NCBI GenBank assembly: GCA_022828595.1
Contig: JAKGHH010000007.1
Coordinates: 37,696,356-37,760,355 of the forward strand
Direction of reading: 5' to 3'
DNA from: Nelumbo lutea
Taxonomy: Eukaryota > Streptophyta > Magnoliopsida > Proteales > Nelumbonaceae
Length of the DNA stretch: 64,000 bases
Each line of letters starts with the position of its first letter. The stretch's first letter is position 1. Both the position numbers and the translations under genes were made by a program. The notes under the pieces are model-generated. The model worked only from the letters and a program-made list of their open reading frames with translations, was not told where the DNA came from and ran no database searches. Shown piece after piece: positions 1 through 64,000 of this stretch.

Positions 1-478
1 CTATGTGGCACGTCTCTTCTTATCTGATTCAAACCAATTAGCGCCCCCGAGACATACGCGAGCAAGATGCTCACTTGATAGCAACAAGCTTGGTTCCCTC
101 CACTTCATGAGGAATCAGATTAGGGTGATCGCGATGCCATGCAGGCGTGCTTTGTAAGCAACAAACAGATAAGCGTTATCATCTCAAACGTGCCAGGAAT
201 GTTACAATCGAGCGTTGAGGTCTATATAAAGGGGGACCCTCCACCCTCAGGAAGTACACTCACTTTTCTACTTGCAATCTACTACTTTGACTTCTTTCTT
301 ATTTATTCTCTACCACTTCGTCAACTCAATACTTACTTGACCATCAGAGTCCCCTTTCCTGAGTCATCCCCCTAGGCTCTCTGATGTTCATTTTCTTGTA
401 GACTCAGTTGCTAACGTAACCCGTTGAGCTCTGAGTTGTCATAGCCAGCAAGGATTTAGCACATTTTGACTCTCATCA
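1..478 (+). mobile_element. 5' LTR (partial) of a Tat-type Ty3/gypsy retrotransposon
   Basis: The last about 140 bp (340-478) match the segment 4660-4800 closely, so these are the two LTRs of one element. A TATA box (TATATAAA, about 223-230) sits in the U3/R part, and the LTR ends in CTCATCA directly before a primer-binding site. The left terminus is outside the window: compared with the 3' LTR, some 60 bp seem to be missing. The same LTR ending (CATCA) is seen in the two solo LTRs at 41977 and 47173, which suggests related families. Confidence 0.8.
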
Positions 479-479
479 A

Positions 480-500
480 TTGACATCGTCTGTGGGAACA
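480..500 (+). other. Degenerate primer-binding site (PBS)
   Basis: Immediately after the LTR end the sequence reads TTGACATCGTCTGTGGGAAC. Plant Tat/gypsy elements commonly carry TGGCGCCGTCTGTGGGAAC here. The differences (GGCGCCG to GACATCG) are all C-to-T or G-to-A changes at CpG/CpNpG sites, as expected from decay of methylated DNA. The identity of the primer tRNA is not determined. Confidence 0.7.
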
Positions 501-1250
501 CCAAACATAAAGGTGGTTCCTGCTCTACCTCTCTTTCACTTTTGCCAATTTCTTCACAAAAGAACAAGGAAACCCATGTTAGAGGATCTTTCTCTAGGGG
601 GAACTCCAAAATGTTGTGCCCTCAACAACACCAAAGGGGGGGAGGGGGGAATGGCAGGCAGTTTGAGGACCTAGTGTGCCTAGTTAAAAGCATGGACGTC
701 CACATGTGAACCTGGGAAGAGCGTGTGGCCACAATCGGATAGTATAAACCTAATGCACCTGCTAGGAGCAGCCTCCATGGAAATAGAATGATCAATAGCT
801 CACACCACTATAGGTCCCTCTACCTCCTTGCAACAATCGTGATGACCACACCCAAACCCATACATCAAAGTAGTGAGACTGCATGTATGTCCCTGAGGTA
901 GAAGGAAGTAAAGTGACCTCTTTCCATAGGTCTAATAACTCGCGCTCTGCGGTGGATTTCCTACAAGGTAGATATAGGAGACATCCCCAGAATGAACCAG
1001 TTGAGAACATGCTCGGCCCTAGAGAAGATCACCAAGTAAGTCCCTCCAATGATCGTGTCGATCAAACACCTCGAACACCTTGAGACATACTAAGGCATCG
1101 CTTTTAGCACTTGAGATACTCTCAAAAGAACACCCTAAGGATTTCAAGACTTTGACCTTGAAATCTTGTGATGCAGGTCCTTTGGAGCAAGCATGTGTTT
1201 GGCCTTCCCAACCACATTCCAACAAACATCTCAGATGTGGTACTCAGGAC
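501..1250 (+). other. Deleted gag-pol interval of the gypsy element
   Basis: This stretch sits where gag, protease and reverse transcriptase should be, which normally need more than 2.5 kb. Only short open frames remain and none shows a CCHC knuckle, protease DTG or reverse transcriptase YxDD motif. A large internal deletion is inferred. Nothing else is recognisable. Confidence 0.5.
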
Positions 1251-1261
1251 TTGTGCTGAAT

Positions 1262-2047
1262 GAGTTAGGAGCAATTCACTGAACTTAGCAAGTTTGATAT
1301 CTGACTCAAATCATAACCAACTATCAAGGTTCAGGTTCTAGCCGATTTTATCCCAGAGTGTACATTCAGCTCACCGACCTAGGAACTGGGCGAACAACTA
1401 GTCATCTTGGAGGCATCCACCAGTGTGGAATCTTTCACCTGATTGGAAGAAGAACCCTAGATCCTCCATGTATTGCATACCCTCAAGCTAATAGACAAGC
1501 CAAGGAGACCAAATAGACCATTCTCTGCGATTTGAAGACCCGACTAGCCTAAGCTAAGGGGTAGTGGGTGGAAGAATTCCCCAGTGTGTTGTGGGCATAT
1601 CAGACTACAATTAGGTGAATGATTGGAGAGACACCTTTCAACCTCACCTTTGGTACCGAAGTGGACATACCCACTGAGATAAAGGTGTCCTAAGGTCAAA
1701 GACTTATGATGAGGAAGAAAATGATAACGAACTTAGGACCAACTTGGACTTGATAGAAGAAGTGTGTGAGCAATCTCAATTCCAAACTATAGCCTACCAA
1801 CAAAGAGTGGCTTGCAACCACAATGTTTCAGTCAAAAGACGTTGCTTTCGAGTTGGCAATCTAGTACCTTAAAAGGTCATGGTGCCCGAGTCGGGCTTAG
1901 GGAAACTTGGTCCAAATTGGAAAGGGCCCTATAAAGTGACTAATGCATTAGGACTTGGGCACATACAAGATTGAAACCCTAGAGGGGAGGTAAGTGCCCC
2001 ATACATGGAACATCGAAAATCTCAAAAGGTACTACATATAGAGTTTT
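1262..2047 (+). pseudogene. RNase H / integrase C-terminal remnants of Ty3/gypsy pol
   Basis: Conceptual translation with several frameshifts and stops shows the end of the RNase H/connection region (ELSKFDI, then LADFIPECT, about 1275-1370). Next come integrase core motifs (AYPQANRQAKETK; then a VLWAYQTT-type and GETPFNLTFGTEV-type stretch, about 1470-1680) and the integrase C-terminal module (AYQQRVACNHN, RVGNLV, KLGPNWKGPYKV, NLKRYY, about 1790-2040). These are characteristic of plant Tat/Athila-type gypsy integrases, and no chromodomain is seen. Stops such as the one after RVGNLVP and the missing upstream domains show it is dead. It is transcribed in the same direction as the LTRs, and its product would have integrated the element's cDNA. 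Confidence 0.85.
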
Positions 2048-2346
2048 GAGCTAACTAATTCAATTTACTTCATTATTTTATTATGATTTATGTCAGTTCG
2101 ACTTCACTCACCTAACTTGGTTTGACCTAGCGAATTGGGAAGCCTGTTCTCGTTTTCATTGACACTAGGACGAGCGATCTGCTTATGCAATCTTTGCTTA
2201 CGCGACCTCAATTTAAATGCCCATTTTATTACTTAGTCACTTGGAAGGCAAAAAGAGATTGAGAAATGGCACAAAATTAGCACAAGGAGTGAAATAAAAA
2301 AGATTGTTTCTTTCAGAAAGGAAGTACAAAAGAAAGAGGAAAGTGT

Positions 2347-4260
2347 TCAACTATGACATATAGAAGTCCATAGGAAAAAGTAGTGTTCAACTATCATTGG
2401 GGGGCACGTCATAGCCCCCGATCTCCGCATCTTCACCGCTGCTAGTCTCCTTTTCTCCTCATCCTCCTTGGACTCTGCTTCCTCATCAGCCTTCTTCAAA
2501 GCTTCCAGAGTGATGGCTGATGACTTTACCCTGCTTAAGTCGTAGTCTAGGAACAATGTTGCCACAAGCTATCAGTAGATCTAAGACCTTGTTCATCGAG
2601 GAATATGCATACTCATCCCATTCTCCCAAGAACTCGGCCAAGGCAAGGTACTCATCAATCACCTCAACCTTCGTTGCCCTCAACTCCTCACGAAACATCG
2701 TCGTCCACTCAACCAACATGGTTTTTTTTTTTCTATTCTAAATTGTCAACAAGTATGGTGACATTCTTCTTGATGTTGGCCAACTTCTCTGCCATCTTAG
2801 ACTTCTCCCGCCTCTTCTACTCCAACTCCTTTTTGTCTACATCCAACTGTCCTTAGGAACCTTCAACCTCCATCATGGTCTCGTACTACCAAGAGCTTGA
2901 TTATGCTTTCCCCATCAGGTTGTGCATCAGGGTATTGACCTAACAGAAGACATTGAGTTAGTCTTAACTCACCAAAAAAAGAGGGGAACAACAAAGTAAT
3001 GACGAATACTTACCACCATGAGGTATCAAGCGATCTTCCTATCGAGCTGGAGAGGGGCCAGATTACTCTACTCATTCATGCCCTTGGGGGGAAGGCAGCC
3101 CCTTTACTCACCTCAAGCATAGTCCTTGGGTCCCAGACAGGACGCCCACTTGTGTTGATGGTGGGTGGGTTTCAAGATATCAACTCCCTTCATGCTCGGA
3201 GCCGAATGGCTCTCCTTGACAGCTCGGATGCCTAGACCGACTAGACCCGATTCCCAAGCGGCATCCCCCGACCTCTTTATGACCCCGTCTCTATTGATGT
3301 AGATGACCTCGGTGACAACTTACACAATGGCCCTGGTCTCCTCTTCAACGGCCCAAGAATGGTGACTCTTTGAGACCTTTCTCTTCTTCCTCCTCATGGC
3401 ATCAAAGACTCCAATGGTATTAACGTTCGACATTTCTACAAAAGACAAGACACCTGTTAAACAATTAACCAAGGTGAAGAATAGATGAAAAACACCTAAG
3501 TATAGAGTGGCAACCTACCCGTTGGATTGAGGTTGGGTTGGACTAATTTTTAATCGGCCAAGAAATCTCTAACATGCAACTTTTTGCGAACCAGATTTTT
3601 TTACCCTAGCCTCTAGCCGCTCATCTAAGGACTCTTCCCCTATGTCACCGATGATTGTCCTCCACTCAGAGGTGAAGAGCTATCTCCCCTCTACCGAGAC
3701 AAAAAAGAACTTCATCTTCTAGTTTGACACCTTGGAAGGGAAGTTGCCCAATAGCTGGAGCTCAGAGTGATAGGACAAGTAAAAGCAACCCTCCTTACTA
3801 GATAGTTTCTTTATCTTGTAGAGCTCAACAAGGGTAATGGTTAAGGGAATGTTAAAGCAGTGATGGGCCAAGATGGTGTCGACCAGGGTTCTCACAGAGT
3901 TTGGGTGGAGCTGGCCTATGGTTATATTATAGTATTTAAGGATCTTGAGAATGAAGGGGTGAAGTGGAAATCTCAGTCTAGCCACCAAGGCCTGCTCAAA
4001 GATGCAGGCTTTGTCCTCAGCATGGTCCCAAGGATTTGAATTAGAATCAGGTAGAATGATCTCAAACTCTTTAGGAATTTAATACCATTCCATCAGTCGT
4101 CAGACATTAGCTATTGAAAGCCAAGTTGGACAAAACTCGGACTTCTTCCTCCTAGAAGTTGAGGCCCCTTTATGGAAACCTCAACATTCTTGAGCCAAGG
4201 ACCCTTCCTGGTCAGGACGACTACTTGCTCTTCTCCCTCAAAGTTGGAGTTTGACATATT
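2347..4260 (-). pseudogene. Antisense extra ORF of a Tat-type gypsy element (PF04195-like, 'putative gypsy type transposon')
   Basis: On the minus strand, opposite to pol, translation shows a start near 4257 (MSNSNFEGEE). It continues through IPKEFEI and ARLRFPLHPFI, then GQLHPNSVRTLV and, after a stop, KFFFVS (about 4080-3700). This order of motifs is the signature of the PF04195 family, which is known to derive from antisense ORFs between pol and the 3' LTR in Tat-lineage retrotransposons. The C-terminal part (EWTTMFREELRATK, VIDEYLALAEFLGEWDEY, 2720-2560) also resembles these proteins. Multiple stops and frameshifts break it. The function of the family is unknown. Its position between integrase and 3' LTR agrees with the Tat assignment of the whole element. 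Confidence 0.75.
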
Positions 4261-4480
4261 TAGAAAGGAAAGTGGAAAAGTAATAAGACTCACCCGAAGG
4301 AAGCTAGAACCGAGCAACTTGGCTACCTAACTCTACTGTACTCTGAGCTCCCCGACCTCGCTTCAATGAAAATTCATAGAGGACAAGTGAAAAATGGACC
4401 CTTTGGCTCCATTATTTACAAGCAAAAGACTCGGACTACTAATGGTTAAGGTCGACTCAATCCAACAGTCACAAAGGGCA

Positions 4481-4800
4481 TGATGGTTCATCTTTTGAGG
4501 CCCAAAATTAGTTTAGCAATTTTTTTGGTGTCCCACACCTGCCACATGACTTGTCAATTGGTTCCAACCCAATAAATCGAACCGGCATGAATCCATGACC
4601 TAACAAGAAATTGACTCTGAAATGTCTAACAAAAACCTCCTCAAACTGAAGTACTTCCTTGACCATCAAAGTCCCCTTGCCCAGGTCATCCCCTCAAACT
4701 CCCTAACATTCCTTTTCTTGCAAACTCAACTACCGATGTAACCCATCGAGCTCCAAGTTGTCATAGCCAGTAGGGATTCAACACATTTTGACCCTCATCG
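4481..4800 (+). mobile_element. 3' LTR (internally shortened) of the gypsy element
   Basis: It begins TGATGGTTCATC just after a purine-rich CACAAAGGGCA tract (polypurine-tract candidate, about 4470-4480) and ends CCTCATCG. The last about 140 bp align with 340-478. It is about 320 bp long and lacks the TATA-box part present in the 5' LTR, so it carries an internal deletion. No clean target-site duplication can be tested because the left end is outside the window. Confidence 0.75.
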
Positions 4801-5519
4801 ATATAATAAAAAACAATTCGATCCAAGTGGTTGAACCACCTGATCATCAAGTTACAAGTTGAACATTCAATGTATGTGCAAATTTTGGGTGCCATAATTT
4901 TGTGCCTAAATGTTCAATTGGGGTGATCCTTTTTTTATTTTGGGTAATATTTCAAGATCAGTGCGTCTCAACCTTGTTGCACAATTTTTTTTTTCAAAAA
5001 AAACATTCTTTGGCCTCAAATTGTAATTTTTAGCAATTTCTTACAAATAAAAACTAAAGTTTGAATTAAAAAATAATACTTATATTATATGTAGAATTTA
5101 ATTATACATTATTTCTTGGTAACATATGTGTTTACATACACAGACATATATATACCCATATATATAGGGTGATGGCATGGCATGGTTTCACTCATTCAGC
5201 CTTGTCAACTGAATTGGTGACCCGTGATCTAGAGGTAAAAATAGTTCCGCCTCTTGGTCAATTTTTAAAACATTGGCACTAATAGATGTTTCCAATGTAC
5301 AGTTGTAGATATGTATTTGTGACCAATGGATTTGGGCTCCTAATCTAATGCCGTGGCCACTTTTGTTAGACATAACACACCATTTTAACAATTTATTATT
5401 TTGCATTTGAGAGTGCTTTTTGGTTTAAATGGGCTTTTGAAAAAACCTTTTCTTTGAAATGGATTTAAAAAAATGATTTTTAGTGTGTCTAGTCATCAAT
5501 TTTTTTTGTTCAAAATAGC
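4801..5519. other. Intergenic AT-rich sequence
   Basis: No gene recognised. It contains T- and A-tracts (about 4989-5005) and a short TATATA stretch (about 5148-5166). Short open frames are not similar to any family I know. Confidence 0.5.
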
Positions 5520-6670
5520 TTCTTGCAAAAGCTAAATGTGTCAACCCTATGTGTTTTGATGATAACAAACTCATTAATAGTACTAATGAATGAGTTAAAT
5601 TTGTAGTTGTATCCATAGAGATAAGATTTATTCAACATATTGCTAAGAGAAGACAAGTATGTATAAATTATGTGTGCAGCTCTTAATCTTCACCAACATT
5701 GTTTTTGTCTTGAACTTTATGTAAATCATATGCATGAGATGCACATTATATGGGCTTAAACTTGACCTATCTCTGTTAACTTAATCTTAAAGACCAATGG
5801 ATAGTATTAAGTTTGGTTCTTAGGTGTTTCTGGACTCAGAGTAATTTATCTAAGTTTGAAATCCTAAAGAAAAGAAAAACATTGAACCTTTGGAAAAGGA
5901 ATTTTTAAATTTTTAAGGTTAAATAATGAGTAGTCGACTACTCATAAAGATTATTCATGACAGTTAAGGGTAGTGTTGGTGAAAACTATTCCATAGTCAA
6001 TTATGAAAAAATGTTGAGTCAACTAACCATTACAGCCAAGGCATGTGCTTTTAAAAATACTATTCAATGATCAATTACAGAAAATGATGAGTCGACTAAC
6101 CATAACAACCAAAACTGAGTATAAGCTTCTTATCAACTATCAAAAGGTAATAAATGACCATAGAGAAGAAATATTCTCTCTTACAATTGGTAGTCAACCA
6201 CTAGCTTGTGCAAGTTGACTATTTGCAAAAAAAAAAAAAAGGCTATTTGAGAGCACAACATTTATTTCCTATAGTGGAATGCTTTCTATCTTGTCGGGAA
6301 CCCGATGTAAACATTTTCTAGTGTGGACTAATTCTTCCTAATAGCTTTCTAATGGTAAAATGCTCTTAGCTACTATAAATTAGTTGTTTTGCAGTTTTTG
6401 TTATCTGAAAAGAGCATTATTATAGAAAAAAAAGTCATTTATGAAGAAGAGATGTCTATGCTAAATCAGTAATAGTAAGAAAAACTAAGTAGCCTTCTTG
6501 GCTTATTTGTTTCTCACTGAGATTTGAGAACTGCATCCACATAACACACACACACACACACGACCTTCATTGGTTGATTTTTTTATTCTTTCATTCATCG
6601 GTTTAGAAGGTTTTAGATTGGGGAAAATTTTTTAAAACCCAATTCACCCTCCTCTTGGGTTAGACTAACT
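5520..6670 (+). mobile_element. Copia-like LTR fragment (SIRE-like ends) with TAGTCGACTA palindromes
   Basis: The segment opens with a TGTTTTGATGATAACAAAC stretch (about 5551-5570) and closes with AATTCACCCTCCTCTTGGG (about 6640-6660), two hallmarks of plant SIRE/Maximus-type copia LTRs. In between are repeated (A/G)GTCGACTA and AGTCAACTA words (5931, 6013, 6091, 6190) and a short (CA)n run at about 6544-6561. No pol sequence is attached, so it is a solo or truncated LTR. Boundaries are approximate. Confidence 0.55.
5926..5945. repeat. 20-bp perfect palindrome ATGAGTAGTCGACTACTCAT
   Basis: Perfect dyad symmetry centred on GTCGAC. Partial copies of the same word recur in this LTR and in the LTR pieces at 8520-8780 and 59210-59540. 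Confidence 0.9.
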
Positions 6671-6744
6671 AAGCAACAAGATGGAATTTTTTTTTTTCTA
6701 TTGGACTTTTTTCACCGAACAATTTTTTTTTACTAGCATTCTTC

Positions 6745-8785
6745 TCATATCCCGAATAGCCTAACCTAAAAGGGGGTGAATTAGTTCTAGAAGATTTTCC
6801 TCCCCAAATCAATATGTATTCAAATCTTTGAGTGATAAATAAAATGTATACAGATATAATGTAAAGTGCTTGTATGATAAAAAAATGCAACATAAAATGT
6901 ATTACAACAAAATCAAACAATAACTAGAAATAATCAAAAGGAATATACAAGATTTATAGAGGTTTAGTCAAAAGCCAGACCAATGTCCTCTTCTTATGCA
7001 CTTCACTTGATAGTTTCCACTAAATTAGTCAAACTTCATTGTGGTAGCAAAAACCTTACAACCAGTTGAACTTCCTAGATGTCAGCAAGACCTTTACAAT
7101 AGTTGGACTTTATAGGTGCCAACAATATCTTTTCTCGAATAGAGTTATGTATTATCACAACCAGTGCAATGTTCAATCACAAAACACCTAATAAAGGATC
7201 AAAGTATCAATATTAGGTATGTATTGAACAACTCAAATACGAATACGCTTTAGAAACACATGGATATGGATGAAAGGTATCAAAATGCTTGGGTACGCTA
7301 AGAAATGCATACAAATCACATAAATATATTAATAACACTAAATCTAAAGCTGAAATATCTATAAACAAGGTATAAACACATGTGAAATGTAAACTTCAAT
7401 AGGTTATATCAAGAGAAACATTGCAATCAAAATACTGGGACTCTAAAACATGTATGCATCATGCAATAATCATCACTTATAATTTTCAAATTTATTAAAA
7501 TTTTGGGAAATTTTATTTATCTATTATTTTATATAAATAATAACTCTATTTTTTCAAATCATAAATATGTTTTCAATTTAACACGTAATTGTTTTATTTT
7601 ATATATAATTATAAAATAAAACATATAAATCATTTAAAGTAGATAAATTAAATCATTTTTATAATTTTTAGTGTTTATTAATTTTTTTGGGAAAATTAAG
7701 TCTTAAATTATTCATTTTAATTTTATAATTATAATTTTCAATTTTTATTAAAGTTCAAAAGCAATCCAAAAGTTCAATATACAGTTTAATTAAACTAGGC
7801 ATCGATATGCTTCTGTATCCATGTGTATCAAATAGTATTCAGTGATATAATGTGATATGCTCCGATACAGAGGTGTATCATGCCAATACCCATGACTCAT
7901 GGGATACATACCCAATCATGGCATATCCTATATATATGGCCATGGATACGAACATGATATGCCTCCTAACAAGAGTATCATATCGATGCTTTAAATCTTA
8001 TATACAATTGCAAATACAATAGATAAAACAGTGAGAGCACATGTAAAACCTTCTACAAAGACAAATATATAAATACAACATAAACTATTCAAATGCAAAA
8101 GAATGCATAAAGAATAATGGGCTAGCATTGGAAGAGAATAAAGACTCTTGAAGATAATCAATGAAGCACAAATAGCTTTTATATGCTTTTCTTCAAGAGT
8201 GAAACCTCATTTTAGCTCAAAATTTCTTCTCTTAAGACTGCTCTTTTGTTATTGCTCTATAAAAAACTTTTTGCTCTTTAACATAATTCACTTCTTTGAG
8301 ATTTTCATCTCAAACACAAGTATTGATAGAAAGAAACTTGCTTAAAGAGCATATGAACATTATAGACCCATTGGAAAGAGATTAATCCTTTCTAGGAAAT
8401 TTTTAGAACTTTTCCCAACAAGATTGAAGATTTACCAAAAGATAAAAGAGCAGTCAAGCCATCAAATGGTTGAAAACTTATTTTTTTCACAAAATACTTT
8501 ACTGGCTTAAATTAGTTGTTGACTGCTTCAACCTTGTCGAGTGTTAGTAGTCGACTGATATATTCTAATAGTTAACTACTACTGGTAAGAGAGAATCTTT
8601 TATCTCTAGTAATTGACTACTACCTCTTGGTAGTCGACTAGTTGATGTAGTTAAGTTCTTGAGTATCATTGATTGTCACATATCACTTTTCCATTAGTTA
8701 ACTATTGGCTAAGGCCAGTGTGGCACCAGGCTAAGCTATCACATGTAGTCAACTACTTAGTGACACTAGTCTCGGCTATCACAGG
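6745..8785 (-). mobile_element. Inverted copia-like LTR fragment of the same family, with inserted AT-rich DNA
   Basis: The left edge (AAAAGGGGGTGAATTAGTTC, about 6768-6787) is the reverse complement of the CACCC-type LTR end at 6640-6660. The right part (8520-8780) again carries many TAGTCGACTA and AGTTAACTA words. The segment 6950-7190 resembles 58800-59040, which is also in reverse orientation. The middle (about 7480-7780) is a very AT-rich insertion, and 7790-8000 is full of GTATC/GATAC words typical of a degenerate repeat. No coding potential is seen. It stops exactly where the TGTAGACACCCC element starts at 8786. Confidence 0.45.
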
Positions 8786-8904
8786 TGTAGACACCCCATT
8801 TTTGTGCCCTCCAGACTTTCTGCAGCACTTCTAGCTTCAAACATGCTTCAACTAACCTCTTAGCCAACATGGGTATTTTTAGAATTTTACAAAAGTTGGG
8901 GCCT

Positions 8905-9720
8905 TAAGGATCCAAGACCATAGATACATAAAGCCCAAAAATCCAAATCTAACAACACCAAGATCACCCAAATCCAACACCGTATACCCTTTCATCTCAA
9001 GACCCAAAGCTAGAATTGATTTCGATTGTCCAATCGGATTCATTTTGATTTTGAACCTCATTTCATGTCAAATTAGAAAGACAAAACCATAGGTATATAG
9101 ATCCCAAAATTTCAAACGCAACGACACTAAAATCACCCGAATCCAACACCATTTACCCCTTCATCCTAAGACCCAAAGCCAAAACCGATTTCGTCTGATT
9201 AAAGTCATTTTGATCCTGAACCTCATTTCACTTCAAATAAGAAATCCAAAAACATAGGTACATAGAGCACAAAAATCCAAATCCAATGGCATAAAGATCA
9301 CCCAAATCTGACACCATTTACCCCTTCATCTTAATATCCGTAGGTGAAACCGATTCTGATTGTCCGATTGGAGTCATCTTGATTCTAAACTCATTTCATA
9401 TAAAATCAGAAAATCCAAAACTATAGATACATAGAGCCCAAAAATCCAAATCCACCGACACCAAAATCACTCAAATCCAACACCATTTACCCCTTCATTT
9501 CAAGACCCGAAGCCAAAACTAATTCCGATCGCCCGATCAGGATCACTTTTTATCCTGAACCATATCCCACGTGAAAACTGAAATCCAAACTTGTAGATGG
9601 ATGGAGATTAATCCAAGTCCAACAGTACTAAGATCGTCTAATTTTGACATTGTTATCCCCTCCATCTTGAGATCCAAAGCTAGACTCGATTTGGTCCTTC
9701 CGTTTTGAATCCTCTTCACT
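8905..9720. repeat. Tandem array of about 4.8 units of about 168 bp inside an LTR
   Basis: The landmark word TAGATACATA/TAGGTATATA/TAGGTACATA/TAGATGGATG occurs at 8921, 9090, 9255, 9424 and 9594, giving spacings of 169, 165, 169 and 170 bp. Each unit also repeats AACACC(A/G)TTTACCCCTTCAT, AAGACCCAAAGC and a TTTTGAT(T/C)(T/C)TGAACC-type block in the same order. Units are estimated by eye at 75-85% identity. The length is in the range of plant satellite repeats. Confidence 0.9.
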
Positions 9721-9813
9721 ACAACTTCAAAACTAGGGCATCCCACGACTAGAACTTCCTCCCAAACTCTAGAACTGTCTTAAAATCCAAAGATTTAACC
9801 AGCTAAGAGCTTC

Positions 9814-9898
9814 CAATCAATCAAGGCAATCACCTATACTTGGAATGTCCAATTTAGGTAAATCAGTGAAATTTTCCTATGATTGCCTTGATTGATTG
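9814..9898. repeat. Perfect 19-bp inverted repeat with 47-bp loop
   Basis: CAATCAATCAAGGCAATCA at 9814-9832 is the exact reverse complement of 9880-9898. It lies about 120 bp upstream of the LTR TATA box and could form a stem-loop, or mark a tiny inserted inverted repeat. Confidence 0.9.
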
Positions 9899-10499
9899 AG
9901 AGGATCTCCCTCAAAGCCGTCTTGACAACCCCTTCCCTTCCAAAAAACAAATCTTTAAACCTCAACCCTTGATTTCCCTTGGATCCTTATCTCAGCCCTC
10001 TATTCCCTTCTCAAAAATCTATAAATACCCCTAGGGGTGCCAATTGGACTGGATTTGGTCCAATCCGATCCAATCCATCATTGGTCCATTTAAAAATGGA
10101 TTGGACCAAATCTAGTTCAAACCCTATACAAACTGGGTCCAATTCGGTCCAAACTAAATGAAACTTTAAAATTTAAATAAAAGCCTAGAAAATATAAAAT
10201 ATGCAAAAACATATTAATTTTTCACAAGTATATAAAATTGACACTACCAACCTTAAAGATACAACATCAAAGAAAAATTGGGTTTTTTGAGAAGTTATGA
10301 TTTTCTCATACATGATTGGTCACTACACAAGTTTTCTATGCAAATAGAAATCTGCAAAAAGAAGTACAAAACAATATTCTGTATTCATTTTCCAGTTAGA
10401 AACTTCTGCAATATTTTCTTTCTTTTGTGCCTTGTAGTAGCCACTTTTTCACACTTCCACTTCCGATACATTTCTCAATCCTTCAACCACTTGGAATAA

Positions 10500-11683
10500 T
10501 CTTTGCCTTGTTTGCACTCAATGAAATCAACCAAATCATCAAATTTATTTTATGATTCATGATAGCCTGTATTGGTTCATGATCATCAGTTTCTACATTT
10601 TCAACCCAATCTCACCTTGGTCAAGTCCAGCATTTAAGAGATCTAAGAGCTGAACATTTAAATCCTCATTTAAGTCACGCAAGTTAAGAAGAGTAAAATT
10701 TCATTTAGCATCCAGAGGTTGTGAGAAAATGTTGTAACTACTTCACTAGCTCCTCAATCCTCACTTGGTTTCCTCTCCAACAACCCAAAGAGACCAAGAC
10801 ATCTTGTAGTAGCTCTTTGTACATCTGGGTGAACATGCTTTTCCTACATTCAATAAAAACACTGAGAATTCCATTTCTAGAAGAACTTAAGCTTGAAACA
10901 TGATTTAAAAAAAAAAAAGAAACAGAACTAGTGATCTAGAGAAACATAACTAGATTGAACAACAAGAACATTGATTCACAAAGGAAATTTGCTCAAGTTC
11001 ATACTCCAGGAAGCAGTACTGAGTGCAGTAATTCTGTAGGTTCAATAACCTTTCCTTATACCCAGTGAAAGGATTTATAGTTTCCAAGAGAAGACTAGTC
11101 ACAGCAAGGCAGTGTATCCATTACATAAAGTTTTCAGTTCTCTGCTTGCAAGGCCGAGCAAGCTCCTCAACAACCCCAAAAACCACTTCTTCAAACTGCT
11201 CAACAGAAGCATGTACTTTCCTCGCCAACTCTAAAACTACACACGCCCACTCCCTGTCTCCACCTAGATTAATGTCATCTCCTATGATAAGTTGATAACC
11301 TTGTTCCCATCATCATCAACTTCATGTTCAATAGGTCCATGCAATAATTCCTGCACAAATGAACTAGCAACTTTCCTATTTGTAGCATTAGAGAAATCGA
11401 GCATAACACCAAGCATTTAATGGCCATTGAGATGCAAAATGATAATTTGGTCCTGAAACAATTACTTGGGATCAACATATATGTTCAAATTCGCAAGTAC
11501 TTGGTATATATTGACTACTATGAATTTGTCCTACTTGCAACAAGATGAGCCTTCACCAATTCAACATAGTCAGAAACTGTTGAGGGCAGGATTCTCTCTA
11601 GAAGTTCAATTCTTATCTGAGGCTTTTGCTGCATATATTACAACCTCAATCCCCATTGTTGAAGCAGCATCAGAGCCTTTTGC
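10500..11683 (-). pseudogene. Condensin complex subunit 3 (CAP-G) gene fragment, captured or relict
   Basis: Five blocks on the minus strand match my recollection of plant condensin I CAP-G proteins, in the right order. They are (1) AKGSDAASTMGIE then ILPSTVSDYVELVKAHLVA after an acceptor at 11683 (about 11683-11530); (2) GVMLDFSNATNRKVASSFVQ, HEVDDDGNKVI (about 11400-11290); (3) IGDDINLGGDREWA, ARKVHASVEQFEEVVFGVVE, EELARPCKQRTENFM, HCLAVTSLLLE (11285-11080); (4) HVHPDVQRA, RCLGLFGLLERKPSED (about 10865-10765); (5) NLRDLNEDLNVQLLDLLNAG (about 10690-10620). Introns are retained, so it came from genomic DNA. In-frame stops and frameshifts between blocks make it non-coding. CAP-G is a HEAT-repeat subunit of condensin that works in mitotic chromosome compaction. 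It lies directly downstream of hAT transposase remains on the same strand. An upstream exon (about 11793-11766) is possible. Confidence 0.75.
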
Positions 11684-12029
11684 CTGTAAAACAAACTATC
11701 TAATGATTTTATAAAAAAAATATATCATAAGAAAAAATACAACTTGTGAAGCAAAAATGTCCAACCTAGATGCATGGCATATGCTCCAATGTCCTGAAAC
11801 AAATCATTTGTTTAGTCAAATTAGATAAACAAAAACATTTTTCAAATCAAATAAGCTAATTGTAGAAGCCAACACATATAGGAGAGGTAGAAACGACTTT
11901 AAAATCCAATTCTAAAACATAATAATGCACAACCAAAAACACACATTATAAACAAAAACATATAAATAAATAAAAACACATAGGAGAGATAACAACTGTT
12001 TCAAGAGCCAATTTTTAACTTACTTTTTG
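11684..12029. other. Spacer between transposase end and CAP-G fragment
   Basis: AT-rich, with short A-rich repeats (11880-11990). A possible small exon (11793-11766, minus, with AG and GT borders) could belong to the CAP-G fragment. Nothing else is recognised. Confidence 0.4.
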
Positions 12030-13910
12030 TAGTTGGAGATTTTAACCAGTCTTGCTCACAATCTAGTGCCTCCACAGTCTCTGGAAATAACAAAGTACGA
12101 TACTAATCAACTACTCTACCCCCAGTACTGGATGTTCCCTCTAATGCTACGGTGGATATTGGAATTGCCAAAATATCATGTGCCAATCTAGAGAGTTTTA
12201 GAAATTTGGGACGATCAACTCGTTACAACATCAAAATATCATAAATTTCACCTCTAGAAAATAGTTTTTCTTCAAGATACAAGTTCAACTCTGATTTTTG
12301 AGTCCTTAGATAATATTCTAAATGCTCTTCAGTTAACCACTGATCAAAACCGCTCAAAAAATCTTCAACACCATGAATCTTTACTGGCTGAGATGCAATA
12401 CTAAAGCTAACAGGCGACCTCTCCTTCGTATCGACACCCACATACTCTAAATACAAGTCATTCAACGCCTCTCTAACACTTGTACATGCCTTTCAGCAGT
12501 CTCTCCATAAATGAGATTATAATAATATGTTACAATCTCCATCTTAAACCTATGATCAAATACAATGGCAATCATAAGCACCAAAGAACATTCATTCCAA
12601 TATTTATTAAAATTTTGTTTTATTATATTTGCTATTCAACAAACATACTCATGTTCACTACAAACCCCACTAAAGCAACAAAATCTTGATTGTGCAAATA
12701 TCGAGAAAAAAAACATTTGAGGTTGGGGAAGTAGTAATTGAGAATTTTTTTGTGCAGATGTAAAAAACTTGTAAGAAATCCTGTACCGCTGCCCCCATTT
12801 CCCATTCCTCATCAGATGGTAAGATTTTTATAGTCACGATTGAGCTTAGCTAGTCGACAAAATGCTTCGTTCAACTCTAAAGCTATGACCAACATGTCAT
12901 ATGTGGAGTTCCATCGTGTTAGACATTTAACAATCACCCATCTCTTATGTTGTAGTTTTGCTTGACTTCTTGCATTGTCAAATTTTTGCTTCTTATGGGG
13001 TGTCAGCTTTACATATTTAGCACTTTCTCGAATCTTATGTAATAATGGTGATACTTCTCTCAACCCATCTTGCACAATAAGATTCAAGATGTGAGCAACA
13101 CATCTTACATGAAATAGGTCACAATGTAATGGAAGCAAACCCTTAACACAGAGCAATTCTTGAGCTCCCTAACCATAACATCATTATTAGAGACATTGTA
13201 AACTATTATAGAACATATTTTTTATAATTGTCCCAAGTCAACAACCTCTCCATAACACTTCATATAGGGTGTTTCCATCATGGGATACTCAATTGCCACA
13301 AATGCAATAATTTTCTTCTTCAGCTCCCATCCATCATTTATAAAGTGTGTCCGTTAAACAACAATACCCCAAATTTTGTTCTAAAGTCTATATATCGGTG
13401 GTTAAGATAATCCGACAATCCAAACCATCAAAGTGTTTATATAGCCTCTCCTTTTCATCCAAGTAAATCTTCATAACATCATCTTTATTGTATTTCTAGA
13501 AACAATATAAATGATGGTTGAAGATTATTAACAAATATATGAAAAAACTCTTCTACAACTATACTAGAAGGAAGCTCATGCTTCATTATCATCTTTGCTA
13601 AGTCCATTCGGCTCTTACCTCGGTCAAATTTGAAGTTTCTACAACTTCTTATTCACTAGTATCTTTTTGTTATAATGTAGGACATCTTGGTACATGCCTT
13701 AAAAAGTGGCTTGTTCCTTTAAAACTTCCTACTATATATTGTTTTTTGCAATGTTTACAAATATCTCTGCTCCCCATAATCCAATTTGATTTTCTTAAAA
13801 TGCCCCCATACTTTGGACCTAACCTTCTTTATAGTAGAGCTAAATGCTATAGATGATTCAACCGGGTTTTCAGGCACATTTACATTTTCAGCACTTGGTT
13901 CATCCATCAT
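12030..13910 (-). pseudogene. hAT transposase pseudogene (BED zinc finger / RICESLEEPER type), copy A
   Basis: Reading the minus strand from ATG at 13910 there is an N-terminal region (MDEPSAENVNVPENPVESS) with KVWGHFKKIKLD and a C..C..H-type BED finger around KHCKKQYIGG. Next come the RNase-H-like core with FDGLDCRIILTTDI, the block YVHDGNTLYE/MERLLTWDNY, and RCVAHILNLIVQDGL (about 13075), where CxxH is typical of hAT proteins. CLTRWNSTYDML follows (about 12915). The C-terminal dimerisation region reads PKFLKLSRLAHDILAIPIST then a decayed STGGRVVD (about 12215-12110), followed by ETVEALDCEQDWL (about 12070). Frameshifts and stops occur throughout. It would have catalysed cut-and-paste transposition. 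The same gene appears again at 24281-22643. Confidence 0.88.
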
Positions 13911-13988
13911 TAATGCATCAAGAAAGAAAATAAATCAATTTTCACACTAACACGAAACACAAGAAAGTCTAATGAGATTGTTTACAAA

Positions 13989-14175
13989 CAGGGCTGTCAA
14001 TGGATTGGATATTGGTCCAATTTGATCTACTCCAATATGAGTCCATTACAAATGGACCATGTCAATTAGGTCTGGACTAGTCCAATTCAACATTGTCTTA
14101 TTGGATTGTCTAGCCCATCCAAATTGGTTTTGATTCGGATAGGGTCCAACCAAACCCGGTCCATTGACACCTCCA
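13989..14175. mobile_element. 187-bp hAT MITE with 8-bp target-site duplication
   Basis: Ends CAGGGCTGTCAATGGA and TCCATTGACACCTCCA are inverted repeats of the same type as the ends of the surrounding hAT element. The flanks TTTACAAA (13981-13988) and TTTACAAG (14176-14183) form a 7/8 target-site duplication. The interior has GGTCCAAT subterminal words and no ORF. It is inserted just upstream of the transposase start. Confidence 0.85.
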
Positions 14176-14183
14176 TTTACAAG

Positions 14184-14968
14184 GATACGATTATAAATCC
14201 CTTCACTATTTACAACTTGTGCGTTGAATATGCCTCTTCTAGTGTAAACTTAAAAAGAAAATGCAATTGACTACCAAATTTAAGAATAAGAAAAATGGTT
14301 CAACTATGATACTGGAAAAAACCTGAAACCAAATCACCAATCAACCCAATATCATAAAACTGATATCCAATTAGATGATATTTATCAAAATTCACGGGCG
14401 GGTTTGATTGGTCAAAGCCCTTCCAATATCATGTCTTTCCGATAGCATAGATTTTCCCCAAGGAAAAAAAAAACACTTGAGCCATGATGGCTCAAATAAT
14501 TTTGAAACTGCACAAGAGATTGAATCAGATTTTTAATGATATCTAATATATGAAATAAAATCTGTTCATTTCTTTTTCAATGATATGAACTTGAATCTCT
14601 TAGGAGTCAAGAGCATGCTTTACATTTTGTGTTTGAAAAAAATATGTATGTTTTAGATGTGTTTTCTTTTTAAATATATCCATTAATAAAGTTTCAGTAA
14701 ATTATAGGTTTCTTTCTTTTGTAAAATCTGTTAATTTCAAATTTAATATCATTGGAGCTTAAGTACTCATTGGAAAGAAAAGGCTAAAACGTTTTTTCCC
14801 GCTAATATATAATGAGAGAATAGATGTTTTGTGGACCAAAAACTGTTGTTGGCTAGGTTATTTTCCTATCTTTAAGTAATTATGTTAAAACAATGATGAA
14901 AACAAGAAATCAAGTAAAGCTTAATCTGTTCTATGCTAGGATCTAATGACAGAGGATAAATGAAATAC
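14184..14968 (-). other. Probable intron of the hAT transposase transcript
   Basis: No coding signal. A good minus-strand splice donor (CATTCAG/GTATTTC) lies at about 14969, at the edge of the GC-richer 5' leader. The acceptor would be near the transposase ATG at 13910. Confidence 0.4.
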
Positions 14969-14999
14969 CTGAATGAACAAATCACAGAGGTCAGAGGAG

Positions 15000-15134
15000 A
15001 GGACGAGAGAAAATAAATAGTGATAAATTGCCGGAGAGAGGGAAATACCATCAGAGTTCATTCGAAGCTGACGAGAGAAAATAAATAGTGATAGATCGCC
15101 GGAGAGGGAAATACCATCAGAGTTCATTCGAAGC
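15000..15134 (-). repeat. Two tandem copies of a 66-bp unit in the hAT 5' leader
   Basis: The block beginning GACGAGAGAAAATAAATAGT and ending ATCAGAGTTCATTCGAAGCT occurs twice in direct succession with few differences. It lies in the leader exon between the right hAT end and the splice donor near 14969. The same doublet is in the second copy at about 25379-25510. Confidence 0.85.
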
Positions 15135-15400
15135 TTCAAACGAAATACCGCAGGCAAGACTTTGAGGGCTGAGTGATGAGGCACTGAACCCTAGCCTTCG
15201 AAAGTTTGAGGACTGAGTGAATTGGACCAACGGGTTTGTTCTAACTGATTGGCTTTCTCCACTATCGGTCCATTCTATGAATGGATGATTCATGTTCAGA
15301 CCGGTCCGAGTCCATATCAATTTTAGGACCGTCCAAATCCATCCATAACATTTCCAATTTGGATGGAGTCCAAACCGAAACCAGTCCATTGACACCCCTG

Positions 15401-16165
15401 CAAAGAAATATTCCCAATGCAAGGTTGCAAGGGACTGCGAATGGTGTGAGCATGGCCTTGTGAAGCTTATTCACCTTGAATAGCACGTGAAATAGGGTTG
15501 ATTTCATTTACAGATGTCTTCCAACCAAAATGATAATTTTTTTTATAAACTCACTTTAGATGGACTTGCGAACTGATTACGGAAAAAGCAATGATCAATA
15601 TTTCAAGAAGTGGCAAATGCTCCGTTCAAGATGGTGGGTTCTTCGTAGTCTGATTCTAGCGTATAAAACTACAATGAAATCGTTTCCAATTAGCCTAACA
15701 TCCAAACACCCTAATTAGAAAAAAAAAAAAAGGATTCAAATTCCTTGGTTCAATATTTAAACTATGGACAGTCTTCTAAATAGGACGTTCCTCCATATAT
15801 ACGCCACTAGGACAAGGTCGATGTTCTTATTTCCATAAGGGATCATAGATTAAACAGAGGCCAAATTACATGGGAAGTCGTCAATGCACGCAATTGTAGA
15901 GAACCAGGCGAAATGAAACGGGGAACGGGACGAAGAGCAAACAAAGCAAAACTGTTACCGAAGAGAGAAAAAATAGAAATGAAGAACATCCACAGTACCA
16001 AGGCTCAAGTGAGGAACATATCCGAAACCTGTAAGAACCCACCCAATTTCATCCATTCAATATATGTATAAGAAACCCAGTATGTAAGAAAATAGTAACC
16101 AAATCAAACATGAAATGCATAATTTCAACAGTGCAACAGAAAACTGGGGACAAGCTTCATTTATA
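15401..16165. other. 3' flank of the PTI1-like kinase gene, copy A
   Basis: Between the hAT right end and the kinase stop codon. It contains an A-tract at 15720-15732 and probably the 3' UTR (16000-16165). There is no separate gene. Nearly identical to 25779-26542. Confidence 0.5.
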
Positions 16166-19100
16166 TTAAATCTCAGGAGCTGGTGCAGGCTGCTTCTGCG
16201 TGAGAAGTGGCTGGAGAGCCTTGACAACTATACTCATGTTTGGTCGGAACTCTGACTCATACTGCACACACAATGCGGCCACAGCAGCAAGCTGCATCAT
16301 CAAGAACCACCACCAGGCTTGTTAGCACTTTAGAATTGTGTTTACTTGTATGAGATTACTAAGAGTTTGAGTGCATAATACATCTTAACGTATAATCATA
16401 TATAATTCGATGCTTTAGCCAGCTTCAATCCACAGTTTACACGTGATCTTTACCTCTGCTCCAGGCCCAGCAAAGGGTTACCATTGCCAGCTGGATGAAA
16501 TTAAGCGTCAAACAAATGGGTTTCCTTCTGGATCTTAACATAGGGATTCTATATTGTTAAAACGACTGAATCTACATTAGTGCTCATATTTGAAGGACAT
16601 CAATTTGTGAAATCTCTCTGCCCACCAAAGGTTAACAGGTGTTCCGAAACATAAAATCTATTGGTCAAATCTCACAGTAAAGTGAAACAAATAAGTTTAA
16701 TTCTTAAAACTCAACAGTGTACCAAGTTTTATTTTTGTTTCCCCATGGTCAACCAAATATACAACCATAAGTTGTGTAAACCTCAACTGATCAATTAAAT
16801 ACACAGTTCAAGTGCCAGTTTGCAACACTATCCAATGTAAGGTTGGAGGTGAAGAGATGAATTTTCATTGTTACCCAAGTGTCGGCCATCCAAGTCAGTT
16901 GAGGACCGGACCAACTGCATGAACTAACTAGTTGGTCATGATGTGGTTGCCTAGGAATGACAGCGTCAACTAGGCCAACTAGTCAAATTAAAATTAGTCA
17001 ACCTAGTCAACTACTAAAACAACAAACAACATGTGGTTCCCTATTCTAGGCTCCTAGCTTTATCCAGCTTAACATGTTTATGCTTGCACAAACAACAAAG
17101 ACCATAAATGTTCAATATCATTAGTTTTCTTCATAGTTGTGATCTGTAATTATTTTATAAAGATTGTATCAATATCTTGAACTTTGAAACAGCCTCTCTG
17201 AATGTGCAGGGGTATGGCTGTGTATCTGTCCCTCCCCAGACCCCGCATTGGCAGGAGCCTTGTGCACTGGCTGCCCCTACCAATATCTTAAATTTATAAT
17301 ATATTTTTCTTTCATTGACTAGTCAGTGAAAGCACCAACTAGTCAAGCTATCAAACTAAGATAATGCCAAATAATCCAGTAGTACCTAACCTACTGCAGA
17401 ATAATTGAGTAGTTTGATAAGTTGTTTTAAAAGTCAATGGTGTACCCAATCTACAAAATCATTGCCAACTATATGAGAGAGAGAGAGAGATGACCTTAGC
17501 AACTCCTTTTGTGAGGATATTCACCCTTTAACCTTGGATCCACACATTGTTTAACCTTGTCCTCACTTAGCCTTGGGGTTGCCTGACCCAAAAAAGATAG
17601 TGCTGTCATGGATACCTCAACTTTAAATCACTCCACTTGCACATATTTATTCACGCATGATAATAATAATTTTTTTGACAAATTAGAGGGCTCACCCAAG
17701 TGACAAGAGATTGCTGCCCACGAGGCATTGTAATGATCAACAGGTTTTCTACCTGTGAGAAGTTCTAGAAGGACAACACCAAAACTATATACATCACTCT
17801 TCTGTGTCAACTGACCAGTCATTGCATATCTGCAATAAGAATTAAGGTTTTGCACGTCAATGTCATCAACATAACAGAGATTTTTTTTTCAAAGAAAAGT
17901 AAGTAAATTATATTAAAAATGCAGATTAGAAGTCTCTGATCATAAATTATTTCTAGAGTACAAATAATCATTCAACAGAATAGAAAGTATCATTAGAACA
18001 GCTACCTGCAGGACAGATGCAAGATGAAGTTTCCATAGGCATTAAAAAATATGGCACTTATGATGCATTAAATACTTTAAAATATGTAAATTTGTAATGT
18101 CAACAAAATACCAAATATGACACTTGATAAATGATAATGCATTAACACTTATAGATGACTAGCATTAACACTTAAAATATGTAAAATGGTATGCTTAACT
18201 AATATACTCTAAAAAAACAAAAACCACAGATGCTAGATATTTAATTAAAATTTGGCAAGATATAAGTATTGAGAAAAGACGTTTAGATTTAAAGGTAGAT
18301 ATAGTAGCCTAATGTAAGTATATTGCATAGGATGTCCATATCCATATCTATGTCTGGGATTTTAGAAACTTGAGAATCACATCCCTGTATCCATGCTGTA
18401 TGCCTGTATCTGTCTCCATATCTAGGTATCTAAGGTGATTAGAAAGTCCTCAAGTAATATTACAGAGCATTAGATGTTGAGTGGGTCTTATTGTTGGAGA
18501 TATGATAACCAAATTCTTTATAGGCCTAAAGCATCACTACTGAGGGTAAGAGTGGTAAAATCTCAACTTAGTGAGGCATGTGGATGTATGCATGAAACAC
18601 ATTGATCAATGATGTAATCAAACTACAGACTATAGCTGCTTTTTCATTTCATGAGTCATGATCTGTAGTCCTTAAGACCTAAGAAACTTACAAAAAACTT
18701 ATGGTTATCTTCAATTACTTTGATGTACCAAGGGTTAGGTGATAATTAAGGGTGCAAGACAAGTTGGGTTAGGTCAGTTTGAGGTCCAACCCTAATCCAA
18801 CTAGAGTTGTGGAACCCCCAATCCTAATCAAACTTCAAGTTGGGTACGGGTTGGCTTGACCTCTCTACTTCCTTTGGCCAAATGTTCTTGTTTTCTAGAC
18901 TCAAGGGTTAACATGGTCAGTAAAATGCTGGCCATAAATATGGGATACTGAGGTTGATGGCACCGGTAAATATCCAGTGGCTGCGCCAAATTGATAGTCT
19001 TACCCAATATTCAGAAAACTGGACCAGGCATAGAACTGGAGAAGGGAGAGTTCACGGAACCAGAGGTCAAACCATGATGACATGGCATATATATATGTAT

Positions 19101-20791
19101 ATATATATATATATAACTACGGGTCATATAAATACTATATATAATATATTTTATAACTTCAAATATATTTAAATATGGTAGATAGATGGCAAGTTCCTTA
19201 ATTTTTTAAAGCAAACGACTAGGGTTTTCAAGTCTCTTAATTTACATTTTTCCTTTAAAATGTGGTGGTAATAATAAAGTAATATGTTACAATAAGAGCA
19301 GAGTCATTAATTTAATGCAAGTAAAGAGGTGGGACTAATGGTAATTAAGCAATTTAATTAGAAATTAGCAAAGTCATATGTTCAAATGCTTACTAAACAC
19401 ATTTTAGAATTTCAATTTGTTTAGTGACGCCGGGTGGTTTCACAAAACCGGGACTGGTTCACGGGGACGGTTTTTCGATCTGGGTTAAACTGGGCCCAGT
19501 CCAGACCGCCGGTTTTTTTATCATAGTAGCGAGTTATTGGGGTATGACCGAAACCGACCAAGGTACAGGGTTCACACAATTCAAACCAGTCCAACCAGCT
19601 CAGTCTTGGTTCCGGTGTTTTCTAAACACTGGTCTTTACCTAACCCAAAAGCAAATAGTAAATGACAACCAACCCAACACAACCATGACTCTAAATGAAT
19701 TAGGCAATGAAAAATAGCCTACTTATTCACCTAATTACAGTCAAACACAAAAATGAATTTAATACAAGTCTAAGCAAGTGCATTACTCTCTGGTGCGATT
19801 GATAACCAAAGGTTCCCCAAAACTTCGAGTAGAATGGAGACGAGGCAGCCACTGTCAGGAGCCTGAATTTGAAAAGGTTAAAGTCAGCCGATTTTGGGCC
19901 TTGAAGTCTTCAAATAAGAAGGCAACGTTGCTGATCTGATATCCCGATGTATAATAGACAGGTTGAACTTTCTCATGTAAAATACTCTAGTCCCCTTGCT
20001 GCATCAACAGCAATTCTCACTTCCGCTGCATCCAATCAAGAAACTGGAGCCGCTGGTTGTCCGCACACTGGACGTCCTTTTTCCTACCGTGCAAATTGGC
20101 AAATAAATAAATAAGTAAATAAATAAATAAAAATATAAAATAACCAGAAGTGTCAAAAAAAAAAGAAGATTTGAGGATCTTTAAATTTTTAATTCAATCA
20201 AAGTAGAGATAAACTAGTCCTCAGAATTATACCATGCCAACAAAAAATGTGCATGTAAAAGAGCCCATGGTTGCAAAACTCATATGCTAAAACACGTTCA
20301 TTTCCCTTCCACACAATCAACCAAAGAACTCAACAAGATTTTTCCATGCTTGCAGTCTTGACACCATAAGGAAAAACCTATATTTGGGATGAATAAATTA
20401 GTCAGATAATGCAACTAGAGAAAGACCACAAAGATGGAAACAAATAAATATAAAACAGAACCTGTGCATCAAGAGAGGAGAGATTATACCTTGTTATTCG
20501 TTTAGTATAAATCCCACACACCTGAGTCAGAAACTCAAATCATTGGGTTCAGGCTCAGAAGAAATATTCATAGTTTTCTTATAAATAGCCACGGGCTTGT
20601 CCACTGTTTAAGGTTGCATAATAAACTCTTCCATAAACGAACCGTTCACCAATCAAAAGATTTTGACTCCAAACTTTTCAGTCTTTCCTTTTAGTTCATC
20701 CAAAGACAAAGCAGGCACTTCAATGGGTGGTGGTGTTTTTCTGCACTTCAGTCTTGGCTGGAGCAGATCCTTTTGAGCTTTTTATGGTTCA
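16166..20791 (-). pseudogene. PTI1-like protein kinase, incomplete copy A (exons 2-7 only, frameshifted)
   Basis: The exons correspond one-to-one to the intact copy B gene: 20791-20522, 20377-20233, about 20088-19786, 17829-17696, 17582-17495 and 16291-16166. The first coding exon is missing because the contig ends at the N gap. Exon 17829-17696 is 134 nt against 133 in copy B, and 17582-17495 is 88 against 87. The three upstream exons contain many single-base insertions, often doubling a neighbouring base. These breaks look like consensus errors near a contig end rather than natural decay, since the last exon is identical in length and sequence type to copy B. It is probably not a separate gene. 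Confidence 0.85.
19005..19631. mobile_element. hAT-type non-autonomous element in a PTI1 intron, copy A
   Basis: Same element as 29379-29953. It starts CAATATTCAGAAAACTGGACC and ends in the inverted counterpart CCGGTGTTTTCTAAACACTG. Flanks GTCTTACC (18997-19004) and GTCTTTACC (19632-19640) form the target-site duplication, apart from one inserted T. It contains a short (TA)n run. Confidence 0.75.
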
Positions 20792-22021
20792 CTGAAATGC
20801 CAACAAAAGTATTTAATTCATATAATAATTTAGAATACAAATAATGAGAAACATGATCCTTACGGAATCCTAATGCAAAACATACTGTTTATGAATTAAA
20901 TATCCCATTTTATGCTACCAAGGAAAATTTTGTGAAGTGCAGGTAAAAAAACTCTCAATTTAGAGATGAAAAAAGTCCATTTAACTTTGAATGTAAATTA
21001 GAGGAAAGAATTTTTTTAATCTGGTTCAAGGTCTGCTCAAGTTGCCTAAATCATTGACATAAAAAAATTAAGTAATTCTTGGCATAAAAAAATTATAATA
21101 TTCCCTGCTGGAGTTCCTCCAAAATTTTTTCCAAATAAAATCCCAAGAAAAAAACAAGAGGAGCTTAAAAATAAGCATTAGCAAATCATTCCAAGTTCAA
21201 ACTCAGAAACAAGAGAAAAGGTGGTAATTGATTTAGTACAAGATGAAAGTCAATATGTTACCCTGAGAAAATTGTACAAAACCAGTAACAAAGAAACGGA
21301 ACTTAGTTGATGGTGAAACACAAAACGAACATGAATTAAAATTTCTAATTAACCTCTATTTAACATGACATCGAAATTGGTACTAAACCAAGAATTGGTT
21401 ATCTATAAAACAACGAAATGGCTGACCAACTCGCCCTGGACAAGGTTTGAAAAACAACACTTAAAGCTTAAAATAGATTAGATATTATGGCAAACATCCA
21501 AAAAAGGAAGAAATAAGAACTAAAGCACCCTCATATAAAGATGTGCTGTATATTGACCTCGCAATGCATAGTATGACAAGATACTTGAGGAAGTAAAACA
21601 AAAAATACAAAAATAAAAAATAAATCTCAAGAATCTATATGTGATCACAGATGGTTGCCCCAAGAAAAACATTGCGGTTAAAGCCCCTTTTTAGAAATGC
21701 AAAATTAAACAAAGTAAATAGCAAAGGAGAAAGAATAAACAATATCCAATGAGGCAAATAATAAATTACAACATTAGCAATGGCACACTAGAACTTTTAA
21801 GACATGGAAAACTTCTCCCAATGTGAAGAGGAAAAACCCCAGAGGACTAACCCAAAAAACTTTGCACTATCAACAAGAATAATAGATTACAACTTCTCTA
21901 GTTTCAACTAAGAAGTAATAGCAACCTCAAGAGACATAAAACCTCTCTTGGATACACAAAAACAGTCATCAAACAAAATGCATTTCAATCAACAAAAACA
22001 TTATAAAGACCTCACCAAACA
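20792..22021. other. Intron sequence upstream of PTI1 exon 2, copy A
   Basis: Matches 31002-32168 of the second copy but is interrupted by many single-base insertions. No gene. Confidence 0.6.
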
Positions 22022-22461
22022 AATAAGAGTGTCAATTGGACTTGGATTTGGTCCAAATCCAATCCAGTCCAATGTGAGTCCATTAATAAAATGGACCAGG
22101 TCCAGTCCAATCCAATGAATGTTTTTGACCATTTTGGACCGGTCCAATTCAATGTTTGGACTGTCCAAATCTGTTCAAATTCATTTCGATTTAGATTGGT
22201 TTCAACCCAAACCTGATCCATTGACTCATAATAATTCTTATCTTTAATATCAATGGACTCAGATATTGGCTTAAATCCAACCCAAATCCAATATAAATTT
22301 TGTTATGGACGGACCATGGAGTCCCATCCAATCTAATAAATATTTTGGACCAGATTGGTCCCAACCTCTAATATGTTCTTGGTTGGTCCGTCCAATCTGT
22401 CCAAATTGATTTTGGACCAGACGGGGTCCCAATCCAAAATCCGGTTCCATTGAACACCCTT
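22022..22461. mobile_element. hAT MITE, copy A
   Basis: Counterpart of 32169-32583. It has GTGTCAATTGGA and TCCATTGAACACCCTT ends, GGTCCAAT-type words inside, and flanks ACCAAACA (22014-22021) and AACAAACA (22462-22469). Confidence 0.75.
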
Positions 22462-22542
22462 AACAAACAAGGCTGCCAATAGCCCTCTCCAAAAGAGGAT
22501 ACCAACATGTGTCAAAAATGCCACGATCCTCCACTAAAAGAA

Positions 22543-22642
22543 NNNNNNNNNNNNNNNNNNNNNNNNNNNNNNNNNNNNNNNNNNNNNNNNNNNNNNNNNN
22601 NNNNNNNNNNNNNNNNNNNNNNNNNNNNNNNNNNNNNNNNNN
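22543..22642. other. Assembly gap of exactly 100 N
   Basis: A run of 100 N, the conventional size for a gap of unknown length. The sequence to its left stops at a point equivalent to about 32662, and the sequence to its right starts at a point equivalent to about 12291. Confidence 1.
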
Positions 22643-24281
22643 TCTGATTTTTGAGTCACTAGAACAAATATTCCAGAACGCTCTTTTTAGTTATCCAAGT
22701 CAAACACCAATCAAAACCATTAAAAAAATCTACAACACGACGAATCCTCAATGGCTGAGATGCAATACTAGAGTCTGCAAGTGACCTATCTTTTATATCA
22801 AAACCCACATACTCTGAATATAGGTCATTTAGTGCCTCTCTAATTCTTGATAACATGCCTTTCAGTAGTCTCTCCATAAATGAGATTGTAGTAATATGTA
22901 ATAATCTTAATCTTAAACCGGGGATCAAGGACAATGTCAATCGCAAGTATCAAAGAACATTCATCCCAATATTTATCAAAATTTTGCTTCAATCTATTTG
23001 CCATTGAATAAATATACTCATATTCACTATGTAGCCACTAAAACAACAAAAGTTTGATTGTGCAAATATCGAGAAAAAAAATACATTTGAGGTTGGGGAA
23101 GTAGTACTTGAGAAATTTTTTGTGTAGATATAAAAAACTTGTAAGAAATCCTGTACCGCTGCCCCATTTCCCATTCCTCATCAGATGGTAGATTTTTATA
23201 GTCACGATTGAGCTTAGCTAGTCGACAAAATGCTTCATTCAACTCTAAAGCTATGACCAACATGTTCATATGTAGAGTTCCATCGTGTTGGACAATTAAC
23301 AATCACTCCTCTCTTATGTTGTATTTTTTCTTGACTTCTTGCATTGTCAAATTTTTGCTTCTTATGGGGTGTCAGCTTTACATATTTAGCACTTTCTCGA
23401 ATCTTATGTAATAATGGTGATACTTCTCTCAACCCATCTTGCACAATAAGATTCAAGATGTGAGAACACATCTTACATGAAATAGGTCACAATGTAATGG
23501 AAGCAAACCCTTAACACAGAGCCGATTCTTGAGCTCCCTAACCATAACATCATTATTAGAGACATTGTAAACTATTATAGAACATATTTTTTATAATTGT
23601 CCCAAGTCAACAACCTCTCCATAACTTCATATAGGGTGTTTCCATCATGGGGATACTCAATTGCCACAAATGCATTAATTTTCTTCTTCAGCTCCCATCC
23701 ATCATTTATAAAGTGTGTCGTTAAACAACAATACCCCAAATTTTGTTCTAAAGTCTATATATCGGTGGTTAAGATAATCCGACAATCCAAACCATCAAAG
23801 TGTTTATATAGCCTCTCCTTTTCATCCAAGTAAATCTTCATAACATCATCCTTTATTGTATTTCTAGAAACAAATATAAATGATGATTGAAAATTATTGA
23901 CAAATATCTGAAAACTCTTCTTCAACTATATTAAAAGGATGTCCATGCTTCATTATCATCTTTGCTAAGTCCATTTGGCTCTTATCTTGGTCAAATTTGA
24001 AGTCTTCTACAACTTCTTTGTTCACTTGTGTCATTTTGTTTTAATTTAGGACATTTTGATACATGCCCTAAAAGGTGGATTGTTCCTTTAGAACATCCTC
24101 CTATATACTGTTTTTTGCAATGTTTTACAAAATATCTCTGCTCCCCATAATCCAATTTGATTTTCTTAAAATGCCCCCATACTTTGGACCTAACCTTCTT
24201 TATAGTAGAGCTAAATGCTATAGATGATTCAACCGGGTTTTCAGGCACATTTACATTTTCAGCACTTGGTTCATCCATCAT
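22643..24281 (-). pseudogene. hAT transposase pseudogene, copy B (C-terminus cut by the gap)
   Basis: The minus-strand ATG at 24281 starts MMDEPSAENV and the BED-finger region. The block HILNLIVQDGLREVSPLLHK is at about 23460-23400, CPTRWNST at about 23290, and ALNDLYSEYVG near 22830. The dimerisation region is lost because the contig begins at 22643. Frameshifts (for example at about 23290) and stops break it. See 12030-13910 for domain details. Confidence 0.85.
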
Positions 24282-24359
24282 TAATGCATCAAGAAAGAAA
24301 ATAAATCAATTTTCACACTAACACGAAACACAAGAAAGTCTAATGAGATTGTTTACAAA

Positions 24360-24546
24360 CAGGGCTGTCAATGGATTGGATATTGGTCCAATTTGATCTA
24401 CTCCAATATGAGTCCATTACAAATGGACCATGTCAATTAGGTCTGGACTAGTCCAATTCAACATTGTCTTATTGGATTGTCTAGCCCATCCAAATTGGTT
24501 TTGATTCGGATAGGGTCCAACCAAACCCGGTCCATTGACACCTCCA
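24360..24546. mobile_element. 187-bp hAT MITE, copy B
   Basis: Same as 13989-14175, with flanking TTTACAAA (24352-24359) and TTTACAAG (24547-24554). Confidence 0.85.
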
Positions 24547-25378
24547 TTTACAAGGATACGATTATAAATCCCTTCACTATTTACAACTTGTGCGTTGAAT
24601 ATGCCTCTTCTAGTGTAAACTTAAAAAGAAAAATGCAATTGACTACCAAATTTAAGAATAAGAAAAATGGTTCAACTATGATACTGGAAAAAACCTGAAA
24701 CCAAATCACCAATCAACCAATATCATAAAACTGATATCCAATTAGATGATATTTATCAAAATTCACGGGCGGGTTTGATTGGTCAAAGCCCTTCCAATAT
24801 CATGTCTTTCCGATAGCATAGATTTTCCCCAAGGAAAAAAAAAACACTTGAGCCATGATGGCTCAAATAATTTTGAAACTGCACAAGAGATTGAATCAGA
24901 TTTTTAATGATATCTAATATATGAAATAAAATCTGTTCAATTTCTTTTTCAATGATATGAACTTGAATCTCTTAGGAGTCAAAGAGCATGCTTTACATTT
25001 TGTGTTTGAAAAAAATATGTATGTTTTAGATGTGTTTTCTTTTTAAATATATCCATTAATAAAGTTTCAGTAAATTATAGGTTTCTTTCTTTTGTAAAAT
25101 CTGTTAATTTCAAATTTAAATATCATTGGAGCTTAAGTACTCATTGGGAAAGAAAAGGCTAAAACGTTTTTTTCCCGCTAATATATAATGAGAGAAATAG
25201 ATGTTTTGTGGACCAAAAACTGTTGTTGGCTAGGTTATTTTCCTATCTTTAAGTAATTATGTTAAAACAATGATGAAAACAAGAAATCAAGTAAAGCTTA
25301 ATCTGTTCTATGCTAGGATCTAATGACAGAGGATAAATGAAATACCTGAATGAACAAATCACAGAGGTCAGAGGAGAG

Positions 25379-25778
25379 GACGAGAGAAAATAAATAGTGA
25401 TAAATTGCCGGAGAGAGGGAAATACCATCAGAGTTCATTCGAAGCTGACGAGAGAAAATAAATAGTGATAGATCGCCGGAGAGGGAAATACCATCAGAGT
25501 TCATTCGAAGCTTCAAACGAAATACCGCAGGCAAGACTTTGAGGGCTGAGTGATGGAGGCACTGAACCCTAGCCTTCGAAAGTTTGAGGACTGAGTGAAT
25601 GGACCAACGGGTTTGTTCTAACTGATTGGCTTTCTCCACTATCGGTCCATTCTATGAATGGATGATTCATGTTCAGACCGGTCCGAGTCCATATCAATTT
25701 TAGGACCGTCCAAATCCATCCATAACATTTCCAATTTGGATGGAGTCCAAAACCGAAACCAGTCCATTGACACCCCTG
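25379..25778 (-). mobile_element. Right end of the hAT element, copy B, with 66-bp doublet
   Basis: Contains the duplicated 66-bp leader unit (25379-25510), the GGTCCAAT-type subterminal cluster (25590-25760) and the terminus CCATTGACACCCCTG at 25764-25778. Same arrangement as 15000-15400. Confidence 0.65.
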
Positions 25779-26542
25779 CAAAGAAATATTCCCAATGCAA
25801 GGTTGCAAGGGACTGCGAATGGTGTGAGCATGGCCTTGTGAAGCTTATTCACCTTGAATAGCACGTGAAATAGGGTTGATTTCATTTTACAGATGTCTTC
25901 CAACCAAAATGATAATTTTTTTATAAACTCACTTTAGATGGACTTGCGAACTGATTACGGAAAAAAGCAATGATCAATATTTCAAGAAGTGGCAAATGCT
26001 CCGTTCAGATGGTGGGTTCTTCGTAGTCTGATTCTAGCGTATAAAACTACAATGAAATCGTTTCCAATTAGCCTAACATCCAAACACCCTAATTTAGAAA
26101 AAAAAAAGGATTCAAATTCCTTGGTTCAATATTTAAACTATGGACAGTCTTCTAAATAGGACGTTCCTCCATATATACGCCACTAGGACAAGGTCGATGT
26201 TCTTATTTCCATAAGGGATCATAGATTAAACAGAGGCCAAATTACATGGGAAGTCGTCAATGCACGCAATTGTAGAGAACCAGGCGAAATGAAACGGGGA
26301 ACGAGACGAAGAGCAAACAAAGCAAACTGTTACCGAAGAGAGATAAAAAATAGAAATGAAGAACATCCACAGTACCAAGTCTCAAGTGAGGAACATATCC
26401 GAAACCTGTAAGAACCCACCCAATTTCATCCATTCAATATATGTATAAGAAACCCAGTATGTAAGAAAATAGTAACCAAATCAAACATGAAATGCATAAT
26501 TTCAACAGTGCAACAGAAAACTGGGGACAAGCTTCATTTATA

Positions 26543-29458
26543 TTAAATCTCAGGAGCTGGTGCAGGCTGCTTCTGCGTGAGAAGTGGCTGGAGAGCCTTG
26601 ACAACTATACTCATGTTTGGTCGGAACTCTGACTCATACTGCACACACAATGCGGCCACAGCAGCAAGCTGCATCATCAAGAACACCACCAGGCTTGTTA
26701 GCACTTTAGAATTGTGTTTACTTGTATGAGATTACTAAGAGTTTGAGTGCATAATACATCTTAACGTATAATCATATATAATTCGATGCTTTAGCCAGCT
26801 TCAATCCACAGTTTACACGTGATCTTTACCTCTGCTCCAGGCCCAGCAAAGGGTTACCATTGCCAGCTGGATGAAATTAAGCGTCAAACAAATGGGTTTC
26901 CTTCTGGATCTTAACATAGGGATTCTATATTGTTAAAACGACTGAATCTACATTAGTGCTCATATTTGAAGGACATCAATTTGTGAAATCTCTCTGCCCA
27001 CCAAAGGTTAACAGGTGTCCGAAACATAAAATCTATTGGTCAAATCCACAGTAAAAGTGAACAAATAAGTTTATTCTTAAACTCAACAGTGTACAAGTTT
27101 TATTTTTGTTTCCCCATGGTCAACCAAAATATACAACCTTAAGTGTGTAAACCTCAACTGATCAACCAAATACACAGTTCAAGTGCCAGTTTGCAACACT
27201 GTATCCAATGTAAGGTTGGAGGTGAAGAGAGATGAATTTTCATTGTTACCCAAGTGTCGGCCATCCAAGTCAGTTGAGGACCGGACCAACTGCATGACTA
27301 ACTAGTTGGTCATGATGTGGTTGCCTAGGATGACAGCGTCAACTAGGCCAACTAGTCAAATTAACAATTAGTCAACCTAGTCAACTACTAAAACAACAAA
27401 CAACATGTGGTTCCATATTCTAGGCTCCTAGCTTATCCAGCTTAACATGTTTATGCTTGCACAAACAACAAAGACCATAAATGTTCAATATCATTAGTTT
27501 TCTTCATAGTTGTGATCTGTATTAAGATTGTATCAATATCTTGAACTTTGAAACAGCCTCTCTGAATGTGCAGGGGTATGGCTGTGTATCTGTCCCTGTC
27601 CCTCCCCAGACCCCGCATTGGCAGGAGCCTTGTGCACTGGCTGCCCCTACCAATATATTAAATTTATAATATATTTTTCATTCATTGACTAGTCAGTGAA
27701 AGCACCAACTAGTCAAGCTATCAAACTAGATAATGCCAAATAATCCAGTAGTACCTAACCTACTGCAGAATAATTGAGTAGTTTTTGATAAGTTGTTTTT
27801 AAAGTCAATGGTGTACCCAATCTACAAAATCATTGCCAACTATATGAGAGAGAGAGAGAGATGACCTTAGCAACTCCTTTTGGAGGATATTCACCCTTTA
27901 ACCTTGGATCCACACATTGTTTAACCTTGTCCTCACTTAGCCTTGGGGTTGCCTGACCCAAAAAAGATGGTGCTGTCATGGATACCTCAACTTTAAATCA
28001 CTCCACTTGCACATATTTATTCACGCATGCTAATAATAATTTTTTGACAAATTAGAGGGGCTCACCCAAGTGACAAGAGATTGCTGCCCACGAGGCATTG
28101 TATGATCAACAGGTTTTCTACCTGTGAGAAGTTCTAGAAGGACAACACCAAAACTATATACATCACTCTTCTGTGTCAACTGACCAGTCATTGCATATCT
28201 GCAATAAGAATTAAGGTTTTGCACGTCATGTCATCAACATAACAGAGATTTTTTTTTCAAAGAAACGTAAGTAAATTATATTAAAAATGCAGATTAGAAG
28301 TCTCTGATCATAAATTATTTCTAGAGTACAAATAATCATTCAACAGAATAGAAAGTATCATTAGAACAGCTACCTGCAGGACAGATGCAAGATGAAGTTT
28401 CCATAGGCATTAAAAAATATGGCACTTGATGATGCATTAATACTTTTAAAATATGTAAATTGGTAATGTCAACAAAATACCAAATACGACACTTGATAAA
28501 TGATAATGCATTAACACTTATAGATGACTAGCATTAACACTTAAAATATGTAAAATGGTATGCTTAACTAATATACTCTAAAAAAACAAAACCACAGATG
28601 TTAGATATTTAATTAAATTTGGCAAGATATAAGTATTGAGAAAAGACGTTTAGATTTAAAGGTAGATATAGTAGCCTAATGTAAGTATATTGCATAGGAT
28701 GTCCATATCCATATCTATGTCTGGGATTTTAGAAACTTGAGAATCACATCCCTGTTTCTCGTATCCATGCTGTATGCCTGTATCTGTCTCCATATCTAGG
28801 TATCTAAGGTGATTAGAAAGTCCTCAAGTAATATTACAGAGCATTAGATGTTGAGTGGGTCTTATTGTTGGAGATATGATAACCAAATTCTTTATAGGCC
28901 TAAAGCATCACTACTGAGGCTAAGAGTGGTAAAATCTCAACTTAGTGAGGCATGTGGATGTATGCATGAAACACATTGATCAATGATGTAATCAAACTAC
29001 AGACTATAGCTGCTTTTTCATTTCAGTGAGTCATGATCTGTAGTCCTTAAGACCTAAGAAACTTACAAAAACTTATGGTTATCTTCAATTACTTTGATGT
29101 ACCAAGGGTTAGGTGATAATTAAGGGTGCAAGACAGGTTGGGTTAGGTCAGTTTGAGGTCAACCCTAATCCAACTAGAGTTGTGGAACCCCAATCCTAAT
29201 CAAACTTCAAGTTGGGTACGGGTTGGCTTGACCTCTCTACTTCCTCTGGCCAAATGTTGTTGTTTTCTAGACTCAAGGGTTAACATGGTCAGTAAAATGC
29301 TGGCCACTAAATATGGGATACTGAGGTTGATGGCACCAGGTAAATATCCAGTGGCTGCGCCAAATTGATAGTCTTACACAATATTCAGAAAACTGGACCA
29401 GGCATAGAACTGGAGAAGGGAGAGGATCATGGAACCAGAGGTCAAACCATGATGACAT

Positions 29459-29495
<37 letters not shown>

Positions 29496-32400
29496 TACGG
29501 GTCATATAAATAATATATATAATATATTTTATAACTTCAAATATATTTAAATATGGTAGATAGATGGCAAGTTCCTTAATTTTTAAAGCAAACGACTAGG
29601 GTTCAAGTCTCTTAATTTACATTTTCTTTAAATGTGTGTATAATAAAGTAATATGTACAATAAAGAGTCATTAATTAATGCAAGTAAAGAGGTGGACTAA
29701 TGGTAATTAAGAAATTTATAGAAATTAGAAGTCATATGTTCAAATCTTACTAAACACATTTTAGAATTTCAATTGTTTAGGACCCGGGTGGTTTCATAAA
29801 ACCGGGACCAGTTCACTGGTTTTCTGGTTAAACTGGCCAGTCAGCCGGTTTTTTATCAAGTACAGTTATTGGGGTATGACCGAACCGACCAAGGTACAGG
29901 GTCACAATTCAACCAGTCCAACCAGCCAGTCTGGTCCGGTTTTCTAAACACTGGTCTTACCTAACCCAAAAGCAAATATAAATGAAAAACCACACAACCA
30001 TGACCTCTAATGAATTAGGCAATGAAAATAGCCTACTTATTCACCTAATTACAGTCAAACACAAAATGAATTTATACAAGTCTAAGCAGCATTACTCTGG
30101 TGCATGATAACCAAAGGTCCCCAAAACTCGAGTAGAATGGAGACGAGCAGCCATGTCAGGAGCCTGATTTGAAAGGTTAAAGTCAGCAATTTTGGCCTTG
30201 AAGTCTTCAAATAGAAGCACGTTGCTTGATCTGATATCCCGATGTATAATAGAAGGTTGAACTTTCTCATGTAAATACTCTAGTCCCCTTGCTGCATCAA
30301 CAGCAATTCTCACTCGCTGCATCCAATCAAGCACAGGACCTGGTTGTGCACCTTGGACTCCTTTTCTACCTGGAATTGCAAATAAATAAATAATAAAATA
30401 TAAATAACCAGAAGTGTCAAAAAAAAGAAGATTGAGGATCTTTAAATTGTTAATTCAATCAAGTAGAGCTAAACTAGTCCTCAGAATATACCATGCAAAA
30501 TGTCATGTAAAGAGCCCATGGTCGCAAACTCATATGCTAAAACACGTTCATTCCCTTCCACACAATAACCAAGCAACTCAACAAGATTTTCATGCTTCAG
30601 TCTTGACACCATAGAAACCTATATTTGGGATGATAAATAGTCAGATATGACAGGAGAAAGACAAAAGATGGAAACAAATAAATATAAAATAGAACCTGTG
30701 CATCAGAGAGAGAGATTATATGTATTGTTTAGTATAAATCCACACACCTGAGTCAGAAACTCATCATTGGGTTCAGGCTCAGAAGAAATATCAAGTTTCT
30801 TTATAGCCACGGCTTGTCCACTGTTTAAGGTTGCATAATAAACTCTTCCATACGAACCTTCACCAATCAAAGATTTTGATCCAAAATTTTCAGTCTTTTC
30901 TTTTAGTTCGTCCAAAGACAAAGCAGGCACTTCAATGGGTGGTGGTGTTTTCTGCACTTCAGTCTTGGCTGGAGCAGATGCCTTTGAGCTTTTATGGTTC
31001 ACTGAAATGCAACAAAAGTATTTATTTCATATAATAAATAGAATACAAATATAAAACATGATCTTATGGATCCTAATGCAAACATACTGTTATGAAATAA
31101 ATATCCCATTTATGCTACCAGGAAAATTTTGTGAAGTTCAGGCAAAAAAACTCAATTTAGAGATGAAAAAAGTCCATTTAACTTTGAATGTAAATTAAGA
31201 AAGAATTTTTATCTGTTCAAGGTCTGCTCAATTGCTAAATCATTGACATAAAAATTAAGTAATTCTTGGCATAAAAATTATATAATCCTGCTAGAGTTCC
31301 TCAAAATCTTCAAATAAAATCCCAAGAAAAAAACAAGAGAGCTTAAAATAAGCATTAGCAAATCATTCCAAGTTCAAACTCAGAACAAGAGAAAGGTGGT
31401 AATTGATTTAGTACAGATGAAAGTCATATGTTACCCTGAGAAAATTGTACAAAACCAGTAACAAAGAAAAGGAACTTAGTTGATGGTGAAACACAACGAA
31501 CATGAATAAAATTCTAATAACCTCTATTTACATGACATAGAAATTGGTACTAAACCAAGAATTGGTTATCTAAAAAACAAGAATGGCTGACCAACTCGCC
31601 CTGGACAAGGTTGAAAAACAACACTTGAAGCTTAAAACAGAATAGATATATGGCAAACATCCAAAAAAGGAAGAAATAAGAACTAAAGCACCCTCATATA
31701 AAGATGTGCTGTATATTGACCTCGCAATGCATAGTATGACAAGATACTTGAGGAAGTAACAAAAAATAAAAAATAAAAAATAAATCTCAAGAATCTATAT
31801 GTATCACAGATGGTTGCCCCAAGAAAACATTGCGGTTAAAGCCCCTTTTTAAATGCAAATAAACAAAGTAAATAGCAAAGGAGAAAGAATAAACAATATC
31901 CAATGAGGCAAATAATCAAATACAACATTAGCAATGGCACACTAGAACTTTTAACATGGAAAGCTTCTCCAATGTGAAGAGGAAAAACCCCAGAGCACTA
32001 ACCCAAAAAACTTGCACTATCAACAAGAATAATAGATTGCAACTTCTCTAGTTTCAACTAGAGTATAGCAACCTCAAGAGACAAAAAACCTCTCTTGGAT
32101 ACACAAAAACAGTCATCAAACAAAATGCATTTCAATCAACAAAAACATTAGAAAGACCTCACCAAACAATAAGTGTCAATTGCACTGGATTTGGTCCAAT
32201 CCAATCCAGTCCAACGTGAGTCCATTATAAATGGACTAGGTCCAATCCAATCCAATGAGTGTTTTGGACTAATTTGGACCGGTCCAATTCAATGTTTGGA
32301 CCGTCAATCTGTTTAAATTCATTTTGATTTAGATTGATTTCAACCCAAACTCGATCTATTGACACATATATTCTTATCTTATACCAATGGACCAGATATT

Positions 32401-35400
32401 GGCTTAATCCAACTTAATACAATATACATTTGTTATGGACAGACCAAGTCCAATCCAATCTAATAAATATTTTGGACCGGTTGGTCCAATCTAATGTCTT
32501 GTTGGTCCATCCAATTCATCCAAATTGATTTTTTTAACTGGACCAGACATGATCCAATCCAAAACCAGTCCATTGACACCCTTACCAAACAAGGCTGCCA
32601 AAGCCCTCTCCAAAGAGGATACCAACATGTGTCAAAAATGCCACGATTCTCCACTAAAAGAAATAGTGGAGAGCAGGTCCCACAATCCACTAACATGGTA
32701 CTAAGACAAGACAATTTGTCTCTTTCTCACCAATGAGAGAATACAAAGAGCCTCAAACTTTATTTTGTCTTTCTATTTAACTTTCTCAAGTCACTCATGT
32801 ATAGGGCAAGAGATCCCAACACACGAGTGGGTCCCATCACATGAGAGAAAACCCAATAGAAAAAACTCAAAAAGCTTCCTTTAATATGGGAACATGAACT
32901 CAGTGGAGTCAGTTATAGCGATCCCCGTCACTGTAAATATAACATAGGAGGATCTTTTATCCATGCTAAATCCAAAATGATCAAGAGTTCTATTAAATTC
33001 AATTATTCATTTCCATTTTTCTGCTATGGAAGGTTCTCAGTGAAGTCTTTTATATGGTATTGATTACAGATAACATGGCTTTAGATCAAGTAGAAGGTAT
33101 GTGGGCGAATCCAGTGCCTCCAAGAGTGGAAGCATTCGCATGATTGGTTGCTCTTGATAGCATTTTAACTACTGATCATCTGAAGAGCAAAGGTTTTAGC
33201 TTGGCAAGTTACTGTTATTTGTATAACTCGCATAAGGAATCTGTTTGCTATCTTGCAAGGTGGAAAACTTCATATCGAAGTTCTATTCATTCACATTTTG
33301 AGAGTCTTTCAGCCATCATAATCAGCAGAAATTTTCTGTGGCCAATACTTGGAGAAAACAAGAAAGTTAGAATTATCTGGAGACTGGAGCTCAATCTTTT
33401 AGGGTATGTTGGACATTATGGAATGAGAGGAATAGAAGACTGTTATAGAACAAATCGAAGAACATTGAAAGTGATTGTAGCTTCAGTAGGTAAGCTTGTA
33501 CAATACTGAGTTTTGGTTCTCCCAGAATTTGAGCTAGTTAACAGATCTGATTTGTTGGAAAGATTTTGGAATGTCCTTGAACTGCAACCTTGTAATGTTG
33601 ATCTTTTTCATTGTGATTAGTTATTTTGGTGTGTCATCTTGACAACCATTCATTGTGATTAGTTACTCTTTCTTCTTAAAAAAAAAAAAAAAACTTTCTT
33701 ACACTTATGCAGGGGATGAAACTCAAGAGAAATTATGGAGAAAATGAGGAGATGAGCCTACAGTTTTTAGGGCCCACAGATCTAATAGTCCTAAAGTGAA
33801 GTCCATTAGGATGTGCCCAAGATTCCTAAGTATTGATACAATGTTCCCCATATTGGGCATTTTGTATCGTTCCGGCAGGTCACCAAAATGCTAATTCTAA
33901 GGACTTTTAGAATTTTGGTTATTTTAAATGCTAAATAACAGTATTATAGCCCCCTTGTAAAAATATTAAACTAAAAGACTTTAAAATTTTTGATATAAGA
34001 CTTACCCAAAAAAACCCGATACACATGATCATGCATATTAGGTGTATTGATACTTTGAACCTTGGAATGTGTCAAGTGATTGTAGAGAAAGTTTAAATCC
34101 TCTAGAAATTTACTATCTTTTAGTAAAAGCAAACTCATTATAACTTCTGAACTTATTATTTATTGCAGTTCCTATAATTGCTATTCATAGTGAAATTGTG
34201 GTTTATTGTTGTTAGTAATTGTTGGTTTCTTCAATTATGTTAGTAGGTGGTTCTTACTTGTTCTAAAGACAGAGTTTGAGTGAAAATAGAAATTATTGGG
34301 TGTAAGTACCTTTTCTTGATTATTAGTCTGTGGGTTTATTAAAGGGAAATTCTAGGCCTGGTAAGGAATCACCTAAGAGATAGATTGAGCTTTGAAACAA
34401 AACTGAAGTGTTTTGATGCGTGGTACTTAGAGGGACGACTTCTCCCACCGGGTCTGTTTTCCTATGCCTCTTTTTTCAAATTTTTCAGTGTCTTCTAATA
34501 GTTTGGGAATGAGGTTCCTGGTGAAAGATAAAAGATAGTAGACACACATATAATGGCTTAAGAACGAAGCGCTAGACAAAAGTAGATAGCAAAGCCAATA
34601 TTAAGGAACGAATTTGATACCTCACAAGAATATCAGTAATATAAACTGGTGATCTAGCAAAATCAGGCAGGATCTATAACAGAGGATCCCAGCGTCCTGC
34701 AGAATAAAGTCTCACACATAAAAGAGTGAGGCCGCTTTGCAAAGCTAAGCGGCTTGACAATTGAACTTCATGAGACTATGAAGTGATCTCACAAGGCGGA
34801 ATCTTGTAGGCGTGGACACAAACCCGCTAGGTCAAGTGAGACCTGGTTCGCAAGGCCTGATCTCGTGGATCAAGAGTTTCACGATCTCATTGGAGAACAA
34901 GATCCTTAAATCACTAATGACCCTTGAATCAATGAGGTATATTTTCTAAACTTCTTTTTGCTTTTAACCAATGTTTTAGAACGTGGAGGCATGACTCGAG
35001 GCGTTCCACTACAAGCGTAGTTCAGAACATAAGAGGTGCCTCAAGAGGATGATGAGAAGGAAGGAGGAAGAGGAAGGAGGAGTATCTCATTTTTCTTAAT
35101 AAAAATCTTTTATACTAAGAAAAATGAAAATGAATAGCACTAGTTGAAGGGGGGTCTTGTCAAAGCAGAGGCAAGCAAGCAAGCTGAAGTGGAGCAAGAC
35201 CCCAAGCTGGAGGGAACAAGACCCCCCACACCCCCCCCACCTAACACAAAAAGTTAAAAAAAAGGCTGGCATTGAAAAGGGGCCAAGGGGTCTGGCCGTC
35301 TGGGGGGCTTCCTTTACCCTCATCTTTTCTTCCCTTCCCTTTCCTTTCCTTTCCTTTCTTTTTCTCTTTTTTTCTCTTCTCTTTCTTTCATTTTCTTCCC

Positions 35401-36138
35401 CTCCCTTTTTCTTCCTTTCCTTACCTTTCCTTTTTTTCTTTCTTTTTTCTTTGTTATGTCTTTTTATATGAGGTGTGCATGAGGCGTACGCGTCAGAGGT
35501 GTCAGCAACTCTAGCATACGCCTCAGGGCATTTTGGGGGTGCCTCACCTGGAGGCATGCCTCGTCCCACACCTTTTAAAACACTGCAGTGCCAACTCAAT
35601 TTTCAGGAAATGTAAACTATTCCATCTCACAAAAATAAATAGATTTGATATAAAAAAAAAAAAACATACAATATGGCAAGCAATATCAGCTAAGTAACCA
35701 TCCAAGCATCGTTACTGCAAATAAAAGCTCAATAGTAACTTTATCATGTACGAACTACAGGCCCAAGTGTAGAAACAAAGAGCTTTTACCAAGGCTATAC
35801 AACATTTTAAGTTTGAAAGAGAAAAAGTAGTAATTCAATCAGAAGCAACAGTTTATTTTCCCATCCACACAAATAAATAAACTCTTAAGATGCATCAATG
35901 CCACCAACCATGTATGGTTCACTATACAACACTTGTAAGCTTTCCTCTGAAGCAATAAATGGATAAAAAGCAATAATGTTTTACGATTGATCAAAAAAAG
36001 CAATAATTATTATTCATGGACCAGTAACCTACCATTTGTATGATTCCTTGGGCTTTTAAGTAGCTCATCTTCATTTGATTCATAAGTCTCTTCTACATTA
36101 CAAGTACAACAAAGCCAACGACGCACTCTTCCTTTCAT
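26543..36138 (-). CDS. PTI1-like Ser/Thr (receptor-like cytoplasmic) protein kinase, intact
   Basis: Coding exons in order: 36138-36033, 31001-30748, 30618-30492, 30369-30096, 28198-28066, 27952-27866, 26668-26543. All borders are GT/AG and phases match, giving 1107 nt or 368 aa plus stop, the usual PTI1 size. The N-terminus [13 protein letters not shown] is Cys-rich, the known palmitoylation-type membrane anchor of this family. Kinase motifs are the Gly loop GEGSYG (about 82-87), VAIKK Lys (about 103), HRD Asp about 207 with Asn about 212, DFN in place of DFG (225-227, as in the PTI1 family), and GTFGYHAPE (246-254). The end is [18 protein letters not shown]1 kinases act downstream of other kinases such as Pto or OXI1 in defence and oxidative signalling; the role here is inferred. 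The first intron after the ATG exon is 5 kb and full of transposons. A longer N-terminal reading frame upstream of 36138 exists but an acceptor at about 36211 argues it is 5' UTR. Confidence 0.93.
29379..29953. mobile_element. 575-bp hAT-type non-autonomous element in a PTI1 intron
   Basis: Ends CAATATTCAGAAAACTGGACC and CCGGTTTTCTAAACACTG are imperfect inverted repeats (consensus CAGTGTTTAGAAAACCGGAC). The 8-bp flanks GTCTTACA (29371-29378) and GTCTTACC (29954-29961) match at 7 of 8. The interior includes (TA)n at 29462-29494 and no ORF. A diverged inverted copy lies at 46258-47167. Confidence 0.8.
31002..32168. other. Intron sequence upstream of PTI1 exon 2
   Basis: Part of the 5-kb intron between 36033 and 31001. 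AT-rich; no coding signal or recognised repeat. Confidence 0.6.
32169..32583. mobile_element. 415-bp hAT MITE with perfect 8-bp target-site duplication
   Basis: Left end ATAAGTGTCAATTGCACTGG and right end CCAGTCCATTGACACCCTT are inverted repeats. Flanks ACCAAACA at 32161-32168 and 32584-32591 are identical. It holds about a dozen GGTCCAAT/TGGACC words on both strands. It sits in the first coding intron of PTI1. Confidence 0.9.
33060..33693 (+). pseudogene. 5'-truncated L1-type LINE (zf-RVT end of ORF2) with poly(A)
   Basis: Translation gives [14 protein letters not shown], then a stop, then [18 protein letters not shown] and [11 protein letters not shown]. This is the zf-RVT (reverse-transcriptase zinc-binding) signature of plant L1 ORF2, with one Cys pair degraded. 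The C-terminal tail continues to about 33530, followed by a 3' UTR and an A-tract at 33678-33692. It is antisense to the PTI1 gene that hosts it. Typical 5' truncation from incomplete reverse transcription. Confidence 0.75.
33694..34968. other. PTI1 intron, no gene
   Basis: 33780-34080 contains GATAC/GTATC words like those at 7790-8000. 34690-34930 is locally GC-richer with an imperfect hairpin (CCGCTT/AAGCGG, about 34730-34752). No coding similarity recognised. Confidence 0.5.
34969..35585. mobile_element. MITE-like element with TGTTTTA ends and a pyrimidine tract
   Basis: Left end CAATGTTTTAGAACGTGGAG and right end CCCACACCTTTTAAAACACTG are imperfect inverted repeats. GGAGGCATG and GAGGCGT words recur near both ends. 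The flanks CTTTTAAC and CAGTGCCA do not match, so no target-site duplication is seen. The core 35330-35455 is an almost pure C/T tract on the plus strand (TTTCCTTTCC-type), which creates long spurious open frames on both strands. Confidence 0.5.
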
Positions 36139-36210
36139 TGTGAGATCAATGTTTTGCTTGCTAAGCTGACTCTTGAGGCATTCAAAGAAATTAAGAGAAG
36201 GAGCATGTGC
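36139..36210 (-). other. 5' UTR part of the first coding exon of PTI1
   Basis: A splice acceptor on the minus strand (TTAGTGCAG/GCACATG) fits at 36211/36210, placing 72 nt of leader before the ATG at 36138. A second candidate acceptor (GAGTCAG) lies closer to the ATG. Confidence 0.5.
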
Positions 36211-36513
36211 CTGCACTAACAAAGCCAAGTCCATGATGTAACTCATAACAGTACGTCAGACATTAATTGTGCAGAAGATATTTTTTCTTTTTTGAACTTC
36301 AGTTGATAATTAACAACTTATTAAATAGAGATTTTGATCATTGATACTAATATGCTTTGAATAACTGACAGAACACTAGAATTGGTGAACTCAGACTATG
36401 GAGATTATTCCAACCCAGGGCTTCTGTTAAAAGGACTAAGTTATGCACCTCCGGAAAACCTAAACCTATCCAACCCAGGAAGGCATCTGAATCCCACTTC
36501 TTGTGACAATTGT

Positions 36514-36628
36514 CTTTTTTTATGAATAATTTAATAGAATTAACATTTAAAACTAATTAGTTTTTATGCCGTTGCCGAAAAAATGGAGAATGAGGTGATT
36601 CGAATTCATATCATTTAATGCATTTAGA
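36514..36628 (-). mobile_element. 115-bp SINE-like retroposon with 16-bp target-site duplication
   Basis: The word TTCTTGTGACAATTGT occurs at 36498-36513 and again, perfectly, at 36629-36644. The enclosed 115 bp begins with CTTTTTTT on the plus strand, i.e. an A-tail on the minus strand. On the minus strand it contains GAATTCGAATCACC, close to a pol III B box (GGTTCGANNC). Long perfect duplication plus A-tail means L1-mediated retroposition; SINE identity is an inference. Confidence 0.6.
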
Positions 36629-36644
36629 TTCTTGTGACAATTGT

Positions 36645-39420
36645 GCTTCTAGTTCATTGTTCTTTCCCTTCGCTTCCCACTCCAATCGATGTTTTGTTTG
36701 TGTTTCAGGTTTGAGTAAAAAAATGGCAGCAAGTCCCAATCCGCAAGTTAACAACCAGAATACTGGAATCTTTCAGAGAGGAGGAAGTGTTGAACAACAA
36801 GTTAAAGAAAGCAGAGCCTTCAAACCGGAAGGGGGAGGGATTTACAAGATGGTCAGGAGTTTTGGGGTTATTACTTCAGATGAAACAGGGGAATCCATTA
36901 GGATTGAAGGAGACTTACAAAGAAAATGGGAAACCTAAAGGCTATTTCAACATTAGCTAGGGACTCAGACAAGGATGCCCCCTCTCTCCCTTCCTTTTTA
37001 CCTTTGTTGTTGAAATTCTAAGTTCCTTTATCAAGAAAGCAAGAAGGTTGAATCTTCTGAAAGGTTTTCAAGTGGGAAGGGATGCTTTTCAGATTTCTCA
37101 TTTATTATTTGCAGATAATAATATGCTTTTCCTGGAAAGAAATTTGGATAATATCAACAATCTGAAAAGGAAAAGTAGCATTGTTTAGAAGTTTCTCTAA
37201 AAAGTAGCATTGTGGGAGTTAATATAAACCAAAATCTGGTGAATATATCCAAGGAAGTGTTAGGGTGCAATGCAGAGAGGTTTCCCATTTCATATTTGGC
37301 GGGAACCCAAGAAGTTGAAGTTTTTGGGACCCAGTGTTGGTAAAATGTAAAAAAAAAGGTTGACCATGTGAAGAAAAAGTTCTCTTAAAGGGGGAAGACT
37401 GACCTTTTTAGATCAGCAACACAGAAAAGATTTCATTAAAATTAGATAAAAAAAGGTACAACAAGAAGTTCTGAAAAGATATAACAGACTCAAGGGGACA
37501 AATTTAATCCAGAAAATTACAAATAAGCCCAATATATAGACTCTCTCTGAACCCCTTGCTTAGCTAGCCCATCTGCCAATGGTTTGCAGTTCTTCTAAAC
37601 CAATCGACTTGAATCATCATTTCTTTAGATAGCCATTTGAAGGGGGAAGGCTGACCTTAATCAAGGCTTCTGTAGCTAACCTGCCAACTTACATTCCCTC
37701 GGTGTTTCAAATCCCAACCTAGAGTCATAAATAGAAGTGAAAAACTCCAACATGATTTTCCAGGTGGAGAAAAGAAATGCCATTTAGTAATTTGGGGGAA
37801 AGTTTGTAAGCCGAAGGAAGCAAGGGTCTTGGTTTAAGGCACTTCAAGGAGAGAAATGTTGCACTTCTTGAGAATTGGCTGTGGGGATTTCCTCTTGAAT
37901 CCGATGCTCTTTGGAAGATGGTTATAAGCAGAAAATATGGGACGAATGCAAATAGTTGGGATAGCAAGGCAAGGTACACTTGAATTGAGTGAAAGTAATC
38001 AACCCTTGGAAAGGTATTTCCTCTACTTATAACTCCTTTCTCTATTTCATCAGGTATAAGGTAGGGAATGGTTCTAAAATTAAGTTTTGGACTAACATAT
38101 GGTGGGGTGAAAACACCTTGGCTAACTCCTATCCTCAGTTTTTCAACCTTCCCCAAAATCAAGAAGCCTCTATTGTCTCTAGCATCCCCTCTTCACCTCT
38201 TGAATCTATTTGGATTTCAGAAGGCCTTTGAGAGATGCAGAGCTTGGTGAAATTGCAGACATCCTCCACTCACTAAGAGAAGTGTATCCCTCCCCAGATA
38301 ACCTTGGATCAACGTGTTTGGAAACTTCACCTTGCAGGAAAGTTCTCAACTAAATCCCTTTTTCGGGGCCCTGGTGTTGGAAAGTTCTCACAGCATTTTC
38401 CTGTTTAAGAAGATATGGTTTACCCATATCCCTCTTAGAGTCTCCTCCCTTGTCTGTGAGACTTGCTTGAAGAAAATAAATGACTATGATCTTTTACAAA
38501 AAAAAAAAAAAAAAATAGAAGAAAGCAACCTGTGCATTTTTTGTATTAGAAATGGTGATTCTGCTAAACACTTACTTTTACATTGTTTTGAACAAGAAAT
38601 ATTTGGCACTTCCTCAATAATGCTGGTTACAGTTGGATTATTCCTGAGCATATCGAGGAGTTCACTTGGCAATGGCAAGTCTTGGTAAAAGGGGAAAAAT
38701 TTACTGGTGAGTAGCTCAAGCTGTAATGTGGGGCATGTGGCTTGAAAGAAATAATTGTGTTCAGAAGATAGTGCCTTTAGGTGATTAATTCCTTGGAGTT
38801 CAAAGGTATCTCGATGGGGGATCTTCAAAGGAATTTAGTAGAGATCCTGCACATCTCCCAGGCTGTTAAGTATTATTAGAAGTCCTCCTACATCAGAAGA
38901 GTTAGAGATGAAACTACATTATGATGGTAGTACCTTTGGATAACCCAGTACAGCAGGGATTGCTGGTGTGTTCAAGAGGAGGGATGGCAGTATTTGGTGG
39001 GCTTTTAGTGGTCCGATAGGGACTGCTGATTCAACAAAGGCTAAAATCTTAGTTGTACTCACAGGTCTCCAAATTGCAAAAGACGAAGGGGTTCTACACT
39101 AACCATTGAGAGTGATTCTGCAAACACAATAAAATGGTTAGGGGGAGAAGGATGGAAGCCCTTGGAGGTTAGCTCATCATCTGACAGAAGCCAGAGATAT
39201 CTTGAGATCCTTGTGTGCTAACCTAATTGGATTCTCAGGGAATTAAACTCTTTAGCTGATCATTTGCAAAAATCTGGTAAGGTGCTCACAGGGAAGATAT
39301 GTATAGTGACAGAATCCTGCCTATGTATCCCTGAGCTGTTCTTTTGTTCTGGTTGTACACCTTCACATGTACTACTCTTGTTATTAATAAATTCAGTTAC
39401 CTTTTTCTAAAAAAAATAAT
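36645..39420 (+). pseudogene. L1-type LINE remnant (RT, zf-RVT) in the PTI1 5' UTR intron
   Basis: In order: an open stretch beginning MAASPNPQVNNQNTG (36723), possibly ORF1 derived; reverse transcriptase motifs GLRQGCPLSPFLFTFVVEIL and HLLFADNN (about 36958-37130), where the catalytic FADD has become FADN; a gap; YKVGNGSKIKFWTNIWWG (about 38053-38110), the conserved block upstream of zf-RVT; CIFC..GDSAKHLLLHC (38537-38590), the zf-RVT zinc site; an RNase-H-like tail; and a 3' end near 39410 with an A-rich tail. Internal deletions remove endonuclease and most of RT. Frameshifts and stops are numerous. It is antisense to PTI1, whose 5' UTR intron runs from 40161 to about 36211. Confidence 0.8.
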
Positions 39421-39460
39421 AATTAACATGCCACAAGTTTATTATATAATTACCATTACA

Positions 39461-39487
39461 AAAAAAAAAAAAAAAAAAAAAAAAAAA
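39461..39487. repeat. Poly(A) tract, 27 bp
   Basis: Uninterrupted A run. A second A run (38500-38516) interrupts the LINE ORF2. Length calls here may be unreliable. Confidence 0.9.
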
Positions 39488-40161
39488 CAGAATTTGCTCT
39501 ACAAATTTTTACAAAACCATCAGCTTTAAACGAGAACAAAAATGATTATGAAATACTCATCAAAAAGTAGTTAGCATACATACTGGCCATTTAAAACCCA
39601 GAAATTTTCGGAAATATTGTAATCACTCAAATCTCACCAATAGATTGTAGCGTTAAACGTCGCCTTCCATCACAAAAATAAAAGAAACCAGAAGATTACA
39701 CAAAATGAACAAAAGATGGATATAAATCAACATCAAAAGCGACCGATCGTATTCGAATCACCAATTGGAACTGATCGCTAAACAGTTCCACAGCTGAAAG
39801 AACCAAATTAATTCAATAATTCGAAAATGTAGCTCCAAAGAAGGATGAAACAATATCTGAATTTGAATGAATTTCTGATGAAATGGGTGATCAAGGAGTT
39901 ACAAGACACGAAATGATTCCCTATAAAAACAACTCTTCAAGAAAGAACAGATCCGCCAAAGTTTTCCTTAAAAATCCCACAAAATCCGAGACGATCAAGA
40001 AGAAAATTTTTGAATAAAAGAATTACCGAAAAGACTTAGAAATTGAGCGAATACCGATCCAATCCTAGATACAAATTAGCATTAAACTGAGAATAACATA
40101 GAAATCAAACGATAAAGCGAGGGAATTAAGAGAGAGAGAGAGAAGTATCGGAAAAGCTTAC
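39488..40161 (-). other. 5' part of the PTI1 leader intron
   Basis: No gene. A (GA)n run lies at 40130-40142. Minus-strand text just inside the donor is pyrimidine-rich, as is usual for plant leader introns. Confidence 0.5.
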
Positions 40162-40310
40162 CTGGTTTTGTCGCGTAGGTTTCTGATGTGACGATTCTTG
40201 GGATGGAAGAAAATAAAGGAAAACAGGTAAAAGGAGGGTTCTGGGGAGAGAAGACAGAAGGGCAACGTGAGGAAGGTCGGTCGAGAGGACTGTCGACTCT
40301 CCCCATCAAT
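40162..40310 (-). other. Probable 5' UTR exon and core promoter region of PTI1
   Basis: Minus-strand reading CGACAAAACCAG/GTAAGC gives a strong donor at 40162/40161. The exon upstream is GC-richer than its surroundings and starts within about 150 bp of the donor; the exact transcription start is unknown. A non-coding leader exon followed by a long intron fits the clean coding start at 36138. A hAT element begins at 40439, so any distal promoter is now partly transposon sequence. Confidence 0.5.
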
Positions 40311-40438
40311 AATCAATAATAACGTAGAAGGCTAAAAGCAAACGCGGTGAACGCTTGAACGGGTATGGATCATTCCTACCCGGGAACGGAAGATGCGACC
40401 CTATCCGGCCCGCATCATGCTTGCAAATTTGCTAGCCA

Positions 40439-41360
40439 AGTGTCCATGAAAAACCGAAACGAACCGCAAAATACGGTTAATCGAACCGATCGGTTCGGTT
40501 TCGGTTTAAAATTTTTGAAAAACCAAAGAATTGGTTCGGTTTTCAGTTAACCTACAAAAAACCAGCGGATAACCGAACCGACCGGTATATATTTATATAT
40601 ATTTTTAATATATGTATATATATAAATATATACTTATATTTATAATAATATATTTATTAATATATTATATATTTTTAAAATATTTATAATATATTATATA
40701 TCATTTATTATTTATAATATAATATTATGTATATATTTATATAATATATATTATAAATATAAAAAACCAAAAAACTGAAGAACTGAACTGGTCAAAAACC
40801 AAAATCGGTAGCCGGTTAATCATTGGTATCAGTTCGGTTTCGGTTTAAAGAAATGGAAAAATTGGTACCACTGATTCGGTTTGTAAAAATTGCCCATGGT
40901 TTGGTATGGACACCCCTACTACCCAACAGTGATCATAAAATAAAAAAACTGAAAAATCGAACCAAATCGATGAGGGCCAAACCAAAAATTCTGATTAATC
41001 AAAATAGTCGATTCAGTTTCAGTTCAGTAATTTCAAATAATATAATATTATATAATATAAAAAGTTGGTAATTAACTGAATTGACCGATATATACATATA
41101 TACACATATATAATATAATATTATATAATATTATTTATTATTTATAATATAATATTATATATATTAGTTTTTTATTATATTTATTTATAATATATTATTA
41201 AAATCAAAAAATCAAAAACCGATGAACTGAAGTAATAGATAACCAAACTGATGATCCAGTTAAATAATTGACTTCAGTTCGATTTCAGTTATTAATTTTT
41301 AAAAAACCGGTAGTATCGGTTCGATTTAAAATATATGCCCAAACAAACCGTGGGCACCCT
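40439..41360. mobile_element. hAT-like element(s) rich in CGGTTCGGTTT, next to the PTI1 promoter
   Basis: Ends AGTGTCCATGAAAAACCG and CCGTGGGCACCCT are imperfect inverted repeats. Flanks GCTAGCCA (40431-40438) and ACTAGCCA (41361-41368) match at 7 of 8, so the whole interval behaves as one insertion. A second internal terminus (TATGGACACCCCTA, about 40905-40918) suggests a dimer or nested copy. The arms carry many (T)CGGTTCGGTTTCGG words. The centres (40585-40760, 41080-41190) are almost pure A/T. Confidence 0.75.
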
Positions 41361-41368
41361 ACTAGCCA

Positions 41369-41685
41369 CACGGCCACAACTTGAGGGTATTTAGTACTAT
41401 TGCCGTTTTAACTCAAAATGTTGCCAGCTTACGCCAGCTGTGCATTTCGAGTTTAACGGCTAGATATTTGTTTGATTCAGCCCAATGCTGTAAGACTAGA
41501 TTACCCAGATTAGACTAGATGGTCAAACCATAAAAATCGGGAACTTACTTCCTATTCTGGTTTTGAACAACTGTTGTTGGACTATGAAATTATGAAAACC
41601 AGGAACCAATTGGCATTACGGTTTTTTAGTACGTGTTTGGTTTGGGAAACGTTTTTCGAAACACAGAAGCGCCATGCAATGGTGT
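41369..41685. other. Short intergenic stretch
   Basis: No gene or repeat recognised beyond scattered AT-rich words. Confidence 0.4.
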
Positions 41686-42880
41686 GGCATAGTGGTGTCA
41701 AATGGACCCCGTTTTGGATTGGATCTGTCCAAATTAATATCAATTTGGACAAATTGGATAGACCAATAAGACATATTGAACTGGACCAATTCACACTTAA
41801 TGGTCCAAAGTATTTATTAGATTGGATTGACCTATTCCATCCCTAATGGATTTGTATTAGATTGGGTTAGATTGAACCAATATCTAGACTAGGGGTGGAA
41901 CCAAGTATATTGGTGAAGTGGAGAGGTCTTTGCCCCCCATTATTTATATAAGTGAAGGCAGGGTCAAAAATATAATTGATGAGGGGTAATTTGGTCCTCC
42001 AAATGACATCATGACACATGACTTTTAAGCGATACATCGACACTAAGTAAGTAGATCACCTCAGCAAGTCGGCCAACCTAAAGTACCTCAGCTTGGCCGA
42101 CCCGAAGGACCTCCGAATAAGGGGCGACTTACCTTAGAGACCGGCCGAGCTAAGACAACTACTATCAGCGACCTACAAGGCATGCACACTGATTTGTCAT
42201 ATAGATCCGTTGCCAGACCGAATTCTCCGGAGTATTGATGAGTCAACCGTTAAGCCAGCCTACCCGCACCACGCGCGTCAAAATCAATCAAACGGATCTC
42301 ATCCCTCTGCACAGATTACGCAACCAACATCATTACTCTCCTGACTTAACAAAAACGGCTCTACGAGAGCCTAGGAACCGTTACAAGAGGTCTTTGATCA
42401 CTCACATCTATATAAAGGATTCATTTCCACCTGAAGAGGTACGTGCGATTAAACTCTTGTACTCTCTAATCTCTTAAGAACTTCTAAAGATTCATTGTTG
42501 ACTTAAGTATTGGAGTGCCCATCCCGAGCAAAAGCAACCCGAGCACTCTAACTCTTCCTCTTGCAGAATCACATAGCTCGGCCCAATTCAGCTTGACCAC
42601 CGATAGGGTAAACATCCGATTTGGCGTTCGAGTCATCTACCACGTGAAAGGCACCAGATTGCGCTACATCAATAATTAAGTGTGTCCTTGGCCCTCCTAA
42701 GACTTGAAAGTCCCACTAAAATGTTAGGCTCATTTTAGAAGGAGGACAAATACAAATATTCGGAGAGTGCAAAATTATGTATTTTGGATTGGATTGGATT
42801 GGATCTGGTCCATTTGTACTCATATTGAACTGAACTGAACTGGATTGGATCAAATCCAGTCCATTTGGCACGATAGTTTT
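41686..42880. mobile_element. hAT MITE split by a solo LTR
   Basis: TGGTGTCAAATGGACC at 41692 and its counterpart GTCCATTTGGCACGA (about 42859-42873) look like the two ends of one MITE with TTGGATT/GGTCCA words. The 695-bp solo LTR at 41977-42671 lies between them. No matching target-site duplication was found, so the pairing is tentative. Confidence 0.5.
41977..42671 (+). mobile_element. Solo LTR (695 bp), gypsy/Tat-type, perfect 5-bp TSD
   Basis: Starts TGATGAGGGGTAATTTGG and ends GCGCTACATCA. It is flanked by ATAAT at 41972-41976 and 42672-42676. It has a TATA box (CTATATAAAGG, about 42409-42419) and a GACTTAAGTATTGGAGTGCC block (42499-42518), as in the LTR at 47173. The orientation is inferred from the TATA box. 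It arose by recombination between two LTRs of a full element. Confidence 0.92.
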
Positions 42881-43279
42881 CTTAAGTTTTTTGTTTGGAT
42901 AGCATTGTTGCCACCTAAGCAAAATAGAAAAAGTATTCTTTGGTTTTCTGTTTGGTTATCCCGTTTTTCATTGAAACAATCCAAGAACATACTGTGTCTA
43001 GTGTAAAATTTACACAGGATATAAATATATTTTCTATCAACAAGTGTTGATCTAGCGGCCATTGTTTCACATATTAGCATCCAACATTAGCATAAAACGA
43101 AATGTAACGGTTAAACTGAAAATCTAATGGTTCAAACATCTTGAAGTCCACATCCAACAGTCCACCTTGTCTGATATGAATATCTAACTGTTAAATTGAT
43201 ATAAAATACCAATCTAACGATAGAAAATTGAAGTGGATTTATTTTTTGATCCAATGGTCTAATTTCCTTTAAATGTATA

Positions 43280-43307
43280 CTAGTTAGGACCCGTGTGATG
43301 CATGGGT
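43280..43307 (-). mobile_element. Possible Helitron 3' terminus
   Basis: Read on the minus strand there is an imperfect hairpin (ACCCATG ... CACGGGT, 43307-43289), six bases, then CTAG followed by T. This is the arrangement of a Helitron 3' end (hairpin, CTRR, insertion before T). The body would extend to higher coordinates. No helicase or 5' TC end was identified. Confidence 0.4.
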
Positions 43308-43780
43308 TTTATTTATAAGTAAAATTGAGGAAGGAGCTCTATTACATTTCTAATTAAGTGGTATCCATCTAAATTCATTCTAGTATATTAATTTTTTTGT
43401 TAGATCTAATTTATCCAATCACAATCTAATTGTGCTTTAGCAGAGTGGCCAATTTCCTATTTTCAAGATAAATTTGTATCTTAAGGCTATTTTTTTAAAA
43501 ATATTTTTTATTAATTGTTACTAGTTTATTATTATTTGTGTATTATTTTTAGGTAAAATAATTAAAAAAATGCCCTTGTAACATTTCTATTAACCACCTT
43601 TGTGTTTTGACCCTATCAAAGCCTCCCTTATATAGTTTTGAAAAAAAAAAGTACAAATACCTCTTTTGGCTTGGCTTTTTCAGTAACAAAAACATTAAAA
43701 TTATCAAAATACCCTTATGAATGGCAATTCATTATTATATACAATTTAAAGTAATTGTTCTCTAAGAATTACAACCAAAC
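43308..43780. other. AT-rich sequence, no gene
   Basis: Possibly the body of the Helitron candidate. No coding similarity. Confidence 0.3.
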
Positions 43781-44150
43781 TTTGCTAACTTATGAGCTAC
43801 CATGTTCCCACATGGAATAGTGGCTAAATGGAGTAGTCACTACTCACTAGTGGACATCAAAGGCTATGTCCAACAAGAAAGAGATTACCTTTTGTGCATC
43901 TCCTCCTAAGAAAATGTGGGTGCGGTTAAGCTCCTTAGCCAAATGGAGACCAGCTGGGAAGGCTTGAGCTTCAACATATTCTGGAGAGCTTAGTTCTGTT
44001 CTTTGAGATCTGCATAAACAAATCTCCCTGGGTGGTCCCTCATGACCAAACCTAGACTAGACCATTTTGAGTTTGATGCTCCATCCACATTGATTTTGAT
44101 GAAAGGGCAAAGAAGAGGCATCCAAGCTGAATTCCAAGTCTGTAGTGGTT
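43781..44150 (-). pseudogene. RNase H (RVT_3) domain fragment of an L1-type LINE
   Basis: Minus-strand translation gives PFIKINVDGAS, LGLVMRDHPGRFVYAD, then after a frameshift EYVEAQAFPAGLHLAKELN, HIFLGGDAQKVI and finally CGNMVAHKLAKFG. These are the motifs, in order, of the plant-specific RNase H domain that follows zf-RVT in L1 ORF2 (catalytic NVDGA, the EA of the helix, GD, and the final AHxLAK). Broken by stops and frameshifts. No reverse transcriptase is attached. Confidence 0.8.
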
Positions 44151-44489
44151 CAACTTATCTTCAATAAGATTAGATCATTTATGTTTTAAAACTGACTTAA
44201 AATAAAGTGGTAGCTAAGCAATTCAACCATCCAAAGTAAATCAATCAATCTAAACTAATAAAATTTTGGGTTTCTTGCGGATAACGGGCAACTTTTTACC
44301 TTTCATAGAATAAACTTTTTAAAAAAATATCAAAAAAGGGTAATAAACACTGTGGCTCGTCTTCCTCTTTACCTCTGTATTTCTCCGGCCAAGTAATAAC
44401 AGAAAATCATGGAACTTCCCAGAAAGCAAACCGGCGCAGGAGGGGAAGAAAGCGAAAAGAAAAAACAACAAAATTAAAATTTGTTACAA

Positions 44490-44950
44490 AATAAAAACTT
44501 AAATCGCCAGAAATTGCCATCACCTCCTCGCACGGTAGCGTACTCCCTCAGCGCTCTAACGTCGGCACCGCACCTCAGGAATTGCAGAAAGAAGAGCCTG
44601 AAGCTGGTGCCCGAAACAGTCCGATGTAACCGCCACCAGTTGGCCAAAGCGTTTGTTGCTGGGATCTCCAATGCTAAGAAGAACCTATGGAAGATGAAGA
44701 ATCACGATTTAACACATGTGGGCTCTAAACGCCCCAAAAAGATGATGAGTTCGTGTATCAGCCCCGACACCACGAACGTCGCCAGTATGGCTGGTAGTGC
44801 GGCGAGGCTTCACGTAGGGTCGTATACAGTGGAGCGCAGGATATTGGATGCATTGATATTCCGCCTTCCGTCTTCGTCCCCAGAAGTCCTGAAGCGAGGT
44901 GAAGAGGTAGGGGTCGTCGAACTGTGCTTCCACAGTTCCAAGGTGGGGGC
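44490..44950 (-). pseudogene. Wax-synthase-like (long-chain-alcohol O-fatty-acyltransferase) fragment
   Basis: Minus-strand translation gives VEAQFDDPYLFTSLQDFWGR (44936-44877), the hallmark of the plant wax synthase domain. A frameshift follows, then ILRSTVYDP, LPAILATFVVSGLIHELIIF (containing the MBOAT His) and LGRLEPTC; then a stop and a degraded IPATNALANWWRLHRTVSG, FFLQFLRCGADVRALREYA. This is roughly the last 40% of such a protein, about 150 of 350 residues. Wax synthases are ER membrane acyltransferases making wax esters. The locus is truncated, frameshifted and starts abruptly, so it is a relict or captured piece. The long open frame on the opposite strand (44481-45131) is a shadow of it. 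Confidence 0.75.
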
Positions 44951-45131
44951 AGTAAAGTGTCAGGATGATCTTGGGATGCTAAAGATACGAAGGTGGGGAG
45001 ATTTTGTTCGGTGGTCTAAGGAGGAAGGAGATGAACAGTTTTTTTACCTTTTTTGGATATATTTTAAAAAAAAGTTATTTTATTTTAGAAAATATTTTAA
45101 AAAGGTTATTTTTATTGATAATAAATCTTAA

Positions 45132-46257
45132 AAGTTGCTCTTATTGGATATAATCCCTAAAATTTTTAAAATAGAAATAAATATAGAAAATTACAAAAAA
45201 AAAATGTAAAAAAATTACACATTTATGATATTTTTATTAATCAAATTAAAAAAGGTACAATAAACAATAATTATTTTTACTAATAATTAAAATGAAATAC
45301 ATAATTTAAAACCAACCAAAAATGAAATACAAAAATTAATTATAAATAGTTCAACTTTTAGATTAAATGTGTTAACCTTTAACGTCATAAATAAATAATA
45401 AAAATTAATAAAATATAAAAATTAAAAAAATTAAAAAGTACATAAATTTTGCAAAAAAAAAGGCATCCAGACACATATATGATATCATGTGTTTATCATA
45501 TTAAACAAAAAGTAAGTGTGACATATCATAACTATTTTTACACACAAAAATACAAAAAAAAAAAGAAAAAATGAACACATTTATAATTATATATTTACAT
45601 TACTATTAAAAATATGAATATGATTGTGGAACTTTCTTTCGATTTTTGGGTCAGCAATTCAACCATCTACTTTGAGTAGGTCAAACCAGCAAGATGTAAA
45701 ATATAATGTAACATTTTATCATGACTGTTAGATTAGGATTTGGTTAAATCCATCGATATATGCATTATTAGGAGAGGGGAGTGTAAGAATTTGAGAAGGA
45801 GACACTTAGTTAAAGCTGAGAAGTGAGAAAAAAAGAAGAAGAAGAAAAAGAAGAAGAAGAAGGAACCGCCAACAACGACTATCTCCATGTTCATTATCAC
45901 TGCCATTTCAACACCGTTTCCCTTCTTCCTACATCTCTCTAATTCTCTCTTAGATCCCAGATCATTTGCTTTATTGGTGTATCTTAGATTTCTAATATAA
46001 GATTGGTGTTTAATCTCTCATCTCTTGCATTGGTTTTTCGATTTCTTAATAGGAGTTGCATTTTTTTTTTTTACAACTTAAAAACAATCACAAAAATGAG
46101 AAAACTCAAAATCAAAATAGAAAAACTAAAAACCCTAACTAATTTTGGCCAATGGGAATAACCGAACAAGATTATGAGATATGCAAGTTTTTTTAATTTT
46201 TTAATTGTTTACTTTTTTAATTTTCTAATTTCTATTTTAAAATAAATAAAAAATTTG
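45132..46257. other. AT-rich intergenic sequence with a (GAA)n microsatellite
   Basis: No gene. A (GAA)n-type run lies at 45827-45863, followed by a C-rich stretch (45870-45960) resembling a 5' leader but with no ORF behind it. Confidence 0.5.
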
Positions 46258-47167
46258 GAATTAGTTAGAAAGGAACCCGAGAATTATTAACTGGGTCGAA
46301 TATTTTAACAGTTAAACCACTTGGGTCAATGGTTTTTTGACCATTTCAAAGGTCTTTTGTAAAATAGCGGTTCAGGGCCAAAACAAAATTAGTGACTTGA
46401 CTGGTTCCCAAGACAAATGGTTTGACCGTTCAGTTTGGTTTGATTTTTAAAATAGTGATTAAAATACTCATTTTTTAATTTATTCCCTATTTAATTGTAA
46501 GGTTTAAATTGTAAATTGAACTACTACTTTTCATCTCATCTAATTACCTCTATTTAAATCTTACATTTTTTATAAATGAACAAAAGAAAAAAGATAAAAC
46601 ACTACAAAAAATAAGCGTATAGCCAAGCATGTAGGACTGCTAATGATACTTAAAACTTCATAATTTGATATCAAATTTGGATTTTGCAATAAAACAAAAA
46701 ATAAAATACATAAAGTTTATAGAACAATTTGGATATATTATTACTATAATTATCATCATCTAGAATTGTCACGTGCAAAATATGTGCACACTCACTAGTG
46801 TGATTAACAAGACTTGAACCCATGAAATCTTATTTGTATTTATTGCTTAATTACCACTAATCCACCTCTTTACTTATGTTAATGAATGACTTCTTATTGT
46901 ACAAATTACTTTATTATGCATGTATTTTAAAGAAAATGTAAATTACAAGACTTGAACCCTAGTCATTTGCTTTTTGTCTTCCATCCACAATATTTAAATA
47001 TTTTAAAAGTTGTAAAATATATTAAATATAGCATTTATATGACCTATTGTATATATGTATATGCCATGCCATCATGATTTGAACTCTAATTTGACCCTAG
47101 TTAAACCTCTAACCTGTGAGCCTCTCCCTTCTCCAATTCTATGCCTGATACAGTTCTCTAAGCATTG
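46258..47167. mobile_element. Diverged, inverted copy of the PTI1-intron hAT element
   Basis: Between about 46780 and 47160 the sequence is the reverse complement of 29379-29760 (TA-rich centre, CCACCTCTTTACTT, CTCTCCCTTCTCCA, ATGCCTGATACAGTT). The right end AGAGAACTG/AGCATTG complement agrees with the CAATATTCAGAAAACTGG terminus. The left end is approximate. It has diverged much more than the two intron copies have from each other. Confidence 0.6.
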
Positions 47168-47172
47168 GTAAC

Positions 47173-47824
47173 TGATGAGGGGTAATTTGGCCCGACCTCC
47201 TAGCACACAGACACATGGAAGCAACTTGATGTCGTGGATGATGATTCAGCATTCCCTAGGATCACGCTGGGTACACCGGGTCGTGGCTTGATGATTCAAC
47301 AGCAGGCCAGGTCAGCTCAGGTACCTCGGACACCTCCGCCAAGACCAAAGTCCGAGTAGTTTGTGATGGCCCGACCTACCGAGGTGACATGTAGCCAACT
47401 TCTAGAAGATAACCAGTTGTCTCCAATTTCTTTGGGATCACGCCGCACGCCTTATCCCATCCCGCCCGGATCGGATGAACTGATAAGTCTTATCAGCTCA
47501 CACGAGGTCCACCTCCGAGTGTAGAACGAATTCCTAGTAATGCGGGTTGGGGATCCCAGAGGTGTTTCATAAGACCTATGGCAACTCGCCTATATAAGGT
47601 CTTCAACCCCAATGTTATAAGGTACGCGTGATTATTGTTCACTAACTTTCTAGCTTACAAGCCTTCAGCTCGCATATAGTGTTAACTTAAGCATCGGAGT
47701 GCCCACACCGGGTAAGCCACCCCGGGTCCTCTGAGTGTTCTTCTCTTGCAATTCGACTGTCCAACCAAGCGGATCGACATCTGAACTGCCATTCAGCCAG
47801 GAGCATCCAGATCATGCACCATCA
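47173..47824 (+). mobile_element. Solo LTR (652 bp), gypsy/Tat-type, perfect 5-bp TSD
   Basis: Starts TGATGAGGGGTAATTTGG, identical to the LTR at 41977, and ends GCACCATCA. Flanks GTAAC at 47168-47172 and 47825-47829 are identical. A TATA box (CTATATAAGG) lies at about 47591-47600, and ACTTAAGCATCGGAGTGCCC at about 47685. It sits at the edge of the hAT element, so it is the younger insertion. Confidence 0.92.
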
Positions 47825-47829
47825 GTAAC

Positions 47830-48490
47830 AATAAATATTATTCACTCCTATAATTAAATAGTTAAGTTGCCCCTCCATTTACTTTCTTGATGTAAAGACA
47901 TTATAGAATAATTCATATACCCATATCAATTTTAATTCAAAACTGATAATGAGGAGATGCAATGAAATATGCTAGATTCATAAAAAACCATTTTTCTGGG
48001 TAAATGGACTCTTGAAAATACTTGGAGACCCTTATTTTAGTAAATGAAAGAGGAGACGTCTTATAGATTAAAGCTACAAAGATCAATATCAATTTAAACA
48101 TGATAAAGAGTTGAAATTTTCAAATTCATGTAAACTTGGGGACCCCTATTTTAGTAATTCAAAGAGGAGTTAATTCTATCAAAATACTGATAATTGCTTG
48201 GAGTTTAGAGATAATCCTTGGAATATTAAAGCCAGATTCCTCAATTTCAATCTACATTGATTAGTCTTGACCAATTCATGTTGGCATATGGCTATAATGG
48301 ACTTGAAGCCAATCACTTGTAATGGATTCTACACTCTATTATAGAACTTTGAATTTCTTTAAGTTATATTACTATTTCTTTTTGTTTTTAACCACATAAA
48401 TTTTTCAATAAAAACAATTTTATTTTAATTGTTCTTGTTATTAATTCATTTGCTTTGTCAAATTTGTATAGAAAAGTCAAAAAGGAGTAA
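47830..48490. other. Intergenic sequence
   Basis: No gene. The phrase CTTGG(A/G)GACCC(C/T)TATTTTAGTAA occurs twice (about 48021 and 48137) as an imperfect repeat. Confidence 0.4.
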
Positions 48491-51119
48491 TCAAGGAAGG
48501 GAAAGCAACCAAAAAGGACTTGACATGGAAATATGGAACATAAATGGAAGCATTAAAGAGTGGAAAGCCATTACACACACATATATATAAAGTACAATTT
48601 TTGTGATAAACAAAATGTAGCTCCATGCAAAAGGGCTCCTCTTATAAGGGAATAGATTTATATAAAACTCAAGTATTACCACGAACAAACCATATAGCAG
48701 GACTACACACTTTGTGCTCATCTAGTTAGTAGCACTTGTCTAAGGAGGACTACAGACTCTCCCTACACAGCCCAACCATGAATACCCTTCACACTTAAAC
48801 CTAGTTGAAAGAACACTTTGCAGCACCAACAATACAACTAGTAGCAATAGCAACAAGAGCATTGGAGTCCAAATCTATGGCTCAAGTGTCGATTTACTAC
48901 TACTGAGACTAAGAACCAATTGTTAGGCCATCCTGAGAGCAAGAGCACCACCAACCCGATTCCCTATCCCTCAAAACTTCACCAAGAATGCCACTAGCTC
49001 CACCTCTATCCCTATCACTAACATCTCAAGTCCTAACAACATCAAATCTAAGATCGCCAGTAAGAGGTAACTAGTGTGATCGCCTACAACAGGTGACTAA
49101 GGAAGAACTATTGGATTGCCTCTAGTCAGTTATTGGAGGCAGTTCAAATAGCAAATTTTATCAGTCTTTATACTAGAAGCCCTATTGTCAATGCATTGCC
49201 TAGAAACCCTACCCCTAGGGATACTTTCCACCTTTTTGTTGGCAATAGTATAATAACATCAAAGGCAACGCTAGGGAGCACATCAACAAGTTCGAGGATG
49301 CTCTCAGCCCATTTTCCATTAATGAAGATATGAAGGTCAATGAGTTTCTAAGCCTTTGGCTCAATGATAATCCTCTAGGAATTGTCTCAAAGGGCACCAA
49401 GCTACCAAAAGACCCAATAACTCCAGAGGGCTTTGGCTTGACAATAAACCTCTGGGCACTATTTAACAAGCACAAACTTTGCAAAAGACCAGTAACTCTG
49501 GGGGGCCTTGGCTTGATAGTAATCCTTTGGGCTACTAACTTATTTTTATCTCAGCTATCATATCAGCCTATGATGAACTTTTTGTGGCACAAACAAGCTA
49601 TCAACACACACAAAAAAATATATATATATAAACATCTTCCCATAATGAACAAGCCTCCTACAATATACGATGCTTAGAATTTTGCTCCACGGAATCACAT
49701 AAGTAGCTACCATGACACTTCAATAATGCTATACAAAATTCAGTAGTAGCTTCACAAGTACAACCACAATCAGACTGTGACATGGCAAAAAGTATCTCCT
49801 ACAAGAATATCATAACATACAAGTTACCTCTCCTTGTTGCATCAAGATCTTCACAAAGCATTTCGCAGACTATAATGGATCGCAGATCTCATCAATTCCC
49901 TCCTCAAGTAAGTCATTATGCACTTCTCTGATTTACATTTCTACATTATAGTGTACTTGCTGAACATTGTCTGAATACAATATTCGTTGTTCCTGAATTT
50001 TCAACAATGAGCCCTTAAATGATTTTTCATATATAAAATCATTACACACCATAAGTGCCAAATTATTATCTACAAGCCATCGATCAAGGCACAAAATGTT
50101 ACTACGGCGAAGCGGATGGGACCCCACTACAAAATTAAGGCAAAGAATATGTATTCCCCGTAAAATCAAAGTGAACCGCAAATCATGCACATGGTGATCA
50201 TACTTGGGGAAAATATTATACACAAATTCTTTCCTAGAACTTTTCTAGAAGCCATTACAAGCTAGCATTTTGCTCATATTAATAGTATAATAGGAATCAT
50301 GCAAAGATTATTTTATTCATGAATATATATTATATAATATGAATACAAAAGGTACATTACCTCTTCAATAGTGAATGGTGATACTCCCCATCCCTCAATA
50401 TAAGGCTCCTTAACATTTTGGTTTCCTTTATCCATGACCAAATATAATATGTACAAACAACTTCCCTAAGTAAGGAACATAACCCTTCGATGCTCGAGCC
50501 TTTGGATCTCCATAACAAGGATGCCCAAGACCAACACTCCATGTATGGGAGTTTAGACTGATAGGTCCCTTAGCACCTTGAAGATCCCTCCCAAAACCCT
50601 TCCCTTGCTCATACCCTTAGGACTGCATAATATAAATTGGTCCAATCTAGAATAGGCCTGCTCTTGTAGCTATGTTGGCTTCCTCCTTTAGGTCTCTAGC
50701 AGTAGATAATCTTAATTGAGACAAGAAATTCTCCACAACTTTAAAGGCAAGCTCCAACCTAGATGTATCCATAGCCTCCATCTCTCGACGAGTTACATCA
50801 ACACCAATCAAGTTCCTAGGTGGAACTATAGTATCTAGAGGAGGAACCTCACTTTTATTCATAGAGGGTATCTGTATAAGTAAGTAGCATCATAGTGAGA
50901 ACATAATCACAAAAATATAACAATCATATAAGAACCAAAACAGTAGATGACCTGGAGACAAAGCAAACAAACTATGAACAAATGCAAGGTTTTTGTCAAA
51001 AATAGTATCCCGAGGATGGACCTCCTGCAAGTTAGAATTCTTATCCTACAAGGAAAGCATCATATAAATACAATAATACCTAAGCATAAAAGAATGAAAA
51101 AAACATAAAAATATCCTCA
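48491..51119. other. Decayed retrotransposon-like region without recognisable domains
   Basis: Many short open frames on both strands (for example minus 50862-50647 and 50223-49933) show no motif I recognise. A segment at 48640-48710 resembles 55215-55300, so the whole 48.6-55.6 kb zone may be one old LTR element. Assignment is tentative. Confidence 0.35.
49350..49545 (+). repeat. Three imperfect tandem copies of a 76-bp unit
   Basis: CTTTGGCT(C/T)(A/G)A(T/C)...AAT/AAACCTCT(A/G)GG and the following CAAAAGACC(C/A) AATAACTC blocks recur at about 49354, 49431 and 49506, a period of 75-77 bp. Confidence 0.7.
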
Positions 51120-51500
51120 CCACCGTGGAACTTGATGTAGGTGCATGTGGCATGCCTTGGATTACGCCACATAGCACCAGCCAAATGGGATCTTGACCGT
51201 CCATCCATAAATACCTCCAATCACTCCATGGCAAGGTCAGCTATAAAAGGAGGTGCCCAGCTCAAGGTAAATCCATCTTGCCCATTATTGCTCTCTTGCA
51301 TTCCTACTCTCAAGAGACCTCGTCTAAGCTCTTAAGGACTAAGCTTTGAGCCCTCGTCTCAAGCCTAGCCCGACCCCTCTTCAAGCACTTAACTAACTTG
51401 ACCGTTGAAGACTCTGCCCCTGGGATAACACCCGGGGCCTCTGACGTGTACTCCTCCCCTCCTTGCAGATTGGACCCATCGGCCTCGGATGCTAGCAAAA
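51120..51500 (+). mobile_element. LTR fragment of a Tat-type gypsy element
   Basis: Shows the typical organisation: TATA box CTATAAAAGG at 51241, then a transcript-start region, AACTTGACCGTTGAAG, an inverted CCCCTGGGATAACACCCGGGG hairpin (about 51417-51438), CCTCTGACGTGTACTCCTC and a TTGCAG end. Comparable blocks occur at the ends of the solo LTRs. The exact borders are unclear. Confidence 0.6.
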
Positions 51501-53800
51501 TTACTTTGTTGCCCTCAGCCCATCCTTGGCAGCAATAGAACTCTCTCCATATTTTGACTTCTTCATTGACCCCTTAATGGCAAGATCCATGGCCCTCTTC
51601 GCAAACTTCACTTTGATATACGAAAGCCTAGTGTCCACCACCACGACCTTCCCCTCTGCCTACTCCTCTCTACATTCTCCATCAGAGATAACAGAAGCTA
51701 TAAACTCTATGTGTTGATCCCTTTCTCTAGCTCTAATTGAATCTATGACCACCTCACCAACAACATATCATCAACATCCTCCTCGAGCAGCTCCATGTCC
51801 TCCACATCTATAGAAACCACTAGGGTGATGGCAGTCTTGGTCTTGCCCTGCTTTACCCTCTTCAATGAAGACACTTCCAAAAGTAAACAAGCACCACTCA
51901 CGAGCACAAGACACAATGGGGAAAGCCTTCAGTTGAGGGAAACACTTAATTTAACTGTGAGCATTGACAATGGTGAAGGGAAGGGAGATCCATCATGTGG
52001 ATGGCCAAATCATGTAGGGTGGTTGGGTGAAATTTCAAAAATTTCTTTTTTTACTTTCGGAAATTGTATTCCTAGTTTTAGAAAAACTGCATTTTTCTAG
52101 GATCGCTCTTGAAATAAACTGGACCAGATTTGAAACCAAAATAAAAGAGAGCAATACCTGATACGGAATCCACACATGTAGCTCTCAAGGTAGGTGTTCA
52201 TGCCCAAAGAGTGCACCAAACCCGCTTCCACTAAAGATGGCGTAGCTTGAGATGAAGCAGGATCAGCAATGTAGTCCTTCAACAAGATCTACAATCCTTC
52301 AGCAATGATTAGGCAAGGGAGTGTGAGCTCGAAATCTGATATGATTTTCTAGCAAAATCATAGGTAGGAACAAATTTCTATCAGTCCAAGAGACTGGAGA
52401 TCGAATTAGGGTTGGGTGGCAAGAACAGAGGGAGAGAACTGAATCCAGAAAGGTGAAGACTAAAGCAGTTCGCCCCCTCTATTTATAAGCCTTAAAGATC
52501 AGCTCTCCTAATTCTATTAGGAGGATTCTTTGATCCAAATCTTTATTTGGATCTGAACTCTTAAGTGGATAAGACTTATCCTCTTTTCCTCTTGTTGATC
52601 CAAACCAATATCCATACCCAAATTCACCCAAGTCAGTCTTCTTAATTAATCTAGTTAATTATGGCCTTAGGCCCATTAAGCTTGCAGGTTCACTTCCCTT
52701 TTAATTGTTGGATAACTTGGCTCTCTTTGTATGGTGTGGGACCCTAACATTGATCTCACAAAATCCATATGGGTTCAGCCTAGCCTCTGTTATAAGGCTT
52801 GGCTGAATTCACTACTGAACATAGTGAACCCCTGAGCCCATCAGTATGGGCTCTTAACGGGTCCAACATTTACACTAAGTGGTCCTTGAGTTCATCCACT
52901 TTATGAAGACCCAAGGACTATGGTCTTAAGTGAGATTAGCCCATTAGGTATAAAAGCCCTAAATGGTCTTACACTTAACCTCTCAACCCATAATGATCAA
53001 ACACTGCCCGATAAGAGAGGACATCTCCCTCGGCTACATGTGACAGTGTCGCACTCTCTGCTCGGATTGATCCCGGGAATTAAACTTTTTGCAAACTTTT
53101 TTCATAAAAATTCATATAAATATATTTGCAAAAGCAAATCTCAAACACGGTTGAAATTGACTGTCGGCAGTTTTGGTTTCCATCAGAGAGAGTGCAGTCC
53201 CCGATCATTCACTTTGTCCGACAAAGGGGTTGATCCTATCACTATTATCACCTAATCGAGTGAATTCTCAGACTGCACCAACATACCCAAATTTTGACCC
53301 CCGCTAAGGATCTCACTAATTGGCATATCAAATACAGCCCAATCCAACACCCAGTGCAATACCATAATCGAGTCTAGGGTTAGGTGTAATTTTCTAGTTT
53401 TGCCCAACAATCTCCAAGGTCTAGGGCATAACTGAAAAATGGTCCGGATTCAGTGTTTCAAGTAAACATACACACTACATGTGCTTCGGGTCTAACCCTA
53501 GTAGCTAAGACAAGCTACCCCAACTGACTTGGCAGCACATTAGTGTCAGCCTTGGCAGAGTAAACCTCCACAGGTCTATCCAACGGGTGTGAATATTCTA
53601 AACTAACATGAGTCTGATAAGTGTCCAATTTAAGGGTAATTACACAAAAACATATCAGATATAACACAAATCAATTATTTACTTTTATTCATTTATAATA
53701 AATGTCAAATATACATCAATCTGATTGGAGCAAAGGGTATATACTATCTAACAAATGGGAACAAAAACTATATCACGTCTTTGGGGAACCACTTGATCAA
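51501..53800. other. Retrotransposon-derived sequence, no clear gene
   Basis: Open frames on both strands are short and unrecognised. 52460-53300 contains a TATA-like CTATTTATAAG on the plus strand and long stretches typical of non-coding LTR or LARD DNA. No reverse transcriptase, integrase or protease motif seen. Confidence 0.35.
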
Positions 53801-53812
53801 ACCTGAACTAGA

Positions 53813-54060
53813 TCATTGCCTTCTTGAAAAATCAGTATCTATGACCGTCAAACACTCATAGATGTCCCTACACCTCCCTTCTTCAAACCCTTTATCAATG
53901 AAAGTAGCAACATCACAAGGCCTGGTACGAGGGAGGTCCTCCAACGTGATAGTGAACTCCCCCAAGTGGTGATGAATGTGAGTTGCAAGACTCCACCAAG
54001 AACACATAATACTACCAAAACCCAACACATGGTTGTTAAAGTAAGAGCACATGCAATCCG
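53813..54060 (-). pseudogene. Possible plant mobile domain (PMD) fragment
   Basis: The minus-strand reading includes WWSLATHIHHHLGEFTITLE-DL, which resembles the PMD motif (W...THTFHLPxGEMTITLxDV) found in transposon-derived plant proteins. The rest (GFEEGRCRDIYECLTVID) is not diagnostic. Short, with no start context, and probably dead. Other interpretations are possible. Confidence 0.35.
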
Positions 54061-54699
54061 CAAGCTTCTAGAGGCCGAGATTGAAGAGGTAAGCAATGTA
54101 TATAGGATGGAAAAAGCATGATTCAACACCAAGACTGGAAGATCTCACAATGGGACTTAAACATCTTCAAGTGCAGATCTGAGGCCCATTATGGAACACC
54201 CATCTCTAAGAAATCCCCACTTGATCAAGTATAATAAAATCTAAGAGCAGCGTAGTTGCCTCCTCTCCAGTAAGAACTACATCCTCCTAATTAGGATTCA
54301 CCAATACAAAATCTTTACAGGTTGCAAAGAAGGAGCCATGGTGATGAAATACAAGATTACAATAAAGACAAAGAATACAAGGAGTAAAGGACACAAAGAG
54401 CAAGAATGCACAAAGTTTACAATTAGTACACAAGAGCTCCAAAAACAATAACAATAAGAACAGGTAAAGAATGAAAAATTTATAAGGGGCTTAATTTATA
54501 AAGAAAAATAAAAAATCCTCATTGAACACGTGTCATTCAGAGAAATGATAGCTAACAGGCTAAGCCAAGATCGATGCTTTGTATGCTTAACCACCACCAT
54601 TAAGATATCAAAAGTTCCACCATGATTTAATTGACAAGAAGTCCAAAAGTTTGAGGATCAATTTCTACACCAACGATACTTGTTAAAATTCAAAATTTC

Positions 54700-54860
54700 C
54701 AAAATCCAAACCAAAATACTAAAGGACATTGCCACTCTCCCCAAATTCTACGGATTATACTCCCTTCCCCATGACATGACCCACCCAAATTTTGCAAACC
54801 ATACTCCCTGCCCCATGATTCTATGAACCATACCCCCTACACTGCAATTGTGACCACGAC
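54700..54860. repeat. Short imperfect tandem repeats with CCATACTCCCT(G/T)CCCCATGA
   Basis: Three imperfect units at about 54745, 54797 and 54828 share AAATTTTGCAAACCATACTCCC-like and CCCCATGA words. Confidence 0.55.
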
Positions 54861-54884
54861 CAAGGAATTGTTCCTCTAACCACC

Positions 54885-55160
54885 CTCAAAATTTTGGGGG
54901 CTTTTTTCTTTCAAAAATTCCTTACAATTTTGGGGCCTAATGTCTTTCAAAACAATTCCTTAGAATTTTGGGGGCTAATTTCTTTCAAAAGTACTTTAGA
55001 ATTTTAGGGGCTAATTTCTTTCAAAAGTACTTTAGAACTTTAGGGGCTAATTTCTTTCAAAAGTACTTTAAAATTTTATGGGCTAATTTCTTTCAATTAC
55101 TTATAATTTTGGGGATAATTTCTTTAAAAATTCCTTGGTATTTTGGGATCTAATTGGCAT
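54885..55160 (+). repeat. Seven imperfect tandem copies of a 36-bp unit
   Basis: The unit AATTTT(G/A)GGGGCTAATTTC plus TTTCAAAAGTACTTTAG is repeated. The three best copies (54968-55080) are nearly identical and in phase, so they translate as GANFFQKYFRIL repeats. That open frame is a by-product of the repeat, not a gene. Confidence 0.85.
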
Positions 55161-55189
55161 TTATACTAAAGGAAAATACTATGCCCATT

Positions 55190-55620
55190 TTTGCACAATA
55201 GTCCACTCTTAATCAAGGGACTAATGTAAGGGAATAGACTTATATAATACAAAAGTATTTTCATGGACTAATCAGGGTAGTAGGACTACAATGGAGCAAC
55301 CTAGGGACTCGATCCCAGAACCACCTAAAGAATATTCTAGAATTCTTAATCCTTGCTCACACACGAAGTAACCCCTAAGCACCTACGGAATATTCTAGAA
55401 TTCTTGTCAATACACGAAGTGAGCACTTCCTTCATCTATAAATAGCAAGGTTCATGACGTGAAAATGGATTATTTTCACCATAATCTATATCATACTCAA
55501 GTCACTCGAGAGTCCATGTTCTTTAAACTTTAACTATTCTATCAATCTGTGCAAATGACCATTCTAACCCTAACATCATTCTATCTTATATTTTTTGAGA
55601 GTTATACTCTCATCTCCCCC
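55190..55620 (+). mobile_element. LTR-like or promoter-like remnant
   Basis: Contains TATTCTAGAATTCTT twice (55332 and 55391), a TATA box CTATAAATAG at 55436-55445 and a C-rich downstream part, the layout of an LTR U3-R. It shares a segment with 48640-48710. The ends are not defined. Confidence 0.4.
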
Positions 55621-55959
55621 ATCTAGTATCGTCCCCAATGCCATTGTTCTACCTAGCATCCTACTCACTCCAAAATGCCATCTTTACAGTGTTGCACTTA
55701 CATCTCCAAAAGTGCTAGAAGAAATCAAAGATTTCTTGGAAAAGTTTAAAGAAATTCAAGAAAACATTGTAGAGAAGATGGAAGAAATTTGAAGAGTTGG
55801 TTCTTATGCTAGAGAGTTTATTGTTGAGGCTTTATGAAAATGTAAAAGTGAAAAGGCACAAGGAAAGGGTTCATAAGGATCGATTTGTTGTTTCGATCAA
55901 AATGTAGGTACTCAATGTAAGCAACAAACCACAATGAACCAACATTAGAAGAAATAAGT

Positions 55960-57568
55960 AAGAAATAGGGCTTTCCAATCTGTTGGGAGAACTATCTTTG
56001 AAAATGGGTTACCATTTAATTTAGCCAATTCCCCTTCTTATTTTAAAATGTCTGAAGCTATTGGTGCATATGGAAGAGGATTTTAAACCTCCTACCATGC
56101 CTAAGTTAGGTTTTAAATAAGGTATAGACAATAAATGATATGATGAATGATTTTAAAAAATCATGGGAAGAGCACAAGCGCTTGATAATGTCAGATAGGT
56201 GGAAAAATATTTCAAGTCAAAGTTTAATTAATTTTTTAGTTAATTATCCTAAAGGGACTTGGTTCTTAAAGTCTATAGATGCATCTGAGGTTGTTAAAGA
56301 TGCAAAATTGTTGTTTAAGCTTCTACATGATTTTATGGAGTTAATTGGAGAGAAAAATATGGTATAAGTCATCATAGATAATGCTTCAAATTATGTAAAG
56401 GCTAGATAGAAAAAAGAAAGAAATTGTATTAAACCCCTTGTACATATTCAAACTTCTAATCCATGAAGGTGATTTTAAAAAATTTGAAACAGTTATTGAG
56501 CTTTTTATACAATCACGAATGGGTATTAGCATTAATGAGAAGTTACTTAAAAAAAGTTCTTATTCATCCAACTATAACTCGATTTGCTACCGCTTTTCTC
56601 ACTTTACAAAGTTTGATGACTGCAATGAAACCCTTATAAAGTATGTTCACATCAAATAGGTGCAAACACTATAGGGAAAGCAATTAAGTCATTAGTTTTA
56701 TATGATAAGCAATTTTGGAAATCTATGGCCTATTTTGTGATGACTATTAAGACATTAGTTATTGTGTTAAGGAAGTTAGATTGTGATGGGGAGCCAAAAT
56801 TGGGAATTTTATATGATGCAATGGAGAAAGCCAAAAATGAAATTTCAAGAAATGTGTGTGGAGATGAGGAAAAATATAAACTAATTGGGAGTATCATAAA
56901 TAGGAGATGCAAATTACAGTTACAACAAGATTTACATGCATGTGCCTGTTACTTAAATCCACAAATGTGCTATCACTCAAATTTCTCCCAACATCCATCA
57001 ATAAAGGGAGGTTAGTATAATGTTTTGGATAGGATGTTTCTAGACAAAAAAAAAAGAATAAGAAGAAATAAAAGTTCAACTTAATGCTTTTTGGCTTAAA
57101 AAGGGAGGTTTTAGAAAACCATTGTATAATTTGCAATATTTTAAATGAGTGTAAAGAGGAAAAATGTGGAGGATCCAAATACATTAGATGTTGATATGGA
57201 ATTCTATAATGAATGGACTACCCATATTGATGATGAAATGATGTTAGAAATCATAGACAATAGTTTAAAAGGTCAACCATCCAAGGCAAAACAAAAGTGT
57301 TTAAAAATCAAATAGTAAGTTTTAAACCTAAGTTTTTAATTTCTAAGAGTTATTTAGTTATTTTATTTTAATATTTCTTGTTAATATATTTAGGTAAAAG
57401 GAAAGTAGCACATTTGGAGCTAATGGAGAAGAAGAAGAAGAAGAAAGAAGAAGAAGAAGAAGAAGAGGTGTTAGTGAATGAAGAGTTATCAAATTAAAGT
57501 GATGATAATTTAGTATTCAATTACGTGGAAGACTCAAATGATATTGACATTGATCCATTCTATGGATA
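55960..57568 (+). pseudogene. hAT transposase pseudogene (DUF659 type), distinct from the 12-14 kb one
   Basis: In order: GRTIFENGLPFNLANSPSYF and EAIGAYGRGF (about 55985-56085); the DUF659 block KSWEEHKRLIMSDRW, SLINFLVNYPKGTWFLKSID, DNASNYVKA (56150-56405), in which W and D residues of the RNase-H-like core remain; LDCDGEPKLGILYDAMEKAK and RRCKLQLQQDLHACACYLNP (56775-56965), the hAT family's LH.AAYYLNP region. An acidic/basic tail encoded by a (GAA)n run (57427-57467) and SNDIDIDPFYG at the end follow. About seven frameshifts or stops. Terminal inverted repeats were not located. Plus strand, opposite to the first hAT. Confidence 0.85.
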
Positions 57569-58769
57569 AGCTAAGATAGCCCCATTTTATTGATGTTGTT
57601 TTCATGCAATTTTACATTTGAATTTGATTGTTAGAATTTAAATTTGAACTTTAGACTATGCCTTTAAATCATGAATGTTCTGACAAGAAATTATAACAAT
57701 TCAAGAGTAGAACAATGATGGAAATAACATGGTTTATGTTTTAAATGTGGAATGTAGTATGCAAAATTAGTTTTTGTTTTGTTTAAGAACATGGAAAGAG
57801 GAATGTTTATGTTATTTCATAATATTATCTATAACTTGTTTATTTTATATTATTTTAAGTTTCTTTTGGTTAAATAAAGAATCTTTTTACAAGTTTCAAT
57901 TTATTTTGTACAGGCATCAAGGGTTGCAATTTGGTTTTAAGGTTAGCAATGTGTTTGCTAAATGTCGAGGTACATTGTCTAAACCATTCTTTTGATTTCT
58001 ACAAGAGATTTTTATGTCTTTTCTTTATAAATGATATATGGGCATGCTTTATATAATATTATTCTTGTAGTGTTTATATTTTAGGAAAAAAAATTAGTCA
58101 AGTAGGATTCAAATCCATGTCTAACATATCAAATAAGCTAAATAATATTATGTAAAATATTAATTTTGTGTTTTCTCATGTCCTTATTGTTTATAGATTA
58201 TACCCATAAAAGTTTACATTATTTTCTTTGTTTGAGGTTTAGGCCTCACCCCTATCACACCCAACCACCTCACCTCCACCTTTAGCCTTTTAAAACATTG
58301 TGTACAACTACTTCCAAAGATCATATTCTAGGGATATAAAATAAGTTGTCATCATGGCTTTCTAGTAGCTACAATCAACTTCATTGAAGAACTTCATTGA
58401 ATAATAAAAAATAAATAAAAAGAACTGCTATAAGAATCTCAAGAGCAATTTAATTGTTAAGAATTAAATAAACAGTGTAGTTGAATACTAAATAAAGCAA
58501 TGAATGTAAACAATTATAGCAATGTAAAAGCAAAGCAATTAAATGTTAATAGTTAACAATTGGTGAAAGTTAGTAAACAATAAAGCACTTGAACCACCAA
58601 TAGAAGATGTAGTGTAATTAGTAGGATTAGTAAAGTTAGTATCTTAGTAACTGCACCAAGATATCTATATCAATCATCAGATATTCAAGTTTAAATATTT
58701 AGAGAAGAGTTAGTAAGTGTTAGCAAAAAAGTAACTACTAAAAGATGAAAAGCAAAAAGAAAGGATAAA
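57569..58769. other. Intergenic AT-rich sequence
   Basis: No gene recognised. It may include the 3' part of the hAT element above. Confidence 0.4.
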
Positions 58770-59760
58770 GCAAGAAAACCACAAATAAAGGCACACAAGA
58801 TTTTATAGGAGGTTTGAGGAAAACCTTGCCTGCATCCTCTAACTTAGGCACCTTCTAAGGATTTCCATTAACCAACAAAACCTTATAACTATAGTTTTTT
58901 AAGGTTCCTACAAATTTGGATAGGCTTCGGAGTGCTACTCAAGCTCAATAGAACTTTACGGGTGCCAACCAACATTGACCTAGTAGAAATTTATAGGTGC
59001 CTACCAACCTTCTTCAATCAAATATATTACAAGTATAGCATAAGTTGTTTTTTTCCTTTATTTTCTTCATGTTCTTGAATGAAGTTAAAGATCTCTATTT
59101 ATGGAGGTCTAAAGAGCAAGTGACCATTTTTATAGCCATTGGAGGTCTCTTATTAAACATAGTAATGATTCAAAATACCTATGACATGATATAAGGTTTA
59201 CCAAAGATGACAATAGTCGTTTAAGCCTTCAAACAATCAAAATTTTGATGTAGTCATCTACGAGATAAAATGAGGAACCTTTTTTTCTCCTTCAATCAAC
59301 TAATTCCTCCTATTTAGTCGATTGATACTTATTTTGATTTGATTTGTCAAGGTTAATTAACTATGCATTTAAGGTAGTTTATTACTCCTCTCAAATAGGG
59401 CATTCATATGCCTCATCTATTAAAGTTGGTCAAATATACATTTGGGATAGTTGACTATGTCTTATAGTCACTTATATCGTGCTATAGCTGTCATAGTTAG
59501 TTGACTATGCATTTTTTGGTAGTTAACTATACTATAGAGTCTGGACAATTTATGCCTCATTAACAGCTCAATACTTAAAACCTTGAAAATATTCGTCCAA
59601 ATGTTTAAAGACCCTCCCTTTGGCTTTTAATATTGATTTTCAAGATTTTAAAAACTTGTTTAAGTCTAGGAAAGCCCTGAAACCAAACCTATTATAACCA
59701 TTGGTTTTATAAGGTTGGCTAAATCAAGTTAAGTTGTGTTAGGCATCATAGAAAGCGCAT
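58770..59760 (-). mobile_element. Copia-like LTR remnant with GTCGA/AGTTAACTA words, reverse orientation
   Basis: 58800-59040 (AGATTTTATAGGAGGTTT, ACCTTATAAC, GGTGCCAACC, TTTATAGGTGCC) resembles 6940-7140. 59210-59540 carries repeated TAGTCGATT, AGTTGACTATG and AGTTAACTAT words like 8520-8780. So it is a third member of that LTR family. No internal domain. Confidence 0.45.
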
Positions 59761-61021
59761 CTCAAGCAATTGGTTACATTAAGAATCTAAAGATATGACT
59801 CTTCAAAATACAACTTGATATAGTCTTTCTCCTTATTGAATTGTTATAACAATGAATTTCTTGAGCTTTTATAAAGCTTTTGAAATCTTTTCGTAGCATT
59901 TTCATGCTTGAATTTGCTTGGAGCATCCTCATTGGAGAGGTTGGAGATAAAGCTGACCTTACCCACCTACAATTACAAATAAAAAAATTATATGTTATAC
60001 TATATGCGAAGATTATAAAAGTGGTGTCTACATCCTTTTCGTTTGCTAATGGAAGAGGAAAATGATTAAAGTAGCCATTCATCAAGATACTTTAGTGATT
60101 CTTTGACTGTACGATATTCGATTCAAACTAAATCTTTCTCAGAAATCAATACCTCTGGTTCTTAATTAGGTTATATTACTTTAAAAACTGGGTCTTACGC
60201 TTGAGCTCTTTGGGTCCTTATCTCCCTTCTATGACCCAACCATCTCATATTGTTTGCCTTGCTGGATATGATCTAATTCTCAACTCCAATAGTTCTATAA
60301 AACCAAAACTAGGTTTGAGATATTGCATAGCAAGATGCCAATTATCATTAATAATGTAATACACATCACAATTGTTAAAACGTACTTATCACAATGCACG
60401 ACAACAAAAAAATAATCACCGAAAAATAATGATAGACGTTCAATAGACATGGTGAATAAACAATAAATAAAGGTTCAATTTGGAAGTACAAATACAAATA
60501 TGTAGAGTGCAAAACCTTGTATTTTGTATATATATCCACTATACAGCAGCAATAACAGAAAACAAAAAGCTTTACTTTTTCTCATATAAATGTTCAGAAC
60601 CATCAACACCATGCCTTAAGATCTTTCCCCTTTCAATCATCTCTCCTGTCCCAATCTAAGACCATCAAGTCAGCAATAAATGAATCACCGATACTGACTA
60701 CACATGATGAATAAAAGAGAAATAATAGAGATAAAATATAAAACCATGCCTTCTCAATTAAGGAAAATTTTGGCATTTAAAAAAGCTTAGAGAACGACAT
60801 TAGAATTTTCTGTTTTCATTTTAACATCTACATGTCAAAACCTTTAACAGAGTTTATTACTATTAGCAAAAAGTAGGGGAAGTTTCAACAATTTTAGAAA
60901 TTTGAATGGAGGTTCCGGCAATTTAACCTAATAAAAAAAATTACTGCTTTTATACATGCATGAAATTTGTGTTTAAGATAATTAAATTAATTAATCATCA
61001 TTATTTCTTATGAGTGAAGAG
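59761..61021. other. Intergenic sequence
   Basis: Short open frames on both strands (for example minus 60085-59774) do not resemble known proteins. No repeat structure seen. Confidence 0.4.
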
Positions 61022-61156
61022 CTTAACCACTTAATATTAATATTAGTGGTTAAATTGGACGTAAATTAAACTTATGATGAAGAATCACTTAACCACTTAA
61101 ATATTAATATTAGTGGTTAAATTGGACGCCAATTAAACTTATGATGAAGAATCACT
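61022..61156. repeat. Two tandem 67-bp units, each with a TTAACCACT/AGTGGTTAA hairpin
   Basis: 61022-61087 and 61088-61155 are almost identical. Each contains TTAACCACT, an AATATTAATATT core and AGTGGTTAA, a 9-bp perfect inverted repeat. A degenerate third copy follows (AGTGGTTAAGC, about 61179). Confidence 0.85.
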
Positions 61157-61929
61157 AACTTTATGTTCTTTGTAAATAGTGGTTAAGCATGTAATTTAAA
61201 TATTAAGCAACTAATTATTGGTTAGGCATGTAACTTACCAATAATAATATTAGTGCTTAAGCATTGAATTTATGTGAATCAAGCTTTACGTTTTTTTAAG
61301 ATGAATATGGTTTATTTCAGAGATTTATCATGAGTCTTACAATTTTATGATAATATTAAATAACATATATTCCCATATACTGATTATGATATATTTCTTC
61401 ACAGATGCAATCATAGCATGTGATGTTATTGATATGCTTTTATGATCTATGTTTCCATTCCATGCATATTTTCATCCATATTAATGTATATCTAAATCAT
61501 ATTTCAATACATCTTTTAAAATTACCTTTCTAATACACCTTGCATTTACAATACTTGACCTTACAATCAATTGCATCTAGAAATGTAAATAGAATTTTGG
61601 ACAGAAAAGGGTATATTTGTCCCACAAGAAAATATTAATTAGATCCGGTTCCACTTTTTTTTTTTTTTTTGTTAAATGAGACAATTAACGATTTACATAA
61701 TCCATTAATGCAAGCCTTGAAGCTCATTAAGGTTTCAACGTAAGCATGAAAGCTAATTGAGTCCCTTAGAAAACAGAGAGTTGGTCATCAACAAGCACCC
61801 GATATGATCCCATACTACGCTTTTGGATAAGATCAATGTCATACGGTAGGAAAACAGAGGCTTCAAAACAAAAACAAAATCGCTATATCCAACTCTAATC
61901 AGGTCGTATCAGTCTATGTTGATCCGTAT
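61157..61929. other. Intergenic sequence
   Basis: AT-rich, with a T-tract at 61654-61670. No gene. Confidence 0.4.
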
Positions 61930-62215
61930 TTGTTAATACTCAACTGTCATAAACCAATATTGCTATACAAACCCACATTCGAACTGTTACAAACCCATGA
62001 TCAACTAATATAAACTCATCCTCAACCATTACAAAATATTCTCAACGGCTAGTAAGTCATACGCTCATACTAAACCATCACAACCATATATGAACCCATA
62101 CTAAACCATTGCAGACTAATAGTCAACTAGCATAGATCATCACAAATCCATACTTACCAAAACAATCATATTCGACTGTTACATGCTCATACTCAGCCAT
62201 TACAAACTGATAAAA
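61930..62215. repeat. Degenerate array of about 24-bp CCATTACAAAC-CATACTCAA words
   Basis: Words such as AACTGTTACAAACCCAT, AACCATTACAAA, AACCATCACAACCATA, AACCATTGCAGACTAAT, CATCACAAATCCATACT and GCCATTACAAACTGAT recur at about 20-30 bp spacing with intervening ACTCAAC words. Confidence 0.55.
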
Positions 62216-62661
62216 CTTTATTATTCCATGTAAGATGTATCCAATGTACTTTGTACTCAGCTTACTAACCCCAGTCCGATCCCCAAGATTTTGGGATCGA
62301 AGATATGCAACTCCAACAGATATCTGCATCTGATATTGGCATCTCAAGCCATAGAATATAAAAATCTGTTTCAAAATTAACTCTCTTCTATCCAAATTCC
62401 CCTATTTAAAAGGAAAATCCATTACCCACCAAAAAGAATAATTCTTTTCTCTTTCCATTTTGTCAAAGGATAATTGTATGAATAAACTAAAATAGAATTA
62501 ATTTTATGCCATTTCTTCTTGTCCAGGATTTCTTTCAGTTTAACTTTGAAAAAATATAAAAAAAAAGATTAACAGATTTCACACTGAAGAAATATGATAA
62601 TGGGCAGAAGGAAATTTTACAGGTGAACCTAGGAAAAAAAATGACACAAATTGCTATCAGC
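62216..62661. other. 3' UTR and downstream region of the phosphatase gene
   Basis: Contains no further coding exon. AATAAA-like words on the minus strand occur but I cannot choose a poly(A) site. Confidence 0.4.
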
Positions 62662-63239
62662 TCAAACAGTAGCAGCCTTGAGAGACAGAAAATCTGAAAT
62701 CTTGTTGGTGTAGAAATCTGGTTGTATGGAGTTGTTGGGATTTTGAAGCATGGACAGACTTGTCACACCTATTAAAAGAGAGAATTAAACCTTTTTTAGT
62801 TGCATCTCATTAATGTGATGAAAGATGGGAGAGAAGAAAGAGCAGCTTGAGTTACCTGATAGAACAAGAAGGGTCTTGCAACCACCATTTTGTCCAAATA
62901 AAATATCAGTGTCCAATCTATCTCCAACCATGCATATCTGTGACTTGAGAATATTGAACCTGTCATTGGTTACAGGCATTATATTAGAGATCAAATACAT
63001 GCTAAGCAACACTTCTTTTATGTAATGCCATTGTTTCGCAAAAACAGACACTCGGCTGGTTGAGAAATTATTTTGTTTAGCACATCAGTCAAGCTTACTA
63101 GAACAAAATCTTAGTGAGAAGGAAAAGTAGCAATCTTACTTGTTGGCTAAGTAGTCCATCATAAAGGTTGAGGGCTTCCCTACAACCAGTGGCTCACGTT
63201 GAGTTGATCCACTAATAGCACCAACCATGGAACCACCAC
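62662..63239 (-). CDS. Phosphoglycolate phosphatase-like HAD hydrolase, last three exons (partial gene)
   Basis: Exons 63239-63140, 62959-62856 and 62768-62662 (stop TGA at 62664-62662), with GT/AG borders and matching phases, encode about 103 C-terminal residues. The first exon reads GGGSMVGAISGSTQREPLVV then GKPSTFMMDYLANK, with the HAD motif III Lys. The next contains MVGDRLDTDILFGQNGGCKT, HAD motif IV with the metal-binding Asp pair. The last reads VTSLSMLQNPNNSIQPDFYT and ends LSLKAATV. This matches plant PGLP/PGP proteins (about 310-360 aa), which dephosphorylate 2-phosphoglycolate in photorespiration (chloroplast PGLP1) or act in the cytosol (PGLP2). Which form this is cannot be told without the N-terminus, which lies to the right of the window. 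No frame damage is visible. Confidence 0.88.
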
Positions 63240-63942
63240 CTGAAAATGAAAAAAGATTGTTGTCTGAGTAATTGGGTCTATATATCAAGGATGTACTGGT
63301 ATTAGAGCCATAAGCCAATAAATGGAAGAGACTTCATTGATTGACCAAGGCAGTAGCTGACATCATCATGGTGTTTGGTTAATGTCAGCAGATGTACCGG
63401 TGAACCTTGAGAAGAATGACTTCTACAATCTGATAGAAGATCATTCATGGGTTCATGTCAGCATCTTTCCAGGATTATTTTTGAAGACTGTAGATATTGT
63501 TCCTTGCTAATAAAAAAAAAAAAGACTAGATGTTTTTTGAATTTATTTTGAAGAAAATACAGAAAATCAGAGTTGATGTTCTCGGCATGTGTGATCTGAT
63601 TGGCATGTTAGAAGGTTGATTTGGCAGTGTTTGATCCCTATCATATTTATGAATCTAAAGAACTTATTTCATTTGGTTTGGTTTAGTATTAAGTGATGAT
63701 TCCTCTCTTTGTAGTGCTGTATTTGCTTTTTCATTGGCTGCTTATGTTCTACAATGGTGAGAAATGGTTCAGCTAAGGCAGGAAAAGTGTTTGCTACTCT
63801 AATGCATGTGTACGACATCTACACAAGTCTTTCAGAAATTCAGCATTCTCTCTAAAAACTAGGACAGTTTTTAATGTTCCAAAAGAGTTCTTATCACTTA
63901 TGTTGGTATGGTATTGACCTGTAGTGATTAGTATTGTAGAGT
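63240..63942 (-). other. Intron of the phosphatase gene (probable)
   Basis: No further PGLP exon is recognisable up to the window edge. The preceding exon must lie beyond 64000, making this intron at least 760 bp. It contains an A-tract at 63511-63522. Confidence 0.5.
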
Positions 63943-64000
63943 AGGGCTGGAAAATATTGACCCAATCCCATTTGACCAACCCAACCCACCCATTTGAGTA
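63943..64000 (+). mobile_element. Start of a hAT/MITE-type element at the window edge
   Basis: TAGGGCTGGAAA followed by CCCAACCCAACC-type words resembles the terminus of hAT-related MITEs seen elsewhere in the window. Its other end is outside. Confidence 0.35.

What the first reader, a model, noticed from the sequence alone, without database searches (positions are those of the whole stretch)
12291..32662. Apparent 10-kb tandem duplication is probably an unmerged contig overlap
The block left of the 100-N gap ends at sequence equivalent to about 32662, and the block right of the gap starts at sequence equivalent to about 12291. The right copy simply reads on where the left one stops. A real duplication would rarely have its end coincide exactly with a gap. 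The left copy also accumulates about 250 extra single bases towards its end, as a poor-quality contig end would. The consequence is that a second, broken PTI1 kinase and a second hAT would be annotated where only one exists, or where two haplotypes were stacked.
Basis: partly seen in the sequence, partly recalled or inferred. Interest (0 to 1): 0.8.

Follow-up and report, generated by a model that had tools for sequence, protein, structure and literature searches.

The report
Unmerged contig overlap, false gene duplication
A 10-kb stretch of a plant genome (probably lotus) appears twice across an assembly gap, almost certainly because two overlapping pieces of the same place were never merged, so the broken second copy of a kinase gene is most likely not real.

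Summary
Window 12290-22542 (copy A, 10,253 bases) matches 22643-32662 (copy B, 10,020 bases), up to the last base before the only 100-N gap and from the first base after it. Better evidence is the pattern of differences. The core (13774-16659) has 2 substitutions in 2,876 aligned bases; divergence is high only towards each contig's own end. In A's last 3.3 kb, 190 indel events add bases to A and 3 to B. PTI1 kinase exons 2-7 are open in B, while exons 2-4 carry 16, 18 and 27 extra bases in A; exon 1 exists once, beyond the overlap. A third copy of one repeat sides with B at 22 of 23 extra A bases. Within B's first 1.5 kb lie patches resembling another hAT transposon copy. Best reading: a homotype false duplication at a contig boundary, with a noisy tail on the left contig and repeat-mixed sequence at the start of the right one. 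Stacked haplotypes are the main rival. No reads and no sister assembly could be examined, so this is inference from sequence.

The parts
12290..22542 (+). Copy A: the end of the left contig
   Evidence: Aligned to copy B end to end
22543..22642 (.). 100-N gap between the two contigs
   Evidence: The only run of N in the window
22643..32662 (+). Copy B: the start of the right contig
   Evidence: Aligned to copy A end to end
13774..16659 (.). Near-identical core of copy A
   Evidence: 2 substitutions in 2,876 aligned bases; indel events 8 extra in A, 13 extra in B
19200..22542 (.). Noisy tail of the left contig
   Evidence: 190 indel events add 267 bases to A, 3 events add 9 bases to B; 80 substitutions in 3,076
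22643..23057 (-). Patch of a different hAT copy at the very start of the right contig (C-terminal part of the transposase); equivalent to A 12290-12690
   Evidence: 71 substitutions in 399 aligned bases, 49 transitions to 22 transversions; closer to Nelumbo protein P0121 than A is
23846..24144 (-). Second hAT patch in the right contig (N-terminal part); equivalent to A 13479-13773
   Evidence: 28 substitutions in 293; B matches P0121 62 of 62 residues, A 41 of 59
36031..36249 (-). PTI1-like kinase exon 1, present once, beyond the overlap
   Evidence: tblastn with P0001
26546..30990 (-). PTI1-like kinase exons 2-7 in copy B, each open
16169..20780 (-). The same exons in copy A: exons 2-4 carry 16, 18 and 27 extra bases, exons 5 and 6 one each, exon 7 identical
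46799..47062 (-). Third, inverted copy of a repeat that also lies in A (19101-19353) and B (29482-29758); used to tell which copy changed
   Evidence: three-way alignments

Best explanation
A false duplication of the homotype, contig-boundary kind. One locus of a Nelumbo-like plant was assembled into two contigs that overlap by about 10 kb. The left contig ends in a stretch built from few, insertion-prone long reads; the right contig begins in a hAT transposon where sequence of another hAT copy is mixed in. The two ends were therefore too unlike to be merged, and a scaffolder set them side by side with a default 100-N gap. Shown: geometry, pattern of differences, gene structure, resemblance of the patches to another hAT copy. 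Inferred: long-read origin of the noise, the failed merge, the scaffolding step. Confidence that it is a false duplication of either kind: 0.93; the figure below is for the homotype kind.
For: Homology ends exactly at both contig ends. Substitutions fall to 0.07% in the core and are high only towards each contig's own end. The tail's indels go one way, 190 events to 3, against 30 to 29 in 13774-19199. Kinase exons are open in B and broken in A only where A nears its contig end. The third repeat copy lacks 22 of the 23 bases that A has beyond B. hAT C-terminus lies only in the left contig and PTI1 exon 1 only in the right, so the two contigs read as one continuous locus. A 66-bp tandem repeat has 2.0 copies in both. 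Published description of tandem copies with a gap, about one corrected read long (PMC8081667, passages). If this is China Antique lotus, heterozygosity of 0.03% (PMC9266308, passages) speaks against haplotypes.
Against: 16660-19199 has 0.88% substitutions and indels of 6 and 7 bases that look like allelic differences. The hAT patches have a transition excess (49:22 and 18:10), unlike sequencing error, so a second cause is needed there. Insertions are densest at the onset of the tail, not at the contig end. Almost no bases are missing in the tail, stricter than plain raw long reads would give (my expectation). No read depth or read path was seen.
Confidence: 0.62

Rival explanations
1. Heterotype false duplication: the two copies are the two haplotypes of one locus, kept as separate contig ends and stacked in one scaffold, with a noisy left tail on top.
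For: 0.88% substitutions and 6- and 7-base indels in 16660-19199; substitutions differ strongly between 13774-16659 and 16660-19199 (2 vs 22, Fisher p about 5e-6), as haplotype blocks might. In published vertebrate assemblies heterotype was the main source of false duplications (PMC9516828, passages).
Against: Transitions do not exceed transversions in 16660-19199 (9:13), as errors would have it, though 22 sites are few. The core is 0.07% different. 17.8% in a hAT patch is far beyond allelic difference. Lotus heterozygosity in print is low: 0.03% for China Antique, 0.439% for the most heterozygous cultivar group (PMC9325450, passages); but that the window is lotus rests on the hAT matches alone.
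Confidence: 0.31
2. A real tandem duplication with a unit longer than 10.25 kb, in which the assembly broke and the junction was lost in the gap.
For: The geometry allows it, because contig ends would cut the homology on both sides. Assemblies often break inside young duplications (general knowledge).
Against: Divergence follows the contig ends instead of being even. 190 insertions to 3 in one direction is not how DNA mutates. Only one 10-kb-scale repeat and no junction lie in the window. hAT C-terminus and PTI1 exon 1 each occur once and complete a single locus.
Confidence: 0.06

Closest known systems
Homotype false duplication, overlapping sequences at contig boundaries (VGP, PMC8081667, Extended Data Fig. 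5b legend; passages)
   Same: Same locus twice at adjoining contig ends, in tandem with a gap between, about a long read in size
   Different: Here one end also carries patches resembling another transposon copy; read depth and k-mers were not seen
Heterotype false duplication / heterozygous overlap (PMC9516828 and PMC7203741; passages)
   Same: Contig ends overlapping across a scaffold gap, gene pieces falsely doubled
   Different: Needs two divergent haplotypes; the core here is 0.07% different and the large differences are error-like or transposon patches
Negative gaps (PBJelly paper, PMC3504050; passages)
   Same: Neighbouring contigs in a scaffold that should overlap but were not joined
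   Different: The six Sanger-checked cases shown there involve 1 to 43 bases; this one about 10 kb

Membership tests
False duplication (hallmarks of PMC9516828) | Gap between the two copies on one scaffold | tested here: met
   100-N gap at 22543-22642, with both copies abutting it
False duplication (hallmarks of PMC9516828) | Half depth (heterotype) or very low depth (homotype) | not testable with these tools
   No reads held
False duplication (hallmarks of PMC9516828) | Discordant or spanning read pairs | not testable with these tools
   No reads held
Homotype duplication (PMC8081667) | Overlap at contig boundaries, same locus | tested here: met
   Homology ends at the contig ends to the base; core 2 substitutions in 2,876. 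That it is one locus is inferred
Homotype duplication (PMC8081667) | Size about that of a corrected read | tested here: inconclusive
   About 10 kb is plausible, but the read set is unknown
Homotype duplication (PMC8081667) | Differing consensus quality between the copies | tested here: met
   190 insertion events in A's tail against 3 in B; exons open in B, broken in A
Heterotype duplication (PMC8081667, PMC9516828) | Haplotype-specific variants at half coverage in both copies | not testable with these tools
   No reads held; 22 substitutions in 2,511 at 16660-19199 could be such variants
Real tandem duplication | A junction from the end of one unit to the start of the next | tested here: inconclusive
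   None in the window, but it could lie in the gap
Real tandem duplication | Divergence independent of contig ends, indels in both directions | tested here: not met
   Divergence is high only towards the contig ends; tail indels 190 to 3

The most novel reading that the evidence does not exclude
A real, very young tandem duplication of a PTI1 kinase locus with its hAT neighbour, in which the hAT copies were patched by gene conversion from a related element and one kinase copy is decaying.
Probability: 0.04. Interest if true: 0.3.

Novelty: not a real feature. Interest (0 to 1): 0.1.

Why it matters
Its weight is practical. Left in, the annotation would gain a false, broken PTI1-like kinase and a second hAT, and counts of tandem duplicates would rise. 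The window also shows how such a case can be recognised without reads: divergence high only towards each contig's own end, one-directional insertions, and single-copy exons on the far side of the overlap.

Tried and rejected
Rejected: 'the ends coincide with the gap, therefore artefact' as sufficient by itself (homology must stop at contig ends in either case).

Rejected: B as the faulty copy in the tail. Open exons and the third repeat copy side with B.

The first alignment (MAFFT) gave 200 substitutions in the tail against 80 with an affine aligner, because MAFFT avoids gaps; I use.

Sixty of the 120 listed hAT proteins compared with both copies gave mixed votes: C-terminal patch B better 50, A better 9, tie 1; middle A 38, B 22; N-terminal patch A 38, B 19, ties 3. 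Distant relatives therefore do not decide; I rely on the one close Nelumbo protein, P0121. Codon positions in the C-terminal patch show little third-position excess (20 of 48 changes; 10 synonymous and 26 non-synonymous codons), so they do not show selection.

A search for an annotated protein carrying A's frameshifted exon 5 showed no Nelumbo name among the 120 listed of 1,864; it does not show that none exists. Pfam on the 9 ORFs of 120 aa or more gave hits for 2.

Full report
What is there. The window has one run of N, 22543-22642, exactly 100 bases, and one long direct repeat across it. A global alignment extends the repeat to 12290-22542 (A) against 22643-32662 (B): it starts at the first base of the right contig and ends at the last base of the left contig. 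Totals: 9,937 aligned bases, 217 substitutions, 316 bases only in A, 83 only in B.

How far the geometry goes. Both ends of the repeat are contig ends. That is how an overlap looks, but a real tandem unit longer than 10.25 kb with the break inside would look the same. The coincidence is supportive and not decisive. No duplication junction lies in the window.

The pattern of differences. By stretch of A: 12290-12690, 71 substitutions in 399 (17.8%; 49 transitions, 22 transversions); 12691-13478, 14 in 782; 13479-13773, 28 in 293 (18:10); 13774-16659, 2 in 2,876; 16660-19199, 22 in 2,511 (9:13); 19200-22542, 80 in 3,076 (45:35). Indel events adding bases to A and to B: 8 and 13 in 13774-16659, 22 and 16 in 16660-19199, 190 and 3 in the tail. 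So divergence is patchy at the right contig's start, almost absent in the core and high again at the left contig's end. A single duplication event gives no reason for that. The extra bases begin abruptly at about 19202, at 62 per 500 bases, and fall to about 20 per 500, so they do not simply build up. Of 143 single-base insertions in the tail, 107 repeat a neighbour, against 58% for an average base there; in 12700-19199 it is 28 of 31 against 50%. This resembles long-read error, described as skewed to insertions in PMC3504050 (passages). That almost no bases are missing is stricter than I would expect of plain raw reads and suggests a thin consensus (inference). The last 640 bases show 5.9% substitutions with a transition excess (24:12); by eye this is a GGACC-rich repeat, not tested further.

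Which copy is wrong where. A PTI1-like kinase lies on the minus strand (best listed hits 92-93% identical, Tetracentron, Magnolia, Telopea and Malania). Exon 1 is at 36249-36031, outside the overlap and found once; exons 2-7 are open in B. In A, exons 2, 3 and 4 carry 16, 18 and 27 extra bases, exons 5 and 6 one each, and exon 7 is identical. A third, inverted copy of a repeat at 46799-47062 lacks 22 of the 23 bases that A has beyond B in that stretch; no base is found in B alone, three are shared by B and the third copy only (they lie at the edge where I cut A), and substitutions side with B 8 to 2. So the tail's errors are in A.

The start of the right contig. Here the differences lie in a hAT transposase. 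The Nelumbo nucifera protein P0121 matches B in the two N-terminal pieces 62 of 62 residues and A 41 of 59; in the longer C-terminal piece B 45 of 48 and A 37 of 51; in the shorter one B 24 of 42, across a gap, and A 13 of 18 in the part that aligned. In the central piece it is the other way: A 91 of 91, B 60 of 65. P0121 differs from both at its N-terminus (40 of 48) (all). P0121 is thus a separate hAT copy, and both A and B look like mosaics of family members in parts. Mixing of reads from repeat copies during assembly is the simplest cause; gene conversion is possible. Distant hAT relatives gave no clear vote. The hAT frame is interrupted in both copies, at places that partly differ.

Organism. 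The hAT matches make lotus (Nelumbo) likely. Against this, I saw no Nelumbo name among the 120 listed of 1,894 PTI1 matches or the 120 listed of 1,864; the database is clustered at 90% identity, so members may be hidden. The assembly cannot be told. Lotus assemblies in print include China Antique from 11.9 Gb PacBio plus short reads, contig N50 484.3 kb, with heterozygosity of 0.03% (PMC9266308, passages), and American lotus from PacBio RSII reads with Canu, Pilon, purge_haplotigs and ALLHiC (PMC9325450, passages).

Known kind. [quoted passage not shown] PMC9516828 lists a gap between copies and lowered read depth as hallmarks (passages). PMC7203741 says that, to its authors' knowledge, long-range scaffolders do not handle heterozygous overlaps (passages).

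Verdict. A false duplication with about 0.93 confidence: homotype 0.62, stacked haplotypes 0.31. A real duplication 0.06. The second PTI1 and second hAT should not be annotated as extra genes until reads say otherwise. Reads or another assembly would settle it; the genome could not be reached here.

Noticed in passing
window 36031-36249 (-): In PTI1 exon 1 the position of the usual start methionine of PTI1 relatives reads valine (VRRWLCC against MRRWLCC); an in-frame ATG lies four codons upstream.
   Followed up: partly
window 8910-9519 and 54890-55155: Tandem repeats with periods of 169 and 36 bases, 3.6 and 7.5 copies, outside the overlap.
   Followed up: no
window 15002-15135 and 25379-25512: A 66-bp tandem repeat has 2.0 copies with the same score in both copies of the overlap.
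   Followed up: partly
window 38302-38688 (+): ORF with a zf-RVT domain (PF13966, E 5.5e-9), probably a retrotransposon remnant.
   Followed up: no
window 22017-22420 (A) and 32164-32540 (B): GGACC-rich sequence just before the left contig's end, with raised substitutions between the copies; similar-looking stretches near 10.0-10.2 kb and 14.1 kb, by eye only.
   Followed up: no
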